Below, in pieces: positions 1-64,000 of a stretch of 64,000 bases of DNA; positions within the stretch are counted from its first letter, which is position 1, and the number at the start of each line of letters is the position of its first letter. The notes under the pieces were generated by a model that was not told the DNA's origin, did no database searches, and worked only from the letters and a program-made list of their open reading frames with translations. The stretch spans positions 1 through 64,000 of the forward strand of contig NZ_FQYT01000008.1 of the NCBI RefSeq assembly GCF_900141895.1. The letters run 5' to 3'. Made by a program: the position numbers and the translations under genes. The DNA is from Parasporobacterium paucivorans DSM 15970. GTDB lineage: Bacteria; Bacillota; Clostridia; Lachnospirales; Lachnospiraceae.

Positions 1-435
1 GCCTACCACAACAATAACCATACCGGCAACGATTGGCGGGATTATGTGTTTTACCACTTTACTCAGGACTTTTAAATATCCCAGGGCGACGATTACCAGG
101 CCGCTTATGATAATACTTCCAAAGCACACGGCAAACCCCTGTTTGGAGGCTATCGCGATAATCGCTCCAAGGGACGCGAATGACATGCCCTGGATAACCG
201 GATATTTAAGGAAAAGGCCAGCCTGGATCACAGTCGCTAGACCACAGGCCAAAAACGTCAGCGCAATAAGTGCAGTGGCATCTGAAATGTTCAGCTGCAT
301 AACTGCTATCAGCACTACAGGCCCCAGGAACAGGTTGCATGCAAGCACGGATTGAAACCCAAGGAACAATGCGGAGCCCACACCTATCTTCTCATCGATC
401 CCTACCATTCTGATTTCTTTTTCATTTGAACTCAT
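1..435 (-). CDS. NCS2-family xanthine/uracil permease, N-terminal part (cut by window edge)
   Basis: The reading frame begins at ATG 435 behind a GAGGAGAG ribosome binding site and runs off the left edge after 145 codons without a stop. The visible protein has a short polar N-terminus and then several hydrophobic segments. It carries the QGMSFASLGAI stretch typical of the substrate-binding region of nucleobase:cation symporter-2 proteins. The family imports xanthine, uric acid or uracil with H+ or Na+. It lies 62 bp downstream of the UroD-like gene on the same strand, so the two are probably cotranscribed. The exact substrate cannot be told from this fragment. Confidence 0.85.
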   Translation of the reverse strand, partial: MSSNEKEIRMVGIDEKIGVGSALFLGFQSVLACNLFLGPVVLIAVMQLNISDATALIALTFLACGLATVIQAGLFLKYPVIQGMSFASLGAIIAIASKQGFAVCFGSIIISGLVIVALGYLKVLSKVVKHIIPPIVAGMVIVVVG

Positions 436-497
436 AAAACTCTCCTCTCGATTTACACATTATTATCAAATGACGTATACGGACACTTCTTGGCAGA

Positions 498-1811
498 TTA
501 TTTCTTTCCGTATGTCATAACTGTGTCAAACATAGCTTCCACATTCTCTCTCTTCGCGTTGTCTATTGATCCGTCTGTATCAAATATATAGCCGCCGCCT
601 GGAGCGCAGATATCGATCAGCCTCTTGCATTCGTCAATTACCTGCTGCTTTGTTCCATATTCAAGCAGATAAATCGGGAGATTTCCGCTCAGACAGGCAA
701 TATCCCCAAGAACTCTTTTGGCTTCCATCATATCGGCCTGTTCAAAATGAATGATGACTTTCCCTTTCGGAAGATCAGCCAGCTGCTGGATTCTTGTGTT
801 GTACTTTCCCTCCGTGTACAATACAGGTGTTACCCCCATATCTACAAGTGCATTGATGATTTTCTTCAGTGGCTTCCAATATAATCTCTCATAATTTTCA
901 CCGCTCATAAATCCATCCATACCTTTATGCATCGGGAAGAAAACTCTCTTTACAGGCAGAGGTACAAGATTGAAGTATTCATAAGAAGCAATCTGTATGT
1001 CAGCAAGCATATAACATACCGCTTCCATTTCATCCGGGCATTCAATCTGGTCCGAAAGGGCAGCCAGTGAACCACGGAAATAGTCACCTATAATATCAAA
1101 CGGAACTTCCCCCGCTCCCGTCATAAATGGAGGGTAGCCCATTGCGGCAATCTGGGCCGAAACGGCATTTGATGCTTCAGCAGCCAGGGCATCTTCTTTC
1201 CCTATCTTTGCAAGCAGTTCATAGGCCTCAAAGGCAGCAGGAGAATACAGAGAGCTCAATGGAGTCGTATTAAGTACGATAGATGGAACAAATCGGATAT
1301 CACTCAGTCCTTTTAACGCTGGAAATGCACGTGGAATATACTTCCTGATCATAAATCCCGTGAAATCCGTGAGAAGTTCCGGATACTCCTCCTGTGTCAT
1401 GTATTCATATTCCTTTACCTGATAGGTGGAAAAGTCAGGTACCCTGGTTCCTGGCCTGCCAGGCCAGTCTATCATTTTTGATTGTGCGATTTCATTTGCC
1501 CGTCCGCTCGGAAACGCAAGATGGGTAGTCGCATCCGGCTGGAAATCCTGGTAGAATTTTATAAGCGCCTCGCTCGCCCTTGGATAATTGTACATTGAAT
1601 CTTTATATGTACAGTTGTCCAAAAAATATGGCAACGCACCCAGCATCGGAACAATCGGAACACGGTCAGCTTCTTTTAATGCAACGGAATCTTCAACTCT
1701 TTTGATTCGTTCATTGAATTTATCCTGTCCTTCTTCAGAAATAGTCGTCGTATCCAAATCCTTTACAAACCAGGATGAACTGGCTGATTTGTTGACATTT
1801 TCTTTTTCCAT
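498..1811 (-). CDS. Uroporphyrinogen decarboxylase (URO-D) family protein, probably a corrinoid/methyl-transfer type enzyme
   Basis: The 437-residue protein has the URO-D TIM-barrel pattern, including a central stretch on MGVTPVLYTEG and a C-terminal GGGYIFDTDG segment. This C-terminal form is common in the MtaA/MtbA-like and uncharacterised methyltransferase branches, not in haem-biosynthetic HemE. It is longer than HemE (about 350 residues) because of an N-terminal extension of about 50 residues. No haem genes are nearby. A permease gene follows on the same strand. The start at 1811 has GGAGG upstream. I infer methyl transfer between a small substrate and a corrinoid or folate, but the substrate is unknown. 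Confidence 0.7.
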   Translation of the reverse strand: MEKENVNKSASSSWFVKDLDTTTISEEGQDKFNERIKRVEDSVALKEADRVPIVPMLGALPYFLDNCTYKDSMYNYPRASEALIKFYQDFQPDATTHLAFPSGRANEIAQSKMIDWPGRPGTRVPDFSTYQVKEYEYMTQEEYPELLTDFTGFMIRKYIPRAFPALKGLSDIRFVPSIVLNTTPLSSLYSPAAFEAYELLAKIGKEDALAAEASNAVSAQIAAMGYPPFMTGAGEVPFDIIGDYFRGSLAALSDQIECPDEMEAVCYMLADIQIASYEYFNLVPLPVKRVFFPMHKGMDGFMSGENYERLYWKPLKKIINALVDMGVTPVLYTEGKYNTRIQQLADLPKGKVIIHFEQADMMEAKRVLGDIACLSGNLPIYLLEYGTKQQVIDECKRLIDICAPGGGYIFDTDGSIDNAKRENVEAMFDTVMTYGKK

Positions 1812-1833
1812 ATCCTCATTAACCTCCTTTTAT

Positions 1834-1862
1834 ATTATAAATATATATAACGGTAATAACAA
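1834..1862 (-). promoter_or_regulatory. Sigma-A type promoter of the UroD-like/NCS2 operon
   Basis: Reading on the minus strand there is TTGTTA (1862-1857), a 17-nt spacer and a perfect TATAAT (1839-1834). It ends about 22 bp before the start codon of the UroD-like gene. Confidence 0.6.
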
Positions 1863-2010
1863 ATATGATTCATACAGCAGGATTATGTACAATATGCATT
1901 ACTTTTTCATTATATTATCATATATTATTGTATAATACTCATAGTTAAAGTGGATGTATCTATACGTTTTTGACATAGTAATAATTCAATTTTCAGATAT
2001 TTCTATTAAT

Positions 2011-3489
2011 CTAATCAAGTCCAAGTATATGAGCTGTTTCTTTATCCATCTGTTTATAAAGTTCAGGATTTGCAGTCAGAGATATGCCGAAGGAAGGAAT
2101 CATCTTATGAAGTTTATTTTCCCATCCCGTCATTTCATCAGGGAAGCATCTTTCAATAAGTTCCAGCATAATGCTCACTGCCGTAGAGGCTCCCGGGGAT
2201 GCACCTAACAATGCAGCTATTGTTCCATCAGCCGATGTGATTATTTCCGTGCCAAACTGGAGCGTGCCTTTCCCGCCTTCTTCCGTGTCCTTTATAACCT
2301 GCACCCGCTGCCCTGCGACGACCATATACCAGTCTTTCGAATCAGCTTCGGGAATAAATTCCCGCAATTCCTCCATCCGCTTTTTATCCGACAGCAAAAC
2401 CTGCTGTATCAGATATTTTGTCAGGGATCTTTCCTTGACCCCGGCAGCAAGCATCGTGAACAGGTTGTCCGATTTTACGGAAGCTATAAGATCGAACATG
2501 GAGCCATTTTTTAAAAATTTTGGTGTAAACCCAGCAAAAGGTCCAAACAGCAGGGCTTTTTTGTTATCTATAAATCTCGAGTCAAGGTGCGGAACTGACA
2601 TTGGCGGAGCACCAACCTTTGCTTTTCCATAAACTTTGGCATGGTGTTTTTGTATTACTTCCGGATTCCTGCATGCCATAAACAGCCCACTGACCGGAAA
2701 TCCTCCAATATGCATTGCCTCGGGGATTCCGGTTTTCTGCAGAAGCGGCAGGCTTCCTCCTCCTCCGCCAATAAACACAAAATCGGCCCTGTGGTACCTG
2801 ATTGCACCCGTGGCGTCATCCTTGACCTGCACTTTCCAGAAACCGTTTTTCGTCCTTTTGATGTCTCTCACCGTATGCTCATAGAAAACCTTAACCTTCT
2901 GACTACGCAGATTTTCAAACATCTTCAACGTTAAGGTTTCAAAATTCACATCCGTTCCCTTAACCATCCGGGTTGCGGCAATCGGTTCCACTGATTTTCT
3001 GCCCTCCATAACCAAAGGGATCCATTCCTTGATTTTTTCAGGGTCGTCGGAAAACTCCATACCACCGAACTGCAGACTGCGCGATAAAGCTTCATAACGT
3101 TTCTTCAAAAACAAAACATCCTTCTCGCCGGTCACAAAACTCATATGCGGCAAAGGCATAATGAATGAATGCGGATCATCAATAATATTACTGTTAATAA
3201 GATGAGACCAGAACTCTCTGGAAAGAATAAATTGTTCATTGATTTTATTTGCTTTTGTTACATCGATGGAACCATCCTTTTTCTCTGCAGTATAATTAAG
3301 TTCACAGAGGGCCGCATGTCCAGTCCCCGCGTTATTCCATACACCTGAACTTTCCCCTCCCGCTTTCGAAAGGCTTTCAAATACTTTGATATCCCACTCC
3401 GGTGCCAATTCCTTCAGCATGGTTCCCAGTGTTGCGCTCATTATTCCTGCACCGACCAGAACAACTTCTTTTTTCTTTAGACTCTCCAT
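2011..3489 (-). CDS. mqo: Malate:quinone oxidoreductase
   Basis: The 492-residue protein is of typical Mqo length. It has an N-terminal FAD-binding Rossmann motif (VLVGAGIMS, residues 11-18), the family signature [22 protein letters not shown] soon after (shown in part), and a C-terminal [17 protein letters not shown] segment. Mqo is a peripheral membrane flavoprotein oxidising malate to oxaloacetate with reduction of a quinone. It is an unusual find in a clostridial genome. Together with the nearby 2-oxoacid:ferredoxin oxidoreductase and the distant icd it suggests a partial TCA cycle. The start has GGGGTG upstream. A small gene ends 10 bp upstream. Confidence 0.93.
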
Positions 3490-3499
3490 CCAGCACCCC

Positions 3500-3688
3500 T
3501 TATTTATTTTTATTGCCTTTATTCAGTTTTCTGAACTTTTCCATGCTATCAATCAGCGAAATGCTTATTAAATCCTCATCCGTCATTTTTTCCTGCGTTT
3601 CATTAAGTTCAGTTTCCATGTTTCTTTGCCATTCTTCATATGCAAGTCGAAATTCATGCAGATATTTCTCAAATTGTTTAATATCCAT
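3500..3688 (-). CDS. Small hypothetical acidic/helical protein upstream of mqo
   Basis: I chose the ATG at 3688 because GGAGGAG stands 8 nt upstream; the longer frame to 3742 lacks a ribosome binding site. The 62-residue product starts [13 protein letters not shown], is highly charged with alternating Glu/Lys and hydrophobic residues, and is predicted by eye to be mostly helical. It has no membrane segment and no Cys motif. It ends 10 bp before mqo and is presumably in the same transcript. I do not recognise a family. Confidence 0.6.
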
Positions 3689-3862
3689 AATTCTCCTCCC
3701 GGGCCCTATGCGGCCTTTTCCTTTTGCCTCCAGCAAATACATTGCATGTGAAAATCTGCCAAAACATTGTCGAGTCAGCTATTCCCATTCATGAATATTC
3801 TACATATATTATATCATACGGGTTTCTTGATGGATATGAATACCTCTGATTAATTATACAAA

Positions 3863-3889
3863 AAAGCTCTGCCATCAAGACAGAGCTTT
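3863..3889 (-). terminator. Intrinsic terminator of the kor operon
   Basis: AAAGCTCTG (3863-3871) pairs with CAGAGCTTT (3881-3889). Read on the minus strand the stem is followed by a run of six T. It lies 40 bp after the last kor gene. Confidence 0.8.
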
Positions 3890-3928
3890 CATATTTTCGC
3901 AGGTTGGACCGCAGGTCTTTCCTTTATT

Positions 3929-4474
3929 TTATTTCTGGGATTTTCCGATTTCAAGACCTTTTTCAAAAGCGGCCTTGTTCAATGGAAGCAGCTTTGGCTT
4001 TTTGCCAAGTTTGCTTTCGATGGTTCCCCACACAACCTCAGGGGATACAACCTCCGTATAACCCACATATACGCCAAGCATGATTACATTTAATACTTTC
4101 GCATTGCCCAGTTCAAGAGCGAGTTCCGTAACAGGAGCCTTGATTATTTTTATATCTTTTCTGGCAATGTCGTCAGACACGATGGAGCTGTTGATGAACA
4201 GATTGCCGCCTTCCTTTAAGGTGCAAAGGAATTTATTTAAAGATGGACCATTCATTACAATCAGATCATCCATTACATCACCCAAAGGAGCCCCAATCAT
4301 TTCATCCGAAATAACAACGAAACAGTTCGCTGTACCGCCACGCTGCTCTGCACCATATGATGGGAAGAAAGTAACGTTTTTATCTGTAGAATCGCAGGTA
4401 GCTGATGCTAAGAATTTTCCAAGCGTCATAACACCCTGACCGCCGAATCCGGCAACACACAAGTTGGTTTCCAT
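3929..4474 (-). CDS. korC: 2-oxoacid:ferredoxin oxidoreductase, gamma subunit
   Basis: The 181-residue protein begins with the glycine-rich GFGGQGV motif (residues 9-15) and contains PSYGAEQRGGTANC. Both are characteristic of the gamma domain of 2-oxoglutarate or 2-oxoisovalerate:ferredoxin oxidoreductases. It is the last gene of a tight operon D-A-B-C, 12 bp after the beta subunit. The complex converts a 2-oxoacid plus CoA into acyl-CoA, CO2 and reduced ferredoxin. The 2-oxoglutarate (Kor) assignment is favoured by mqo and icd in the same window, but a Vor function on branched-chain 2-oxoacids cannot be excluded. Confidence 0.88.
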   Translation of the reverse strand: METNLCVAGFGGQGVMTLGKFLASATCDSTDKNVTFFPSYGAEQRGGTANCFVVISDEMIGAPLGDVMDDLIVMNGPSLNKFLCTLKEGGNLFINSSIVSDDIARKDIKIIKAPVTELALELGNAKVLNVIMLGVYVGYTEVVSPEVVWGTIESKLGKKPKLLPLNKAAFEKGLEIGKSQK

Positions 4475-4486
4475 ATCTTCTTCCTC

Positions 4487-5224
4487 CTATTTATCTCTGA
4501 TCACGCCAAGCGGGAATTCAGGAAGCATTTTTTCTTCAATATATGTAAGGGAATCCAGCGCTTCAAGTCCCCAGTTCGTTGGACAGCTTGTTACAATTTC
4601 AACCATGGAGAATCCTTTTCCATTCAGCTGGTTCTCGAATGCTTTTCGAATCGCTTTTTTGGTCTTCACAACATTTGCCGGCGTATTGCAGCTTGTACGT
4701 TCAAGATAGGCCGGAGCTGTAAGCTGGTTTAATATCTCGCACATATGCATAGGATATCCATGCTCCTCTGCAATACGTCCTTTAGGCGCGGTAGATGCCT
4801 TCATGCCAATCAGGGTAGTTGGTGCCATCTGACCGCCTGTCATACCATAAATGCCATTGTTGATGAAGATGACGGTGATATTCTCACCACGGTTAGCCGC
4901 TGAAACAGACTCGCCAAGACCGATGGATGCGAAGTCTCCGTCGCCCTGGTAGGTAAATACCAGAGATTCCGGATTCGCCCTTTTCATTCCTGTTGCAACC
5001 GCACAGGCACGCCCATGGGGAGCAGTCGTATTATCATATGCGATATAGTCCATATGAAGACCGCAGCATCCGATACCAAGCACACAGGCTGCTTTATCGA
5101 CAATATTCATTTCCTCTAACACTTCACCAATTAATTTAATGACAGTGCCGTGCATGCATCCCGGGCAGAAGCCGGAAACTTTATCTTCTTGGATTGTTTT
5201 TGTTCTTGCATAAATCTTTTCCAT
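4487..5224 (-). CDS. korB: 2-oxoacid:ferredoxin oxidoreductase, beta (TPP-binding) subunit
   Basis: The 245-residue subunit carries FCPGCMHG near the N-terminus and the thiamine diphosphate/Mg2+ motif GDGDFASIGLGE followed by NNGIYGMTGGQ. These are standard for the beta chain of KorB/VorA enzymes. It is 3 bp from the alpha gene upstream and 12 bp from gamma downstream. There is no additional ferredoxin domain, which is supplied by the separate 67-residue subunit. Confidence 0.9.
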   Translation of the reverse strand: MEKIYARTKTIQEDKVSGFCPGCMHGTVIKLIGEVLEEMNIVDKAACVLGIGCCGLHMDYIAYDNTTAPHGRACAVATGMKRANPESLVFTYQGDGDFASIGLGESVSAANRGENITVIFINNGIYGMTGGQMAPTTLIGMKASTAPKGRIAEEHGYPMHMCEILNQLTAPAYLERTSCNTPANVVKTKKAIRKAFENQLNGKGFSMVEIVTSCPTNWGLEALDSLTYIEEKMLPEFPLGVIRDK

Positions 5225-5227
5225 TTT

Positions 5228-6316
5228 CTATACCCCCTGCTTTTCATTGATTTTTTTGACTGCTTCAATAATGGCTTCACGGCTTATGATGTTTCCACCT
5301 GAACTCAGACAGGTTTCGATCGGGCAGCGTTCTTTTACACCGATTGACACATCCTGTACAAACTGTGCGGGGATGGACATCTCGACATCAAGAACTGCTT
5401 TACATATTCCGTAATTAATATTGTCAAACGTTTTATATGGAAATGGATGTACCGTAATCGGCCGGATCAGTCCGACTTTGATTCCTTCTTTACGAAGCAT
5501 ATCCACGACAGATTTTGAAATACGGGCGGAAATGCCATAAGCTGCAATCACGATTTCTGCATCTTCGATTTTATACTCCTCAACCTGCACTTCATTTTCC
5601 CATGATGCATAGACAGCGGCAGCCTCTTCATTTGCACGCTGCATATCGCTGGTCTGCCAGTGTCCAGGTTCGATCCATGCCCTGTTTGGATAATCCAATT
5701 TATGTCCAACACAAGCCCAGTCTTTTTTGGCCTCTTTCATTGCAGCGACTTCCTCATCCGATTTTGCATCTGGAAGTACAACTGGTTCCATCATAGTGCC
5801 GATAACTCCGTCTGCCAGAATCAAAACAGGATTTCTGTCTCTATCTGCATAATCAAATGCCTTGTAAGTCATATCAACAGCTTCCTGAACTGTGGATGGG
5901 GCAAATACCAGCATTTCAAATCCGCCGTTACCTGAAGCTTTAGTTGCCTGGAAATAATCCTGCTGAGCCGGCTGAATTGACCCAACGCCAGGACCTCCGC
6001 GCGAAATGTTTGCGTAAACCATAGGGATGCGTGCAGACGCGCAGTAAGAAATGCCTTCGCTTTTCAAAGAAATTCCAGGACTTGATGAGGATGTCATGGA
6101 TCTTGTTCCCATGGAGGCTGCGCCATATACCATGTTTACGGAAGCGACTTCACTTTCTCCCTGTACAAATACTCCTCCAACTTCAGACATTCTTCTTGCA
6201 AAATATTCAGGAATCTCATTTTGTGGTGTAATCGGATAACCGGCAAAAAATCTGCATCCGGCTCTTACAGCTGCTTCCGCGATTGCTTCACAGCCTTTCA
6301 TAAATACTCTAGCCAT
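5228..6316 (-). CDS. korA: 2-oxoacid:ferredoxin oxidoreductase, alpha subunit
   Basis: The 362-residue chain starts with the pyrimidine-binding domain motif FAGYPITPQNEIPEY and has the MTSSSSPGISL segment of the alpha family. A C-terminal transketolase-like domain follows (SKSVVDMLRKEGIKVGLIRP). The gene is 14 bp downstream of the ferredoxin subunit and 3 bp upstream of korB. The set is therefore complete: delta, alpha, beta and gamma as separate chains, as in many Clostridia and archaea. Confidence 0.9.
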   Translation of the reverse strand: MARVFMKGCEAIAEAAVRAGCRFFAGYPITPQNEIPEYFARRMSEVGGVFVQGESEVASVNMVYGAASMGTRSMTSSSSPGISLKSEGISYCASARIPMVYANISRGGPGVGSIQPAQQDYFQATKASGNGGFEMLVFAPSTVQEAVDMTYKAFDYADRDRNPVLILADGVIGTMMEPVVLPDAKSDEEVAAMKEAKKDWACVGHKLDYPNRAWIEPGHWQTSDMQRANEEAAAVYASWENEVQVEEYKIEDAEIVIAAYGISARISKSVVDMLRKEGIKVGLIRPITVHPFPYKTFDNINYGICKAVLDVEMSIPAQFVQDVSIGVKERCPIETCLSSGGNIISREAIIEAVKKINEKQGV

Positions 6317-6330
6317 ATCTTTGCTCCTCC

Positions 6331-6534
6331 CTATTTATATACTTCAATTGCAGCATCCGGACACATTCTCGCACATATGCAGCATGCTATGCAGGCCTCC
6401 ATGTTAACCGGTACTGAATACTCATAGCCTTTTGAATTAACTTTATCTCCTATAGCGAGCACGCCTTTAGGACAAAACTTAACGCAATACTGGCAGCTTT
6501 TACAGCTTTCTGATCTAATCTCTACTCTTGCCAT
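6331..6534 (-). CDS. korD: 2-oxoacid:ferredoxin oxidoreductase, delta (2x[4Fe-4S] ferredoxin) subunit
   Basis: The 67-residue protein contains two clusters of the C-x2-C-x2-C-x3-C-P type, CKSCQYCVKFCP and CIACCICARMCP, which would bind two [4Fe-4S] centres. It is the electron-transfer subunit of the complex and precedes korA by 14 bp. The start has AGGAGG upstream. It could equally be named VorD. Confidence 0.88.
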   Translation of the reverse strand: MARVEIRSESCKSCQYCVKFCPKGVLAIGDKVNSKGYEYSVPVNMEACIACCICARMCPDAAIEVYK

Positions 6535-6577
6535 CTGGATTAAATCCTCCTCTCAGATTAAATGATATTTTTTTATT

Positions 6578-6599
6578 TAAACACTGCCTGCAGTGTTTA
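6578..6599. repeat. Perfect inverted repeat between the ATPase gene and korD
   Basis: TAAACACTG pairs with CAGTGTTTA around a 4-nt centre. It sits inside the operon, 4 bp after the ATPase stop codon. It has no clean U-tract on either side, so an RNA-processing or stabilising hairpin is more likely than a terminator. Confidence 0.45.
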
Positions 6600-6602
6600 G
6601 AT

Positions 6603-7295
6603 CTAATTATTCCATTCATACGTAAGATATAAATGAATCGGGAAAACAGGAATATCCGTCTTGCCCCTAACCTCTTCATACAAATAATCCGCGACACAGA
6701 CAAATCCTATATCCATGAGCGGCCCAATCATCTCGGACGTTTTTTTGCTTCCTTCTATAACTTCTGCCGCCGTGGTTGTGATTCCGTTATTCGGATTGCT
6801 TATTAATTGAACTTTGTCCAAGTTAATATGGGATATGTTCAGTATAGAGGACAGGGTCCCATCGATATGTTCCAGATCATCAGACCATGGGCGGTAGGCA
6901 TTCAGGACATAATACACCTGCGTTTTGTCCTTATTAATCAAGGGAGCAAATCCTCCTATGGCGCGTGCGCCAATATCATTTCCTCCGACATCCATAACCA
7001 CATAGCAGCTGTCGTCCTTTAACCGAATGTTGACGCCACCGACCAGCGTGGGAGCATCAAAAAACTGTTCCTGAAAATGAAAAACAATTCCCAGGTTTTC
7101 GATATCCCTCTGCACATCTCTGGACCGGAACAACGGTTTTGTCATATCCATATCAAAAAAATGTACTGGTTTGTCACCCACGTCAACAAGATATTTCGCG
7201 AAATTTATTGCAATCTCACTCTTTCCGCTTCCGGCCTCGCCAACAAAAATGAAATTCGATTTATTCATTATATATTTGTTGTATTCATTATCCAT
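6603..7295 (-). CDS. P-loop ATPase, first gene of the kor operon
   Basis: The 230-residue protein has a Walker A motif GEAGSGKS at residues 19-26, a second SIMIBI/MinD-like region FFDMDMTKPLFRSRD and a Walker B-like VVMDVGGND. There is no membrane segment. It heads the same-strand series ATPase-korD-korA-korB-korC, with 68 bp before korD and a good promoter upstream. MinD/Mrp-like ATPases often help load or insert cofactors. Here I can only infer a maturation or regulatory role for the oxidoreductase. The start at 7295 follows GGAGG. Confidence 0.65.
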   Translation of the reverse strand: MDNEYNKYIMNKSNFIFVGEAGSGKSEIAINFAKYLVDVGDKPVHFFDMDMTKPLFRSRDVQRDIENLGIVFHFQEQFFDAPTLVGGVNIRLKDDSCYVVMDVGGNDIGARAIGGFAPLINKDKTQVYYVLNAYRPWSDDLEHIDGTLSSILNISHINLDKVQLISNPNNGITTTAAEVIEGSKKTSEMIGPLMDIGFVCVADYLYEEVRGKTDIPVFPIHLYLTYEWNN

Positions 7296-7350
7296 TACTT
7301 GCCTCCAAAATCATATTGTATCAGCAATTGCATGTTTCTATATTATATAT

Positions 7351-7379
7351 AATATATATTGCAATATTAGTCAAGTCAA
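7351..7379 (-). promoter_or_regulatory. Sigma-A type promoter of the ATPase-kor operon
   Basis: On the minus strand TTGACT (7379-7374) is followed by a 17-nt spacer and TATATT (7356-7351), about 55 bp before the start codon. Confidence 0.6.
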
Positions 7380-7402
7380 TTCGTTGTAACCGCGTTCGCC
7401 AT

Positions 7403-7440
7403 TCAAGGCAGGCCGTTTTCTTTCTGACGGCCTGCCTTGA
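7403..7440. terminator. Strong hairpin between the glycosyltransferase-like gene and the kor operon
   Basis: A perfect 14-bp stem, TCAAGGCAGGCCGT with its complement, closes a 10-nt loop 5 bp after the 7446 stop codon. A T-rich stretch follows only on the plus side, so it is an imperfect terminator for the minus-strand gene above it. Confidence 0.55.
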
Positions 7441-7445
7441 TGATT

Positions 7446-8690
7446 TTACTTTCGGTTCGCAAAGTGATTCATGATTTTACTCCAAACCAGCTGCGTTTCT
7501 TTAAATGATTTATAATGCTTTTCCACATTTTTATTATATTCTTCCAGTTCACGCAGCACGATATTAAAATCCGGTCCCTGAAAATATGTATTTATTTTCG
7601 GCAGCACTTCCGTAATTTTTCTTCGCATCTCTTCAATTTTCTGATCGTAGCTTTCTGGCTGTGTGAGGTATAAAAGCAGAGGTTTATATCTGATCCACCC
7701 TAAGCAGGCTTTGTAGAAGCGGTCTATGATCTGGGAGTTGTCACCACGGATAAATTTCAGTTTTCTTGGAAGCACACCGTCCAACAGATAGTTGTATTTC
7801 GAAAATCCATCATGGAAAGTGTAGCACGGAACACGCAGGACCTTTCTTTCACTGAAGCACACACTCAAAAAGGTATCCTCTCCCCTCGCACCCGGTGGGT
7901 TGTAGAATGGGAAAACACGTAGCGGATCTGTCAGATTGATACACAGATTCCCACCTGAAATGAATTTTGCTTTGTTCATTTCCTCAACCTCGACAGCATC
8001 GTCCGTTTTCAATATATCTGTATCCGCATACGTCACCCCGCCGTTATTCATAATACTCTTCAGACTGTCCCAATTGAGAATATCATTGCTGATGGCTTCA
8101 ATGAACATGCGGAAATCCGACTCAGTCATATCGTCATTGAATTCCATATATGGAACAGGGGATATATATCCACAGTGGTGTCCATGGGTAACGTCCGCCC
8201 CCTTGATATACCCCAGATGGGTTGACAAAATATCCTGACCTGACCAAATTGCCGTTTTATTGTTATGCGTAACCGCCAGAGGGTATTCATCGTCATCCAT
8301 AAAAATCAGATAATTCATCTTATGCTTAATGGCATTATAAAGTATGGCATTACGCTGTCCGGCATATCCCTTGTTGAAGATCATCTGGGCTTCCCTGCGC
8401 GTTAAAACGTTCCCTTTAATCAGATATTCTGTTTCCTCTTCTATGGAATGGTTTCCGATCATCGTGAAGCTGTCAATCTGCTCGACCAGGCCCGGAGCAA
8501 TGTTTGTGTAATCCGTAATAATCGTTTTCTGATAAGTAAGATCATATGCTATGAAAATATTCAGACTGATCATTTTATCTTCAACGATACCAGATTCACT
8601 CCAGCTGTGTATATTGGTCCTCAGCACATTTTGAAAACTCTTTCTCCCAGTTGCAAAACCGATTCCAACCTTAGTCTCTTTCTTCTTCAT
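7446..8690 (-). CDS. Glycosyltransferase-like protein with a DDD motif
   Basis: The 414-residue soluble protein shows a GT-A-like pattern. The N-terminus is VGIGFATGRKSF, and NYLIFMDDDEYPLAV near residue 150 resembles the metal-binding DxD of glycosyltransferases. GARGEDTFLSVCF resembles the ED acceptor/catalytic region. The C-terminal 100 residues are helical and charged. It stands alone, with a hairpin downstream and dodecin upstream behind its own terminator. Donor and acceptor are unknown. The assignment rests on motifs, not on full-length recognition. Confidence 0.55.
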   Translation of the reverse strand: MKKKETKVGIGFATGRKSFQNVLRTNIHSWSESGIVEDKMISLNIFIAYDLTYQKTIITDYTNIAPGLVEQIDSFTMIGNHSIEEETEYLIKGNVLTRREAQMIFNKGYAGQRNAILYNAIKHKMNYLIFMDDDEYPLAVTHNNKTAIWSGQDILSTHLGYIKGADVTHGHHCGYISPVPYMEFNDDMTESDFRMFIEAISNDILNWDSLKSIMNNGGVTYADTDILKTDDAVEVEEMNKAKFISGGNLCINLTDPLRVFPFYNPPGARGEDTFLSVCFSERKVLRVPCYTFHDGFSKYNYLLDGVLPRKLKFIRGDNSQIIDRFYKACLGWIRYKPLLLYLTQPESYDQKIEEMRRKITEVLPKINTYFQGPDFNIVLRELEEYNKNVEKHYKSFKETQLVWSKIMNHFANRK

Positions 8691-8727
8691 TGTTATTATT
8701 TCCTCTCGATATGCTAAGCCAGAATTG

Positions 8728-8778
8728 AAAACACCCCTTTGACATTGGATTATCGGTCCATTGCCAGTGGGGTGTTTT
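8728..8778 (-). terminator. Terminator after dodecin
   Basis: AACACCCC and GGGGTGTT pair at the outer edges of an imperfect long hairpin that encloses an inner CAATGGACC/ATTATCCAATG-type stem. T residues follow on both sides. It separates dodecin from the next gene. Confidence 0.6.
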
Positions 8779-8793
8779 TGGTCTAATAACTTC

Positions 8794-8997
8794 TTAACTC
8801 TTTACTACAAATGTGATTTTGACATTTGCGCGATATTTTATTATTTTGCCGTCTTCCACAAGTGCCTGCAGGTTCTCCATGTTGACAGTCTTAATATTGT
8901 CGATAGTTTTTGCCGCCTCTGCCACTGCTTCTTTTGCAGCTGTTTCCCAGCTTTCAGAGGATTCCGCGATAAGTTCGATTACTTTTACAACTGACAT
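8794..8997 (-). CDS. Dodecin, flavin-storage protein
   Basis: The 67-residue sequence beginning MSVVKVIELIAESSESWE matches the dodecin family in length and pattern: a beta strand, one helix with AAKEAVAEAAKT, then two strands ending VKITFVV. Dodecins assemble into dodecamers that bind flavins or CoA. I place the start at 8997 because AAAGGGG is 8 nt upstream; the ATG at 9015 would add six residues without a ribosome binding site. Confidence 0.92.
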   Translation of the reverse strand: MSVVKVIELIAESSESWETAAKEAVAEAAKTIDNIKTVNMENLQALVEDGKIIKYRANVKITFVVKS

Positions 8998-9109
8998 TTT
9001 ACTGGCCCCTTTCATATCTGATAGGTTACGCCGACAGCCTGCACCCGGGTATCAGCGTACGCTCTGCATCCCGACTATTTCATGCCTGCATGTATTTTAT
9101 TACATACAC

Positions 9110-9138
9110 AGTATATACCACTTTCGGGTCGTTTTCAA
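9110..9138 (-). promoter_or_regulatory. Promoter of dodecin
   Basis: Minus-strand TTGAAA (9138-9133), a 17-nt spacer and TATACT (9115-9110). The implied 5' leader is about 105 nt. Confidence 0.55.
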
Positions 9139-9169
9139 TCTGTTTGTGCCTCGAAGTCTATATCGATGT

Positions 9170-9457
9170 CTATATTACCAGCCGATCTTTTATTTTCTGC
9201 ACTCTATTCCGACTTAGGGGTATTTCGTCCTTGAACCCCTCTACCCTGATTCTATAGGAGTTATCAACGCAAACCACCAGCCGTTCAATCTTTGCCATAT
9301 TGACAATAAAACATTTGTGGCATCTGAAAAAGTCCAGATAAGAAAGTTTCTTTTCCAATTCCTTCAGGGTTCCTCTAAGGAAAAAAGTGTCTTTTTTTGT
9401 ATGGATTTCAATATGCCCCGAGTTAATAGACAGACAACAGACATCGGACTTCATCAT
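9170..9457 (-). CDS. Stand-alone LytTR DNA-binding domain protein
   Basis: The 95 residues consist of a LytTR domain and almost nothing else. The protein has the strand-rich N-terminus, the FFRCHKCFIVNMAKI core (family: F-x-R-x-H-x-S-x-x-V-N) and the C-terminal PLSRNRVQKIKDRL segment. There is no receiver domain. It is the last gene of the seven-gene ABC/methyltransferase/FmdE operon, 24 bp after fmdE. LytTR proteins bind direct repeats, so this protein is unlikely to be the factor that binds the palindrome upstream of the operon. It could provide additional feedback control. Confidence 0.85.
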   Translation of the reverse strand: MMKSDVCCLSINSGHIEIHTKKDTFFLRGTLKELEKKLSYLDFFRCHKCFIVNMAKIERLVVCVDNSYRIRVEGFKDEIPLSRNRVQKIKDRLVI

Positions 9458-9481
9458 TCATGACGTTAATTCCTTCGCATA

Positions 9482-10036
9482 TTATAATGGAATTTTGCTG
9501 TAGTATTTACCGTTCGCACAAGATTTGCAAACTATCTTTCCGTCCTTCGCTACATCCCTTCCGTCCATGATTTTTTCATGACAGATTTCGCAATTGACAC
9601 TTCTGCTGGGCTTTCCAGGCATATCTTCCATTTTCAGGTCCATGCTCACCGGTTCCATCTTAAAGAGTTCTTCATCTTCGAATTCACCCCAGAAGGCCTC
9701 CAGGTCATCTGAAGGCTCCGGATTTCTGTCTGCATTCACGGCTAAGCGGATTCCTTTTTTTGTATCCATATCAATGAAAGAAGCCGCCATCTTCCCGTAA
9801 TCCAACCATTTCAGCCTTCTCTTCCCAAGGGAGCACCCTGTCACCGACTGGATCGCATCGGAGATGCATCGGTCATTTTCTACGTAAACGATAAAGTCCC
9901 TGTTTTTTTCCGGCTCATCAATCCCCAGATAATCCATGGCCGCCCGGGCCATCCGAACTCCCATGATAATACCTCCGCATAAATGTCCATGAAATTCGAT
10001 AGCATTCTCCAGATCACTTCTAAAACTGTTTTTCAC
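9482..10036 (-). CDS. FmdE family protein (formylmethanofuran dehydrogenase subunit E-like)
   Basis: The 184-residue protein starts at GTG 10036 (GGAG 9 nt upstream). It shows the FmdE N-domain motif FHGHLCGGIIMG, with His16, His18 and Cys20 as likely metal ligands, and VTGCSLGKRRL further on. A C-terminal zinc ribbon uses CEIC and CKSC. Bacterial FmdE proteins are not part of a methanofuran enzyme. They occur beside metal/corrinoid-type ABC transporters and molybdo-enzyme genes. Here it is cotranscribed with such a transporter and two SAM methyltransferases. A metal- or cofactor-handling role is inferred. Confidence 0.88.
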   Translation of the reverse strand: MKNSFRSDLENAIEFHGHLCGGIIMGVRMARAAMDYLGIDEPEKNRDFIVYVENDRCISDAIQSVTGCSLGKRRLKWLDYGKMAASFIDMDTKKGIRLAVNADRNPEPSDDLEAFWGEFEDEELFKMEPVSMDLKMEDMPGKPSRSVNCEICHEKIMDGRDVAKDGKIVCKSCANGKYYSKIPL

Positions 10037-10065
10037 TGTATTGATCTCCTCTCCGCATTTCCTTA

Positions 10066-10902
10066 CTAAACAGACCAGATTACATTGCCCTCTACAGAAC
10101 TGCCGCGGCTGATAAATTCATTTCTGAAGGCGTTGTTCTTTACATACTGTTCCACAATCCGATCCGTTGAATCAGGTAAATCTTTATAATTTTTCATCAT
10201 CAGCTGCAAATTTTCTGTAGCTTCACTGATCTTCATTTTCTTCGATTTTTCTATTTTTTTAATATCCATGGATGGCAGATAGCCCCATGCGTACAGAAGA
10301 TGGAATATATAAAATGGGTCGGAAGGAAATTCCGGCTTCTCCTCGTCAAATATGATCCTCCATAGCTCCTGCTGGTCCATGTCATACTTGCTGATGAATC
10401 CATTGTAAAAACAGCCATGAGATGAAGCCTCACACATTTTTTCCAATGTTTCAGCATTGCTGATACCAGGGGTCTTAATGGCGATTACCAGTCCGAACTT
10501 TTTCATCCAGTCCATTTCATTCAGGTAAATATCATCCCATGCCATGCATACCGTCTCGATATTATGAATATTCATAGCCTCTGCCCGCTTTTTCAATATA
10601 GACAGCATAACGGGAGAAGAATCGAGGGCAACGATTTTTCTGAATCGGCTGGACAGGGGAATGGCATAATTTCCGGTGCCGCAGCCAATATCGAGTAAAT
10701 CCGTACTCTTATCAATAAAAGATGTGGCCAGAATCTGATTAAGTATGGAATCGTTTTTGCTCTTATCTTCTGTCCTGGCGGCAAAACCCGGTGCCCGCTT
10801 ATCCCACCAGGAAGTATTGTCTGATATTCTCTGCCTCCTATAAATTGATCTTCTGTATGCTTCCGTCCATTCTTCTTCCCAGTATTTCGCATCCCTCCAC
10901 AT
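10066..10902 (-). CDS. SAM-dependent methyltransferase (class I)
   Basis: The 278-residue enzyme has motif I DIGCGTGNYAIPL and post-I VALDSSPVML. An N-terminal acidic Trp/Tyr-rich helix precedes them. The start at 10902 has GGAGG 7 nt upstream and lies 1 bp after the stop of the preceding methyltransferase, implying translational coupling. Its substrate is unknown. Such pairs of methyltransferases are repeatedly seen next to FmdE and FecCD-type importers, which suggests modification of an imported or secreted metal ligand. Confidence 0.85.
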   Translation of the reverse strand: MWRDAKYWEEEWTEAYRRSIYRRQRISDNTSWWDKRAPGFAARTEDKSKNDSILNQILATSFIDKSTDLLDIGCGTGNYAIPLSSRFRKIVALDSSPVMLSILKKRAEAMNIHNIETVCMAWDDIYLNEMDWMKKFGLVIAIKTPGISNAETLEKMCEASSHGCFYNGFISKYDMDQQELWRIIFDEEKPEFPSDPFYIFHLLYAWGYLPSMDIKKIEKSKKMKISEATENLQLMMKNYKDLPDSTDRIVEQYVKNNAFRNEFISRGSSVEGNVIWSV

Positions 10903-10903
10903 A

Positions 10904-11536
10904 TTATTCCTCCAATGTATCCTTAGCCAGAATGATCCATCGCCCTTCCTCGGGACTGTCAATTATCTCGTGTTTCCATCCTTTTTGGAAAAACAGCTTT
11001 TTATATTCCGCTGACGTCAGGGCTTTTGATTCATCATTCCTTTTTTCACCGAAAAACTGAAAGCCGTTCTGACGCATCTTATCCCGGATTTTTTCCCGGG
11101 TTTCCGGATTTCCAAGACCACACCCGACAAAAGTTTTTCCACCCGGTGCCAAGACACGGTATATCTCAGTAAACGCAGCTTCCTGGTTTTCCCAAAAAGG
11201 CATAGAACCCCGGCTTATAACCAGCTGAAATGTATCCTTTTCAAATGACATGGATTCGACATCCCCTACCCAAAAACTGGACCGTTCCATAAATCCGAGG
11301 TCGGCGGCACGTCTTTTTGCTGTTTCGACAGCAGAAGACTGGATATCCAGGAATGAAGCATTCATTTTTGTCTTCTTCAACAAGGAAAATCCCAGGTGCC
11401 CTCCCCCGCAGCCGATATCCAGGAATCTGCCTTCCTGCAGATTTATTTTTCTTAACAGGTTATCTGTTATTTCATCATAAATTGGATAAAAGATTGTTTC
11501 CGCAATATGATCAAAATCATACCCTGAGTCTTTCAT
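10904..11536 (-). CDS. SAM-dependent methyltransferase (class I, UbiE-like)
   Basis: The 210-residue enzyme contains motif I FLDIGCGGGHLGFSLL, the acidic SFLDIQSSAVETAK segment and VISRGSMPFWENQ. I chose the ATG at 11536 because AAGGAG is 10 nt upstream; the frame extends 10 residues further without support. It follows the ABC ATPase gene by 33 bp. Function beyond methyl transfer cannot be assigned. Confidence 0.85.
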   Translation of the reverse strand: MKDSGYDFDHIAETIFYPIYDEITDNLLRKINLQEGRFLDIGCGGGHLGFSLLKKTKMNASFLDIQSSAVETAKRRAADLGFMERSSFWVGDVESMSFEKDTFQLVISRGSMPFWENQEAAFTEIYRVLAPGGKTFVGCGLGNPETREKIRDKMRQNGFQFFGEKRNDESKALTSAEYKKLFFQKGWKHEIIDSPEEGRWIILAKDTLEE

Positions 11537-11569
11537 CTTCCTGTCTCCTTCCAAATCATGTTGCAAACC

Positions 11570-12340
11570 CTAGTACAAGGGTATGCATGTCTGCCTGTTA
11601 TCCTGTACATCCAGCAGGATTTTATTATCCACGCCATACATTTCATGGACACATTCCTCTGTCACAATATCGGTGCCAATTCCCACTCTCATCCTGCTCC
11701 GGTTTTCCATGATGAGCACCCGGCTCTCCGGGATAAACGCGTGGTCCGGATGATGGGTCGTCATAACAACTGTCTTCCCCATGGATACAAGCTTGCGGAT
11801 ATATGAAATCACCTTGGCATGATTTCCAAAGTCAAGATTGGAAACCGGCTCATCCAGAATCATCAAAGACGATCCCTGTACGATTGCCCTGGCCATTAAA
11901 ACCATCTGACGTTCTCCCCCGCTTATCTGCGTATAGTTCTTTTCAGCCAAATGTTCAATGTCCAACAGGCGCAGGGCATCCTGCACAGCCCGTATATCCT
12001 CTTCCCTGACCGCCCCGATACCGTTCTGATACGGATGTCTTCCCATCACAATAATTTCAAATGCCTTAAACGGGAATGGAGGAGTATGGCTTTGAGGGAC
12101 ATAGGATGTCACTTTTGCCAGATCCTTCCTGCTCCACTTTTCCAGCGGCTTATCCTGAACCAGAACCTGTCCGGAAACAGGTTTCAACAGGCCTAACAGG
12201 GTCTTGAACAAGGTGCTTTTTCCAATGCCGTTTGCTCCCAAAATACACCAGAGTTCGCCTTCGTTCATCTCAAAATTCAGATTTTCAACGACGGGTACCC
12301 CGTCATATCCGCAGCATAAATCCTTAACCTTTAGCAGCAT
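11570..12340 (-). CDS. ABC transporter ATPase, FepC/BtuD type
   Basis: The 256-residue ATPase has Walker A GANGIGKST (about residues 36-44), signature QISGGERQ, Walker B SLMILDEP and the H-loop TTHHPDHA. The SYVPQSH Q-loop is typical of iron-complex/cobalamin importers. It begins 1 bp after the permease stop codon. It energises uptake with the adjacent permease and binding protein. Confidence 0.92.
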   Translation of the reverse strand: MLLKVKDLCCGYDGVPVVENLNFEMNEGELWCILGANGIGKSTLFKTLLGLLKPVSGQVLVQDKPLEKWSRKDLAKVTSYVPQSHTPPFPFKAFEIIVMGRHPYQNGIGAVREEDIRAVQDALRLLDIEHLAEKNYTQISGGERQMVLMARAIVQGSSLMILDEPVSNLDFGNHAKVISYIRKLVSMGKTVVMTTHHPDHAFIPESRVLIMENRSRMRVGIGTDIVTEECVHEMYGVDNKILLDVQDNRQTCIPLY

Positions 12341-12341
12341 T

Positions 12342-13361
12342 TTACCACCCCTTATTCTTTTTGGTCAGCAGATACAGGAAAAACGGAAGACCCGCGAGGG
12401 ATGTAATGACTCCCAGCGGAATTTCCACAGCAAAAACGCTTCTGCAAGCGGTATCGATGATCAGCAGATAGCTGCATCCGAGCAGTAATGAAGCCGGAAT
12501 AAGCGCTTTGAAATTAGGACCCACAATCATGCGGGCCAAATGTGGGATTACCAGGCCGACCCATCCAATCATTCCACATAGCGAAACGGAAAATGCAGTC
12601 AGAATGGTTGCTGTAAATATAACCAGGAGCTGAAGACGTTTTGTATTGACACCCATGGTTTTCGCCTCTTCTTCCCCCAAAGCCAGAATATTAAGTTTCG
12701 AGGCACTGCAGATCAGAATAACCATGCAGAGAAGAAACGGGACGATCATCAGGAGAACATCTTTTGGGGTTATTTTCGAAAGGCTTCCTAAAAGCCAGAA
12801 AGTAATGGCCGGCAGTTTGTCCGTCGGGTCCGCTGCATATTTAATCAGGGAAATCATGGATTGAAACAGGCTGGAAACAATGATCCCTCCTAAAATCAGA
12901 AGGAACAGACTATCATCGCCTCTTCCGAACCGGGTACTTATGAACCAGGTGATAAGCACCGCAATCAGGCCGAATATAAAGGAAGTGGACTTTATTCCGA
13001 CTGCGCCAAAGGATAAAAGAATACCGAGTGACGCGCCAAACCCTGCTCCGGCGGCCGATCCAAGAATATCGGGAGACACCAGGGGATTTTTAAACATACC
13101 CTGGTATGAGGCGCCAGCCATAGAAAGTGCGCCTCCAATCAGCAATCCTCCCAATACCCGGGGAAGCCGTACCACAAAAAGAACCTGGGTAATTTCCGCC
13201 GGGACCTCCCTGCCTGCAAACGCCCGCAGGATATCATCCACCGGTATATAATACCGCCCGATAGCCAGTGACAGGATTGTGCTGATCAGCAACAATCCTC
13301 CCAGCAGCAGCAGTTTTAACTTTATTTTTTTTTGCTGAACTAAATATCTATCCATGTCCAT
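12342..13361 (-). CDS. ABC transporter permease, FecCD/BtuC family
   Basis: The 339-residue protein has about ten hydrophobic segments and FecCD hallmarks: RLPRVLGGLLIGGALSMAG near residue 65 and the C-terminal GMIGWVGLVIPHLARMIVG with the coupling-helix glycines. Importers with this fold carry siderophores, haem, cobalamin, molybdate/tungstate-like oxyanions or other metal complexes. The binding protein gene ends 23 bp upstream. Confidence 0.92.
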   Translation of the reverse strand: MDMDRYLVQQKKIKLKLLLLGGLLLISTILSLAIGRYYIPVDDILRAFAGREVPAEITQVLFVVRLPRVLGGLLIGGALSMAGASYQGMFKNPLVSPDILGSAAGAGFGASLGILLSFGAVGIKSTSFIFGLIAVLITWFISTRFGRGDDSLFLLILGGIIVSSLFQSMISLIKYAADPTDKLPAITFWLLGSLSKITPKDVLLMIVPFLLCMVILICSASKLNILALGEEEAKTMGVNTKRLQLLVIFTATILTAFSVSLCGMIGWVGLVIPHLARMIVGPNFKALIPASLLLGCSYLLIIDTACRSVFAVEIPLGVITSLAGLPFFLYLLTKKNKGW

Positions 13362-13384
13362 CCCGGTTTCTGTTCTGTTTTTTA

Positions 13385-14497
13385 CTATAAAGAATTCTCC
13401 AGAAGAGATTCTGTTTCCTTATCTGTAAGGTCGTAGTGATAAAATAAAGAATAAAATGTTTTTGCCTCTTCTTTGATATCATAGTCAACCATTTCAGGAT
13501 ATAGTATGGACTGACACCATTTTACACCTATGATTGTGTTGACACTTGGCGGACGGTCAAACCAGTTCTGCGGCACGGAGGGAGTCTGGTATACATGACC
13601 ATCCTTAACTGCCTGGATAACTGACCATTGTGAATCATTCATTATGGTATTGTAGCTTGCAGAATCGGCATTGCCATTATCCACGCATGAAATAATATAT
13701 TGCGGATCCCAGGAGATGATCTGCTCCATTGAAACTTCCGTTCTTCCATAACCCTTTGTTATTTCACAGTCGGCCACATTGATGCCGCCGCAAAGATCAA
13801 TCAGGCGGGAGTGTTCAGAACCGGATGGATCCGTATTAAGTCCAAGCTGTTCCTCTGCATAATATACTGATACCTTTTTTTCTTCAGGAATCGATGCTGC
13901 AATTTCCTTAGCGTGGTTTATGGTCTCCTCAGTATAGGCAGCCAGTTCTTCGCCTCTTTCTGCATTTCCTAACAGAGCACCAAGAAACCTGTATGAATCT
14001 GCCATAGCTTCAAAACTAGAATCAATATTAACTACCTGTATCCCCAATTTAGCCTGCAAAGCATCAGCCTGTGCAATACTGGCTTCATCGGTTCCGGTAC
14101 AGATTACGATATCCGGAGCTGTTTTGATGATTTCTTCCACATTTCCTTCATTGCCTTTTCCATACCATCCGCCCAGATTTGGCAGATTCTGATAATATTG
14201 TGTTGTATACATTTTTTCAGCATCTGATAATTCGTAATTCGTTACCGCCAACAGAGTATCATCAAATGTGTAAATATAATTTGTCCCTATTGGTCCACTG
14301 CAATATACACTTGTTATTGCTTCAGGAAGTACGATAGCCCTTCCTGCCATGTCTACAGAAGGACGCTCTACCTCGACAGCCGATGTCGTTTCTGCACTTT
14401 TAGTCTCCTTTGCTTCACCTGAGGACTGCCCACATCCGGCAGCCATCGCAACAACCATAGCCAGGATCAATATCATCCCAATAATTCTTTTTTTCAT
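13385..14497 (-). CDS. ABC transporter substrate-binding lipoprotein, FecB/TroA-like
   Basis: The 370-residue protein has a lipoprotein signal peptide ending in MAAGC (Cys22 would be lipidated) and a Thr/Ser/Glu-rich linker. A periplasmic-binding fold of the helical-backbone class follows (APDIVICTGTDEASI). The conserved-looking WFDRPPSVNTIIG near residue 310 is a pattern I associate with FecB-like proteins lying next to FmdE and DUF364 genes. It is the first gene of the seven-gene operon and is preceded by a palindrome/-10 promoter unit at 14538-14581. The ligand is probably a metal complex or oxyanion and is not determined. Confidence 0.88.
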   Translation of the reverse strand: MKKRIIGMILILAMVVAMAAGCGQSSGEAKETKSAETTSAVEVERPSVDMAGRAIVLPEAITSVYCSGPIGTNYIYTFDDTLLAVTNYELSDAEKMYTTQYYQNLPNLGGWYGKGNEGNVEEIIKTAPDIVICTGTDEASIAQADALQAKLGIQVVNIDSSFEAMADSYRFLGALLGNAERGEELAAYTEETINHAKEIAASIPEEKKVSVYYAEEQLGLNTDPSGSEHSRLIDLCGGINVADCEITKGYGRTEVSMEQIISWDPQYIISCVDNGNADSASYNTIMNDSQWSVIQAVKDGHVYQTPSVPQNWFDRPPSVNTIIGVKWCQSILYPEMVDYDIKEEAKTFYSLFYHYDLTDKETESLLENSL

Positions 14498-14537
14498 ACT
14501 ACTTCTCCTTCATATTTGTTCTCTTAATACGTTTCAG

Positions 14538-14581
14538 AATATATCCCATATTTCTTGATTTGTATGTTGTCTTAACAACAT
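14538..14581 (-). promoter_or_regulatory. Palindromic activator-type promoter 1 (ABC/FmdE operon)
   Basis: On the minus strand ATGTTGTTAAGACAACAT (14581-14564) is followed by exactly 20 nt and then TATATT (14543-14538). The palindrome core TGTTG-N6-CAACA has the 5-6-5 layout of CRP/FNR family sites. Its centre would lie at about -41.5 from a start near 14531, the class II position. No -35 hexamer is evident. The ABC operon start codon is 41 bp downstream of the -10. Confidence 0.7.
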
Positions 14582-14598
14582 TATTGAAGGATTCTTAT

Positions 14599-15360
14599 TC
14601 ACCTTCGTATGCATATCATTTCACCGCCATGCTTGAATATATTCATTTTTTTGCCTTCCTGGACTGCTTTCCATATCAGCTTCTCATCTGTAACAATAAA
14701 TCCTGCTATTATATAAACCCCATATTTAAACAGAACCTCAGAAATCGGCACACTGGGCCCTACCAGTATAATCCTGGCTTTTCTGGAAAGTTCAATAAGC
14801 CTTGGCATTGTTTTGTTTGTAAATGCCGTCCCGGTAATAAATACAAAATCTTGTTCCGGGAGCAGGTACTCACATGCGGAATCAGGGTAATCCCCTGCCC
14901 ATGGGTCTCTTTCAAGAACGGATAAATTGCATATGTCATGAAGCTTTTCCACCTCAGGAAAGTGTCCAATAACTGCAACCTTTTTGTTGACCAGATCTTC
15001 TGACAGCAGATTAAAAGCATTATTTTTTCCGTGCTCATGCTCCTTATTCAGGGTCAGACCCGGACTATCCGCACACTGTGGAGCAGTATTAAATGCTGAA
15101 TTTATTGCGGCCTGTCCCAGTGAAGCTTCCAACATATTCCACGATTTGGCATACTTTGCAAGTTCTTTCAGTTTCAATCCGCTGATTTCACCAATTTCCA
15201 ATCCTTTCTTACCGCCTTTTATTGTCTTTGCAACACCAATCCCATTTTCCGATTTTACCGCCGTCCAGGAGACCCCGAGCATGCATTCAAGGACTGTCAG
15301 ATCATCCGGTATGGAATCAATCAGATCATCGTATATTTCCCACACTTTCTTTTTCCCCAT
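14599..15360 (-). CDS. DUF364/DUF4213 protein, putative heavy-metal chelation (copy 2)
   Basis: The 253-residue protein has an N-terminal enolase-like DUF4213 part (VLECMLGVSWTAVK; AAINSAFN at about residue 85) and a C-terminal Rossmann-like DUF364 part (KVAVIGHFPEVEKL; DFVFITGTAFTNKTMPRL; VGPSVPISEVLF). The structurally characterised Desulfitobacterium homologue was proposed to act in heavy-metal chelation. It is the third gene of the operon DUF364-XdhC-DUF364, 9 bp after xdhC-like. It ends only 101 bp from the ABC operon start. Confidence 0.88.
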   Translation of the reverse strand: MGKKKVWEIYDDLIDSIPDDLTVLECMLGVSWTAVKSENGIGVAKTIKGGKKGLEIGEISGLKLKELAKYAKSWNMLEASLGQAAINSAFNTAPQCADSPGLTLNKEHEHGKNNAFNLLSEDLVNKKVAVIGHFPEVEKLHDICNLSVLERDPWAGDYPDSACEYLLPEQDFVFITGTAFTNKTMPRLIELSRKARIILVGPSVPISEVLFKYGVYIIAGFIVTDEKLIWKAVQEGKKMNIFKHGGEMICIRR

Positions 15361-15369
15361 TTCTCAATT

Positions 15370-16134
15370 TTATTTATTAAAAACCATGGTGCGCTTATAT
15401 TTTACTGCCTGAATTTCTGCCATAATCGATAAGGCAATTTCTGCCGTTTTTTTTCCTCCGAGATCCAATCCTATAGGAGAATGCACTCTTTTGATGAGTT
15501 CATCCGGCAAATTAAATGGCTCTAAATTTCTGAAATATTCAGCCACCCGTCGGCTATTTCCTAATACGCCGATGTAATTCGCCTGTGAGTCGATCACCGT
15601 ACGCAGCGCCTCTTCATCAAACTCATGGTTATGCGTAGCTATTACAATATATGTATTTTCAGCTATCGGATATGTACGAAGATTTTCAATTATATTCCCA
15701 GAAAGGAGCTCATGTGCTTCTGGGAATCGATCTTCAGTCAGCATCTCGGCTCTATTATCCAGTACGGTTGTCCTGTATCCAAGCATTCTTGCAATTTTAT
15801 GGATATTCAGGGATACAGTGCCTGCACCTGCTATTAGCAGATTATCCTGATTACAAAAAGCATTTATAAAAATTTCTATTACTCCCTCATCAACATAAAT
15901 GGTTTCTTTTCGTGAAAGACCTCTTTTTATGCATATCCGGCCCAGTTCGGCAGCTTTTTTCTCAAGAAGACCGTTTTCAATATTCCCCGCCAATACATTG
16001 CCCTGACTATCTGACACCATCATTTTACCTAAGCTGCAATTGTCTATGCCCGCAACATAAATAACTGTAATTAATGCTACTTCTTTATTAGATTCCTGGT
16101 ATTCAGATACAAGGCGCATTAAATTTTTTTCCAT
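15370..16134 (-). CDS. XdhC/CoxI family protein
   Basis: The 254-residue protein has a short CoxI-like N-domain (MRLVSEYQESNKEVALITVI) and an XdhC Rossmann domain with LLIAGAGTVSLNIHKIARML, TTVLDNRAEML and YIVIATHNHEFDEEAL. It ends in a HSPIGLDLGGKKTAEIALSIMAEI segment typical of the family. XdhC proteins sulfurate and insert molybdenum cofactor into hydroxylases. No molybdo-hydroxylase is in the window. The start at 16134 follows GAGGATG. Sandwiched between two DUF364 genes, it points to a metal-cofactor function for the whole operon. Confidence 0.9.
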   Translation of the reverse strand: MEKNLMRLVSEYQESNKEVALITVIYVAGIDNCSLGKMMVSDSQGNVLAGNIENGLLEKKAAELGRICIKRGLSRKETIYVDEGVIEIFINAFCNQDNLLIAGAGTVSLNIHKIARMLGYRTTVLDNRAEMLTEDRFPEAHELLSGNIIENLRTYPIAENTYIVIATHNHEFDEEALRTVIDSQANYIGVLGNSRRVAEYFRNLEPFNLPDELIKRVHSPIGLDLGGKKTAEIALSIMAEIQAVKYKRTMVFNK

Positions 16135-16215
16135 TATAATCATCCTCTGCTCTTTAAATTTCTGGATTAGAGGTGTAAGCCATTTATCGCAAACACCAGT
16201 CATATGAAATATTAT

Positions 16216-16956
16216 TTAAAGCGATTCAAAACACAGCCTTTTCAATCCCAGTATAGCGGCTGCACCGGCTATCGTTGTTCCATAAAATATGGTTTCCTTA
16301 TCCAGGTCCAGAAAATTAACGATTGAACCATTACAAATGGTGCTGCCTGTACACAGAATGACGTCGGCCCATTGAACAGCATCGCTGTAATCCTTAATTC
16401 CATCTTCCACCTGAACGCCGTATCTGATCTGCCCGATATTGTCAGGATTCAGATCCAGTACTCTGACCCGAAACCCATCTGCTAGATTCTCCAGCATGGC
16501 AGGCTGGTATCCCACCAATGTTATTTTGATATCTGCATACCGTTCTTTAAAATATGACTTGATTTTTTTGGCACATAACTCAGGCCCCTCGTTTTTACAG
16601 TGGATTGTATGGTCAGCCAGCCCCAGACTGCACATGACCGCATTCATGGCAGCAATGAAGATCCCCCGGCCGTGACCGCCGCTCGTCAGATCCATATCCA
16701 GTACCTGTGAAAGCTTCCCTTCAAATATGGCGGGCGCATCCGTAAAAGCCTGGCCATAAAATCCCTTGTATTCTGCCTGCAGGAGTACTTCTTTGCCCGT
16801 AATTATCGGGAAATCTGTGCGTTTTGTGTTCCCTATCGCCTCGTCAATGGACAGGGCTTCAGACCTGATGTTTACCTTATCCATTGAGAGCTGCTTTTCT
16901 TCGATTATTTTTGCAAACTCTTCTTTCAATTTAATAAATAATTTTTCCTGTGTCAT
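16216..16956 (-). CDS. DUF364 protein, putative heavy-metal chelation (copy 1)
   Basis: The 246-residue protein shares the DUF4213/DUF364 layout with the second copy. It has FYGQAFTDAP and GRGIFIAAMNAVMCSLGL in the N-domain, and KITLVGYQPAMLENLADGF, VLDLNPDNIG, VILCTGSTICNGSIVNFL and FYGTTIAGAAAILGL in the C-domain. It is the first gene of the operon, followed by XdhC after 81 bp. The start at 16956 has GAGG upstream. The two copies are diverged, so they may form a heteromer or act on different ligands. Confidence 0.87.
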   Translation of the reverse strand: MTQEKLFIKLKEEFAKIIEEKQLSMDKVNIRSEALSIDEAIGNTKRTDFPIITGKEVLLQAEYKGFYGQAFTDAPAIFEGKLSQVLDMDLTSGGHGRGIFIAAMNAVMCSLGLADHTIHCKNEGPELCAKKIKSYFKERYADIKITLVGYQPAMLENLADGFRVRVLDLNPDNIGQIRYGVQVEDGIKDYSDAVQWADVILCTGSTICNGSIVNFLDLDKETIFYGTTIAGAAAILGLKRLCFESL

Positions 16957-17015
16957 TCCAGGCTTCCTCTTTTCGTATACCGACTAATTCTCCATGCCAA
17001 TTTATCTTACCAACC

Positions 17016-17044
17016 AAAAAAAGACTGTTCCTAAGTCTTTTTTT
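17016..17044. terminator. Terminator-like hairpin in the leader of the DUF364 operon
   Basis: A perfect 11-bp stem, AAAAAAAGACT with its complement, closes a 7-nt loop. Read on the minus strand it ends in seven T. It lies between promoter 2 (start near 17098) and the DUF364 start at 16956, so it would be in the 5' leader and could attenuate transcription. The stem has only three G-C pairs. Confidence 0.5.
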
Positions 17045-17104
17045 GAAGCAGATTCAAGAAGGAGTATGAATCGCAAAATGATTTTTTTATCACTCACCTC
17101 TGTC

Positions 17105-17148
17105 AATATATCATCTCGGTTTTATTCTGTATGTTGGTCAGACAACAT
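17105..17148 (-). promoter_or_regulatory. Palindromic activator-type promoter 2 (DUF364-XdhC operon)
   Basis: Minus strand: ATGTTGTCTGACCAACAT (17148-17131), 20 nt, then TATATT (17110-17105). Spacing and -10 sequence are identical to promoter 1. The implied start is near 17098, about 140 bp before the first gene. Confidence 0.7.
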
Positions 17149-17164
17149 ATTTGTTTGCCATATG

Positions 17165-17208
17165 CTGTTGTTTGGACAACTGTAAATATTTTTTCATTAT
17201 GGTATCCT
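17165..17208 (+). promoter_or_regulatory. Palindromic activator-type promoter 3 (resolvase-like gene)
   Basis: Plus strand: CTGTTGTTTGGACAACTG (17165-17182), 20 nt, then TATCCT (17203-17208). The palindrome centre is 34 bp from that of promoter 2, so the two divergent promoters each have their own site. The gene starts 48 bp after the -10. Confidence 0.6.
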
Positions 17209-17255
17209 TATGAAAGTGCATTGCACTATATTTTTGAAAATCAAGGGAGAAAGAC

Positions 17256-17612
17256 ATGAAATACGCATATTTAAACACTTTTGTTACATCTCAGGGAGAA
17301 GACGTCCAAGGGGAATTAAATGAACTTCTTGCATACGCACCCGAGATACAGATTGAAACAATGTATACAACCAGAAAACAGTTAAATGCAATTCTGGATA
17401 TGCTGCAGCCGGGAGATACGCTTTATGTACATTCTTTTGCTCGTTTCTGCAGGGGATTGAAGGATCTTGTATATTTATCCGAAATTATAATCGATGAAAA
17501 AGGGGCAGCTTTAATCAGTTTACATGATGATTTTGATTCGACCACGGAAAAAGGGAAAATTGCAAAGGATGTATACGCAAGAGCAATTCCCCTTTTGATT
17601 TCGGACAATTAA
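17256..17612 (+). CDS. Resolvase-like N-terminal domain protein, probably catalytically dead
   Basis: The 118-residue protein has the fold pattern of the serine recombinase catalytic domain: PGDTLYVHSFARFCRGLKDL aligns with the G-D-x-L-x-x-x-x-x-D-R-x-x-R region, and FDSTTEKGKIAKDV with the later helix. In the N-terminal strand YAYLNTFVTSQ the usual R-V-S is replaced by Y-L-N, so the nucleophilic Ser and adjacent Arg are missing, as is the Asp of D-R. There is no DNA-binding domain. AAGGGAG precedes the ATG. It faces away from the DUF364 operon and shares its regulatory region. A regulatory or structural role is inferred rather than recombination. Confidence 0.75.
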   Translation: MKYAYLNTFVTSQGEDVQGELNELLAYAPEIQIETMYTTRKQLNAILDMLQPGDTLYVHSFARFCRGLKDLVYLSEIIIDEKGAALISLHDDFDSTTEKGKIAKDVYARAIPLLISDN

Positions 17613-17704
17613 TGCGTTGACTTTTCACAAAACCGGGTATGTCGTCCGTCACCAGGGCGAATCTCTAGTTTTTTAGTTTTTTCATAGGAGCCACCAGTTT
17701 ATTG

Positions 17705-17748
17705 GTGTTGTTTAACCAACATACAAAAATTCATAATCGTGATATTTT
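17705..17748 (+). promoter_or_regulatory. Palindromic activator-type promoter 4 (no protein gene downstream)
   Basis: Plus strand: GTGTTGTTTAACCAACAT (17705-17722), 20 nt, then TATTTT (17743-17748). It has the same arrangement as promoters 1-3, but no supported ORF follows. The implied start is near 17755. Confidence 0.55.
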
Positions 17749-17754
17749 TATGTG

Positions 17755-17845
17755 GGTGAGTATTAAAAACATATTTTGCTTTCATTTTGTTCCTTTCAAG
17801 ACAGAAAAAGGGTCGGTTCACGGTGCCAGCCCTTTTTCTGTGTGG
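17755..17845 (+). ncRNA. Candidate small RNA, about 90 nt
   Basis: The interval runs from the start predicted by promoter 4 to the end of the hairpin ACAGAAAAAGGG...CCCTTTTTCTGT (17801-17841). In that hairpin the GGG...CCC core is followed by TTTTT. No ribosome binding site with a supported ORF is seen inside. This is inferred from promoter and hairpin placement only. Confidence 0.3.
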
Positions 17846-17915
17846 ATTTTCATGATGAGTGGCCCCCTGATAAATTGGCAACGTCCTGATGTATCCATGT
17901 ATGACAAAACAGAAA

Positions 17916-17939
17916 AGCCCCTGCATTACCGCAAGGGCT
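17916..17939 (-). terminator. Terminator of the NRAMP-related gene
   Basis: AGCCCCTGC and GCAAGGGCT form a stem. On the minus strand it is followed by TTTTCTGTTTTGT. It lies 69 bp after the transporter stop codon. Confidence 0.65.
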
Positions 17940-18007
17940 AATTTTATTATTTTGCATTCGACAAACTTTATACCATCTTTATCTTTTAGATAGCCGGGGC
18001 TGCACTA

Positions 18008-19267
18008 TTATAAATTAAACAGCAACAGGATTCCGGCCGCCGTCATAACAGCTGTCGCGATAATGCTGACCGTATTGCTCAGCCATTTGTTTGTATAGTA
18101 CCCCATAACGGTTTTATTATTCGCAATAAGCAGTATCAAGATCATGAGAGGTGGGGCCATCAGGCCGTTGACCGCTGCGGCATAATATAGTGCCTTCATC
18201 GGATCGATCCCTATGAAGTTGATGGCGAGACCGATAATAGTAGCAATCGTAATTACCCCATAGAATCCATGGGCTTCTTTCAGCTTTTTCCCAAGACCTG
18301 TTTTCCAGCCAAGTGTCTCAGAAATCGCATATGATGATGAACCTGCAAGAACCGGCACCCCCAGAAGTCCCGTCCCGATAATTCCAATGGCAAACAGCAG
18401 GTAAGCAAAATCACCAGCCAACGGCCTGAGAGCCTGGGCTGCATCTGTTGCTGTATTTATAGAGGTGATTCCTTCTTTATGCAGGGTTCCTGCCGTTGTG
18501 ATGACGATCATGAAAGCAGTCAGAGCAGTAAAAACCATGCCGATTATGGTATCTATCCGCATGTCGTTTATATCCAGGTGACTGATCCCCGGCCTTCCGC
18601 TCCCAATGGCCTTTATTTTATATTCGACGATTTCCTTTTCTACCTCTTCATCTGCCTGCCAAAAAAACAGATAGGGCGAAATAGTGGTACCCAGAAACGC
18701 GACTATATTAAGAATTAAATCTTTAGAAAAATGCTCACTTGGTAAAAAAGTACCATGGAGAATGCCCCCCAAATCCTGCTTTACGACTACCGCTGTAGCA
18801 AAATAAGCGAAAAGTGAAAATGTGAGAATTATCAGCACCTTCGAATAAATACGGTAATCCAGAAATATTTCGAGGGTAAGTGTCAATGCGGTCATAATCA
18901 ATATCCAGAAAACGAAAGGCAGTCCAAAAACCAGCTGAGCCACAGCGGCCATTGCGCCCAAGTCAGCCCCGATATTTACCGTATTCGCAATGAAGAGCAG
19001 CACTATCGCGGAATAACTAATCCCTTTTGGATAATTTTCCCTCATGACTCCAGTTAGACCTTTTCCAGTCACTACGCCAATCCGGCCGCACATCTCCTGG
19101 ATTGCTATCGCAAAGATACACGAAATTGGGGACAGCCATAACAGACCGTAGCCAAACTTCGCTCCAGTCTGAGAATATGTCCCTATTCCCGAAGGATCGT
19201 CATCCGAAGCTCCTGTAATAATACCAGGGCCTAACTTTCTTAAGAATGCTTTGATTTTTTTAATCAT
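18008..19267 (-). CDS. NRAMP-related divalent metal transporter with atypical binding motif
   Basis: The 419-residue protein has about eleven membrane segments. The first helix carries GASDDDPSGIGTYSQTGA (residues 19-36) in place of the classical D-P-G-N motif. The sixth-helix region IGMVFTALTAFMIVITTAG lacks the A/C-x-x-M-P motif. Such NRAMP relatives include Mg2+-transporting (NRMT) and other divergent clades, so Mn2+/Fe2+ specificity should not be assumed. The start at 19267 has GGAGAG upstream; the longer frame to 19297 lacks one. It has its own terminator and is next to, but probably not in, the DUF364 regulon. Confidence 0.88.
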   Translation of the reverse strand: MIKKIKAFLRKLGPGIITGASDDDPSGIGTYSQTGAKFGYGLLWLSPISCIFAIAIQEMCGRIGVVTGKGLTGVMRENYPKGISYSAIVLLFIANTVNIGADLGAMAAVAQLVFGLPFVFWILIMTALTLTLEIFLDYRIYSKVLIILTFSLFAYFATAVVVKQDLGGILHGTFLPSEHFSKDLILNIVAFLGTTISPYLFFWQADEEVEKEIVEYKIKAIGSGRPGISHLDINDMRIDTIIGMVFTALTAFMIVITTAGTLHKEGITSINTATDAAQALRPLAGDFAYLLFAIGIIGTGLLGVPVLAGSSSYAISETLGWKTGLGKKLKEAHGFYGVITIATIIGLAINFIGIDPMKALYYAAAVNGLMAPPLMILILLIANNKTVMGYYTNKWLSNTVSIIATAVMTAAGILLLFNL

Positions 19268-19382
19268 CACACTACTCTCCTCATACAAATTGTACACCCT
19301 TTTTCAAAGACAATCAATACGGCCAAGTCCTTGTCTGCGCACTTCCGACTTTCGGACACCCACTTTCCACCAGTGAATCCAA

Positions 19383-19411
19383 TTGTTATTCTTAAAACAG
19401 TTTGATATAAT
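19383..19411 (+). promoter_or_regulatory. Sigma-A promoter of the ferric-reductase-like gene
   Basis: TTGTTA (19383-19388), a 17-nt spacer and TATAAT (19406-19411), 54 bp before the start codon. Confidence 0.65.
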
Positions 19412-19465
19412 AGCAGAAAAGTAACTATATTATATTACGTGACCGAAAGAAGGAGGCATCATGAC

Positions 19466-20779
19466 ATGAAAAAATATAGCGGAATCATACTCATATTAAT
19501 TACAGTTTTTTCAACATCTTTCTTTTGGTATTTTGCCTCCACGACCAGCCAGATTTCCACTTTTCGACAGTATTCCCAACTGTTAGCTTCCCTCGCACTG
19601 TTGGCCTTCGCATGGATCAGCTTCATATCCAGCCGCCTCCGATTGGTGGACAGCATCTTCAACGGTCTTGATAAGGCCTATGTTTTCCATAAATTTCTCG
19701 CTATTGCCGCAGTTGTTCTAATCTGGTTGCACAAGTTCATGCTTAACCCGAATATTTTGGAGGAAGATAGCATATCCGCGACATCCTCCGCCACTTCTTA
19801 TACACCTGGCATCACAAACGGAACAGACTCCCTGGCCGGTTTAGGCAGGGAGCTTGGCCCATTAAGCTTATATGTGTTTTCTGCGCTGGTTATATTTTTC
19901 TTAATCAGTTTTATGCTTGAATATGAAACATGGAAATTATTACATAAAGTAATGATTATCCCTTATGTTTTCGGTATCGTTCATTATTATCTGGATGCTG
20001 ATTATCAGGTCTTTTCATTTGGTTCCTACAGTCTCTGGATGAACCTTATAAATATACTCGGCATCGTATTCTCTCTATACAGCATTTTCTTCTACGAAAT
20101 CACTTCATTTAAATATCGCTATAAAATCAGTGCTATTGAAGAAGTGGCAAACGGAATAATTGAAATCTCTGCCAAATCTATGGGAAGAGAAATGAAATAC
20201 AGGGCAGGACAATTTGCTTTTGTGAAAATTGAAGGTAAGCGAAAGATTCTTCCTTCACACCCGTTTAGTATGTCTGCATCCTATAAGCCAGATGAGATAC
20301 AGTTCTCTATCAAAGGAGCCGGCGATCATACTAATAACTTGAAAAAACAAATGAAAATTGGCGACGTTCTGGCCGTTTCCGGCCCGCATGGAAAGTTCGA
20401 TTATTTGAATACCGCCAAAAATCAGATTTGGATAGCCGGAGGCATCGGCATAACACCATTTCGGGCCTTTTTACAGTCCGCTGTCCCGGAATCCTATTCT
20501 GTCGATTTATTCTATTCATATAACTGCGAACAAGATGGAGCATATATCAAAGAGTTGATTGACCTAAGTACAAGGAATAATGTGAGACTTCATCTCATCG
20601 ACTACTCAAAGGACGGATATTTACAAAAGAGTAACTTTGAAAACACACTGGATAAAGCCATACAATATGATTTGTATTTCTGCGGTCCAGTTGCCATGAG
20701 AAAAAAAATCCTCGAAGATATAAAGCTTTCCAATATTAGACTCAAAAATATCCATTATGAGTATTTCAAGTTCAAATAA
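19466..20779 (+). CDS. Ferric-reductase-like flavocytochrome (membrane haem domain plus FAD/NAD(P)H domain)
   Basis: The 437-residue protein has about six membrane helices. Two histidine pairs, FHKF...WLHKF (14 apart) and LLHKV...GIVHYY (13 apart), could ligate two b haems. A ferredoxin-NADP reductase-type module follows, with FAD motif HPFSMSAS, nucleotide motif WIAGGIGITPFRAF and the C-terminal YFCGPVAMRKKIL. The start at 19466 has AAGGAGG 9 nt upstream. It would move electrons from NAD(P)H across or to the outer face of the membrane. The acceptor (ferric iron, another metal, quinone or oxygen) is not shown by the sequence. Confidence 0.88.
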   Translation: MKKYSGIILILITVFSTSFFWYFASTTSQISTFRQYSQLLASLALLAFAWISFISSRLRLVDSIFNGLDKAYVFHKFLAIAAVVLIWLHKFMLNPNILEEDSISATSSATSYTPGITNGTDSLAGLGRELGPLSLYVFSALVIFFLISFMLEYETWKLLHKVMIIPYVFGIVHYYLDADYQVFSFGSYSLWMNLINILGIVFSLYSIFFYEITSFKYRYKISAIEEVANGIIEISAKSMGREMKYRAGQFAFVKIEGKRKILPSHPFSMSASYKPDEIQFSIKGAGDHTNNLKKQMKIGDVLAVSGPHGKFDYLNTAKNQIWIAGGIGITPFRAFLQSAVPESYSVDLFYSYNCEQDGAYIKELIDLSTRNNVRLHLIDYSKDGYLQKSNFENTLDKAIQYDLYFCGPVAMRKKILEDIKLSNIRLKNIHYEYFKFK

Positions 20780-20799
20780 CATACGTTTCATTAAAAAAA

Positions 20800-20829
20800 T
20801 CCAGGATCGACATAATGTCTTCCTGGACT
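20800..20829. terminator. Bidirectional terminator between the flavocytochrome and thioredoxin-like genes
   Basis: TCCAGGA/TCCTGGA form the outer stem with an inner GACAT/ATGTC stem. The minus-strand exit has seven T and the plus-strand exit has CTTTTTC. Confidence 0.75.
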
Positions 20830-20833
20830 TTTT

Positions 20834-21184
20834 CTATCTTGCTTTCTGTAATATTTTGACAACCTCATCAACTTTAAGAACCTTGCCATAAGAAACCACC
20901 TTGCCATCAATCACAAGAGCAGGAGTCGTCATCACGCCATACGCCGCAATTTGCGAAAAATCAGTTATGTGGTCAACTGCAGGGTCCATTCCCAGCTGTT
21001 TTAATGCTTCCTTTGTTGCAGCCTCAAGCTGGTTACATTTTGCACAACCACTTCCAAGTATTTTTACTGATGCTCCTTGCGCATCTTGATTCTCAACTTT
21101 AGTCGAGCCTTCAGGATTGCAGTTGCCGCCGCTGCAGCAAGATGTTGTTTCTTCTTCTTTCTTCTTCTTTCCAAACAATGCCAT
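20834..21184 (-). CDS. Thioredoxin-like small redox disulfide protein (TIGR00412 type)
   Basis: The 116-residue protein has a Lys-rich N-terminus, a Cys motif TSCCSGGNC and then a compact thioredoxin fold starting VKILGSGCAKCNQLE, with the active-site C-x2-C. The cis-Pro region is VMTTPALVIDGKV. The start at 21184 follows GGAG. It is the last gene of the arsR-permease-ferredoxin/DUF2703-trx operon. In that context it probably reduces the metalloid or the partner protein handled by the permease. Confidence 0.88.
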   Translation of the reverse strand: MALFGKKKKEEETTSCCSGGNCNPEGSTKVENQDAQGASVKILGSGCAKCNQLEAATKEALKQLGMDPAVDHITDFSQIAAYGVMTTPALVIDGKVVSYGKVLKVDEVVKILQKAR

Positions 21185-21235
21185 AATTTTAATCTCCTTT
21201 ATATGTTTTATATAATTCACGTTTTTTCCTTAAGG

Positions 21236-21997
21236 TTAGCAGCAGTTACCACCACAAGAGCATGCCTGATTTTTCTTCCCCTCAAAGAATGTCTTCAAGT
21301 TTTCTGGAAGCTCATATTCTCCATTATCGCAACCGCTTTCGGTTTGTCCAAATACCATTTGCAGGATTGCTTCTGCAAGCATTTTTTTCGGCGCCACCTC
21401 ATAGGTTTCTCCCTCGTATTCAAACACACGGCAGTCAACATCCGTCCCGCTGATTTCACCGCAACATCCGCAATTGTTCTCGGCGACGGATTGACACACA
21501 TCCCTTCCATTCACCCGTATTGTGGGAGAAGAAAGAAACTGATACTGTCTAGCCAATTCTTCGGTTTTCATTTCAATATTATTATATTCCACTTCATAAC
21601 CTGCAATATTTAAAGCAGGAGTAAGAACCATCATCACTTCAACCAAAACATTGTCCGTTCCTATACACCGGTCACAAGTCTGTAAATCCAAATATAAATA
21701 TTCCACTAAGATTTTCTTGTCTGACGTCCCATTGCTGCCACATGAACAGCCGGTTTCAGCCGATGCAATATCTCCCTTGGGCGGCACCCATCCTGTATCC
21801 TCCCCTACATAAGTAATCGCACCAACAGGACAGCGATCGCCACAACCATGACAATGGTCGGTACATTCTTCAGTATACTTTACACTCGGTGAGGGTGCTT
21901 TTGAGGTATCATAAACTCCATGAGGACATTTTTCAATACAAATACAGCATTCCACACATTTAATATAATCAATAACCGGGTACCATTTCAGAGCCAT
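21236..21997 (-). CDS. Ferredoxin-DUF2703 fusion protein with cysteine-rich tail
   Basis: The 253-residue protein has an N-terminal dicluster ferredoxin (CVECCICIEKCPHG and a second set CTDHCHGCGDRCP, residues about 14-60). A Cys-rich linker GCSCGSNG follows, then a DUF2703 domain (residues about 95-170, LDLQTCDRC and SSPTIRVNG, thioredoxin-like in layout) with CGCCGE. The protein ends in ACSCGGNCC. I set the start at 21997, where AGAGG is upstream; the frame to 22090 overlaps the permease. DUF2703 proteins are typical of anaerobes and archaea with the DUF318 permease. The fusion and Cys tail suggest metalloid or thiol chemistry. The substrate is unknown. Confidence 0.8.
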   Translation of the reverse strand: MALKWYPVIDYIKCVECCICIEKCPHGVYDTSKAPSPSVKYTEECTDHCHGCGDRCPVGAITYVGEDTGWVPPKGDIASAETGCSCGSNGTSDKKILVEYLYLDLQTCDRCIGTDNVLVEVMMVLTPALNIAGYEVEYNNIEMKTEELARQYQFLSSPTIRVNGRDVCQSVAENNCGCCGEISGTDVDCRVFEYEGETYEVAPKKMLAEAILQMVFGQTESGCDNGEYELPENLKTFFEGKKNQACSCGGNCC

Positions 21998-22034
21998 TTT
22001 TTCAACCTCTTTCTTTACAAGATTATTATTAAGT

Positions 22035-23039
22035 CTAAGTAAACAAGTAGCCAAGAGCATTAAAGGAATACCCGATGATAATGATCCCAATTGTTACAAT
22101 GCAAAAAAATACGGCCAGCAGCCTGGTTTTTACGACTTTTTTCAGCATAATCATAGACGGAAGAGAAAGTGCCGTGACCCCCATCATAAAGGATAGTACA
22201 GTTCCAAGGCCCACCCCCTTAGATACCAAGGCTTCCGCAATTGGAAGAGTTCCAAATATATCTGCGTACATCGGAACACCAACCAATGTTGCAACTATTA
22301 CTGAATACCATTTATCCTGGCCAATCACCGCCGTGATTATACTTTCAGGTATCCAGTTATGAATGGCCGCACCGATACCGACACCAATAAGTATATAAAG
22401 CCATACTTTTTTAACGATGTCCTTTACTTGGTTTTTTCCAAAATTCATCCTGTCTCTTCTTGTCATTGATTCTTCTTCAATCGATGTCATCTGATTGCTG
22501 TAGACAAAAGGCTCCACATAAGCCTCTAATTTTGCTTTGCTTATTATCGTACCGCCGACAACCGCAAGTATCAGCCCGACCACCACATAAGCAATCGCAA
22601 TTTTCCAATTAAATATACTTGCCAATAGCAGAACGGACGCCAGGTCGACCAGGGGAGAGGATATCAGGAAGGAAAATGTCACGCCTATCGGAAGCCCTGC
22701 ATTAGTAAACCCAATGAAAAGGGGGATAGAAGAGCAAGAGCAGAACGGTGTTATTGTTCCAAGTAAAGCTCCAAGTATATTTGCCGTAATACCACTGTAT
22801 CTTCCGAGTATTTTTTTCGTCCTCTCTGGAGGAAAAAAGCTTTGAACATATGAAATGATAAATATGAGTACCGATAGTAATATGAAAATCTTTACCACAT
22901 CATAAATGAAAAAGTGAAGGCTTCCGCCAAGCCTTTCTGAGACATTCAGGCCAAACACATTTTCCACCAATAGCTTTACTAAATCCGACAACCACATCAT
23001 TTTTAATAACTGGTCATTTAAAAACTCAAATATAAACAT
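22035..23039 (-). CDS. DUF318/ArsP-type permease
   Basis: The 334-residue membrane protein has two four-helix halves with internal similarity: TPFCSCSSIPLFIGFTNAG in the first and GVPMYADIFGTLPIAEAL in the second. The CSC motif and the FLISSPLVDLAS segment are typical of ArsP-like permeases, some of which export organoarsenicals. The start at 23039 has AAGGAG 10 nt upstream. It follows arsR-like by 25 bp. It acts with the thioredoxin-like and ferredoxin/DUF2703 proteins encoded downstream. Confidence 0.88.
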   Translation of the reverse strand: MFIFEFLNDQLLKMMWLSDLVKLLVENVFGLNVSERLGGSLHFFIYDVVKIFILLSVLIFIISYVQSFFPPERTKKILGRYSGITANILGALLGTITPFCSCSSIPLFIGFTNAGLPIGVTFSFLISSPLVDLASVLLLASIFNWKIAIAYVVVGLILAVVGGTIISKAKLEAYVEPFVYSNQMTSIEEESMTRRDRMNFGKNQVKDIVKKVWLYILIGVGIGAAIHNWIPESIITAVIGQDKWYSVIVATLVGVPMYADIFGTLPIAEALVSKGVGLGTVLSFMMGVTALSLPSMIMLKKVVKTRLLAVFFCIVTIGIIIIGYSFNALGYLFT

Positions 23040-23064
23040 GATTTTCAACTCCTTTTTTATCTAA

Positions 23065-23412
23065 TCATTGATTAGGGCAACACTGATTTAAATACATTTC
23101 TTTATCATTAAGCCTTTTCTTGTCGACAATGAGTTTTGGGTAATGCTCCATATTATCAATGATATTTTTCAAAGCATCTGTAAGTATTTTGTTGTCCCAT
23201 TTCAATGTGTAGAACACAAATTTTTCCTTTCTTTCATCATCCACTAAATTCAGATCCCTCAATTTGGAAAGGTTCTGTGAAATCCTGGGCTGAGGAATAC
23301 CCAAGATACCGCTGAGTTCACAAACACATAGTTCCTCCTGATAAAGAAGCACCAGCATCCTTAGTCTGTTTTCATCAGATAAAATCTTGAATATATTCGT
23401 TAATTGATTCAT
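23065..23412 (-). CDS. ArsR family repressor
   Basis: The 115-residue winged-helix protein has the metal-sensing helix motif ELCVCELSGIL with Cys pairing (C-V-C), followed by the recognition helix QPRISQNLSKLRD. There is an additional CC near the C-terminus. This is the classic As(III)/Sb(III)-type sensor arrangement. I start at ATG 23412 with GGGGGAAG upstream. It heads its own operon and probably represses it through the palindrome at 23453-23472. Confidence 0.92.
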   Translation of the reverse strand: MNQLTNIFKILSDENRLRMLVLLYQEELCVCELSGILGIPQPRISQNLSKLRDLNLVDDERKEKFVFYTLKWDNKILTDALKNIIDNMEHYPKLIVDKKRLNDKEMYLNQCCPNQ

Positions 23413-23452
23413 TCCCACTTCCCCCAATCAAGTAATTCAGTCTTCTAATATT

Positions 23453-23509
23453 TTAATATGCGCATATGTTAATATGTTTTATCTTACATCCCCATATTGT
23501 GTCTGTCAA
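23453..23509 (-). promoter_or_regulatory. Promoter and operator of the arsR-permease operon
   Basis: Minus strand: TTGACA (23509-23504), a 17-nt spacer, TAAGAT (23486-23481). Immediately downstream is the near-perfect palindrome TTAATATGCGCATATGTTAA (23453-23472), a likely ArsR binding site positioned to block initiation. Confidence 0.65.
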
Positions 23510-23628
23510 TCTTTTTTGATACTTTTTTAGAATCATATATTAATCGCTACCTTATGCAAAAAACAGACAAACACTGGAACTACAATTCCACTTGTGCTTG
23601 TCTGTTAAGGCGTCCGGACAAATTTCAA

Positions 23629-23775
23629 TTATAAAATTTTTTTACCTTGAATCAACCTCACTATTATCAGAATCAATGCAATTACCAAAAGAATGTGAAT
23701 TAACGGTCCTAAAATTCCAGCTATAAAACCAAGCAGCCACAAAATAATCAGTACAGCTATAATCGTCCACAACAT
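23629..23775 (-). CDS. Small membrane protein, lmo0937 family-like
   Basis: This 48-residue ORF starts MLWTIIAVLIILWLLGFI and ends IQGKKIL. It has two hydrophobic helices separated by AGILGP and a basic C-terminus, the layout of the small lmo0937/YqaE-like stress-associated membrane proteins. AGGAAGAGTG precedes the ATG at 23775. It is short but its start, length and composition fit the family. Confidence 0.75.
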   Translation of the reverse strand: MLWTIIAVLIILWLLGFIAGILGPLIHILLVIALILIIVRLIQGKKIL

Positions 23776-23794
23776 ATTAATCACTCTTCCTCAT

Positions 23795-24679
23795 CTATGG
23801 TGTTAAATGCGACTTCCTCAGAGCCTCCAAGTCAAGTTTTTTCATTTTCAGTAATGCCTCGGTCACTCTTCGCACTTCATCTTCTGATCCTTCAAACAGG
23901 ATTTCGTCGAGGTTTGAAGGCACAATCTGCCAGGAAACCCCAAATTTATCCCTAACCCATCCGCACTGCTCTGCTTCGGAAACAGCTGAAAGCTTTTCCC
24001 AAAAGTAGTCAATCTCCTTTTGGTCCCTGCAGTTAATGATTAATGAGAAAGCTTCGTTGAAAGTGTAATCCACATCATATCCATTATCCATGGCAGAAAA
24101 AGATACACCGTCAAGCTTGAAAGCAGCATAATTCACTTTAGCCTTAGCCGACTTTGCTTCCCGTTCGGCGTATCTGCTTATCATTCCTATTTCCGAGTTT
24201 TTAAATACCTCTGCATAGTACCTTACAGCTTCCTCAGCTTTCCCACAGGAATCCTTTGAAAATAGAAGATTTGGGGTTATTTTCTGAACTTCCTGTCCTT
24301 CATCTACAAGCATCAATTGCCAGGACAAACCGTAACGGTCCTGAATCCAGCCGTATCTTTTGTTGAATGGGTATTCTCCGAGGGCCATCAGCTCTGTTCC
24401 ACCCTCAGATAGCATCTTCCATTTTTTGTTTACCTCCTCTTCGGTACTGCAGGCGACCATAAACGATATGGATGGATTGAACTTGAAATAAGGACCAGCG
24501 CTGATTGCCACAAACTCCTGACCGGCCAGTTCAAATCTCACAATCTCCGAATCTCCAGATGGAGTATTCTTTATAATTTTAACCGTATCAAGTCTTGACT
24601 GTTCAAACATGCTGATATAGAACAGGGCTGCTTCCCTGGCATCCTTGTCATACCATAAATGCGGCACTATTTTCTGCAT
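23795..24679 (-). CDS. Tandem VOC (PhnB/3-demethylubiquinone methyltransferase-like) protein
   Basis: The 294-residue protein consists of two PhnB-like domains: KIVPHLWYDKDAREAALFY at the N-terminus and KITPNLLFSKDSCGKAEEA near residue 145. Each carries a W-G-W/C-V-x-D-x-[FY]-G-[LV]-S-W-Q motif. Single-domain homologues are about 140 residues, so this is a duplication. The start at 24679 follows AAGGAG. It lies 90 bp after the SOD gene and may be cotranscribed. Function unknown; VOC proteins bind small metabolites or metals. Confidence 0.85.
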   Translation of the reverse strand: MQKIVPHLWYDKDAREAALFYISMFEQSRLDTVKIIKNTPSGDSEIVRFELAGQEFVAISAGPYFKFNPSISFMVACSTEEEVNKKWKMLSEGGTELMALGEYPFNKRYGWIQDRYGLSWQLMLVDEGQEVQKITPNLLFSKDSCGKAEEAVRYYAEVFKNSEIGMISRYAEREAKSAKAKVNYAAFKLDGVSFSAMDNGYDVDYTFNEAFSLIINCRDQKEIDYFWEKLSAVSEAEQCGWVRDKFGVSWQIVPSNLDEILFEGSEDEVRRVTEALLKMKKLDLEALRKSHLTP

Positions 24680-24719
24680 ATTGATTTTCTCCTTCCCCAA
24701 TCCATCGTAACGAAACAGA

Positions 24720-24747
24720 AATTGCTCCCACATAAGCAAGAGCAATT
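24720..24747 (-). terminator. Weak hairpin after the SOD gene
   Basis: AATTGCTC and GAGCAATT pair around a 12-nt loop, followed on the minus strand by TCTGTTTCG. It may partly terminate SOD transcription before the VOC gene. Confidence 0.4.
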
Positions 24748-24769
24748 ACAAATTCGGCAGGTCCTGATT

Positions 24770-25345
24770 TTACAAATTTTCAGCAACGAAATCCCAGTTA
24801 ACAATACTCCAGAACTTTTCAACATATGATGGGCGTGCGTTCCGATAATCAATATAATATGCATGCTCCCATACGTCACAGGTCAAAAGTGGTTTTTTCC
24901 CAGCAGTCTTTGGATTTCCAGCATTGCTTGTACTCACGATTTCCAGCTTGCCATTTTGATCTTCTACAAGCCAAGCCCAGCCGGACCCAAAGGTCCCAAC
25001 GGCTGTTTGAGTGAATTTTTCTTTGAAAGCTGTAAAAGAGCCAAAGTTTTGATTTATGGTTTCGGCCAGTTTCCCCTGAGGTTCCTTGCCCCCATCCGGT
25101 GAAAGGCATTTCCAGTAAAAAGTATGATTAAATACCTGGGCTGCATTATTAAAGATTCCACCCTCTGCTTTTAAAATGATGTCTTCTAATGACATATTTT
25201 CAAATTCAGTACCGGCAATCAGCTTGTTCAAATTGGTTACATAGGCCTGGTGATGTTTTCCATAATGATATTCCAATGTTTCTTTTGATATAGTTGGCTC
25301 CAATGCATCCATACTATAAGGCAACGATGGCAACTTATGTTCCAT
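24770..25345 (-). CDS. sodA: Superoxide dismutase, Fe/Mn family
   Basis: The 191-residue enzyme has the metal ligands in [22 protein letters not shown] and the C-terminal [19 protein letters not shown] (Asp-x-x-x-His). It disproportionates superoxide in the cytosol. The N-terminus [17 protein letters not shown] is canonical, fixing the start at 25345 with GGAGG upstream. Presence of SOD fits an aerotolerant anaerobe. Metal preference cannot be decided here. Confidence 0.95.
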
Positions 25346-25758
25346 TTTTTCTTCCTCCTCTTCATACCTGCTTAGGATATTCCCATTTCTTTTGACTAAT
25401 AAAAATCGTATCCAGTCAAGTACATTATACACCTGTTTTTTCAATCAAATCAATTGATTTTAGTCTTTTGCTTCGTATTCTCCCAAAACGACTGATGATA
25501 TGAGTCACTTGCCCTCCACTTTTTTAACTTCCATAATTTTCTTTCATGCTTTTTTCCAGGTCAGCAGGAGGAGCAAGGAGCGAGACCTGCTAAAGTTTAC
25601 TGCCAAAGCCCTCCACCAAGGTAATAACAGCATTTTTGTCATTCTCATTGGAGTTAGTGACTTGAGTCCCCTTATCTGAGCAGTTGGTTTATATCTACAA
25701 TAATACTCTTTAAATACAGCAAGAAGGGCATTGTGATACCATAATAAAAAAACCGCAC
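25346..25758. other. Intergenic stretch holding the SOD promoter and degenerate sequence
   Basis: The SOD promoter lies at 25424-25453. From about 25455 to 25740 I see no gene. The longest minus-strand frame is about 60 residues, Leu/Trp-rich and without a ribosome binding site. A broken inverted repeat (AGCAGGTC/GACCTGCT type, about 25560-25592) is present. It may be a decayed gene or element. Confidence 0.5.
25424..25453 (-). promoter_or_regulatory. Promoter of the SOD gene
   Basis: Minus strand: TTGATT (25453-25448), an 18-nt spacer, TATAAT (25429-25424). Confidence 0.55.
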
Positions 25759-25775
25759 CTACTTATGGTACGGTT
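25751..25775 (-). terminator. Intrinsic terminator overlapping the rlmH stop codon
   Basis: AACCGTACC pairs with GGTGCGGTT (one G-T pair). On the minus strand seven T follow directly. It overlaps the last codons of rlmH. Confidence 0.8.
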
Positions 25776-26238
25776 CTCCGTTTATGATTCTGAAGCTTCT
25801 GTAAATCTGTTCCAGCAGAATGACGCGCATCAGCTGGTGGGGGAATGTCATCCTGGAAAAGCTCAGTTTTAAGTCTGCAATTCTGGAGATATTTTCATGC
25901 AATCCGATAGAACCCCCTATTATGAAAGTTATATGGCTTATGCCGTCTACTCCAAGCCCTTCCACATGTCGGGCCAGCTCCTCCGAGCTGAATTGCTTTC
26001 CATCGATCTCCAATGTGATTACATAGGAGCCTTCCTTGACATTTTTAAGAATTCTTTCGGCTTCCCTGGATTTTACGATTTCTTCCTGTCCCTGCGAAGC
26101 ATTCTCAAGAACTTTCTCATCCGGTGTTTCAATTATCTCCAGCTTACAGTATCTACCGAGCCGCTTAGAATACTCATCGATTGCCATGCTGAGGTACTTT
26201 TCCTTGATTTTTCCAACTGTTAAAATCGTGATTTTCAT
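25759..26238 (-). CDS. rlmH: 23S rRNA (pseudouridine1915-N3)-methyltransferase
   Basis: The 159-residue SPOUT methyltransferase has the invariant family features: the N-terminus [15 protein letters not shown], the SAM-knot motif [11 protein letters not shown] and the C-terminal [20 protein letters not shown] ending GEPYHK. It methylates pseudouridine 1915 in helix 69 of 23S rRNA. It follows the zinc-ribbon protein gene by 31 bp. Confidence 0.97.
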
Positions 26239-26269
26239 TCAGGCTGCCTTTCGTGTCAGGGATGGTTTT

Positions 26270-27712
26270 TTATCCGGCCAGGCTGACTTTTCCAGATGGT
26301 TTCACTGTCACATTTTTAATCTCGCCCGTCAGATTATTGACCCCGTAATATTTAATGTTGTCGTCCTTCACTGCCTTGAAAATATAATATTCATCATTCT
26401 TCAGAATTGTTGTGCTCAGATGCTCACATTTGTAGCCATCACCCAGATAAGCGACCAGAAGGTCCATTGCTTCTGTCAGATCAATTGTTGGAGAAATCTT
26501 TAAATCATAAATATTGGTAACAACGGGACTGATAACACCTTTTTCACTTATTGCAATTGCCTGAAAAACATTATTGCCCCTCAACATTTTGATTGGTCCG
26601 GTATATGGGGATGAATTTGCGTCCGGTGTACTTCCATCATATGTATAATAAATCTTTGCTCCCTCTGGTGCAGATATAGAAATGGAAGTATCTTGAGAAT
26701 ACGTTCCGGAAGCAGGGGTAATCACAGGCGCTGATAATGTGGTCAGCTGGATGGAGTATTCGAACACGGTCACTTTGCTGAATAAACCGCTCTCACTCAT
26801 AGTTACAGCTTTAATTATCGTCTGTCCATCTGTCTTTATGCTGATTGGCCCCGTATATGCTGTTGATGCGGAAGAAGGTTCCGTTCCATCCACTGTATAA
26901 TAAATAACATTATCCCCTTCTGAAATCAATTCAATATCGATAAGTTTATTATATACGCCCGGTTTTAGGCCGGCAGAGGGTGGGATCACTCCATATGAGC
27001 TGATTGCTTTGTAGATTTTTTCATCTTCAATTCCGTTGATGAAGTCCTGAGCTTTTGCGTACATTTCATTATCCGAATAAAGGCTAACCAGCGAGATATA
27101 ATACGCTTCGTCCCCAGGGTTCAAATCAATCATTTCCAGATAAAGTTTCTCAAGCTCCTGAAATTTATCGCCCATCGCTTCATATACAGAAATCAGGCCT
27201 TCGTTCACCTTTATAGTATCCGTTTCCGAAACTGCAAGCTCCTTAGCTGCAAGGAGTTCAGTCAGGGATTTACTGTAGGCTTTCTCCCCATAGAGTTCCA
27301 TACCCGTACTGTAGCGATATTCAAACGTGTTTTTGCTGTTCTCCTTTAAAATATTCACGGAAATGATAACAATGGCAATTATGATTGCAGCAGCAATCAC
27401 GGAAATTATAACCAGTTTCTTTTTATTTGGAATCTTGCTGTGTTTTATTTCTGTTTCAACTTCCGGGTTCGATGTATGGTCGACCGGTTCCTCTCCCTCG
27501 TCATATACTTTTTCTATGCCTAGATTGTCCATTTTATTTAATTCTTCTATATTTTCGTTTATCTCAAAGTCATTACTCAATACTCTTCCGATATTATCGG
27601 CAAGTTCTGCCTCTATAATATTGAAATCGGGAGCTATATGTAAAGGCGAACCGCATTTTTTACAAAAAGCCTGATTGTTTCTGCTGGGTTCACCACATCT
27701 ACTGCATTTCAT
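26270..27712 (-). CDS. Zinc-ribbon membrane protein with TPR region and two chitobiase-type (CHB_HEX) domains
   Basis: The 480-residue protein begins with a zinc ribbon (CSRCGEPSRNNQAFCKKCG). An acidic cytoplasmic segment and one membrane helix (KLVIISVIAAAIIIAIVIISV, residues about 100-120) follow. An extracellular TPR-like region (residues about 130-235) comes next, then two CHB_HEX_C_1 repeats (YYTVDGTEPSSAS and YYTYDGSTPDANS), and a C-terminal domain of about 80 residues. It is probably anchored with the ribbon inside and repeats outside. The start at 27712 follows GAGGAG. The role is unknown; the repeats usually mediate cell-surface interactions. Confidence 0.75.
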   Translation of the reverse strand: MKCSRCGEPSRNNQAFCKKCGSPLHIAPDFNIIEAELADNIGRVLSNDFEINENIEELNKMDNLGIEKVYDEGEEPVDHTSNPEVETEIKHSKIPNKKKLVIISVIAAAIIIAIVIISVNILKENSKNTFEYRYSTGMELYGEKAYSKSLTELLAAKELAVSETDTIKVNEGLISVYEAMGDKFQELEKLYLEMIDLNPGDEAYYISLVSLYSDNEMYAKAQDFINGIEDEKIYKAISSYGVIPPSAGLKPGVYNKLIDIELISEGDNVIYYTVDGTEPSSASTAYTGPISIKTDGQTIIKAVTMSESGLFSKVTVFEYSIQLTTLSAPVITPASGTYSQDTSISISAPEGAKIYYTYDGSTPDANSSPYTGPIKMLRGNNVFQAIAISEKGVISPVVTNIYDLKISPTIDLTEAMDLLVAYLGDGYKCEHLSTTILKNDEYYIFKAVKDDNIKYYGVNNLTGEIKNVTVKPSGKVSLAG

Positions 27713-27748
27713 GGATTTTCTCCTCACAATTCTTGTTTTTCAATCAAC

Positions 27749-27777
27749 AATATACCATATTTGAGGTGTAACCGCAA
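27749..27777 (-). promoter_or_regulatory. Promoter of the zinc-ribbon/rlmH pair
   Basis: Minus strand: TTGCGG (27777-27772), a 17-nt spacer, TATATT (27754-27749). Confidence 0.45.
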
Positions 27778-27812
27778 CTTAATAGACAAGACATCTGCTG
27801 ACAGCAAAAAAA

Positions 27813-27848
27813 CAGGATGTCCTATACCTTTTGGTAGCAGACATCCTG
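27813..27848 (-). terminator. Terminator of the hemerythrin operon
   Basis: CAGGATGTC and GACATCCTG form a 9-bp stem, followed on the minus strand by seven T. Confidence 0.85.
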
Positions 27849-27857
27849 AATAATTTT

Positions 27858-28412
27858 CTATTTATATATGACTTCCAGCCTGTCCAGCATTGCAAGATAA
27901 TGCTGCTGAATTCCTTTGGCTGTTGCTTCTGCCTCAAACTCTTCAACCTGTGCATTCATGTGTTCCAGAACTTCAGGTGATAGCTCCTTTTCTGCGAAGG
28001 TATAGACCACTTCATTTTCTTTGCCGATATGGCGGATCATCTGGTTTGCGAAACCAACGGCATTAGCGATGACATCCAGTTTTGCCTCATCTTCTCCTTT
28101 TTCTACTCGTTCGAGGGCATTCTTTAAATCCATTATAAACAGCCGATTCCATCCGTGCTCAACCAGCATTCCATGCGTGACGAGGTTCTCGCCCAGCTTG
28201 CCCAGATTATCTACCATACAGGTGAAAAGGAATTCCTCTTCTTTGCCATGATGATGCGCATCCGCATAATATTTCGCAAAGCTGATCATATCCTTAAAAT
28301 CATCCTGGTTGATTTCTTCACCTTTTAAAATTCTGTAGGATGCTTTGCGCATTATCTCCAGCATCCTTAATATATTATCATGTTCTTCCACCATAAGCTG
28401 TATACTGTTCAT
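27858..28412 (-). CDS. Hemerythrin-like domain protein
   Basis: The 184-residue four-helix protein has the hemerythrin ligand pattern: VEEHDNIL in helix 1, DAHHHGKEEEFLF in helix 2, THGMLVEHGW in helix 3 and IRHIGKENEVVY in helix 4, giving His and Glu ligands for a di-iron site. Such proteins handle O2, NO or iron repair (YtfE/Ric-like). Its ATG overlaps the stop codon of the upstream gene in TAATG, so the two are translationally coupled. The operon is preceded by promoter 5. Confidence 0.92.
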   Translation of the reverse strand: MNSIQLMVEEHDNILRMLEIMRKASYRILKGEEINQDDFKDMISFAKYYADAHHHGKEEEFLFTCMVDNLGKLGENLVTHGMLVEHGWNRLFIMDLKNALERVEKGEDEAKLDVIANAVGFANQMIRHIGKENEVVYTFAEKELSPEVLEHMNAQVEEFEAEATAKGIQQHYLAMLDRLEVIYK

Positions 28413-29017
28413 TATTTCCTCCTGATTCTGCTGGTCGCTTCGTCTATTTTTTCATATAACAGGTTGGTATCATACAGACAGCCCTGAATGAATTCATCCC
28501 TTAACTGATAGTAAATCTCTACCTTTCCTCCGACTTTTTCCCAATACTGCGAATGAACACATGATACCCGTTTCCAAGTAACACTTTCTTCTCCCGTTTC
28601 AAGCACCTGATTTGAATGGTCACACGGCATCCCGTCTAGAAGGCTGTCACTGATTGTTTTATAGGCTAAGGAAGCATTTATAGCGGAAATGGAACCCTTG
28701 AGGCTTTTACCTGCTTTCATGAAGACATCTGTAAGATTATCAATGAACTTCGGTTCTACGGATAATAATTCCGTAATTCCATAGGCAAGCTTGAACTCGG
28801 ATCTGGCGACCTGTTCCTGAAGCCAGCCATGGATATTGTTTGCATCGATTACTTGATCCAAGGGTCTGTTCTCCGACAGGCCGAATTTCGTTTCAAGAAT
28901 GCTCTGTAAATCCGGCTTGATGTCTTCTCCTTCCTTGAGTATATCTTCGATAATCTTATCTTGAATTTGAATTTTATTATACAGTCAGTAATGAATTGGT
29001 CCCAAAAAAGCGCTCAT
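28412..29017 (-). CDS. Hypothetical protein with in-frame TGA at codon 11, coupled to hemerythrin
   Basis: A start at ATG 29017 has a strong AGGAGG 8 nt upstream and gives MSAFLGPIHY, then TGA (28987-28985), then LYNKIQIQDKII and an open frame to the TAATG overlap at 28412 (201 codons in all). Without readthrough only the part from about 28861 (TTG) could be made, and that lacks a ribosome binding site. I believe homologues have Trp at this point (HYWLYNKI), so TGA for TGG is a nonsense change, a sequencing error or a readthrough. The C-terminal half has Cys residues in a pattern weakly like the amino-thiazoline-carboxylate hydrolase family (MPCDHSNQ, SCVHSQYWEKVGG). Function unknown. Confidence 0.6.
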
Positions 29018-29047
29018 TTTCTTTCCTCCTGATTTCTTTATGCTCTT

Positions 29048-29091
29048 ATCATACATTTAAGAAGCATGAATGTGCGTTGCGCGCGCAACAT
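29048..29091 (-). promoter_or_regulatory. Palindromic activator-type promoter 5 (hemerythrin operon)
   Basis: Minus strand: ATGTTGCGCGCGCAACGC (29091-29074), 20 nt, then TATGAT (29053-29048). The core GTTGCGCGCGCAAC is a perfect 14-bp palindrome. Against TGTTG-N6-CAACA it has one mismatch. The geometry equals that of promoters 1-4. The same site could serve the divergent DUF1858 gene, where TACATT (29111-29116) lies one base nearer. Confidence 0.65.
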
Positions 29092-29147
29092 CCATTTTAT
29101 GATTTTATGTTACATTTATTGTATAAAAAAATATAGGAGGATTTAAA

Positions 29148-29336
29148 ATGCAGAACGTTACAAAAGGAATGCTCATAGGTGAGATTTTAAGAATGAATGA
29201 GGATTATGCTCCGATACTGATGGAGTTCGGCATGCATTGTTTGGGATGTCCATCTTCACAGATGGAAACATTGGAGGAAGCCTGCCTTGTTCATGGTATA
29301 GACGCTGATTCACTGATACTAAGACTCAATAAATAA
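29148..29336 (+). CDS. DUF1858 (hybrid-cluster-protein-associated redox disulfide) protein
   Basis: The 62-residue protein starts VTKGMLIGEILRMNEDYAP and has the C-x2-C motif MHCLGCPSS, followed by TLEEACLVHGID, all features of the DUF1858/TIGR03980 domain. TAGGAGG precedes the ATG. It is divergent from the hemerythrin operon and shares its regulatory region. Both gene types belong to nitrosative/oxidative stress contexts, so joint control is plausible. Confidence 0.92.
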   Translation: MQNVTKGMLIGEILRMNEDYAPILMEFGMHCLGCPSSQMETLEEACLVHGIDADSLILRLNK

Positions 29337-29341
29337 TATGA

Positions 29342-29387
29342 AAACAACGCAGCGCCGACCGTGACCGGTTGGTGCTGCGTTGTTTTC
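29342..29387. terminator. Bidirectional terminator between DUF1858 and the radical SAM gene
   Basis: A long stem pairs AAAACAACGCAGC with GCTGCGTTGTTTT, with T runs on both strands. It overlaps the stop of the minus-strand radical SAM gene. Confidence 0.85.
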
Positions 29388-30312
29388 AACAGGATATAGA
29401 CTGTATGCCCTGTCTGACATCTTTCTCACGAAGCTGCTTATTAATCGAGTTCAAAACTTTCTTTTTATCCAGGCTCCACATCGGGGCAACAACCAGGTTG
29501 CGCGGTCCATCACCGGTTATCCTGTGGACGACCACTCCGGCCGGAAGGTGTTCAATGCACTGAAGCAGGATATCCATGTATTCCTCCAGTTTTAAAACCT
29601 CAAATTTCCCCAATTTATATTCGCCTGCCAGGTCCGTATCCCGAATTACATGTAAAAGCTGAAGCTTAATCCCATCCACGCCTGCCCTTCCCACATAGTC
29701 AATGGTCTCAAGCATATCCTGAGAGTCTTCTCCCGGCAGTCCGAGAATAACATGAACTATCACTTTGATTCCCAAACCCTTCAGTTTCCTTACTGCCTCG
29801 TCAAAACAGGGAAGCTCGTATCCCCGGCGGATATATTGGGATGTTTTAGCATGAATGCTTTGAAGCCCCAGTTCTACCCATACGGGTTTGATCTGGTTGA
29901 TTTTCCCCAAAAGTTCCATGACCTCTTCACCCAGACAATCCGGCCTTGTAGATATGGAAAGGATTACTATATCCTCATGCTCAACAGCTTCCCTGTAGAT
30001 TTTTTCCAGATAGGGAACCGGAGCATATGTATTCGTGAAATTTTGAAAATAAGCAATGTACCTGCTGCCTGTCATTTTATTTCTTATCTTTTTTTTCGCA
30101 GCCTCAATCTGCCCTGTAATACTGAGGTCTGGAGATTCGGCAAATTCACCGGACCCCCCTTGGCTGCAGAAAATACACCCGCCAGTGCCAATGGTACCAT
30201 CCCGGTTCGGACAGGTCATGCTGCCGCTCAAGGCCAGTTTATATATTTTTTCTCCATATTCTTCCTGCAAATAGTCATTCAGGGAATAATAATGTTTTTG
30301 AATTCTATTCAT
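29386..30312 (-). CDS. Radical SAM protein, TIGR01212/YhcC family
   Basis: The 308-residue protein has the family layout. The cluster-binding cysteines are in SMTCPNRDGTIGTGGCIFC (a wider first spacing than the usual C-x3-C-x2-C), followed by SQGGSGEF, AYFQNFTNTYAP, STRPDCLG and VELGLQSI. The start at 30312 overlaps the stop codon of the upstream small membrane protein. YhcC-type proteins are conserved but their reaction is unknown. Confidence 0.88.
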   Translation of the reverse strand: MNRIQKHYYSLNDYLQEEYGEKIYKLALSGSMTCPNRDGTIGTGGCIFCSQGGSGEFAESPDLSITGQIEAAKKKIRNKMTGSRYIAYFQNFTNTYAPVPYLEKIYREAVEHEDIVILSISTRPDCLGEEVMELLGKINQIKPVWVELGLQSIHAKTSQYIRRGYELPCFDEAVRKLKGLGIKVIVHVILGLPGEDSQDMLETIDYVGRAGVDGIKLQLLHVIRDTDLAGEYKLGKFEVLKLEEYMDILLQCIEHLPAGVVVHRITGDGPRNLVVAPMWSLDKKKVLNSINKQLREKDVRQGIQSISC

Positions 30313-30490
30313 GATCTTTTTTAAAAAATGCCAAGACAAAATTAACGATGCCCAGAATTGCAAATATGATCAATCCGACCAGGTATTCCGTTTCCATCCC
30401 CTTATCCAATATAATCCCTAAAATGGCCAGGACAAAGGCCAGGCACACGACAAAAGCTATATGGTTTTTTCTGCTTTTAACTTTCAACAT
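30305..30490 (-). CDS. Small two-helix membrane protein
   Basis: The 61-residue protein has a basic N-terminus MLKVKSRKNH, two hydrophobic helices (IAFVVCLAFVLAILGIIL and YLVGLIIFAILGIVNFVLAF) and a short FFKKDHE tail. GGAGG precedes the ATG at 30490. It overlaps the radical SAM start by 8 bp and follows the YgjP-like gene by 17 bp. No function is recognised. Confidence 0.7.
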   Translation of the reverse strand: MLKVKSRKNHIAFVVCLAFVLAILGIILDKGMETEYLVGLIIFAILGIVNFVLAFFKKDHE

Positions 30491-30507
30491 AATTCCTCCA
30501 CTCTGTA

Positions 30508-31062
30508 TCAAATAACACGTCTTAATAAAGCCTTTCGCTCTTTCCAGTCTGGCATGTGCCCTTCAACGAAATCATAGAACTGCCTTGAATGGTTTGGATG
30601 CAGAAAATGTGCAAATTCATGTAAAACCACATATTCAATGCATTCTATAGGAGCTTCCAGCAGCTTATTATTCAGAATAATCATTCCCTTATAAGGATGG
30701 CAGCTTCCCCATCGTGAGGTCATCTTCCTGGTTTTGATTATAGGATATGCAAGACTGTACGGTTTGAAAATATTATAGACTTCCTTACATATGTCCTCTA
30801 AAGTCTGCTTTGGATGAGCGGGTACATTCACCGGGTTATTCAACCTTTCCTTCTGCCTTGTGATTGCATTTTCGATATATTGTCCTTTTGAATTTACAAA
30901 TTCATCAATATAACCCGAAGGAATCCTGTTCCCGGCAGATACGACTATCTCTCCATTCCCTTTAATACGCAGGTTTATATTTTTGACTTTTTTACGGTAT
31001 AATTTATAAGCCAGTTCCGTCCCGTTCCACTGAACAGCTCTCTCTTCACACTCTTTTTTCAT
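30508..31062 (-). CDS. YgjP-like metallopeptidase-domain protein (DUF45)
   Basis: The 184-residue protein contains LHEFAHFLHPNH, the zinc motif H-E-x-x-H with a downstream His, and the family segment MTSRWGSC. An N-terminal strand-rich part (ELAYKLYRKKVKNINLRI) is typical. The family is thought to be a gluzincin-type metal hydrolase. Its ATG overlaps the stop codon of the ArsC-like gene by 4 bp. Confidence 0.9.
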   Translation of the reverse strand: MKKECEERAVQWNGTELAYKLYRKKVKNINLRIKGNGEIVVSAGNRIPSGYIDEFVNSKGQYIENAITRQKERLNNPVNVPAHPKQTLEDICKEVYNIFKPYSLAYPIIKTRKMTSRWGSCHPYKGMIILNNKLLEAPIECIEYVVLHEFAHFLHPNHSRQFYDFVEGHMPDWKERKALLRRVI

Positions 31063-31400
31063 TGCCAGTTCTTCCAGATTTCCGGTTTATAGCCAACCGT
31101 TGCCAGTCTCCCATTTCGGACTACCGGAGTCTTAATCAGGCGGGTATTTTCAAGAACTTTTTCATCCCTATCTTCTTCGGCAAGATATTTTATCAGTGCC
31201 AGAAGGTCCCTGTCTTTACAGTTTTCATCAATCATATCTTCCAGCCCGCCTACCGCCTGTTTTACACTGTTAAATTCCCCGCGGCTCATTCCCTTTTCAA
31301 TGACATCTATAAATTGGACCTTAATCCCGCGTTCTTTAAAATACCTCTCCGCTTTTTTGCTTTCGAAGCATTTTGATTTTCCAAATATCTGAATATTCAA
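31059..31400 (-). CDS. ArsC/Spx-like thioredoxin-fold protein
   Basis: The 113-residue protein begins MNIQIFGKSKCFESKKAERY, where the single Cys matches the ArsC/Spx active-site loop, and ends with RLIKTPVVRNGRLATVGYKPEIW, the arsenate-reductase family C-terminal segment. Only the first Cys is present (C-x-x-S), so a glutaredoxin-type or unknown role is likelier than arsenate reduction. It overlaps the YgjP-like gene and ends the glyoxalase cluster. Confidence 0.8.
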   Translation of the reverse strand: MNIQIFGKSKCFESKKAERYFKERGIKVQFIDVIEKGMSRGEFNSVKQAVGGLEDMIDENCKDRDLLALIKYLAEEDRDEKVLENTRLIKTPVVRNGRLATVGYKPEIWKNWQ

Positions 31401-31409
31401 GATTTACTC

Positions 31410-31778
31410 CTATCTCTCCGGGATAACCTCCAGCCAGTAACCGTCGGGATCCTGGATGAAATAAATACCCATTTGTTCGTTTTCAAAGCAAATACAGCCC
31501 ATTTTCTCGTGAAGGGCATGGGCACTCTTGAAATCTGGTGTAGTGAATGCAAGATGAAATTCGCAATCCCCCAGATCATATGGTCTTTCTCTGTCTTTCA
31601 GCCAGGTAAGTTCCAGTTCAAAATCTGTGGTTTCATTTCCAAGATACACGATTATGAAAGAGCCGTCCTCCGGCGCTATTCTTCGCTTCTCAACAAGTCC
31701 CAAGGCTTCATGATAAAACTGCAGGGATTTCTCCAGATTTAACACATTATAGTTTTCATGTACCATTTGAAATTTCAT
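31410..31778 (-). CDS. gloA: Lactoylglutathione lyase (glyoxalase I)-like
   Basis: The 122-residue VOC protein has HENYNVLNLEKSLQFY, a central LGNETTDFELELTW with the Glu ligand, the HLAFTTPDF metal His and IQDPDGYWLEVI at the end. These are the GloA metal ligand positions. The start at 31778 has GGGGG upstream. Whether the thiol is glutathione, bacillithiol or another is not shown. Confidence 0.85.
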   Translation of the reverse strand: MKFQMVHENYNVLNLEKSLQFYHEALGLVEKRRIAPEDGSFIIVYLGNETTDFELELTWLKDRERPYDLGDCEFHLAFTTPDFKSAHALHEKMGCICFENEQMGIYFIQDPDGYWLEVIPER

Positions 31779-31870
31779 GACATATCCCCCCTATTTCTGT
31801 AATTAACCGTTATATTCTATCACATCCAACAGAAAAGTTCCATTCATCTAATTTTAATGATGACAAAATA

Positions 31871-31897
31871 CAACCCTCTTTTCTTCAAAGAGGGTTG
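31871..31897 (-). terminator. Terminator of the CcdA-TlpA gene
   Basis: CAACCCTCTT and AAGAGGGTTG form a stem, followed on the minus strand by TATTTTGTC. It begins 4 bp after the stop. Confidence 0.75.
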
Positions 31898-31900
31898 GGC

Positions 31901-33178
31901 TTAATTTGCAGCATCCATTGTCTGCTGTATCACGCTTTTCATAATTTCTTTTGTCATCATGCCCGGTACATATCCTGCAACATTGCCCTGCTTATCAATC
32001 ATGAATGTAGTTGGAAATGCTGAAATAGAATAATCCGCTGACACTTCTCCCGTTTCGTCGAACACCACTGGAAATGTGTACCCGGCATCAGCCAGAAATT
32101 CCACTACTTCTCCCTTTGTGACATCCTGATTGTTTGGATACTGCTGACTTCTTGGATTTGCCACCCCGAGAATTATTATATCATCCCGGTTCAGATTAAA
32201 TTCCTCATATAACGCCTGTATGTCGGGCATTTCCTGTTTGCAAGGCGGACACCAGGTCGCCCAGAAATTCAGGAACACTATTTTGCCTTTATAATCTGAG
32301 AGAGTGTGGGTATTGCCATACTGATCCGTGAGTGTAAAATCAAAAGCCGGAATCGCGTTACTGGCGCTCTTCGAATCCCCAACGGTCGATTCGCTCTCCG
32401 TTTGTCCTGTAGGATTCGTTTCTCCCGTGTCTGTGACCTCTGTCGTTGTTACCTGATTCAAATAGCCTGACACCCCGTTCATCCAGCCTGTAAAGGTCAT
32501 AATTCCCATCAGAATCAGTATGAGCCCTCCCGCTTTAATGGTATATTTCAATGCTTTTTTCTTGTTCCTGAGAAAACCAAGCGCCTGTGTGGTAAATAAT
32601 CCCAACAGAATAAACGGAATCAGAAATCCAGCTGCATATACCGTAACCAGTAAATTCCCCGTAAGCCTGGAAGATGCTCCCGATGCCATAATCAGCACGG
32701 AAGAAAGAGCCGGCCCAACGCAGGGGGTCCATGCAAAACTGAATGTAAATCCCATAACCAGTGCGATAAGAGGATTCACTTTCCTGCTGCCCAGATTAAG
32801 GTGGAATTTTCTATCCTTCTGCATGAATTTAAAATCAAAAAAACCAATCTGGAACAAACCAAGCAGTACAATGATAATTCCTCCGACTCTGGTGAAAAGT
32901 ATCTGTCTGCTGTTGAAGAAATTCCCCAAAGCCGTAAACGACATGCCCAGGATAAAAAACGCAATGGATATCCCCAGTACAAAAAACAAAGTGTGCCATA
33001 TCATCTTCTTCCTGTTATATGTGACAATTCCATTCTCTGACATCTCTTTGGTGTTTCCCGCGAGATAACTCATATACACGGGAATTAACGGCAAAACACA
33101 CGGTGAAAAGAAAGAAAATACCCCTTCAATAAATACAAGCAGAAAACTTATATTTCCCGATGCGATTCCTTCGAACAT
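31901..33178 (-). CDS. CcdA-TlpA fusion: thiol-disulfide transporter plus thioredoxin
   Basis: The 425-residue protein has about six membrane helices of the CcdA/DsbD-beta type in residues 1-235 (SFFSPCVLPLIPVYMSYL and SFAWTPCVGPALSSVL, each with the key Cys-Pro). A Thr/Ser/Glu linker follows to about residue 265. A TlpA/ResA-like thioredoxin (FLNFWATWCPPCKQEMP, residues about 300-425) completes it. It would move reducing power across the membrane to an extracytoplasmic thioredoxin in one chain. A rhodanese gene lies 47 bp upstream on the same strand. Confidence 0.9.
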   Translation of the reverse strand: MFEGIASGNISFLLVFIEGVFSFFSPCVLPLIPVYMSYLAGNTKEMSENGIVTYNRKKMIWHTLFFVLGISIAFFILGMSFTALGNFFNSRQILFTRVGGIIIVLLGLFQIGFFDFKFMQKDRKFHLNLGSRKVNPLIALVMGFTFSFAWTPCVGPALSSVLIMASGASSRLTGNLLVTVYAAGFLIPFILLGLFTTQALGFLRNKKKALKYTIKAGGLILILMGIMTFTGWMNGVSGYLNQVTTTEVTDTGETNPTGQTESESTVGDSKSASNAIPAFDFTLTDQYGNTHTLSDYKGKIVFLNFWATWCPPCKQEMPDIQALYEEFNLNRDDIIILGVANPRSQQYPNNQDVTKGEVVEFLADAGYTFPVVFDETGEVSADYSISAFPTTFMIDKQGNVAGYVPGMMTKEIMKSVIQQTMDAAN

Positions 33179-33225
33179 GTTACCTTCCTTTCCTGTACAT
33201 CAGGCATCCAGCTTCATCTCTGTAT

Positions 33226-33546
33226 CTATTTTCTTTTTGTACCCACATAACTTCCAAATCCACCAGCTACATTTATAACTTTGTAGCCCTCTTTTGAAAG
33301 TGCCCGGACCGTTCTGGCGCTCCGGGCGCCCGACTGGCACATAATGTAATATGTCTTATCCTTTAATAGATATTTTCCAGGGTTGTTCTGCAGCTGTCCC
33401 ATGGGAATGTTTTTTGCAGTCAGAATGGTTCCGCCCCTGAGCTCTCCCGGTTCCCGTATATCAATTAATTCAATTTTTCCGATCAATCCATCAATATCAT
33501 TGACATGTATAACCTCAGTATCACTTTTTTTCAAAAAATCAAACAT
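33226..33546 (-). CDS. Rhodanese-like sulfurtransferase domain protein
   Basis: The 106-residue single-domain protein has VIHVNDIDGLIGKIELIDIREPGEL and the active-site loop YIMCQSGARSART, with the catalytic Cys. It is typical of stand-alone GlpE/PspE-like proteins. It is followed by the CcdA-TlpA fusion, so a sulfur/thiol link is plausible. AGGAGG precedes the start. Confidence 0.9.
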   Translation of the reverse strand: MFDFLKKSDTEVIHVNDIDGLIGKIELIDIREPGELRGGTILTAKNIPMGQLQNNPGKYLLKDKTYYIMCQSGARSARTVRALSKEGYKVINVAGGFGSYVGTKRK

Positions 33547-33622
33547 AAATTTATCCTCCTTGATTTGCCGCTTTCTATTTGTTTAAATTATATCAATTCT
33601 GGATTTTATATCTGTGACTTTG

Positions 33623-34753
33623 TCACATCTGGATTGTCTTCACATTGATTCCGTTAACCTCGACCTGATCGCTGACTGCTATTACAATACACTTACGTCC
33701 ATCCACCATTTTTGTCTCCACTAGATCCAGCCTGTCCGGATTAACCTTGATGACAACATCCGCCGTCTTTACTTCAAATGTCCTTGTATTAATTAAATTG
33801 GAGGCCTGCAGTGTTTTATTTCCGCCTGCTTTTTCTTCAAAACTGTCATCAAAACCTGCCAGTTTATCCTGTGAAACACCGCTTTCCGTCAACAGAGTTT
33901 TTACCTCTGCCTTATTCAGCGTGGCCGGCTCCGGCATATCCTTATTTTCTTCAATAATTTCACTGATTTTTTCATGGATATTTCGGATTACATCATATTC
34001 GCAATCGTCTCCCAGAGTTTCCTCCAGCAATTCCTGAAATGCCTGTTTTTGAATCCCTGCGGAAAGGGGAACCTCACAGCCAAACATCTGGCCTACAAAC
34101 TCATCCTTCAGCTCGTCGGAATCTTTCGAATAATATAAAACAGAATGAATATCCGTGGAGCGGTCATTATATGCCGGAAAAAGAAATCCGTTTAAGGGCG
34201 TACCTACAACCCAGTCCTGGATTCTTCCCTGGAACAGTTTTGTATCCGGGTTATAACTCAATCCCGGCTTGGAAAGATTCACCGGACAAATGGAACAAAG
34301 TACATGGCTGTACACCTCATCTGAAGCATCTTCCAACATAATCCTGTCGCTGGATTTACCCGGGATATCATAATTGCCATACACCAGAAGGATAAGATAA
34401 TTTCCGACATAATCATAGATTTGAATCATTCTTTCAAAGAATTCGTCGATCATCGCCTCATCTTTCAGTTCACTGTTTCTTAATCTCAAAAGAAAATCCT
34501 GCGTTCCTCCTTCAAATTCCTCTTTCATTGGAAAATCCAGATTCAAGAGGTTTTTTCCTATGGTTCCGGACAATGTTTTTTTCAATATTTCAAAGTATTT
34601 AAAGGTCTCCTCTTCGGGCAGGCATAAAAAGGTCTCTTGAAGCTTTGTTTTTATTTCTTTTTCGCCATCGACATAACAGCCGCATATCTTAGTGATTGAA
34701 CTGTTCGTGTGTGTAAATTGTTTTTTGATTTCCGCTATTTCGCTCTTTGTCAT
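33623..34753 (-). CDS. DUF4317 family protein
   Basis: The 376-residue protein has the DUF4317 pattern common in Lachnospiraceae: MTKSEIAEIKKQFTHTNSSI at the N-terminus, ICGCYVDGEKE, LLVYGNYDIPGK and a central VLCSICPVNLSKPGL. There is no membrane segment. Function is unknown. Confidence 0.8.
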   Translation of the reverse strand: MTKSEIAEIKKQFTHTNSSITKICGCYVDGEKEIKTKLQETFLCLPEEETFKYFEILKKTLSGTIGKNLLNLDFPMKEEFEGGTQDFLLRLRNSELKDEAMIDEFFERMIQIYDYVGNYLILLVYGNYDIPGKSSDRIMLEDASDEVYSHVLCSICPVNLSKPGLSYNPDTKLFQGRIQDWVVGTPLNGFLFPAYNDRSTDIHSVLYYSKDSDELKDEFVGQMFGCEVPLSAGIQKQAFQELLEETLGDDCEYDVIRNIHEKISEIIEENKDMPEPATLNKAEVKTLLTESGVSQDKLAGFDDSFEEKAGGNKTLQASNLINTRTFEVKTADVVIKVNPDRLDLVETKMVDGRKCIVIAVSDQVEVNGINVKTIQM

Positions 34754-34836
34754 CTTATGTCCTCTTTTTCCTGTTATTCAATAAAGCCGGAAGGAAAGTC
34801 AAAACCAAAACTTGTCCTTCCAAGCACAAATTAAAA

Positions 34837-34864
34837 GCCAGCATCTGCAGACGCCGGCTTTTTT
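34837..34864. terminator. Bidirectional terminator after the zinc-ribbon small protein
   Basis: AAGCCAGCATCTG and CAGACGCCGGCTT pair with two mismatches. T runs flank both sides. Confidence 0.7.
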
Positions 34865-34872
34865 GTTAAAAC

Positions 34873-35199
34873 CTAAATATCGTTCTTTTCCCATTCAGCC
34901 TTGAACCTTTCAAGTTCATCTTCCATTACCGGAATGAAGGTTCCGGTCGCACCGCACTGGAGGCAGATGTCATTCTTGAAGCCCTGGTCCGTACATTTTT
35001 CTGCGACTTCCTGGACACACCCATAATTGCCGCACTTAGAGCACCTGAAAATAGGATTTTTACAGATATGTTCTTTCTTGATACCTTTACAGGTTGCAAC
35101 ATGGGCCTTTTCCTCTTCTGTCATCTCAAGATGAGGTTTGATGTTCAGCCTTACACCTCCACGATGCCATAATTGGTTATTTGGAAATACTTCAGGCAT
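34873..35199 (-). CDS. Small zinc-ribbon protein
   Basis: The 108-residue protein has multiple Cys pairs (CKGIKKEHIC, CSKCGNYGC, CTDQGFKNDICLQCG), likely binding one or two Zn2+. An acidic helical C-terminus (DELERFKAEWEK) follows. No enzyme motif is evident. It has its own promoter and terminator. I do not recognise the family by name. Confidence 0.65.
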   Translation of the reverse strand: MPEVFPNNQLWHRGGVRLNIKPHLEMTEEEKAHVATCKGIKKEHICKNPIFRCSKCGNYGCVQEVAEKCTDQGFKNDICLQCGATGTFIPVMEDELERFKAEWEKNDI

Positions 35200-35291
35200 A
35201 AAAAATCACTTCCTTTCCCTCTTGCAAGAAAATTCTGCCAGTAACTTGTTAATGGGTCTGCATGACGTCTGTAGTCTTTACTTATGCGTTA

Positions 35292-35320
35292 ATTGTAACA
35301 CAATTATTCTGTAAGTACAA
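35292..35320 (-). promoter_or_regulatory. Promoter of the zinc-ribbon small protein
   Basis: Minus strand: TTGTAC (35320-35315), a 17-nt spacer, TACAAT (35297-35292). Confidence 0.55.
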
Positions 35321-35400
35321 TCCTGCGCATCCAAAGTATTTGAGATCCGATTACGGTGTTGCATTGCCATTTCCATGAAAACACTGCTTTGGACCAGCCG

Positions 35401-36195
35401 CTACGCCTCCCCCTTTTTTTCGGATTCTTCCTCTTTTTCCCTTTCAAAAAGGAGCCCCAGGTTTTTCTTAAGCTGCTTCAGTTCAGACATGTATTTCCTG
35501 GATGACATTTTAGGAAAGGCTTTCATAAGTCTCTTTTTCCCAAAAAAATCCCGTCTGATGAGTTTTTCCCTCTGTTCCTTTATCTCTTCTGCTTTTACCA
35601 CCATCTTCATGCTCTCAGAATATAGAAACTCACCTATGTCATCTGAAATATCATGAAACTTTCCTGCAATCCGGTTAAGCTCGGCCAGCTGCCTGTTAAG
35701 CCTCAGCACTGTCTGAACAGTCGCCAGAATGTCGATCAGCAATATACTGTATAAAACGATAAGTACGGCATACACTGCCTTATTCGGCAGGATTTCAATC
35801 AGTCGGACAAGACCCGGATGAACTATCTTAATCATGAACAGACAGGCAAATCCCCAGAATAGAGAAAACTTAATACAGATATATCCCAGGAAATTAAATG
35901 GTTCATCTGAATAATCCCACCATCTTTCATTAAATGCCTTTTCCAATAACCATCCTGAGGCAAGCTCAACAATTGAAGTCAGCAGAACCGCGCCAAAAAA
36001 CAAAAGAAGCGGATTTTCCTGAACCGGAGACAGAATCCTGACTACTGCAATCACCCCGAATCCATACACCGGACATAGAGGTCCGTTCAAAAATCCCCGG
36101 TTGACAAATTTCCCCGTATCAACAGCTGCATATACGACTTCCGTAATCCAGCCCGCAAATGCATAAAACAAAAAAAAGCACAAATACTCGTACAT
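35401..36195 (-). CDS. PF06541-type membrane protein (putative ABC-transporter type IV)
   Basis: The 264-residue protein has about five N-terminal membrane helices with CFFLFYAFAGWITEVVYAA and GPLCPVYGFGVIAVV, the signature of PF06541. A charged, probably coiled-coil C-terminal part (residues 170-264) ends in EKEEESEKKGEA. The family is widespread in Firmicutes and no substrate is known. It is divergent from the PucR regulator. Confidence 0.8.
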   Translation of the reverse strand: MYEYLCFFLFYAFAGWITEVVYAAVDTGKFVNRGFLNGPLCPVYGFGVIAVVRILSPVQENPLLLFFGAVLLTSIVELASGWLLEKAFNERWWDYSDEPFNFLGYICIKFSLFWGFACLFMIKIVHPGLVRLIEILPNKAVYAVLIVLYSILLIDILATVQTVLRLNRQLAELNRIAGKFHDISDDIGEFLYSESMKMVVKAEEIKEQREKLIRRDFFGKKRLMKAFPKMSSRKYMSELKQLKKNLGLLFEREKEEESEKKGEA

Positions 36196-36343
36196 CTTGA
36201 GTCCTCCTGTCAGAATTCTGGAACACCCCTCCTTTCCAATTCTGGTTTTGTATTATATAATACCATTATATTGACATTTTGAGAAATAGGATTTTTTTTA
36301 TTTTATGTTATAGTCAAGAAAAAATGTATGCGAGGTGTCTACA

Positions 36344-37888
36344 ATGAAATTATCTTTGATGCTGATTCACGAGAACCTTCGGAGTCCTTCCGGAATATTA
36401 AAAGTGCCTGAACTTCCAGGACCTTTTTATGATGGCGTGCGGGTTTTACCCATGACTCCTCAGGATTTAAATGCGAATTACATTTATGTGGACCTGCATC
36501 GGGTTTCAAAACAATACAATCCGGAAACATGGGATGCGGTTGCTTTGATCAGTACGCAAAACCAGACAGCGGCCATACATTCCATCACATTTCAGGAGAA
36601 TTTTTTCTCGGACGACATTCTCAATCAGATTATTGATATATTTGACAGGTTTGAGCACTGGGAAAATGCAGTCAAAGAAGCCCTGCTGGACAAAAAACCG
36701 CTTGTGGATGTATTGAATCTGTGCCGGATGGTCACACGTGAAACTGTCTACGTTACAAATCTCAGCCTGAAAATGATTGCACACACCACTCCTACCATTA
36801 TGGGAGATATAAGCGCAATATGGCATTACCAGGAGAAGTACGGCTACATGCCCCTATACGTGGTCAAATCTCTGCTGGACAGCGGAGAGCTTGATCGAAT
36901 AAATTCATTTAAAAACGCCTTTTCTTTTCCTACCAAGGCTTTTAATCTTCCCTATACCTGCCGCAATATATTCTGCGACAATGTCATCAGGGCCCATATC
37001 TTCATTGTCAGCATTTACAGCCCTCCCTTACAGACGAACAAGGAAATTGCCGATGTTCTGGGTCGCTTACTTGTTGGATACATAAAGGATAATGTGGATT
37101 TTTTCTCCCTGAACGGACTTCTTCATGAGCACTTCTTCCGCGATGTAATCAGCGGAAATCTTGTGGATCATTCACTGATCCAGCAGCAGCTCAGTTCCAT
37201 CAACTGGAATATAAACGGCGGCTATGCTCTGTTTGTAATGGAAAAAGAGAATAATCCTTCCGAAACGGTCCGAATTTTGAGCCATTCCATGGAAAGACAC
37301 AATTTCGAATGCAAATCCTTCGAGTTCGAAGACAACCTGATTGTCGTATTCCATGTTGAAAGGGACCATTATAAATTAGGCAGAATCCAGGACTTACTGG
37401 AAGAATTTCTGCTTACGCACCATTCCAAAGGGGCCTTCAGCAAATGGTTTGCCAGCTTCAATGACATGAAGGTATACTACCACCAGGCAAAAGTCATAAT
37501 CTCGTTCTGCAAAAATATCACAAATAATAAAAACCTGTTTATCGAAGAAGAGTTCGGGCTCTATGGCTTCATAAAAGCCGGACTGGAGAACCACAGCGCC
37601 ATTGAGGTATGTCATCCCGGAATAATCGCACTCTATGAGCATGACAAACAGAATTCGACGGAATATCTGGAGACTCTTTTCCAGTACCTAGTTTGTGACC
37701 GTAATGTCGTGAAAGCAGCAAAAACATTGTTCATTCACCGAAATACCATGAACTACCGCATGGAAAGAATCAAATTGCTGATTGATTTCAATGAAGAAAA
37801 TCCAGATATAAAGAGTTATATTCTGATGTCTATTTATATTTTAAAATATGTTTTAAAAACCCGGCACCCTGACCTGCATCTTCAATAA
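36344..37888 (+). CDS. PucR/CdaR-type transcriptional regulator
   Basis: The 514-residue protein lacks a membrane segment and ends with the PucR helix-turn-helix (VVKAAKTLFIHRNTMNYRMERI). It has a GGDEF-like central region (VEFSLNGLLHEHFFRDVI). An N-terminal sensor part of about 250 residues is unrecognised. The start at 36344 follows GAGGTG. It converges with the UroD-like gene at 37962, and such pairs often place the regulator next to its target. Family members sense purines, sugars or sugar acids; the ligand here is unknown. Confidence 0.85.
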   Translation: MKLSLMLIHENLRSPSGILKVPELPGPFYDGVRVLPMTPQDLNANYIYVDLHRVSKQYNPETWDAVALISTQNQTAAIHSITFQENFFSDDILNQIIDIFDRFEHWENAVKEALLDKKPLVDVLNLCRMVTRETVYVTNLSLKMIAHTTPTIMGDISAIWHYQEKYGYMPLYVVKSLLDSGELDRINSFKNAFSFPTKAFNLPYTCRNIFCDNVIRAHIFIVSIYSPPLQTNKEIADVLGRLLVGYIKDNVDFFSLNGLLHEHFFRDVISGNLVDHSLIQQQLSSINWNINGGYALFVMEKENNPSETVRILSHSMERHNFECKSFEFEDNLIVVFHVERDHYKLGRIQDLLEEFLLTHHSKGAFSKWFASFNDMKVYYHQAKVIISFCKNITNNKNLFIEEEFGLYGFIKAGLENHSAIEVCHPGIIALYEHDKQNSTEYLETLFQYLVCDRNVVKAAKTLFIHRNTMNYRMERIKLLIDFNEENPDIKSYILMSIYILKYVLKTRHPDLHLQ

Positions 37889-37901
37889 AAATATCCAACG
37901 C

Positions 37902-37939
37902 AAAAACAGCAGCCCGTATCGAAGGGGACTGCTGTTTTG
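37902..37939. terminator. Bidirectional terminator between pucR-like and uroD-like genes
   Basis: AAAACAGCAG and CTGCTGTTTT pair around a GC-bearing loop. T runs are on both strands. Confidence 0.8.
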
Positions 37940-37961
37940 TATTGGAGAAAATTAAAAGCCT

Positions 37962-38933
37962 TTATTTGTAGACATCTTTTCTGAAGCTGTCCAGCTCATC
38001 ATTGATGATTTTCATTTGGTCCGGTCTTACCAGAACAAATGACGGAATATAGCACCCACCTTCAGCCAGTTCCGTTACTTCCTGACGTATGGAAGCCCTC
38101 AGCTGCTCTTCTGAAAGATGTCCTGCAGCTTCCAGTACATCATATTTCTGCATATCCAAAAACGTATTGTATACAACTTTATTCCCGGTGATCTTTTTCA
38201 GTTCCTTTATATCATTTATAGACATTAACTGAATGGAATCCACCTGTAAATCTTCCACGACTTCAGGCACAAGATCCTTAATCATTCCATCTGAATGAAG
38301 CTCGAATATTATCCCTTTGCTTTTGACGTGGTCGACAATGGTCTTTGTATGAGGTTTGATAAGCTTTCTCCACACTTCCGGTGAGAAGAACAGGCCTCTT
38401 TGTGTGCCCCAGTCATCATGATAGCAGATGATGTCCGGTTTATAATACTGTGCTAACTTATCCACCAATTTGCATTTGTACTCTGCAATTGCGCCAAAAA
38501 GTTCATATACTTCTTCCGGATCCGTAAGAAGTGCACAAAGCGCATTTTCAAATCCCATCAATACGTGAAGACGTTCGAACAAACCATTATGAATCATCTG
38601 ATACAGAGCATTGTTTTCTCTGTCAAAAACCGGAATCCTGTCTGTTTTTGCAGCTTCTTCCCAGTCAAATGCATCCAGGTCCGGAAATTTTACAATTTCT
38701 CTCCATTCACTGACATCCTCCAGTATAAATTCCGGTCCTGGTACAGGAGCCGGATCCCCTGGCTTGAAGGTCCATTGACATCCAAACCAATCTTCTCCCC
38801 CCTGGCTTTTTGGTGGTCTTTCATAGTAGCCTGCAACTGGTACATTATTGATTATCCCCGTCCCGAATCTTGGCAGATACTCCGGCTTTTCATGATGAAA
38901 CAGCTTAAGTACATTTTCTTTTTCAGATAACAT
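37962..38933 (-). CDS. Uroporphyrinogen decarboxylase (URO-D) family protein (second copy)
   Basis: The 323-residue protein has URO-D barrel features, with CYHDDWGTQRGLFFSPEVW and FELHSDGMIKDLVPEVV. It begins MLSEKENVLKLFHHEKPEYLP, as in the methyltransferase branch. It is shorter than and only distantly similar to the 437-residue copy at 498. No haem genes surround it, so a methyl-transfer or demethylation role is inferred. It stands alone behind a 3'-side terminator, next to the PucR-like regulator. Confidence 0.72.
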   Translation of the reverse strand: MLSEKENVLKLFHHEKPEYLPRFGTGIINNVPVAGYYERPPKSQGGEDWFGCQWTFKPGDPAPVPGPEFILEDVSEWREIVKFPDLDAFDWEEAAKTDRIPVFDRENNALYQMIHNGLFERLHVLMGFENALCALLTDPEEVYELFGAIAEYKCKLVDKLAQYYKPDIICYHDDWGTQRGLFFSPEVWRKLIKPHTKTIVDHVKSKGIIFELHSDGMIKDLVPEVVEDLQVDSIQLMSINDIKELKKITGNKVVYNTFLDMQKYDVLEAAGHLSEEQLRASIRQEVTELAEGGCYIPSFVLVRPDQMKIINDELDSFRKDVYK

Positions 38934-39129
38934 ATTTTATTCCTTTCCTTTCTCAACCTTGCGGTTAATATCTCCTCTGTTTATGATATCTACATTGTCG
39001 CATTTTTTTATCAAATCTTCAACTAAATCCATGCACGAATAATATTTTTGTTATTGTACACGAATGCACAATGGCTGCTACATGCACCTTCTATTTAGAA
39101 ACTGGACTATCCTCCACCCGCTGGAATTT
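38934..39129. other. Upstream region of the second UroD-like gene
   Basis: AT-rich, with a possible -35 TTGATA about 75 bp before the start codon but no clear -10 hexamer. I see no gene and no repeat here. Confidence 0.5.
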
Positions 39130-39184
39130 AGCAAAAAAAAGACCACCCGGCGTATATGCAATATGGCATATATGCTGGGTGGCT
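39130..39184 (-). terminator. Strong terminator of the rex-yebC operon
   Basis: CCACCCAGCATATATGC pairs with the downstream GCATATACGCCGGGTGG (two mismatches). On the minus strand it is followed by TCTTTTTTTT. It lies beyond the tandem repeat, so the repeat would be transcribed as yebC 3' UTR. Confidence 0.9.
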
Positions 39185-39457
39185 TTACTCGTCCCTTCGT
39201 TTGCCTTCGGCTAACTCCTGGGACTTCATAAAAATCCTAAGCAAACAGGCGATTTTACTCGTCCTTCGTTAGCCTTTGGCTAACTCCTGGGACTTCATAA
39301 AAATCCTAAGCAAACAGGCGATTTTACTCGTCCTTCGTTAGCCTTTGGCTAACTCCTGGGACTTCATAAAAATCCTAAGCAAACAGGCGATTTTACTCGT
39401 CCTTCGTTAGCCTTCGGCTAACTCCTGGGACTTCGTAAAAATGCTCTTGCAAGCAAG
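39182..39457 (-). repeat. 69-bp tandem repeat, four units, downstream of yebC
   Basis: Units begin at 39182, 39251, 39320 and 39389. The second and third are identical; the first and fourth differ at several positions. Each contains the hairpin GTTAGCCAAAGGCTAAC (minus strand) and, in the yebC frame, ends in GACGAGTAA, the same codons that end yebC. The pattern suggests duplication of a piece anchored at the gene end. Confidence 0.9.
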
Positions 39458-39462
39458 CATTT

Positions 39463-40191
39463 TTACTCGTCCCAATTATGATATACTTCCTGGACGTCGT
39501 CATCGGCATCCAGCAGGTCCATGGTTTTGTTGAAGTTTTTGATGTCTTCTTCGCTGGTAAGTTCAACGTAGGTCTGGGGAATCATGGTTACTTCGGCACT
39601 GGCTAAAGGAATTTTCTGTGTTTCCAATGCTTCTTTGACTTTTTCAAAATCTTCCGGAGCAGTTAAAATCTCATAACTGTCCTCTTCATTATTCAGATCC
39701 TCCGCTCCTGCTTCGATTGCAATCATGAGCAGTTCGTCCGGATCCATATCAAATTCTTCTTTGTCTATGATTATCATGCCTTTTTTATCAAACATAAAGG
39801 ATACGCATCCTGGCGTACCAACATTGCCTCCGCCTTTTGTAAAAGCATTCCTTACATTGGCAGCCGTCCTGTTTTTGTTATCCGTCAGAGCATTTACAAT
39901 GATAGCAGTGCCGCTAGGACCGTAGCCTTCGTAGGAAACATACTCATAAACCACGCTGCCCGCGTCCCCGGCTGCTTTTTTGATTCCTCTTTCAATCGTG
40001 TCATTAGGCATATTGTTTGCCTTTGCCTTAGCAATAATCTCACGTAATTTGTTGTTGTTATTTGGATCCGCGCCGCCATCTTTTACAGCTACGGCAATTT
40101 CACGGCCAATAATGGTAAAAATCTTACCTCTGGCAGCATCATTTTTTTCTTTTCTATGTTTAATGTTTGCAAACTTCGAATGTCCCGACAT
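39463..40191 (-). CDS. yebC: YebC/PmpR family protein
   Basis: The 242-residue protein begins MSGHSKFANIKHRKEKNDAARG, the invariant N-terminus, and contains YEGYGPSGTAIIV. It is full length. YebC-type proteins act in translation of polyproline stretches and/or transcriptional control. It is the last gene of the rex operon, 2 bp after the CNNM/CorC gene. Its stop codon abuts a 69-bp tandem repeat. Confidence 0.96.
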   Translation of the reverse strand: MSGHSKFANIKHRKEKNDAARGKIFTIIGREIAVAVKDGGADPNNNNKLREIIAKAKANNMPNDTIERGIKKAAGDAGSVVYEYVSYEGYGPSGTAIIVNALTDNKNRTAANVRNAFTKGGGNVGTPGCVSFMFDKKGMIIIDKEEFDMDPDELLMIAIEAGAEDLNNEEDSYEILTAPEDFEKVKEALETQKIPLASAEVTMIPQTYVELTSEEDIKNFNKTMDLLDADDDVQEVYHNWDE

Positions 40192-40193
40192 GT

Positions 40194-41567
40194 TTAAACC
40201 CTTTCTTCGCTGATTTCGTTATTTTCTGTTCCCTCTTCCGGAGAATCACCCGCCGGCGGAGTTATTTTTACTAAAGATATCATTTTGTTTTCTACGCTAA
40301 TAATCTCATAATGATAACCATCCACATACAGATCATCCGGTTTATCATCTTCGGAGGGAATCCTGTCCAGTCTTGAAATAAGGAATCCATTTAATGTATC
40401 ATAATCCTCCTCATTGAATTCAACCTTGAGGACATCTTCCAGGTCCTCCAAAAACATGCTTCCTTTGACCAGGTAGCTGCCATCCTCCTGATAAATAATA
40501 TCTTCTTCATCGACGTCATATTCATCCAGAATATTTCCAACGATTTCCTCCAATATATCTTCCATGGCGATGAGGCCGGCAACCTGTCCGTATTCGTCCA
40601 CCACAATTTCGATATGGATTTTATTGGACTGCATGTCCCTGAAGAGAACATCCAGCTTACGTGTTTCCGGAATGAAATGAGCTTTTCTTAACAATCCCGG
40701 TATCTTGGAAATTGGCATATCCCTAAAAGTTATATCCTCGTTGTATATCATGGCGTCCTTCAGGTGAAGAATGCCCAGCACATTATCTATGGCTTCCTCG
40801 TATACAGGAAATCTTGAATTTGATTCATTTAAAATGTAAGTGACTGTTTCAGACAGAGTCATATCCCCATTTATGGCAACGATATTCTTCCGGTGGGTCA
40901 TTATATTTGCGGCTTCCTTATCTCCCAGCTCAAAGATATTGTTTATCATCTCCGCTTCACTGGCCAGAATCGTACCTTGTTCGTGGCCTTCATTCACCAT
41001 GGACATGATTTCTTCTTCCGTGACTTCTTCCACTTCCTCATTCAGTCCCATTCCAAACATCTTTAGAATTCCTTTAGTCAGAATATTTACGACTGAAGTA
41101 ATTGGAGTGAAAACCACCATCAGAAATGAAACGATATCAACCAGTGAAAAACACCAGCCTTCAGAATATCTGGACGCAAGCTTCTTAGGTATCAGAACGC
41201 CAAAAGATAACACCAGAAACAGGATTATCAAGGTCACAATTATGTAAGAAACCGGTATGACCAGCCAGTTTCCTGTCAACTCCTTCAATGCCCAGTCAGA
41301 AAGCATTCCTCCGAATTCATTCAAGACAATAATGCCTATCAAAATATCAGTAATGAAGCTTATGACCTGGATCGTACCTACAAATCTGGCAGGCTTATCA
41401 ATAATTGCCTGGACTCTCTTTGCCTTTCCGCCACCCTGTCCATCGCGTTTTTCGAGGGACTGATCCGAAATATTCTGTATGGCAGATCCAAAGCCGTACA
41501 GAATCATGTTAATGATTATGCATACAATAAGTAAACCTATACTTGATAACGGGCCGCCATCATCCAT
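40194..41567 (-). CDS. CNNM/CorC (HlyC/TlyC) family membrane protein with CBS domains
   Basis: The 457-residue protein has four N-terminal membrane helices (DUF21, residues about 5-185). Two CBS domains follow (THRKNIVAINGDMTL through VDEYGQVAGLIAMEDILEEIVG), and a CorC_HlyC domain (DGSYLVKGSMFLEDLEDVL). The family mediates Mg2+/Co2+-related ion transport or resistance. An AAAGGAG stands before the start. It follows alr by 65 bp. Confidence 0.92.
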   Translation of the reverse strand: MDDGGPLSSIGLLIVCIIINMILYGFGSAIQNISDQSLEKRDGQGGGKAKRVQAIIDKPARFVGTIQVISFITDILIGIIVLNEFGGMLSDWALKELTGNWLVIPVSYIIVTLIILFLVLSFGVLIPKKLASRYSEGWCFSLVDIVSFLMVVFTPITSVVNILTKGILKMFGMGLNEEVEEVTEEEIMSMVNEGHEQGTILASEAEMINNIFELGDKEAANIMTHRKNIVAINGDMTLSETVTYILNESNSRFPVYEEAIDNVLGILHLKDAMIYNEDITFRDMPISKIPGLLRKAHFIPETRKLDVLFRDMQSNKIHIEIVVDEYGQVAGLIAMEDILEEIVGNILDEYDVDEEDIIYQEDGSYLVKGSMFLEDLEDVLKVEFNEEDYDTLNGFLISRLDRIPSEDDKPDDLYVDGYHYEIISVENKMISLVKITPPAGDSPEEGTENNEISEERV

Positions 41568-41632
41568 TTATAACATCTTCTCCTTTAGTTGTATTCAGCT
41601 ATATAAAGCAAAATATACCATTTAGTGTCTGT

Positions 41633-42847
41633 TTAGTCAATTTTTTTCTGGTCTTCCCAGGCGCTGATATCGTATTTATCATGAAAATAATCCTTTGTGC
41701 ATACAATACGATCGTGCCTAAAGTATACCCGGGGCACCCTCTTGCCTATGTCACACACAAATTCATAATTGAATGTGCCTGCAAGCTCTGCCAGTAATTC
41801 AACGGTTATGATTTCCTCATTATCTCTTCCGATAATCGTAACCTCATCATCCTCTGCAACATCCATAATACCGGTTACATCGACCATGATCTGGTCCATG
41901 CATACGCGTCCGATTATCGGAGCCTTGCATCCCCGGATGAGGACATGGCCTTTATTGGACAGGCTTCTCGGATACCCATCCCCATAACCAATCGGAATAG
42001 TCGCAACCTTCGTTTCCTTATCTGCTATAAAAGTCGAACCATAGCTGACACCTGTTCCCGGTTCCACAGACTTCAACTGTACAATATGGCTTTTCATATA
42101 AAGCGCCGGCTTCAGCACAACCTTTTCCTTCATTACCTCATCGGAAGGATATAAGCCGTATATTGCAATTCCAGGTCTGACAGTCGTAAAATTAATATCT
42201 GAAAGATCCAGGATGCATGCGCTGTTGGAGCAATGAGTAGTTGGAATGTTTATTCCTGCTTCTTCGAGTTTAAGGATAAAAGCTTTGAATCTATCCAGCT
42301 GGCTGTTTACCGAAGTCTTATCCGATTCATCCGCTGCGGAAAAATGTGTGAATATTCCGTCGATACGAATGTTCTTCAATCTGGAAATCCCGATTATGGA
42401 ATTCAGAGATTCTTCGTTATCCTTGAATCCAATCCGGCTCATACCGGTATCTAGCTTGATCTGGATTTTAGCTGCTTTATTAAGTCCTCCGGCCCGCCTG
42501 TCTATCCCATATGCTGTTTTCTCATCAAATATAGTCAGATCAATGTCGTTAAGTATTGCCTCCTCATACATGGAGTGATGTGTATGTCCCAGTATATAAA
42601 CCGGTTTGTCAATTCCGTGCTCTCTGAGGCTTATCGCTTCATTAATGGTAGCAACTGCATAGGAAGCCACCAGACCGTCAATTGTTTTTGCCACCGGAAT
42701 GGCTCCATGACCGTAGCCATCTGCTTTGATGACAGCTGTTATGGTCGTGTTTGGGGATATCGTCTTTTTAAGCGCCGACACATTGTCATAAACTGCATCC
42801 AGATTTATTCCCGCATATACCCTGTAGTACTTTTCTATCTCGTCCAT
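41633..42847 (-). CDS. alr: Alanine racemase
   Basis: The 404-residue enzyme carries the PLP lysine motif AVIKADGYGHGA (residues about 38-50), the C-terminal VCMDQIMVDVT segment and the IPIGYGDGYPRSL region with the catalytic Tyr. It interconverts L- and D-alanine for peptidoglycan. I start at ATG 42847 with GGAG upstream; the frame to 42856 uses TTG and overlaps nnr. Confidence 0.96.
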   Translation of the reverse strand: MDEIEKYYRVYAGINLDAVYDNVSALKKTISPNTTITAVIKADGYGHGAIPVAKTIDGLVASYAVATINEAISLREHGIDKPVYILGHTHHSMYEEAILNDIDLTIFDEKTAYGIDRRAGGLNKAAKIQIKLDTGMSRIGFKDNEESLNSIIGISRLKNIRIDGIFTHFSAADESDKTSVNSQLDRFKAFILKLEEAGINIPTTHCSNSACILDLSDINFTTVRPGIAIYGLYPSDEVMKEKVVLKPALYMKSHIVQLKSVEPGTGVSYGSTFIADKETKVATIPIGYGDGYPRSLSNKGHVLIRGCKAPIIGRVCMDQIMVDVTGIMDVAEDDEVTIIGRDNEEIITVELLAELAGTFNYEFVCDIGKRVPRVYFRHDRIVCTKDYFHDKYDISAWEDQKKID

Positions 42848-42852
42848 TTTAA

Positions 42853-44322
42853 TCAATCTCCGATTATGTCCTTCAGACCGTCAATTATGTCAGAAGCCAT
42901 CAGGGCACTTTCTCCTGTTTTTTTTACTGTCCTGTCCCCTGCCAGACCGTGGATGAAAGGACCGATAGAAGACGCAATATCCGTGCCCAGTCCCATAGCC
43001 AAAAGTCCTCCGGCTATCCCGGCAAGCACATCCCCAGCTCCTGCTGTCGCCATACCTGGGTTGCCGGATAAATTTATATAAATCCTGTCTCCGGTACAGA
43101 TTACAGTTCCCGAATCCTTAAGGATGCAGGATATCTTATGTTCTTCACAGTAGCCCCTGCATGTGGAAATAAGATCGTTTTTGATTTTATCTTCTTCAAT
43201 GCAGGTCAGTCTGGACATTTCCCTTATATGAGGGGTGATGATAATATCACTGTGGTAGCATCCTGTCAGATGCGGAAATTGGGATATTATGTTCAGCCCA
43301 TCGGCATCTATCACAGTCTTTTTTTTCGCCAGCATAACTTTTTCAATCAGTTTCATGGCATTTTCGCTGATCCCAAGACCTGGCCCTGCCACAATGGCTG
43401 ATGCCCTATCTATGTACCCAGATATCTCCTCAAAATCCGGATTGGACGCATCATACGTCTTTAGGATGGCTTCCGGCAGCAATGTCTGCAGAATTTCCCG
43501 GTTTTCTTTGGGAGTCAGTATCTGAACCAGACCGGTTCCCACCCTGTATGCTGACTTGGCACAAAGAAATGCTGCACCTGCCATATTTTCAGATCCCGCA
43601 ATAACCAGAAGTCTTCCATAAGAACCTTTATTGGAATTTTTTCTGCGTCTGGGTATGCTGAGAAGATCCTGTTCCTCATGTGCAAAAATATCTGCATGTC
43701 CAGTTTGCGGAAAACCGATATCTGCTACAATAACCTGTCCGGCATAATCCGGTCCTTGACTGATGACGAGACCGGTTTTCAGAATTCCGAAGGTAACCGT
43801 GATGTCCGACACAAAGCCCGCACCAAGGATTGCCCCCGTATCGCCTGAAAGGCCAGAAGGAATATCTATAGCAATTTTAACTGCATTCGATTCATTCATC
43901 CGTTCGATCGTTTCCTTATAGACACCCGTTATTTCCCTGCACAGGCCGACACCAAACAAAGCATCAACAATATAATCATAGGATTCGTACACCGGCCGTT
44001 CCGCAACCATAACTTCCAGTTTGTCAGTGACCGACTTTTGAATCTTGAACTCCTGTGTGGCTTTCAGGATATCGCCAATCACCTGAATGTCGACCCTGTA
44101 GCCCTTAAGCTTCAGCATCCTGGCCAGAGCAAGACCATCAGCTCCGTTATTTCCGGTACCGCAGACAATCAGGATATTTTCCTGTTTACTGCACATTTTT
44201 TCCATTTCGCAAAATACGCTGAATGCAGCTCTTTCCATCAATGCTATGGAAGGGATTCCGATTTCGTTGATGGCATATGAGTCAATTTCTTTCATTTTTG
44301 ACCCATAAATCAGTTTCTTCAT
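42853..44322 (-). CDS. nnr: Bifunctional NAD(P)H-hydrate epimerase / ADP-dependent dehydratase
   Basis: The 489-residue protein fuses the YjeF_N epimerase (MKEIDSYAINEIGIPS; CGTGNNGADGLALAR) and the carbohydrate-kinase-like dehydratase (SAIVAGPGLGI; VIDADGLNI; GNPGMATAGAGDVLAG). It repairs hydrated NAD(P)H. It follows acpS by 6 bp in the rex operon. Confidence 0.96.
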   Translation of the reverse strand: MKKLIYGSKMKEIDSYAINEIGIPSIALMERAAFSVFCEMEKMCSKQENILIVCGTGNNGADGLALARMLKLKGYRVDIQVIGDILKATQEFKIQKSVTDKLEVMVAERPVYESYDYIVDALFGVGLCREITGVYKETIERMNESNAVKIAIDIPSGLSGDTGAILGAGFVSDITVTFGILKTGLVISQGPDYAGQVIVADIGFPQTGHADIFAHEEQDLLSIPRRRKNSNKGSYGRLLVIAGSENMAGAAFLCAKSAYRVGTGLVQILTPKENREILQTLLPEAILKTYDASNPDFEEISGYIDRASAIVAGPGLGISENAMKLIEKVMLAKKKTVIDADGLNIISQFPHLTGCYHSDIIITPHIREMSRLTCIEEDKIKNDLISTCRGYCEEHKISCILKDSGTVICTGDRIYINLSGNPGMATAGAGDVLAGIAGGLLAMGLGTDIASSIGPFIHGLAGDRTVKKTGESALMASDIIDGLKDIIGD

Positions 44323-44328
44323 AAAACT

Positions 44329-44691
44329 TCACCCGCTTTCCGCTATGGCCGTTGCAAATGCAAACTCAGACGTATTTGTAATGGTCACATGTATTCGTGC
44401 AATCCCAAGCTGTCTTGCAATACTTTCAGCCTGATTGTACAGATTTACATAGGGTTTTCCCTGGTCATCCCTGAGAACTTCAATATCATTGATCCTGAAT
44501 CTTTGAAAACCGGTCCCAAAACATTTGGATACAGATTCTTTAACGGCAAAATTTCCTGCAAGGAATGAATTCTTGCCTTTGCTTTGCTCCCGTTCTTTCG
44601 GTGTATATACACGACATAAAAAAGCCTCTTTTAAACAGGCTTTTTCAATGCGCTCTATCTCGACAATGTCATTACCGATTCCAAAAATCAT
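44329..44691 (-). CDS. acpS: Holo-[acyl-carrier-protein] synthase
   Basis: The 120-residue protein has the start GIGNDIVEIERIEKA and the FAVKESVSKCFG motif of AcpS, which transfers phosphopantetheine to ACP. It lies between rex and nnr. The length is normal. Confidence 0.96.
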   Translation of the reverse strand: MIFGIGNDIVEIERIEKACLKEAFLCRVYTPKEREQSKGKNSFLAGNFAVKESVSKCFGTGFQRFRINDIEVLRDDQGKPYVNLYNQAESIARQLGIARIHVTITNTSEFAFATAIAESG

Positions 44692-44703
44692 CTCATGTCA
44701 CCG

Positions 44704-45357
44704 TTAAATACGATAATCCCATTTTCCACTTTTCATAGCTGCCAGGTTAAATGACAATTTCAGGAGACTGTCTGTCATGTGTACGTTTTCTACGACAACA
44801 TCATCCCCAACATTCAGATCCACCGGAGAAAAATTCCAAATCGCTTTCACACCGGCATTCACAATTTTTTCTGCAAGCGTCTGTGCTTCATCTCTGGGTA
44901 CCGTGATGGCTGCAATATCAATCACATTATTCACGATAAACTCTTCCATTTCATCCATAGGTCTGACCATGATACCATTCAGCGTTTTACCTATGACGTC
45001 TGGATTCACATCAAATATCCCGGAAATGGTGAATCCTCTTTTGGGAAAGGAAGGATATTTTGCTAGAGCAGAACCCAAATTACCGGCTCCAACCAAAATC
45101 ACATTATGTTTCTGTTCAACACCAAGAATTTTTCCAATTTCACCATACAGGTATTTGACGTTATAACCATATCCCTGCTGTCCAAATCCACCAAAATTAT
45201 TAAAATCCTGTCTTATCTGTGAAGCAGTAACTTTCATCAGCTTGCTTAACTCTTCTGAAGAAATTCTTTCTTCATCGTTCTCCAGCAACTCACCTAGATA
45301 TCTGTAGTAACGGGGCAGACGCCCGATAACAGCTTTTGATATATATTTCTCTGACAC
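44704..45357 (-). CDS. rex: Redox-sensing transcriptional repressor Rex
   Basis: The 217-residue protein has an N-terminal winged helix (LGRLPRYYRYL-type segment, KVTASQIRQDFNNFG) and the NAD-binding Rossmann motif VILVGAGNLGSALAKY. It senses NADH/NAD+ and represses fermentative genes. It is the first gene of a six-gene operon through yebC with a perfect promoter. Confidence 0.96.
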   Translation of the reverse strand: MSEKYISKAVIGRLPRYYRYLGELLENDEERISSEELSKLMKVTASQIRQDFNNFGGFGQQGYGYNVKYLYGEIGKILGVEQKHNVILVGAGNLGSALAKYPSFPKRGFTISGIFDVNPDVIGKTLNGIMVRPMDEMEEFIVNNVIDIAAITVPRDEAQTLAEKIVNAGVKAIWNFSPVDLNVGDDVVVENVHMTDSLLKLSFNLAAMKSGKWDYRI

Positions 45358-45390
45358 AAATCCACCGCCTTTTTTTATAAATCATGTTTA

Positions 45391-45419
45391 ATTATAGTCA
45401 AACAATCCATTAATGTCAA
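45391..45419 (-). promoter_or_regulatory. Sigma-A promoter of the rex operon
   Basis: Minus strand: consensus TTGACA (45419-45414), a 17-nt spacer, consensus TATAAT (45396-45391). An imperfect TGTTT-N10-AAACA palindrome overlaps the -10, but it does not match the usual 18-bp Rex site well. Confidence 0.8.
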
Positions 45420-45458
45420 ACTAAACAATTGAAAACGGATACACCAAAACATACAAAT

Positions 45459-47357
45459 TTACACAAGATTTTCCCACTTTTCGTATAAAACTGCTAATTC
45501 CGCACTCAATTTTTCTTTTTCTTCAAATAGCTTCAACAGCATATCCGGATTTGAACATACATCTTCACTGGAAAGCCTTGTATCCAAATTATTGATTTGT
45601 TCTTCCACTTCATGGATTTTTTCTTCGGTTTTATTCAGATCGCTGGCTTTTTTGCGTTCTCTGGCTTGCTCTTCTTTATAAACTGCCCACTCTTCTCTGG
45701 ATATGTCCTTATCTTCAGATGCTTTTTCACCAGCTGTTGCACCTGCATCCGGTTCAATTTTTTTCTCCAGATAATAGTCGTAATTCCCTATATAATTAGC
45801 AAATTTCTGAGCTTCCAGTTCAAGAATTCTTGTAGCTGTACGATTTATAAAGTAACGATCGTGGGATACATATAACACTGTTCCAGTATAGTTCACCAAA
45901 GCATTTTCCAGGATTTCCTTGGACATAATATCCAGATGGTTGGTCGGCTCATCCAGAATCAGAAAGTTTGCCTCGGAAAGCATGAGTTTGGCCAGAGATA
46001 CCCTGCCCCTTTCCCCGCCGCTTAAGTCCCTGATTTTTTTGAAAACGGCATCCCCCGTGAACATAAACGCTGCTAATATATTTCTGATTCTGGTGTTGTC
46101 CAGATTTGGATATTCATCACTAATTTCCTGAAATATGCTTTTTTCCGGGTTCAACACGTGATGTTCCTGGTCGTAATATCCGATATGCACCTTGGCTCCA
46201 AGAATAATTTCACCCTTGTCCCATTCCATCCCGCCGGTAATCATCTTAAGAAGTGTTGTTTTTCCAGTACCGTTTTTCCCGATTACTGCCACCCGTTCTC
46301 CACGCTTGATTTCGAAATCCGCATCCGAAAACAATACTTTGTCTTTAAAGCTTTTGCTGATATTGGAAACCCGGAGCACATCCTTACCGCTGAGGACATC
46401 CGGCTCCAAATGAATGGACATTTGTTTTTCTTCGGTTACTGGTTTATCCAGCACGTCTATTTTGTTCAGAAGCTTTTCACGGCTTTCTGCTCTTTTTACA
46501 GACTTTTCCCGGTTGAATGAGCGGAGTTTGGCTATAACTTCCTGTTGAGCCTTAATTTCTTTCTGCTGCTCATTAAAGTGTTTCAGCATATCTGACGCCA
46601 GCTTCTTCTTTTTTGCAGAGTACTCGGAATAATTGCCCTTATAGGTCGTAACTTTCCCTCTTTCCACCTCCACGATTTTTGTGACGACCCGGTCAAGAAA
46701 ATACCTGTCATGGGCCACAACGATCACGCTGCCTTTATAGTTGATCAGATACGTCTCCAGCCAATTAATGGATTCCATATCCAGGTGATTGGTTGGCTCA
46801 TCCAGCAAAAGCAGATCCGGTTTTAACAAAAGCAGTTTACCAAGGGACACCCTCGTTTTTTGCCCGCCTGAGAGATTATTGGTCGGAGTGTCGAACTCAT
46901 CTTCCTTGAAACCAAGTCCCTTTATTACACCTGTGACCTCACTTTTATATGAAAATCCGCCTTTGTTTTCAAACTCATTGGTAAGTCTGGTGTAAGACTT
47001 TAAAAGAGACTCCAATTCATTCCCGGATTTGTTTTTCATCTCAATTTCAAGAAGTCGGATTTTTTCTTCCAATTCAATTATATCTTTTTTTGCGGTTAAA
47101 ACCTCTTCGTAAATGCTGCGCTTTCCATCCAGCTCCTGATGCTGGGAAAGGTAGCCCAGGGTCTTTCCGTTTCCAATGATGATATCCCCTGAATCTTTCG
47201 ACATTTCACCCATGATAATCTTAAGAAGCGTTGTTTTTCCAGCTCCATTGACACCTACAATGGCAGCCTTCTCTCTATCTTCTATGTTAAAGGATACATT
47301 ATCTAAAATGACTTTTTCCCCAAAAGCTTTTGATATATTATTACACGCCAGTACCAT
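45459..47357 (-). CDS. ABC-F family ATPase (ribosome-associated)
   Basis: The 632-residue protein has two ABC domains: Walker A GVNGAGKTT and GKNGTGKTT, and signatures LSGGQKTR and LSGGERGR. They are joined by a charged linker, and there is a C-terminal coiled coil. There are no membrane segments. Proteins of the YdiF/Uup branch act on the ribosome during stalled or stressed translation. I start at ATG 47357 with GGAGG upstream. It is divergent from arcC. Confidence 0.92.
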   Translation of the reverse strand: MVLACNNISKAFGEKVILDNVSFNIEDREKAAIVGVNGAGKTTLLKIIMGEMSKDSGDIIIGNGKTLGYLSQHQELDGKRSIYEEVLTAKKDIIELEEKIRLLEIEMKNKSGNELESLLKSYTRLTNEFENKGGFSYKSEVTGVIKGLGFKEDEFDTPTNNLSGGQKTRVSLGKLLLLKPDLLLLDEPTNHLDMESINWLETYLINYKGSVIVVAHDRYFLDRVVTKIVEVERGKVTTYKGNYSEYSAKKKKLASDMLKHFNEQQKEIKAQQEVIAKLRSFNREKSVKRAESREKLLNKIDVLDKPVTEEKQMSIHLEPDVLSGKDVLRVSNISKSFKDKVLFSDADFEIKRGERVAVIGKNGTGKTTLLKMITGGMEWDKGEIILGAKVHIGYYDQEHHVLNPEKSIFQEISDEYPNLDNTRIRNILAAFMFTGDAVFKKIRDLSGGERGRVSLAKLMLSEANFLILDEPTNHLDIMSKEILENALVNYTGTVLYVSHDRYFINRTATRILELEAQKFANYIGNYDYYLEKKIEPDAGATAGEKASEDKDISREEWAVYKEEQARERKKASDLNKTEEKIHEVEEQINNLDTRLSSEDVCSNPDMLLKLFEEKEKLSAELAVLYEKWENLV

Positions 47358-47436
47358 AATTTCCTCCATATTTCACTCTGCTTTACAAGCAATTTATATT
47401 TTACCATATTTCTAAACATTGTCACACAATATTGGT

Positions 47437-47465
47437 TTGTATTTTTTGGCATATTGTCTTATAAT
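47437..47465 (+). promoter_or_regulatory. Promoter of arcC
   Basis: TTGTAT (47437-47442), a 17-nt spacer, perfect TATAAT (47460-47465). A 13-bp palindrome ATTGTCACACAAT lies just upstream (47419-47431). Confidence 0.55.
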
Positions 47466-47509
47466 ATAAATCTAATCATTAAATTCTGATAATATTACGG
47501 GGGCATACT

Positions 47510-48451
47510 ATGGAAAAAGATAAAGTTGTAGTTGCATTAGGCAGAAGCGCATTTGGTAACACTCTGCCCGAACAGAAGAAAAAAGTAAGTTTGGCCGCAA
47601 AAGCCATCGCAGATTTGGTTGCGGAAAATTATGAGGTTATTATTACGCACAGCAATGGCCCACAGGTCGGCATGATCCAGACAGCCCTGACGGAATTCAG
47701 CCGTATTGATCCGGAGTTTACGGCAGCACCAATGTCCGTCTGCAGTGCAATGAGCCAGGGTTATATTGGTTATGATCTCCAGAATGCAATTCGCACGGAA
47801 CTTTTAAACCGGGGAATATTCAAGCCGGTCTCTACTATTATTACACAGGTAAAGGTGGATCCTTTCGATCCTGCTTTTGATGCTCCTACAAAAGTAATTG
47901 GTAGATTTATGACAAAAAACGAAGCGGAAATCGAAGAACATAAAGGCAACTACGTCGTTTATGAGGAATCCAACGCTGGAAAGGGCTATCGCAGAATAAT
48001 TGCGTCTCCTTACCCAATCGATATATATGAAATCGATGCTGTCAAAGCGCTTGTCGATGCGGGACAGATTGTCATTGCCGCAGGCGGAGGCGGGATACCT
48101 GTTTTGGAACAAGGAACCGTTCTTAAGGGTGCCTCAGCCATCATTGAAAAGGATTATACTGCTGCAAAACTTGCTGACATGCTGAACGCTTCCACGCTCT
48201 TATTCTTGACATCTGCCCAAAAGCTTTCCATCGAAGATGAAAGCGGGGCAAAAAAAGAGCTCGGACTGCTCTCTTCCTCAGATGCAGCCGAGCTGGTTGA
48301 CAAGGGATATTTCAACAAAACAACCACACTTCCAAAAGTGCAGTCCGCCCTGAATTTCGTCCAGGCCGGCGAGGGCCGAAGAGCTGTCATCACCAGTCTG
48401 GAAAATGCAAAGGATGGTATGCATGAAAGGACTGGCACGATTATCTGCTAG
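47510..48451 (+). CDS. arcC: Carbamate kinase
   Basis: The 313-residue protein has the N-terminal VVVALGRSAFG, HSNGPQVGM and VIAAGGGGIPV and YTAAKLAD segments of carbamate kinases. It makes ATP from carbamoyl phosphate and ADP, releasing ammonia and CO2. No arginine deiminase or ornithine transcarbamoylase gene is adjacent. GGGGG precedes the start at 47510. Confidence 0.94.
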   Translation: MEKDKVVVALGRSAFGNTLPEQKKKVSLAAKAIADLVAENYEVIITHSNGPQVGMIQTALTEFSRIDPEFTAAPMSVCSAMSQGYIGYDLQNAIRTELLNRGIFKPVSTIITQVKVDPFDPAFDAPTKVIGRFMTKNEAEIEEHKGNYVVYEESNAGKGYRRIIASPYPIDIYEIDAVKALVDAGQIVIAAGGGGIPVLEQGTVLKGASAIIEKDYTAAKLADMLNASTLLFLTSAQKLSIEDESGAKKELGLLSSSDAAELVDKGYFNKTTTLPKVQSALNFVQAGEGRRAVITSLENAKDGMHERTGTIIC

Positions 48452-48452
48452 C

Positions 48453-48494
48453 CAGCGCAAACACCCACCAGTGTAAACACTCGTCAGCGCAAAC
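48453..48494. repeat. Short 16-bp period repeat between arcC and the DUF1653 gene
   Basis: CAGCGCAAAC, CAGTGTAAAC and CAGCGCAAAC start at 48453, 48469 and 48485, exactly 16 bp apart. The last copy is inside the 3' end of the DUF1653 gene. There is no clear terminator between these convergent genes. Confidence 0.6.
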
Positions 48495-49014
48495 GGGTGC
48501 ATTCGAATTTCACCATCATATTAAGGCATTTCAGAAGGCTTTCATACCTTGTCTGGATATCGCCTTCCTCAATTACGACGTCAAGAGTAGCCGCGATATC
48601 ATCGATGGTCTTGGCGTCAATTTTTTTGCGCATTTCCAGCAGCAGTTCTCTTTTTTTCGTATATGTTTCCGCATCCAGGAAATCCATAAGGGTTGGGATA
48701 GGCCTTTCGGACCTTTCCCACGTTTCCTTTATGGTTTCTTTTATGGTTTCCAGCGGTTCAGCTTCAGGCAGGCCTATATCGTCAACGCGTGCAAACCTAT
48801 ATTTTTGCTCGACATCCGGGTATTTTTCATGATCCACCTCACCGGTGAACATCGTCAACGGTCTGGCGTAAATTCTATAATCCCCATATAATGCCTGGTA
48901 AACCACCAGCTTCTCTTCCGTTTCGGAATGGATAGCTACAGTCACTATCTGGTACAGCTTGTTTTTAAAATGTCTGTAGAATTCTCCTGGTTTTGGAACT
49001 CTGTCCTGCGTCAT
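48484..49014 (-). CDS. DUF1653 domain protein
   Basis: The 176-residue protein has a DUF1653 N-terminal domain (KPGEFYRHFKNKLYQIVTVA; VVYQALYGDYRIYARPLTMF) and a helical C-terminal part of about 90 residues. It follows icd by 16 bp. Function is unknown. Confidence 0.85.
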   Translation of the reverse strand: MTQDRVPKPGEFYRHFKNKLYQIVTVAIHSETEEKLVVYQALYGDYRIYARPLTMFTGEVDHEKYPDVEQKYRFARVDDIGLPEAEPLETIKETIKETWERSERPIPTLMDFLDAETYTKKRELLLEMRKKIDAKTIDDIAATLDVVIEEGDIQTRYESLLKCLNMMVKFECTRLR

Positions 49015-49030
49015 ACCGGTCCCTCTTTTC

Positions 49031-50239
49031 TTAGATTGATTTTTCTAAATTCTCCCGTATTTTTAGAATAAAGCTCTCTGATGTATGGATTGTCGCATTT
49101 TCAATGCTTGTAATCAGGGAAAGATCTTTTGTCATGTGCCCGGACTCAATCGTATCCAGTGTTGCCTTATCCAATTTGTCCGCAAATAATTTCAAATCTT
49201 CTGTTCCGTCCAGTTCCGCTCTTTTTCGAAGTGCTCCTGTCCATGCGAAAATTGTTGCAACAGAGTTCGTTGAGGTCATCTGGCCCTTCAAGTGGTTATA
49301 ATAATGTTTCTGCACTGTTCCGTGTGCTGCCTCATACTCATAAAATCCGTCCGGAGAAACAAGCACAGATGTCATCATGGCAAGTGCGCCGAATGCCGTA
49401 GCTACCATGTCACTCATAACATCCCCGTCGTAATTCTTGCATGCCCATATAAACCCGCCCTCTGATTTAATGACACGGGCAACTGCATCGTCAATGAGGG
49501 TATAGAGATATTCCAGTCCTGCCAGTTGGAATCCCTCTTTATATTCCTCGTCATAGATTTTTTTGAAAATATCCTTAAAGGTATGGTCATACTTCTTTGA
49601 AATAGTGTCTTTTGTAGAGAACCATAAATCCTGTTTTGTGTCCAGTGCATAGCCGAAACAGCTCCTGGCAAAGTTTTCAATGGAATCGTCCAGGTTATAC
49701 TGGCCCATTATTACTCCGGGACCATCAAAAGAGAATATGGTCTGCGTATTTGTCTCCCCTTTTTCGCTGGTGAAATTCAGTGTGGCGATACCTTTTTCCT
49801 CTACTCTGTATTCAACGGCTTTGTAGATGTCTCCGTATGCATGCCTGGCAATGGTAATTGGCTTTTTCCAGGTTCTTACGTAGGGGTCGATTCCTTTCAC
49901 AATAATGGGGGCCCTGAAAACCGTCCCGTCCAGTATAGAACGGATTGTACCATTAGGGCTTTTCCACATCTTTTTCAGATTATATTCCTTCACCCTCTCT
50001 GCATTAGGGGTAATGGTCGCACATTTCACGCCTACCTTATATTTCTTTACAGCCTCTGCCGCATCAACGGTAACACGGTCGTCCGTATCATTCCTTGCCA
50101 TAAGTCCCAAATCATAATATTCGGTGTTTAATTCAACAAATGGGCTTAGCAGTTCATCCTTAATCATTTTCCAAAGAATCCTGGTCATTTCATCCCCGTC
50201 CATTTCAACAATCGGGTTCTTCATCCTAATTCTGTCCAT
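49031..50239 (-). CDS. icd: NADP-dependent isocitrate dehydrogenase (homodimeric, eukaryote-like type)
   Basis: The 402-residue protein begins [23 protein letters not shown] and has [20 protein letters not shown] and [16 protein letters not shown], features of the type II IDH family. It makes 2-oxoglutarate with NADPH, the possible substrate of the kor complex. It starts 17 bp after leuS, so it is probably cotranscribed under the T-box. Confidence 0.94.
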
Positions 50240-50256
50240 CTGAGCTCTCCGTTTCT

Positions 50257-52674
50257 TTATTTAACTACAATATTAACTATTTTTCCAGGTACATAAATTT
50301 CTTTTACGATGCTTCCAGTCAGCTTGTCTCCAAGTGACTCTTTCGCCTTAATCAGGACATCATCTTTTGCCATATCAGCCGGAATCTCAATGACTGTTTT
50401 TGTTTTTCCGTTTATCTGTACAGCCACGCCGATTTCATCATCTTTCAGATACTCTTCAGCATAAACCGGCCAACCCTTTTCCTGTTTGAATACGCTTTCT
50501 TTATTTCCAAACGCCGCCCAAAGCTCTTCGCAGATATGCGGCGCAAATGGAGACAGGAGGGTTATGGCGGCCTCCAGTGTCTCTTTATCTATGCCTCCGG
50601 TTGTTTTTGCCAGATCAATCATTTTGTTGTTATATTCCATAAAACCGCTAATAACTGTATTCAGACTGAAGCTTTCCAGTCTCTGTGTGATATCATACAC
50701 CATCCGGTTTCTTATTTTGAGCATTTCCTTAGTAGGCTTTATATTCTTTCCCACACTGTCTGAAGCCAGCTTCCAAAAACGATTCATGAATCGATATACA
50801 CCTTCGATTCCACGCTCATCCCATTCTGAGTCCAAATCAGGAGGACCCACAAACAGTTCGTACATGCGGAGAGAATCACATCCGTAATCCTTCACCAGCT
50901 CATCCGGGGATACCACATTACCCTTTGACTTGCTCATCTTAATTCCGTTCTTGCCAGTGATCATTCCCTGATTGAACAGTTTCTGGAATGGCTCGTCAAA
51001 ATCCACGACACCGATGTCATTTAAAAATTTCGTATAAAACCGGGAATAGAGGAGATGCAGCACGGCATGCTCTACTCCTCCGATGTACATATCCACCGGA
51101 AGATATTTATCTGCTTTTTCCTTCGAAACAAGCGCATCTTGATTTTTATTGTCTACGTAGCGAAGGAAATACCAGGATGACCCCGCCCATTGCGGCATAG
51201 TATTTGTTTCTCTTTTCGCAGGTCCTCCACATTCGGGACAGGTTGTATTAACCCATTCGTCAATGGCTGATAATGGCGATTCGCCTGTTCCTGTAGGCTG
51301 ATAGGATTCAACCTCCGGGAGCAGAACTGGAAGCTGATTTTCGGGCACAGCCACGTTTCCACAGTGTTCACAATGAATAATTGGGATAGGTTCACCCCAG
51401 TAGCGTTGTCTGGAAAATACCCAGTCTCTCAATTTATAGTTTACGGTCTTCTTTCCAATACCTCTTTCTTCCAAGATTCCGGGAACATCCCTTTTGGCGT
51501 CCTCTGAATTCAATCCGTTAAAATCTTCAGAGTTCAGCATGATTCCTGGTGCGGTATATGCTTCATCCAATTTTGGATTTTCCCTGCCATCTTTGGAAAT
51601 CACCTGGACAATTGGTATGGAGAATTTTGTCGCAAATTCGAAGTCCCTTTCATCATGAGCAGGCACACACATAATTGCGCCTGTACCATAATCGGCCAGT
51701 ACATAGTCGGATAGCCATATAGGGATTTTTACGTTATTTACCGGATTAACAGCATAGCTCCCCGTAAATACGCCGGTCTTCTCTTTGTCCTGAAGACGGT
51801 CTACTGAAGATTTCATGGATGATTTAAAGATATAGTCCTCCACAGCTCCCCGGGTCTCTTCTGTGGCAAGACCTGCCGCCATCTCATGTTCGGGCGCCAG
51901 CACCATAAAGGTAGCCCCATAAAGGGTATCCGGTCTTGTGGTATATACGCTGATGGCATCATTTTTACCGTCAATTTTAAAATCGACCTCTGCGCCGTAG
52001 GACTTTCCGATCCAATCTGCCTGCATTTTCCTGACCTTCTCCGGCCAATCCAGTTTGTCCAGATCATCCAGGAGCCGGTCGGCGTATGCTGTGATTTTAA
52101 GCATCCATTGTTTGAGATTTTTCTTGGTTACTTCTTCACCGCATCGTTCACAGGTTCCGTTAACAACCTCTTCATTTGCCAGCCCGGTCTTGCAGGAAGG
52201 GCACCAGTTAATAGGCATCTCTTTTTCATATGCCAGGCCTGCTTTGAACATTTTCACAAAAATCCACTGTGTCCATTTGTAGAAATCCGGGTCGGTGGTG
52301 TCAACTTCCATATCCCAGTCATAGATTGCGGATATTTCCTTGATCTGTCTTCTGATGTTCTGGATATTTTCCGCCGTGGATTTTTTGGGATGCACCTGCA
52401 TCTTGATAGCATAATTTTCAGCCGGAAGTCCAAAGGCGTCCCAGCCCATTGGATGAATAACATAATACCCCTTAATCAATTTATATCTGCTCCATACGTC
52501 GCTGATGACATACCCTCTCCAGTGTCCAACATGCAGACCGCTTCCGGACGGATAGGGGAACATATCCAGACAGTAATATTTAGGTTTCTGTCCGTCGTTT
52601 TCATTAATGGGTCGTTCCTCCCATTGTTTTTTCCATTTTTTTTCAATTTCCTTGTGGTTATAAGGGCTTGACAT
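50257..52674 (-). CDS. leuS: Leucyl-tRNA synthetase
   Basis: The 805-residue class I synthetase contains the HIGH-type motif [15 protein letters not shown], zinc-binding Cys pairs ([12 protein letters not shown] and CERCGE), an editing domain, and the KMSKSKGN motif. The length is normal. It is headed by a T-box leader and promoter, and is followed by icd. Confidence 0.97.
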
Positions 52675-52689
52675 AACTTCTCCTCCTGA

Positions 52690-52960
52690 TTATAAAAATA
52701 GCCTTCTCGTCTCCAGTTTTCAATAGAGACGAAAAGGCATTAATTCCGCGGTACCACTCTAATTCGTATCACAAGATACGCACTCAGTATTCTGTAACGT
52801 GAATGACACGCCCCCGGCTTATCACCGGAAGAACTCCAAGGCAAGTTCAGGGTTTTCGGTACTGCTTCCCAGCATCCAGCAGCTCTCTGAAACCTATGGC
52901 CCGTACTACTCCTCTTCATAGTTTATGTCTTATGAACAAACTTAGAGTTTATTTTACCAT
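52690..52960 (-). promoter_or_regulatory. leuS leader: T-box riboswitch leader of leuS
   Basis: The minus-strand leader contains the T-box core AGAGTGGTACCGCGG (52760-52746), a stem I GAAGAGGAGTAGTA start, and an AGAGAGC-type element. It ends in a terminator stem, GCCTTTTCGTCTC with GAGACGAGAAGGC (about 52699-52737), followed by TATTTTTAT. A candidate leucine specifier is CTT (52845-52843) in a GAA-CTT-G context. Uncharged tRNA-Leu would favour antitermination. Confidence 0.93.
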
Positions 52961-52978
52961 ATAGGATTTGTTTGTCAA
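52951..52978 (-). promoter_or_regulatory. Promoter of the leuS T-box transcript
   Basis: Minus strand: TTGACA (52978-52973), a 16-nt spacer, TAAAAT (52956-52951). It lies only 10 bp after the EF-G paralogue stop codon. Confidence 0.65.
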
Positions 52979-52988
52979 GTGTGGCAGA

Positions 52989-55082
52989 CTAAACTTCACG
53001 GCCATGTTCCGCTTCGTGTCTGGCAATTTCATGCTGCTGAACTTCAGGTGGCGCCTGCTCGTAGCGGACAAAGGCGTATTCGTAATTTCCGTAGCCCCCG
53101 GTCATGGAACGCAGATTCGTGCTGTATCCAAATAATTCTGACATAGGAATCTCCGCTTCTATCACCTGTTTTCCGTTATCCGTCGGATTCATGCCCATTA
53201 CTCGACCCCGTTTCTTGTTGAGGTCGCCCATTATGTCTCCGGTGAATCTGTCCGGGATTGTTACTTTCAAAAGGGCTATCGGTTCCAACAGCACAGGAGA
53301 CGCTTCCATGAAGCCTTTCTTAAATGCATGTATGGTTGCCATTTTAAATGCCATCTCAGAGGAATCGACCGGATGATAGGAACCATCCAGAAGGACCCCC
53401 TTAATGCCCACAACCGGATAGCCTGCCAAAGGCCCTTTCTGCACGCACTCCTGAATCCCCTTTTCAACGGCCGGAAAATAATTTTTCGGTACGGACCCGC
53501 CAAAAATCTTTTCTTCAAATTCGTAAGGTTTATCCAGGTTGTTGCTTGGTTCAAAGGACATCTTTACATGCCCGTACTGGCCGTGCCCCCCCGACTGTTT
53601 TTTGTGTTTGCCTTCCGTTTCCACCTTTTTACGGATGGTCTCCCTGAAAGCGACCCGCGGATGCATAATTTCAATGTCAACCTTATAGTTATCTTTTATT
53701 TTACTGGCAACGATTTCCAGGTGCTGGTCACCAACTCCATACAGCAGCATCTGCCTGTTCTCTTCATCATTGACCTGTTTCAGGGTCAGATCCTCTATGG
53801 TCATCTTGCTTATTGCCTGAGCAATTTTGTCCTCCTCACCCTTGACCTTGGACGTATAAGCCACGGATGTATAGGGAACAGACATCTTCGGTTTGTTTAA
53901 AATAATTGGGAATTCCTTTTTTGAGAGGGTATCGCCAGTTCTTGTAACGGAAAGCTTTGGTATGGCACCGATATCCCCCCCATGAAGCTCCTTGATTTCC
54001 GTAGTTGTCTTGCCCCTAAGGACATACAGCTTGGAAATCTTTTCCATCGCATCCCTTTCGGCATTATATACCGTATCGTCTGACTTAAGGATTCCGGAAG
54101 AAATCTTGACAAGGGAAAATGCCCCGATGAATGGATCCAGGATGGTTTTGAATACGAACACAGCTAAAGGTCCATCATGATCGCAAGTTGCAATAAAAGG
54201 TTCTTTCGTGGCGGTATTGATTCCCTGACGGAAGAATTTGGCTTTATCCGGTGCAGGAAAATATCTCTCAATTGTCTCGAGCACCATTCTCGCACCGAAA
54301 TTATTAATACTGGATCCAATCTGTACAGGGACGATGTTCCCTTCAAATATCTCATTTCTCAGGGCTCCGACAATTTCCTCGAAAGAAAATTCTTCCCCGT
54401 TGAAAAACCTCTCCATATATTCTTCGCTGGTTTCCGCGACGGCTTCCATAATCATATCCCGTACCGGTGCGAGGTCTTCTTTTTCGTTGTCCGGAATCTC
54501 GCATTCATCATAACTTCCGTCTGGTCTGTATTTTCTGCCTGCCATCCTGACCGTGTTTACATAGCCTACGAATTTGCCTTCTTCAATAATTGGCAGGTGG
54601 AAAGGTGCAACCTTCTTGCCGAAAATATTCTTGAGTTCATTTACCAGTTTCATAAAATCCGCATTTGGGTCATCCATAAAGGAAATATAGAATATTCTTG
54701 GGATACTGTATCTTTCACAGTACTCCCAAGCCTTCACGGTTCCAACCTCTACACCCGCCTTGGCAGAGACACAGATTACAGCGCCGTCCGCCACGCTCAT
54801 GGCTTCTTCCATCTCTCCCACAAAGTCGAAATATCCAGGTGCGTCTAAAATATTTATTTTAATACCATTGAACTCGATTGGTATAACAGATGTGTTTATT
54901 GAAAACTTTCTTTTTATTTCTTCTTTATCAAAGTCGCTTATAGTATTTCCGTCGGTAACTTTTCCGAGTCTGTTCACTATACCTGTAGTATAAGCCATAG
55001 CTTCCGTTAACGATGTCTTTCCTGAACTTCCGTGACCCATGACGATGACGTTCCTTATGTTGTCCGTTTTGTAAACATTCAT
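52989..55082 (-). CDS. Elongation factor G paralogue (EF-G2 type)
   Basis: The 697-residue protein has all EF-G domains in order. The P-loop is GHGSSGKTS instead of the canonical A-H-I-D-A-G-K-T-T, and the G3 motif is DAPGYFDF. The G4 position reads SFMD, not NKMD (YISFMDDPNADF). The C-terminal part includes SGGHGQYGHV and MTGGYGNYEYAF. It resembles the second EF-G found in many bacteria. The start at 55082 follows GGAGG. It lacks ribosomal protein neighbours and may not be the main translocase. Confidence 0.85.
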   Translation of the reverse strand: MNVYKTDNIRNVIVMGHGSSGKTSLTEAMAYTTGIVNRLGKVTDGNTISDFDKEEIKRKFSINTSVIPIEFNGIKINILDAPGYFDFVGEMEEAMSVADGAVICVSAKAGVEVGTVKAWEYCERYSIPRIFYISFMDDPNADFMKLVNELKNIFGKKVAPFHLPIIEEGKFVGYVNTVRMAGRKYRPDGSYDECEIPDNEKEDLAPVRDMIMEAVAETSEEYMERFFNGEEFSFEEIVGALRNEIFEGNIVPVQIGSSINNFGARMVLETIERYFPAPDKAKFFRQGINTATKEPFIATCDHDGPLAVFVFKTILDPFIGAFSLVKISSGILKSDDTVYNAERDAMEKISKLYVLRGKTTTEIKELHGGDIGAIPKLSVTRTGDTLSKKEFPIILNKPKMSVPYTSVAYTSKVKGEEDKIAQAISKMTIEDLTLKQVNDEENRQMLLYGVGDQHLEIVASKIKDNYKVDIEIMHPRVAFRETIRKKVETEGKHKKQSGGHGQYGHVKMSFEPSNNLDKPYEFEEKIFGGSVPKNYFPAVEKGIQECVQKGPLAGYPVVGIKGVLLDGSYHPVDSSEMAFKMATIHAFKKGFMEASPVLLEPIALLKVTIPDRFTGDIMGDLNKKRGRVMGMNPTDNGKQVIEAEIPMSELFGYSTNLRSMTGGYGNYEYAFVRYEQAPPEVQQHEIARHEAEHGREV

Positions 55083-55220
55083 AATAAGTACCTCCAAAAG
55101 TTAGAATTTTTAGTATGCGGAAAAGCAGCTACTTATTATATTTTAACAATAAAACCGATTGTTATCAATACAAATTTATGCAATCTACACACTATTTTCA
55201 ACTTTTGGAGGTATTTTCGA

Positions 55221-56246
55221 TTAATATATCAGCATTGCATCTCCGAAACTAAAAAACCGGTATTTGTTTTCCAGCGCCTCATTGTATGCTCGCAAAATTA
55301 CTTCCCGGGAGGAAAAGGCAGAAACCAGCATCAGCAGGGTTGATTCCGGAAGATGGAAATTTGTTATAAGGGCATCTATTACTTTAAACTCATAACCCGG
55401 ATAAATGAATATCTCCGTCCATCCGCTTTTGGCTGTGATAAACCCATTTTCATCCGCGGCAGATTCCAGGGTCCTTGTAGAAGTTGTCCCTACGGCCACT
55501 ATCCTACCGCCCCTTTCTTTCGTTCTGTTGATCAATCGGGCTTCCTCTTCATCGATAGAAAAATACTCTGAATGCATATGATGTTCCAGAATATTTTCCG
55601 CCTTGACCGGACGGAATGTTCCGAGCCCTACGTGCAGCGTGACATTCGCGATGGTGACGCCTTTTCTTTCGATTTCCAAAAGAAGCTCTCTGGTAAAATG
55701 CAGACCAGCCGTTGGGGCTGCCGCGGATCCTTCATGTTTGGCGTAAACGGTCTGGTATCTTGTTTTGTCTTCCAGGGTGTGTTTTATGTATGGCGGCAGA
55801 GGCATTTGTCCCAGCTTGTCCAATATTTCCTCGAAGATTCCCTCATATTCGAAATGTATGAGTCGGTTGCCCTCTTCTACGATTTCCAGAATCTCACCCT
55901 TCAATTCTCCATTTCCAAAAACAATACGGGTACCCGGCCTGGCTTTCTTCCCAGGTCTTACCAGAACCTCCCAATTGTTGTTCTCTTTTCGTGTAAGCAA
56001 AAGCACTTCAATTATTGCGCCGGTATCTTCCTTTACACCAAAAAGCCTGGCCGGTAAGACCTTAGTGTTGTTAAGCACCAGGCAATCTCCCTCCTGGAGA
56101 TAATCGACGATATTTCTGAAAATGGTATGACCGGTTTCTCCGGTCCTCCTGTCCACCGTCAACAGCCTGGAACCCGACCTGTCTGCCAGGGGATCCTGTG
56201 CAATCAATTCTTCCGGCAGTTCATAGTAATAATCATGTAAATTCAT
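55221..56246 (-). CDS. queA: S-adenosylmethionine:tRNA ribosyltransferase-isomerase
   Basis: The 341-residue protein begins [20 protein letters not shown] and contains [30 protein letters not shown] and the ending SFGDAMLIY. It makes epoxyqueuosine in tRNA. It is 30 bp after DUF3810 at the end of the yugP operon. Confidence 0.97.
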
Positions 56247-56276
56247 GGTACCCTCTTTTCAATCTTCCAAATTATA

Positions 56277-57371
56277 TCAGTTTAAGTTTTCACTGTATTC
56301 TGCCAGGAGGAGATCAACCATCCTGCCGTAGCTTTTGACCCCGTCTTTCTGTCCGTTCAGCTTCAGATAGGTGTCGTTGAGTTTTGTTGAGGCAGAACCT
56401 ATCGTCTCCCCCAGTTTCGTGTTATCAAACTGCCTCCAATACAGGCTGTTATGATCCAAATCGTTGATTACCCCTTCGTCCAATGATGCTAAAACCTTCT
56501 CCCACTCTGCAACATCCTCCCCGTAAAGGGCATTCGTTGCGTTAATCAGGGCGCTCATCATGCCGCTGTATACAAATTCCGGGGAACCGGAGCCTGTACA
56601 GGCCAGATAAGCAATAAAGTTGGCTTCATCCTCCCTCATAAAACCTGCCACGTGTGCCAGCTCATGGCACATGTCTGCAGGAATGTTATAATCCGGCTGA
56701 TCCACATTTATATTTGCTTCCATGGTAAAAGCTGTAAACATCCCTGTTATCTGGGCGTATGACATCATTTTGGAAGCCAGAACTGGTTTGGGCTGGGGAT
56801 AGTATCGTTTGAGCACAACATACTTATCACCAAGCAGCGACATTGCATCGGCAGCTTCCAATGCCGCTGCTGACACATCACCCAACTGCATGTTCCCATC
56901 CTCATCGGTCATGACGGCGTTTCTGGCAGAATTGGTTTTTTCCGCCAGCGACATACATAACCCTGCAAGACTTTCAGATGAAGTCTGCTGTGCCTGCAGG
57001 TTCATATAATGCAGAAAATCATACCTGTAATAATTCGTCCCGTTGAGAATCATAAATAAAAAGAAACCTATGCCCATGGCGCACAGAAGATCCAGCAATC
57101 CTGACCCTAATACGGAAATGCGTTCCCCTCTGCTTATGACAATTTTTCTGATGAAACCAAAGAATACAAATATGCACATCAGCACAAAAGCATAGAACAG
57201 CACTTCCGCAGCCGATATGGGAACCATTCCAAAGAAACGGCTCACCGGCTGGGATATGCTGTCATATATTTTTAATGCAAATAGATTTTCCGCAATCTCG
57301 GGATTTGTTTTTGTCACAAAAAGAATTAGCAGAGACAATGGAATAAGCAAAAGCAATATTTTTTTCATCAT
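56277..57371 (-). CDS. DUF3810 membrane-anchored metallopeptidase-like protein
   Basis: The 364-residue protein has three N-terminal membrane helices and a likely extracellular domain with DMCHELAHVAGFMREDEANF, an H-E-x-x-H zinc motif with downstream Glu ligands. It overlaps the rpe stop codon by 4 bp. DUF3810 is common in Firmicutes and Bacteroidetes. Peptidase activity is inferred from the motif only. Confidence 0.85.
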   Translation of the reverse strand: MMKKILLLLIPLSLLILFVTKTNPEIAENLFALKIYDSISQPVSRFFGMVPISAAEVLFYAFVLMCIFVFFGFIRKIVISRGERISVLGSGLLDLLCAMGIGFFLFMILNGTNYYRYDFLHYMNLQAQQTSSESLAGLCMSLAEKTNSARNAVMTDEDGNMQLGDVSAAALEAADAMSLLGDKYVVLKRYYPQPKPVLASKMMSYAQITGMFTAFTMEANINVDQPDYNIPADMCHELAHVAGFMREDEANFIAYLACTGSGSPEFVYSGMMSALINATNALYGEDVAEWEKVLASLDEGVINDLDHNSLYWRQFDNTKLGETIGSASTKLNDTYLKLNGQKDGVKSYGRMVDLLLAEYSENLN

Positions 57372-58021
57372 TTGTTTAATAATTTCATAAATTCCTTAAC
57401 GTTCTTATCAGCATCCCCTTTAAAAACTGCAGAGCCGGACACAATAATGTTCGCTCCCGCATCAAGTACGGTCTGAACATTATCAAGTGTAATGCCTCCG
57501 TCAACCTGAATGTCTGTCTTCAAGCCTCTCCTGTCGATCATATGTCTGAGATCTTTAATTTTCCCGGTGCAATAATCGATATATTTCTGCCCTCCAAATC
57601 CAGGATTGACGGTCATAACGAGTACCGTATCCAGCTTGTCCAGAACATATTCAATTGAAGACAGGCTTGTAGCAGGGTTTACAGAAACTGCTGCCTTGCA
57701 TCCCATCTCTTGTATGGCACTGATTGTCCGGTCCAGATGCGAAGTCGCTTCCGCATGGACGGTAATGATATCCGCTCCTGCCTCCTTAAAATCGGCCAGA
57801 TATCTATCCGGGTCCGTAATCATCAGGTGGACATCGAAAATCTTATCCGTACATTTACGTAAGGACTTGATTACTGGCATTCCAAAGGAGATGCTGGGAA
57901 CAAAAATCCCATCCATCACATCGATGTGAATATATCCGGCTCCCGCCATGTCTATTGTTCTTACGGCATCACCCAGATTGGCAAAATCCGCCGATAAAAT
58001 CGATGGTGCTAATATGTTCAT
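57368..58021 (-). CDS. rpe: Ribulose-phosphate 3-epimerase
   Basis: The 217-residue barrel begins MNILAPSILSADFANLG and has IHIDVMDGIFVPSISFG, MTVNPGFGGQKYI and IQVDGGITLDNV. I start at 58021 with AGAGG upstream; the frame to 58036 overlaps rsgA. It interconverts ribulose-5-phosphate and xylulose-5-phosphate. Confidence 0.96.
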   Translation of the reverse strand: MNILAPSILSADFANLGDAVRTIDMAGAGYIHIDVMDGIFVPSISFGMPVIKSLRKCTDKIFDVHLMITDPDRYLADFKEAGADIITVHAEATSHLDRTISAIQEMGCKAAVSVNPATSLSSIEYVLDKLDTVLVMTVNPGFGGQKYIDYCTGKIKDLRHMIDRRGLKTDIQVDGGITLDNVQTVLDAGANIIVSGSAVFKGDADKNVKEFMKLLNK

Positions 58022-58032
58022 CTTTATTCCTC

Positions 58033-58911
58033 TCAATACTTTCTGATTTCTTTTAACTCATTATATAAATGAATGTAATTATCGTATCTTTCCCTTGGAA
58101 TCTCATTATTTTCCAGAGCCTCTTTCACTGCGCATCCCGGTTCATTGATATGGATGCAGCCTTTAAATCTGCACTCCCCGGCATAATAGAGAAACTCTTC
58201 ATAATAATCCTTCAACTCTTCTTTTTCACAGTCCAGAACGGACATGGAACTAAACCCCGGCGTATCCATTATATATGTGTTGTTTTCCAGATTGAAAATT
58301 TCCGAGTGCCTGGTTGTATGTTTTCCCCTTTTTATCTTCTCACTGATGATGCCGGTCTTAGAGTGTGCTTCAGGCATCAGTACATTCAAGAGGGAGGATT
58401 TTCCGACCCCGGAAGGACCTGCAAATACAGTTGTCTTACCTCTGACGGCATTCTCAATGCTGTCCATCCCGGATTGTTCTTTCACACTCGTAAACAAAAT
58501 CCTGCATCCGGATTTTTCATATATTTCCTGAAGTCTTCTGCAATCGGTTTCTGTAGATCTGTCCACCTTATTAAAGCATATAACGACCGGTACGCCCTGC
58601 TGCTTCATGGAGATAATAAAACGGTCCAGAAGATTCAGGTTCGGTTCTGGTTCTTTTATGGCAAATACCACCACGGCCTGGTCCACATTGGCAACAGCCG
58701 GCCGGACCAGGACATTGTGTCTCTCTAAAATATCCGCTATGTTTCCCAGCTTCTTCTCTTCATCCAGGACGTCCATTTCCACATCGTCGCCTACCAGAGG
58801 TTTTATTCCCCTATTTCTGAATATTCCTTTTGCCTTACATTCATAAATTCCAAATCCTTCTACGTGTACGTAGTAAAAACCGGCAATTCCTTTTATGATT
58901 TTTCCCTGCAT
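58033..58911 (-). CDS. rsgA: Small ribosomal subunit biogenesis GTPase RsgA
   Basis: The 292-residue protein has an OB-fold N-terminus, the circularly permuted GTPase with CFNKVDRS then GPSGVGKSSLLN, and a C-terminal zinc motif (CRFKGCIHINEPGC). It acts in late 30S assembly. It lies between prkC and rpe. Confidence 0.96.
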   Translation of the reverse strand: MQGKIIKGIAGFYYVHVEGFGIYECKAKGIFRNRGIKPLVGDDVEMDVLDEEKKLGNIADILERHNVLVRPAVANVDQAVVVFAIKEPEPNLNLLDRFIISMKQQGVPVVICFNKVDRSTETDCRRLQEIYEKSGCRILFTSVKEQSGMDSIENAVRGKTTVFAGPSGVGKSSLLNVLMPEAHSKTGIISEKIKRGKHTTRHSEIFNLENNTYIMDTPGFSSMSVLDCEKEELKDYYEEFLYYAGECRFKGCIHINEPGCAVKEALENNEIPRERYDNYIHLYNELKEIRKY

Positions 58912-58939
58912 TTTTCACTGCCTGTCTGTTGTGATTGTT

Positions 58940-60775
58940 TTACTGGGTTGCTTGTCCGGAATCATTTTTTTTGGTAGTTGTCTCCGTTACAGTGGTCGTC
59001 TCGGTCGGTGTTTCTTTTCCCAGAACAACGTCCACACTGGAGCCCTGTTCCAGGACAGAGTATGCGGTGGTAAGCTGGCGGATTACTTTATCGATATTTG
59101 CAGCTGTCGTTTCTTCGTAGGTAACCTTTCCCAGCGTAAGGCCCACTGAAATCAGCGCATTTTCAGCCTGGGTCTTAGTCAGTCCCATAAGATTTGGCAC
59201 CTCCACACTTTTCACTTCCGCCCCTCTGCTTACATAAAGGGTAATGGTGTCTCCATATTTCACTTTTTCCGATGCGCCAGGAGTAGTGTTGTACACCGTG
59301 TCCAGAGGGTATCCTGCATTGTATTCGGTAACAACCGTATTATTCAGCCCCAATGCAGTAAGCTGCGCAATAGCATCACTCTTACTTTTTCCAATCAGGT
59401 CCGGAACCAGCACTTCTTCTTTTCCCTGGCTGATAGCCACTTCTATAGTCGTATTTTCATCCACCATTTCTCCGGCTCCGACGGACTGGGATATAGCAAG
59501 GCCCTGCTCCACGTCATTGCTGGCCTCGTAAGTGAATTTCACCCCAAGGGCCAGATTTTCCAATGACGCCCTTATTTCGTCTTCACTCAGACCAACAAGC
59601 TCCGGCACTTCAACCTGCGCCGCACTTACTTCCTGTGTTGTCGTTTCCGTACTGGTGCTGCCAGAGCAGCTTTCCAATCCGCCCAAAAACTTCACAATCA
59701 GAAGTATGAAGATAATCAGTATAACCACCCCGGCAGCAATGGATCCGATGGTAATCAGTTTGTCAAGTTTGGGATTCACTTCATTCAGTTCATCATCTTC
59801 CTCAAAACCATCATCATTCAGGTCATCTTCCAAAGCGGATTCTTTAAGAGAATCTTCCCTGCTTCCATTGCGGATTGCCGTAACTTCGGCATCAGAGAGC
59901 ATGACTGTGGATGAGTTGTCATTAACCGGAATAATTTTAACAAAATCTTCATCCGGCGAAATGAGGGATTTTTTCAGATCCGCAATCAGCGACGAAACTT
60001 TCAGATATCTGCGGTCTGGTTTCTTCTGTGTGCATTTTTCGATAATCCGGCATACGCTCATTGGAACTTCAGGCACTTCCGCCCTTATCGAAGGCAGTTC
60101 GTCCTGAATCTGCCGGAGGGCAATCGTTACGGTTGAGTCCCCATCAAAGGGAACATGTCCGGTCAACATCTCGAACATGGTAATTCCCAAGGAATATATA
60201 TCGCTTTTTTCGTCCACAAAGCCTCCCCTGGCCTGCTCAGGAGAAATATAGTGGACAGACCCCATTGCAGCACTGGAAGTGACGGTGTTAGCCGATGCAG
60301 CCCTTGCTATACCAAAGTCTGTCACTTTTACCTTCCCTTCCCTGGAGATGAGAATATTCTGAGGTTTTATGTCTCTGTGCACGATCTGGTTGTTGTGAGC
60401 AGCTTCAATCCCCTGGGCAACCTGAATGGCAATGCTGACTGCTTCCTTTACACCAAGGCGTTTTTTCTTTTCGATATACCGTTTAAGTGTAATTCCTTCC
60501 ACATACTCCATGACGATGTAATTGATTCCGTCATCCGTACCCACATCATATACATTTACAATATTGGAATGTGTAAGGCCCGCAACCGACTGGGCCTCCA
60601 CCTTAAATTTCATAAGAAAATTTTTATCCTGGGCAAATTCTTTCTTCAGTACTTTTATGGCCACAAATCTGTTGAGCTTGTGGCATTTTGCCTTGTATAC
60701 ATCAGACATTCCGCCAGACCCGATTAATTCGAGGATTTCATATCGCTCCCCGATAAACATGCCTTTTTTTAACAT
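58940..60775 (-). CDS. prkC: Serine/threonine protein kinase with PASTA domains
   Basis: The 611-residue protein has an N-terminal kinase (GSGGMSDVYKA, VHRDIKPQNIL, DFGIARAA; residues about 10-270), an acidic juxtamembrane linker, and one membrane helix (TIGSIAAGVVILIIFILLIV). Three extracellular PASTA domains and a Thr/Glu-rich tail follow. It senses peptidoglycan fragments. Its phosphatase gene lies just upstream. Confidence 0.95.
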   Translation of the reverse strand: MLKKGMFIGERYEILELIGSGGMSDVYKAKCHKLNRFVAIKVLKKEFAQDKNFLMKFKVEAQSVAGLTHSNIVNVYDVGTDDGINYIVMEYVEGITLKRYIEKKKRLGVKEAVSIAIQVAQGIEAAHNNQIVHRDIKPQNILISREGKVKVTDFGIARAASANTVTSSAAMGSVHYISPEQARGGFVDEKSDIYSLGITMFEMLTGHVPFDGDSTVTIALRQIQDELPSIRAEVPEVPMSVCRIIEKCTQKKPDRRYLKVSSLIADLKKSLISPDEDFVKIIPVNDNSSTVMLSDAEVTAIRNGSREDSLKESALEDDLNDDGFEEDDELNEVNPKLDKLITIGSIAAGVVILIIFILLIVKFLGGLESCSGSTSTETTTQEVSAAQVEVPELVGLSEDEIRASLENLALGVKFTYEASNDVEQGLAISQSVGAGEMVDENTTIEVAISQGKEEVLVPDLIGKSKSDAIAQLTALGLNNTVVTEYNAGYPLDTVYNTTPGASEKVKYGDTITLYVSRGAEVKSVEVPNLMGLTKTQAENALISVGLTLGKVTYEETTAANIDKVIRQLTTAYSVLEQGSSVDVVLGKETPTETTTVTETTTKKNDSGQATQ

Positions 60776-60796
60776 ATAAGTATCCTTTCCATATTT

Positions 60797-61519
60797 TTAG
60801 TCCGTTTGAATCAAAATTGCCGAGATATTGTCCCGCCCTCCATTGGTATTAGCTGTTTCTACCAGCAATTCCACGATATTTTCCGGTTCATATCCGACCT
60901 CTATAATATTTTGTATAAAAGAATCTTCTACCATATTTGTGAGTCCATCCGAGCAAAGGAGTACTTTGTCCCCTTCTGTGATCTCCACTTCAAAAAAATC
61001 AGCATCCAGCACCGGGCTGACACCTACTGCTTTTGTAATAATATTTTTATTCACATTGATTCTGGCACTTTCTTTATCCAACCCGCCATTATTGATCATC
61101 TCTTCCACCAGAGAATGGTCCCTGGTTATCTGTTTCAGTTCATTGTTGGAAACATAGAGCCTGCTGTCTCCCACGTTGGCGGCAAACAAAGTAGTGTCCA
61201 GGATAGTTGCCGCTACAAGGGTAGTGCCCGTTCCTTCAAGATCAGGATTATCAGCGGCCGATTCATAAACTGCCCTGTTTGCGGCATCAATGGCATTCTT
61301 CATAAGCCGGGCGACATCTTCGTTTTCTGATTTGTCGATGTATTTGACAAATTCATTGACAGCACAGCTGGATGCAAAATCACCTGCTTTGTGTCCGCCC
61401 ATTCCGTCTGCTATTACGTATAAATTAGGGAGGTTTCCAACTGGCGCATCCGAACAATAGACATAATCCTGGTTGGTAATTCTGGCAAGTCCTTTGTCGG
61501 TTAATGCAGCTGATTTCAT
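60797..61519 (-). CDS. prpC: PP2C-type serine/threonine phosphatase
   Basis: The 240-residue protein starts MKSAALTDKGLARITNQDY and has VIADGMGGHKAGDFAS, FAANVGDSRLYV, LLCSDGLTNMV and GGRDNISAILI, the metal ligands of PP2C. The start at 61519 has AGGAGG upstream. It counteracts PrkC, encoded 21 bp downstream. Confidence 0.95.
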   Translation of the reverse strand: MKSAALTDKGLARITNQDYVYCSDAPVGNLPNLYVIADGMGGHKAGDFASSCAVNEFVKYIDKSENEDVARLMKNAIDAANRAVYESAADNPDLEGTGTTLVAATILDTTLFAANVGDSRLYVSNNELKQITRDHSLVEEMINNGGLDKESARINVNKNIITKAVGVSPVLDADFFEVEITEGDKVLLCSDGLTNMVEDSFIQNIIEVGYEPENIVELLVETANTNGGRDNISAILIQTD

Positions 61520-61529
61520 CGTTATCCTC

Positions 61530-62573
61530 CTACTTCTCATTGGTATCCCTGTATGTTTTCCTTAACTGTCCACAGGCACCCTGGATATCCGTCCCCATTT
61601 CCCGCCTTATTGTAACAGGAATTCCATGGTCTGACAGATAATTTTTAAATCTGTGAATCTGATCCTTTTTTGTTTGCATAAAATCCCGTTCTTCGATAGG
61701 ATTTACGGGAATCAAATTCACATGGCAGTTAAGACCATGCAGCAGAGTCCGCAGCCTGGCAGCATCCTCCATAGTATCATTGACTCCTCTTATAAGACTA
61801 TATTCAAATGTCAGCCTGCGACCGGTTTTTGCAAAATAATATCTGCAGGCGTCCATAATTTCTTCAATGGAATATTTATTGGCTATCGGCATAATTGTCT
61901 TTCTGGTTTCATCATCCGCAGCATGCAGTGAGATAGCCAGGGTGATCTGGAAGTTTTCATCTGCCAGTCTCCGGATGCCCGGCACAATACCGCATGTAGA
62001 CATTGTAATATTTCTCTGGCTGATATGCAAGCCATTTTCATCCGACAGCATGCGTATAGTCTTCATGACATTTTCGTAATTATCCAGCGGTTCTCCTGTA
62101 CCCATCATGACCACGTTGGAAACCCTTTCGCCCGTGAGTCTTTGAATGGTATATATCTGTCCGAGCATCTCGGACACCTCCAGGTTTCGGGTCAGTCCTC
62201 CAATCGTTGAAGCACAGAACCTGCACCCCATCCGGCACCCGGCCTGCGTAGATATGCAGACGGAGTTGCCGTGCTTATATATCATAAGGACACTTTCTAT
62301 CACGTTTCCGTCTTCCAGTCTGAAGAGATATTTTCTTGTTCCGTCCGTTTTAGAAATCTGCACTTCCACCGGCTCCAGGTCTGCCACTCTGTATTTTTCT
62401 TCCAGCTTGTCCCTTAATTCTTTTGACAGATTCGTCATATCAGCAAATGAGGATGCCAGCTTCGCATGCAGCCAACCGTATATCTGTCCAGCCCTGAAAG
62501 CTTTCTCCCCAATGGAAGCGATTTCATTTTTTAATTCCACTATGTTCAATGATTTTAAGTCTATTTTATTCAT
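61530..62573 (-). CDS. rlmN: Dual-specificity 23S rRNA/tRNA adenosine-C2 methyltransferase
   Basis: The 347-residue radical SAM enzyme has CRMGCRFCAS (the C-x3-C-x2-C cluster motif), MGTGEPLDNYENV, GACGQLR near the C-terminus with the catalytic Cys, and an N-terminal accessory domain. It overlaps the rsmB stop by 8 bp. Confidence 0.97.
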   Translation of the reverse strand: MNKIDLKSLNIVELKNEIASIGEKAFRAGQIYGWLHAKLASSFADMTNLSKELRDKLEEKYRVADLEPVEVQISKTDGTRKYLFRLEDGNVIESVLMIYKHGNSVCISTQAGCRMGCRFCASTIGGLTRNLEVSEMLGQIYTIQRLTGERVSNVVMMGTGEPLDNYENVMKTIRMLSDENGLHISQRNITMSTCGIVPGIRRLADENFQITLAISLHAADDETRKTIMPIANKYSIEEIMDACRYYFAKTGRRLTFEYSLIRGVNDTMEDAARLRTLLHGLNCHVNLIPVNPIEERDFMQTKKDQIHRFKNYLSDHGIPVTIRREMGTDIQGACGQLRKTYRDTNEK

Positions 62574-63927
62574 TCATTTTTCTCCGAAATCTCGCGATAA
62601 AAAAGCCATCATTTCCATGTTTTCCAGGAAAAAGCTGTGTCCAGCCCTCTTCTGCGGATTCCTCCAGAAATGTTTCCGGCAGCAGACCCTTCAGGCTTTC
62701 CAGTGTATAAGGGTGATTTTCCAAAAACCATCTGACATTGTCCTGGTTTTCCAATATGTTAATCGTACATGTACTATAAATAAGGACTTTTCCTGGTTTA
62801 ACATACCGCGCGGCATTTTTGAGGATATCCCTCTGCAGGGCTGCAAGGTTTTTCAGGCTGTCTCTCTGAATTTTGTAGCGCAGATCCGTCTTTTTTGCCA
62901 GTACTCCCAGTCCTGAACAGGGCAGGTCAGCAATCAGGACATCTGCCATGTCTACGGACGATTCATCAAATACCGTGGCATCCTTCACTTCCGTCCGGAT
63001 ATTCCCAAATCCGCTTCGAGCGATGTTTTCCTGAATCAATCCGGTTTTATATTCCGTTACATCCCGGGCAACCACCTGTCCGCTTCCCTTAAGTAAATCT
63101 GCCGCATGGATGCTCTTTCCGCCAGGCGCCGCACACAGATCCAGCACAAAGTCTCCCGGATGAATGTCCGCCGCATACCCTACAAGCATGGAGCTTATGT
63201 CCTGGATTTGTATATATCCTTTTTGAAAAGCTTCAATATTTCCGGGGGAATCATACCCTTCCATATACAGCGCGTCTTCTAAGAATGGATTCTGAACCAC
63301 TTGAATATTCTGATTTTCCAGACTGGATACGATATCTTCTTTTCTGGCAAGGCTTAAATTACATCTTACACTCAGAGGATTCCTTACGCTGAATCCATCT
63401 AATATCTCCAGTGTTTTATCCTCTCCAAGCTGTTCCAGCCATAATTCAATGATCCATTCCGGCATGGAGTATTTCACAGAAAGCGCAAGAACAGGGTTTC
63501 CTTCTTCCTCCGGATATTCGATACTGTCCGCATTTCTTGCTACGGTACGCAGCACCCCGTTCATATATCCTTTCAGGCTAACAAATCCTCTTTTGGCGGC
63601 AATATTGACAGCCTCGTTGCATACAGCCCTGTCCGGCACATTATCCATGTACAAGATCTGATATACAGACAACCGCAGAAGGTTTCGGATCAGCGGCTTC
63701 ATCTTTGCCACCTTCACTTTGGAATACAGGTTGAGGATATAATCAATCTTAATCAGATTTTCAATAGTGCCTTCCGTAAGCCGGGAGATGAAGCTCCGGC
63801 TCGATTTATCCAGCTCGGGATGTTTCCCTAGCGTCTTCCTCAGCACCAAATGGCTGAAGTGATTTTTTTCCAATATTTCAATAAGCATTTCAAGGGCAAT
63901 TTCCCTGGTATCCGGAATCTTAATCAC
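62566..63927 (-). CDS. rsmB: 16S rRNA (cytosine967-C5)-methyltransferase
   Basis: The 453-residue protein has an N-terminal NusB-like domain and a C-terminal NOL1/NOP2/Sun domain with LDLCAAPGGKS, ADLPCSGLG and YSTCTINILEN. I start at GTG 63927, where GGAGG is 8 nt upstream; the frame extends to a TTG at 63942. The start codon overlaps the yugP stop region. Confidence 0.94.
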   Translation of the reverse strand: MIKIPDTREIALEMLIEILEKNHFSHLVLRKTLGKHPELDKSSRSFISRLTEGTIENLIKIDYILNLYSKVKVAKMKPLIRNLLRLSVYQILYMDNVPDRAVCNEAVNIAAKRGFVSLKGYMNGVLRTVARNADSIEYPEEEGNPVLALSVKYSMPEWIIELWLEQLGEDKTLEILDGFSVRNPLSVRCNLSLARKEDIVSSLENQNIQVVQNPFLEDALYMEGYDSPGNIEAFQKGYIQIQDISSMLVGYAADIHPGDFVLDLCAAPGGKSIHAADLLKGSGQVVARDVTEYKTGLIQENIARSGFGNIRTEVKDATVFDESSVDMADVLIADLPCSGLGVLAKKTDLRYKIQRDSLKNLAALQRDILKNAARYVKPGKVLIYSTCTINILENQDNVRWFLENHPYTLESLKGLLPETFLEESAEEGWTQLFPGKHGNDGFFIARFRRKMNE

Positions 63928-64000
63928 GTCTTCGTCCTCCAAAAAGGAGCAGAAGCCTCAAGAGCTGCAGCACCATTGCGGCGGCCGATGCCACATAAGT
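63920..64000 (-). CDS. Zinc metallopeptidase YugP-like, C-terminal end (cut by window edge)
   Basis: The last 26 codons run from TYVASAAAMVLQLLRLLLLF to GGRRRD and a TAA at 63920. This is the typical membrane-helix C-terminus of Zn_peptidase_2 (YugP) proteins, which precede rsmB in related genomes. It overlaps the rsmB start by 8 bp. Confidence 0.7.
   Translation of the reverse strand, partial: TYVASAAAMVLQLLRLLLLFGGRRRD

Follow-up and report, generated by a model that had tools for sequence, protein, structure and literature searches.

What do two adjacent operons encoding an importer, methyltransferases and proteins of metal or cofactor families do in Parasporobacterium paucivorans DSM 15970, and which metal do they serve? 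We addressed this question in a window of 64,000 nucleotides, positions 1 to 64,000 of contig NZ_FQYT01000008.1. The gene set and its placement, as given in a preliminary description made from the sequence alone, are borne out by the ORF coordinates and by Pfam: all ten genes were confirmed on the minus strand, each above the cut-off for its named family, in the runs DUF364a-XdhC-DUF364b (16956-14599, minus strand) and FecB-FecCD-FepC-MT1-MT2-FmdE-LytTR (14497-9170, minus strand; the fec operon).

16216 to 16956, minus strand: DUF364a, 246 aa (Pfam), of a subfamily frequently found beside modABC
15370 to 16203, minus strand: XdhC-family protein (Pfam); alternative start possibly at 16134
14599 to 15360, minus strand: DUF364b, with N-terminal domain DUF4213 (Pfam DUF364 and DUF4213); relative of 3l5o (Dhaf4260), 9.5e-53
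13385 to 14497, minus strand: lipoprotein of FecB type (Peripla_BP_2), with MolA and YiuA among its relatives
12342 to 13361, minus strand: FecCD permease (Pfam), in a Mo-associated clade
11570 to 12340, minus strand: FepC-type ATPase (Pfam ABC_tran)
10904 to 11566, minus strand: MT1, class I SAM methyltransferase (Pfam)
10066 to 10902, minus strand: MT2, class I SAM methyltransferase (Pfam); most likely start 10902, within the longest ORF, which begins at 10962
9482 to 10036, minus strand: FmdE with C-terminal dksA/traR-type zinc finger (Pfam)
9170 to 9457, minus strand: stand-alone LytTR DNA-binding domain (Pfam), final gene of the fec run

The two promoters had been described as matching, and they do: each has the same exact palindrome at an equal distance from a -10-like hexamer. 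A scan of the whole 2.44-Mb genome finds just four perfect copies of the palindrome, TGTTGKNNNNMCAACATAC, namely upstream of both window operons, upstream of modABC-DUF364c, and as an orphan at 17706. The elements within the window are as follows.

17132 to 17147, minus strand: operator TGTTGTCTGACCAACA of the DUF364a-XdhC-DUF364b operon, exact match
17166 to 17181, minus strand: weaker second operator-like dyad AGTTGTCCAAACAACA, 34 bp further upstream, one mismatch
17105 to 17110, minus strand: -10-like hexamer TATATT of the DUF364a promoter, 29 bp from the operator centre
14565 to 14580, minus strand: operator TGTTGTTAAGACAACA of the fec operon, exact match
14538 to 14543, minus strand: -10-like hexamer TATATT of the fec promoter, 29 bp from the operator centre
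17706 to 17721, plus strand: orphan operator TGTTGTTTAACCAACA, exact match
17743 to 17748, plus strand: -10-like hexamer TATTTT of the orphan promoter, same 29-bp layout

In the forward sense, the dyad centre lies exactly 29 bp ahead of a -10-like hexamer at five of five sites, four of them exact and the fifth, at C8, carrying one mismatch in the extended motif; the layout was found at one of five sites when reversed and in neither direction for the single coding match. With transcription starts inferred from the sequence, this is the putative class II arrangement of the CRP/FNR family, a 5-6-5 dyad centred near -41.5. When mismatches are admitted, the motif is not commoner than its backward control (short form, at most one mismatch, 24 versus 70 strand hits; long form, at most two mismatches, 19 versus 16), and the case for the operator rests on the exact matches, their positions and the -10 distance. 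Conservation of the operator is seen within the window's own genome only; exact TGTTG-N6-CAACA is absent upstream of the 45 DUF364a directons, the best site there being a one-mismatch copy at a contig start (L102), and none of the 22 MT2 directons in other genomes has a TGTTG dyad with that spacing to a -10-like hexamer, in a search where 8 of 473 directon starts carried any exact dyad in this layout.

The operon modABC-DUF364c, a molybdate importer on another contig than the window, has a ModA above its NCBIfam cut-off (67.1 versus 62.5 bits) and a last gene, DUF364c, whose product is 77% identical to DUF364a. Because the same operator and -10 spacing stand upstream of this operon, the metal of the two window operons is probably molybdenum (or tungsten), which narrows the metal that the preliminary description had left unnamed. 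Its statement that no molybdo-enzyme is present holds for the window but not for the genome, and the unknown enzyme that it proposed as the client is not needed: the genome encodes Mo-hydroxylases (three matches, two confirmed by Pfam), a molybdopterin oxidoreductase on a 20-kb stretch that also holds moaA and moaC, two MoeA, and a nif cluster, the sole Oxidored_nitro matches being at four places in one C7 stretch. A tungsten aldehyde oxidoreductase was rejected as a client, as the genome has no AFOR_N match.

We consider it likely that the window operons and modABC-DUF364c belong to a single regulon for molybdenum, possibly also for tungsten, with a proposed activator, dual import and cofactor roles. 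The three operons would be turned on jointly by an activator of the CRP/FNR family sitting near -41.5, most likely when molybdenum is scarce or Mo enzymes are required. ModABC and the FecBCD-type system would then be two importers of one element, the latter a type II importer working like Haemophilus MolBCA, while XdhC and the DUF364 pair would serve the Mo-hydroxylases, whose genes lie elsewhere in the genome, by helping to pass molybdenum into their cofactor or to mature it. The accessory parts would be FmdE, MT1 and MT2, whose target may be a Mo ligand, either imported or intracellular, though any chemistry assigned to them is a guess. That the two operons form one metal or cofactor system, as first proposed, thus gains support from the common operator and promoter layout and from the co-occurrence of the gene families elsewhere.

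Candidates for the regulator are the CRP-family proteins encoded at C8 and C24. The Fur-family gene that adjoins modA, with orthologues that neighbour FecBCD-MT2 in L031 and lie close to Mo genes in L110, L126 and L135, encodes a weak candidate, because the symmetry of the dyad is CRP-like rather than Fur-like. LytTR, at the end of the fec operon, is not favoured, since LytTR binding sites are usually direct repeats. A further reading is suggested by hcp of the same genome, which has TGTTGCGTATGCAACA, likewise 29 bp from TAGAAT, and adjoins a CRP-family gene whose recognition helix, NRSALTREL, is almost the NRSALSHEL of the C8 protein. The operator could accordingly be viewed as an HcpR-type (nitric oxide or redox) site, and the regulon as a response to nitrosative or redox stress, not to Mo shortage, that repairs or resupplies Mo and Fe-S cofactors; at L069, in another genome, hcp, MT2, FmdE and FecBCD are co-directional behind an HcpR-like site, TGTAACGTGCGTTACA. 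We hold this to be unlikely: hcp has C as the sixth base of its half site, where the three operons have T or G, and modABC is not known to be under a nitric oxide regulator.

The importer has all parts of a type II ABC importer by Pfam (FecCD, ABC ATPase and Peripla_BP_2). Its binding protein, FecB, is related to MolA (3psa) at 8e-14 by sequence and with Z 21.7 by structure, in a tie with the iron-siderophore binder YiuA (Z 21.6), and among the matches listed, which cover just the entries ranked high by Foldseek, five of other or unknown ligand outrank MolA by Z for a FecB model that is itself modest (mean pLDDT 71.1, alignment of three rows). Iron-siderophore binders are matched by FecB in sequence as well as in fold. 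Given the tie between MolA and YiuA, we rejected a ligand call from the FecB structure. The permease falls within a clade of 44 rows (support 100/100; placement inside it poorly resolved) in which Mo-cofactor markers adjoin 15 rows, versus 1 of 30 other FecCD rows, and DUF364 lies beside 9 rows, versus 0 others, the loci counted being non-independent events and the window being excluded from the Fisher test on these markers. Nif-type gene neighbours occur in 5 of the 44 rows and neither marker type in 24. NifH/NifD-like neighbours (L071, L177, L213, L214) were considered as true transporter partners and set aside; the Oxidored_nitro matches of the window's genome all belong to the C7 nif cluster.

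For this tree, the 40 transporter loci were the best consecutive new places of the search, one of them the genome's own paralogue on C27, and the 20 lower-scoring FecCD controls, which have many B12 genes among their co-directional neighbours, were hand-picked from the listed rows (2.9e-82 to 4.7e-77); for two of these, L221 and L222, no FecCD row was obtained, leaving 18 in a tree from which MolB itself is absent. Three loci (L111, L132, L109) were added from the DUF364a search, a route that biases L111 and L109 towards a Mo label. Read from these relationships and neighbours, the window's clade is possibly a group of candidate Mo/W importers in anaerobes. In other genomes the FmdE-MT2 cassette pairs with a different FecCD clade, so that the window operon is a mixture, part of which could serve another role.

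One could also suppose that the fec operon encodes an ordinary iron-siderophore, nickel or cobalamin importer lying by chance beside a Mo-hydroxylase maturation operon, as the top NCBIfam scores of permease and ATPase are of heme, siderophore and B12 types, all below cut-off among the matches listed. This we judge very improbable, because operator and spacing are identical to those of modABC, FecCD lies outside the B12-associated controls in the tree, no TGATAATNATTATCA-like Fur box with at most three mismatches is found at either promoter, and no Rfam match at the two promoters, cobalamin riboswitch included, reaches the gathering score (a permissive search of 16900-18010 gave a single sub-threshold match, located away from the promoters). 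A rather doubtful, if somewhat better, alternative is that FecBCD imports a Mo chelate, such as a catecholate molybdophore, with FmdE, MT1, MT2 and DUF364 releasing, trimming or methylating its ligand in the service of Mo-nitrogenase and the Mo-hydroxylases. The fold group of FecB includes binders of metal chelates besides those of molybdate, the genome has its nif cluster, SAM methyltransferases recur in the neighbourhood of Mo genes or of this transporter clade (L107, L110, L121, L178, L182), and the DUF364 structure paper, in the portion available, suggests that a ligand resembling a pterin or siderophore is condensed or hydrolysed (PMC2954201). No ligand-making genes were seen in the window's ORF list, however, and MolA, according to the available portion of its description, shows a Peripla_BP_2 fold able to carry bare molybdate (PMC4031551).

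The preferred reading, a joint Mo regulon, would give the DUF364 proteins a more specific role. Against Pfam DUF364 (PF04016; cut-off 23), DUF364b scores 127.8 bits and DUF364a 30.6 bits. DUF364a is predicted to have the overall DUF364 fold, its AlphaFold model (mean pLDDT 93.7) matching two solved DUF364 proteins with Z 16.3 (3npg) and 14.7 (3l5o), next best 10.6. A DUF364 crystal structure has existed since 2010, and its report, as far as available, broadly proposes heavy-metal chelation and ties the genome context to the transport of iron, tungstate, vanadium and molybdate (PMC2954201). Genes of modA/B type lie at most 4 kb from DUF364a relatives in 21 of 45 loci (one tungstate-type) and are absent within that distance in 24, compared with 0 of 80 comparison loci (0 of 22 for MT2, 0 of 58 for FecCD). 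Together with the operator shared with modABC, this sharpens into a testable claim that this DUF364 subfamily works in Mo/W handling, which extends, more weakly, to FmdE and the methyltransferases, and the analysis points to a CRP-family switch for Mo genes.

The comparison of gene neighbourhoods, proposed earlier as a check, agrees in part: the exact gene set of the window was found in no locus, but its families co-occur in L189 (XdhC-NTPase-DUF364b-FecCD-FepC-FecB), L179 (DUF364b-FecBCD), L111 (FecBCD-DUF364a-MoeA-MT2) and L109, where Clostridium ragsdalei has modB-modC-modD-FmdE-MT2-FecCD-FepC-FecB-MOSC-FecB-DUF1847-DUF364a in one stretch. The refuting outcome named beforehand, a lack of co-occurrence in other genomes, therefore did not arise at the level of families. 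L138 reads MocA-SsuA-like transporter-DUF364a-DUF364b-YqeB-YqeC-XdhC, with MocA, YqeB and YqeC above their cut-offs. The window's XdhC belongs to its family by Pfam (XdhC_C 135.3 bits, XdhC_CoxI 28.1 bits) and scores under the curated equivalog cut-offs (66.3 versus 161.6 for TIGR02964, 149.5 versus 350 for NF045664). FmdE exceeds the Pfam cut-offs for both PF02663 (116.9 bits) and the zinc finger (38.2 bits) and matches 2gvi, 3d00 and 2glz; no formylmethanofuran dehydrogenase gene was noticed near it.

Two terminator-like elements lie near the operators.

17016 to 17044, minus strand: terminator-like hairpin and T run in the DUF364a leader (sequence and fold), possibly an attenuator or short-RNA end
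17752 to 17841, plus strand: predicted short RNA of 90 nt whose 3' end forms a strong terminator-like hairpin (sequence and fold)

The gene after the predicted short RNA (18008-19297) runs convergent to it. One could speculate that a Mo regulon under a CRP/HcpR paralogue includes short terminated RNAs (the orphan at 17752-17841, the DUF364a leader and a C8 element), and that DUF364, FmdE and the two methyltransferases are previously unrecognised enzymes that act after Mo uptake and before cofactor insertion, on a Mo ligand either imported or intracellular; taken as a whole, this picture is tentative and rather unlikely. The three short RNAs have only weak mutual similarity, so we do not claim an RNA family.

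Compared with known systems, the proposed regulon resembles the HcpR regulon (CRP/FNR family) in having a 5-6-5 dyad near -41.5, with a half site and a recognition helix that are also alike, but its targets are Mo genes and its half site is TGTTG[TG], not the TGTTGC of this genome's hcp; the HcpR2 consensus half site, in the available portion of PMC1274295, is GTAAC, unlike the operator's. From Dhaf4260 (PF04016), which DUF364b matches through 3l5o, DUF364a departs despite the shared fold, having no DUF4213 match and invariant residues of its own subfamily, e.g. H119-C120, C128 and C242 (32 sequences). Among the maturation genes of (selenium-dependent) Mo-hydroxylases, XdhC stands by DUF364a and DUF364b as in L138, whereas the window's two runs are without YqeB, YqeC and MocA and its XdhC scores below the equivalog cut-offs. 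The FmdE domain and finger are those of zinc-finger PF02663 proteins, the window copy sitting in an importer operon. ModABC shares the operator, and its operon closes with the DUF364 gene whose product is 77% identical to DUF364a; it is a type I importer with a BPD_transp_1 permease and SBP_bac_11 binding protein, whereas the window's FecCD and Peripla_BP_2 place its importer outside the ModABC type. MolBCA of Haemophilus influenzae (HI1470-1472), a type II molybdate/tungstate importer, likewise has a FecCD/BtuC-type permease, a separate ATPase and a Peripla_BP_2 protein; the window's binding protein is lipoprotein-type and has nearer sequence matches than MolA in 4pag, 4ovk and 4hn9, its ligand being putative, and the operon adds two methyltransferases, FmdE and LytTR. 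Like MolBCA, the window system would be a second Mo importer besides ModABC.

The ten genes of the locus lie on the minus strand in two runs, at the places assigned to them in the preliminary description, and every family name is backed by Pfam. Among the matches listed, at most 25 for each protein, none of FecB, FecCD, FepC, the methyltransferases, XdhC and LytTR reached an NCBIfam cut-off, and FmdE and both DUF364 proteins were without any NCBIfam match, so that the names iron/heme/B12 importer and xanthine dehydrogenase accessory protein hold at the family level only.

Features of the two runs and their promoters (all genes named by Pfam)
17700-17841, +, orphan operator followed by a short predicted transcript with terminator (small-RNA or leader-peptide candidate)
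17132, palindrome before run 1, TGTTGTCTGACCAACA
16956-16216, -, DUF364a, run 1
16203-15370, -, XdhC, run 1
15360-14599, -, DUF364b, run 1
14565, palindrome before run 2, TGTTGTTAAGACAACA
14497-13385, -, FecB lipoprotein, run 2 (fec operon)
13361-12342, -, FecCD, run 2
12340-11570, -, FepC, run 2
11566-10904, -, MT1 (methyltransferase), run 2
10902-10066, -, MT2 (methyltransferase), run 2
10036-9482, -, FmdE, run 2
9457-9170, -, LytTR, run 2

Downstream of LytTR lies a dodecin gene (PF07311, 81.6 bits; 8794-8997, -). Upstream of the locus, the gene of an NRAMP-type metal transporter (PF01566, 290.6 bits; 18008-19297, -) converges on the orphan transcript. The stretch from the operon promoter to the orphan site contains a short fragment of a serine recombinase (118 aa, Resolvase N-terminal domain; 17256-17612, +), possibly the remnant of a mobile element.

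The palindromes before the two runs have the 5-6-5 dyad geometry of the CRP layout. When the 2.44-Mb genome was scanned, the short pattern TGTTGKNNNNMCAACA was found exactly at six places, namely before each run, at the orphan copy at 17706 (+), before modA on contig C15, at C8:58349 and inside a gene on C32, and the exact longer form TGTTGKNNNNMCAACATAC is confined to modA, fec, DUF364a and the orphan. Outside the window the short form has five places with one mismatch, all of them within ORFs. Once mismatches are allowed, the pattern is not commoner than its backward control, with strand hits of 24 vs 70 for the short form and 19 vs 16 for the long form. At 29 bp from the dyad centre, in gene direction, stand TATATT (fec), TATATT (DUF364a), TAAACT (modA), TATTTT (orphan) and TAATTT (C8). 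TA...T thus occurs at this distance in five of five sites, against one of five read backwards and a background frequency of 0.016 across the genome stretches examined, or 0.024 across the sites' intergenic stretches; the coding match on C32 lacks it whichever way it is read. If transcription is assumed to start 6-7 bp past this -10, the dyad would be centred at about -41.5, where class II activators of the CRP/FNR family bind.

It is mainly because the same operator precedes modA-modB-modC-DUF364c that we read the genes of the window as molybdenum genes. The ModA of that operon exceeds its NCBIfam cut-off (67.1 vs 62.5 bits), ModB falls just under two (209.6 vs 210.3 and 179.3 vs 182.6 bits), and DUF364c, the DUF364 protein that ends it, is 77% identical to DUF364a. 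The two runs had been proposed to form one metal system, with the metal left open; the single system stands, and the shared operator together with the gene associations described below now specifies the metal as probably molybdenum. What we say of mechanism beyond these, we infer. Molybdenum is a better guess than tungsten. Molybdo-hydroxylases gave three matches in this genome (two on C19 and one on C29; two checked by Pfam), the C29 gene with a member of the XdhC family (272.9 bits, cut-off 350) some 6.6 kb away, and a molybdopterin oxidoreductase and its Fe-S subunit share a stretch with moaA and moaC. The genome also carries two MoeA and nifH to nifNB, and it holds no AFOR-type tungsten enzyme.

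Genome context had earlier linked DUF364 to molybdate and tungstate transport (PMC2954201). One scan of the DUF364a alignment against named genomes gave at least 45 loci. Of the 45 examined, 21 have modA/modB-type genes within 4 kb, compared with none of the 22 MT2 loci and none of the 58 FecCD loci (Fisher p about 1e-11, with loci as the unit, although these are not independent events). L124, which is among the 21, carries a tup cluster of the tungstate type (TupA 217.5 bits, cut-off 400) with FmdE nearby. In further loci the neighbour is another ABC transporter: DUF364a adjoins an SsuA-like one (under cut-off) in L112 and L138, and an ABC transporter stands beside it in L121, L128, L129 and L137, alike by gene order. 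The order in L138, from a Dehalococcoidales MAG, is MocA-SsuA-like transporter-DUF364a-DUF364b-YqeB-YqeC-XdhC, with MocA, YqeB and YqeC over their cut-offs and XdhC under; DUF364b adjoins DUF364a in L106 and precedes modABC-DUF364a in L107. Loci L110 (1072-2856) and L121 (10511-12328) encode a radical SAM protein (AmmeMemoRadiSam-like, under cut-off) whose C-terminal half is FecB-like (phmmer against the window's FecB), adjoining MT1 or DUF364a and molybdenum transport genes.

The transporter gives a second line of association. The FecCD profile at 1e-60 matched in 179 of 391 class genomes, the window's own counted, and we fetched the 40 best places beyond those already in the sample plus 20 lower-scoring controls. 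In the maximum-likelihood tree of 74 rows, a 44-row clade (support 100/100) holds the window, in a position not firmly resolved, all 40, and relatives from L071, L111 and L132; outside it are 18 controls and 12 FecCD of FmdE-MT2 cassettes. Molybdenum markers within 5 kb (DUF364, XdhC, ModA/B/E, Mob/Moc, MoaA/C, MoeA, YqeB/C, MogA) accompany 15 of the 44 vs 1 of the 30 others (p 0.0017 without the window), DUF364 accounting for 9 vs 0; the corresponding counts are 11 vs 0 for NTPase_1/CobW-like and 5 vs 0 for Nif-type neighbours. Among the 25 commonest Pfam families listed for co-directional neighbours, the 95 case proteins include DUF4213 (7) and DUF364 (6), level with Big_5 (7) and Oxidored_nitro (6), and cobalamin families dominate the 62 control proteins. 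In single loci, FecB is followed by a ModE-type HTH (L180; 47.6 bits, cut-off 98.5), a MobA-like gene stands beside a clade transporter (L201), and an NTP transferase with a ModE-like tail (50.7 bits, cut-off 98.5) is found with XdhC, NTPase, DUF364b and FecBCD (L189). The L189 protein (786-1787) apparently joins a MocA-like nucleotidyltransferase to a DNA-binding domain of ModE type, each under its cut-off. Directly beside transporters of this clade in L071 (14419-16850), L177, L213 and L214 are NifH-like and NifD/E-like genes, nitrogenase-like proteins without assigned function.

MT2 is rare, being found in 5 of 249 other family genomes (1e-10; 24-29% identity) and 23 of 390 other class genomes (1e-15), and in other genomes of the clostridial class it often sits in a cassette with FmdE and another FecBCD clade. 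Since the cassette often goes with that different clade and the window's transporter belongs to the molybdenum-associated one, the fec operon looks like a mixture of this transporter and the cassette. In two loci the cassette, or MT2, is tied to molybdenum: C. ragsdalei has modB-modC-modD-FmdE-MT2-FecCD-FepC-FecB-MOSC-FecB-DUF1847-DUF364a (L109; ModD over cut-off), and a Peptococcaceae MAG has FecCD-FepC-FecB-DUF364a-MoeA-MT2 (L111; MoeA in two ORFs, the transporter of the molybdenum-associated clade). In a third, L069, it is tied to hcp instead: hcp, MT2, FmdE and FecBCD run co-directionally (1437-7614) behind an HcpR-like site, TGTAACGTGCGTTACA, which suggests a link of the cassette to nitrosative stress. 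Relatives of MT1 lie before modABC (L110), before DUF364a (L121) and after FecBCD (L178), scoring 333-349 bits against 43 for the next best with a profile built from those relatives and the window.

Four HTH_Crp_2 matches exceed the cut-off in this genome. The match on C24 stands ahead of hcp, a gene with TGTTGCGTATGCAACA in its promoter and TAGAAT 29 bp further on; another adjoins the C8 operator site. These two proteins have the recognition helix NRSAL[ST][RH]EL in common, and that of C44 differs. The Desulfovibrio HcpR motif, wTGTGAnnnnnnTCACAw, is CRP-like (PMC1274295). Rodionov et al. pair R at residue 180 with base G3 and E at residue 181 with base A6, and in two clostridia they describe HcpR2 proteins that carry Ser-181 and have motifs that deviate (PMC1274295). 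The C8 CRP-family protein, or HcpR itself, thus emerges as the likely candidate for the switch of the regulon. At three of the five sites, those of the DUF364a leader, the orphan and C8, the predicted transcript that follows is 81-90 nt long and closes with a terminator-like hairpin (fold z of -2.5 to -3.0, the hairpin counted in); the gene after the orphan transcript is convergent. None matched Rfam at its thresholds; they may be small RNAs or leader-peptide genes, or in the case of DUF364a an attenuator.

As to the ligand, FecB matches 4pag (1e-55), 4ovk, 4hn9 and HI1472 MolA (8e-14) in sequence, and its predicted model (mean pLDDT 71.1) superposes on 4pag (Z 27.6), 4hn9 (25.1), 4ovk (24.1), 4mo9 (23.2), 2etv (22.1), MolA (21.7; 293 residues, 3.6 A) and YiuA (21.6). 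The modelled fold would be compatible with either molybdate or a chelate and does not decide between them. MolBCA imports molybdate with low affinity, alongside ModABC (PMC4031551).
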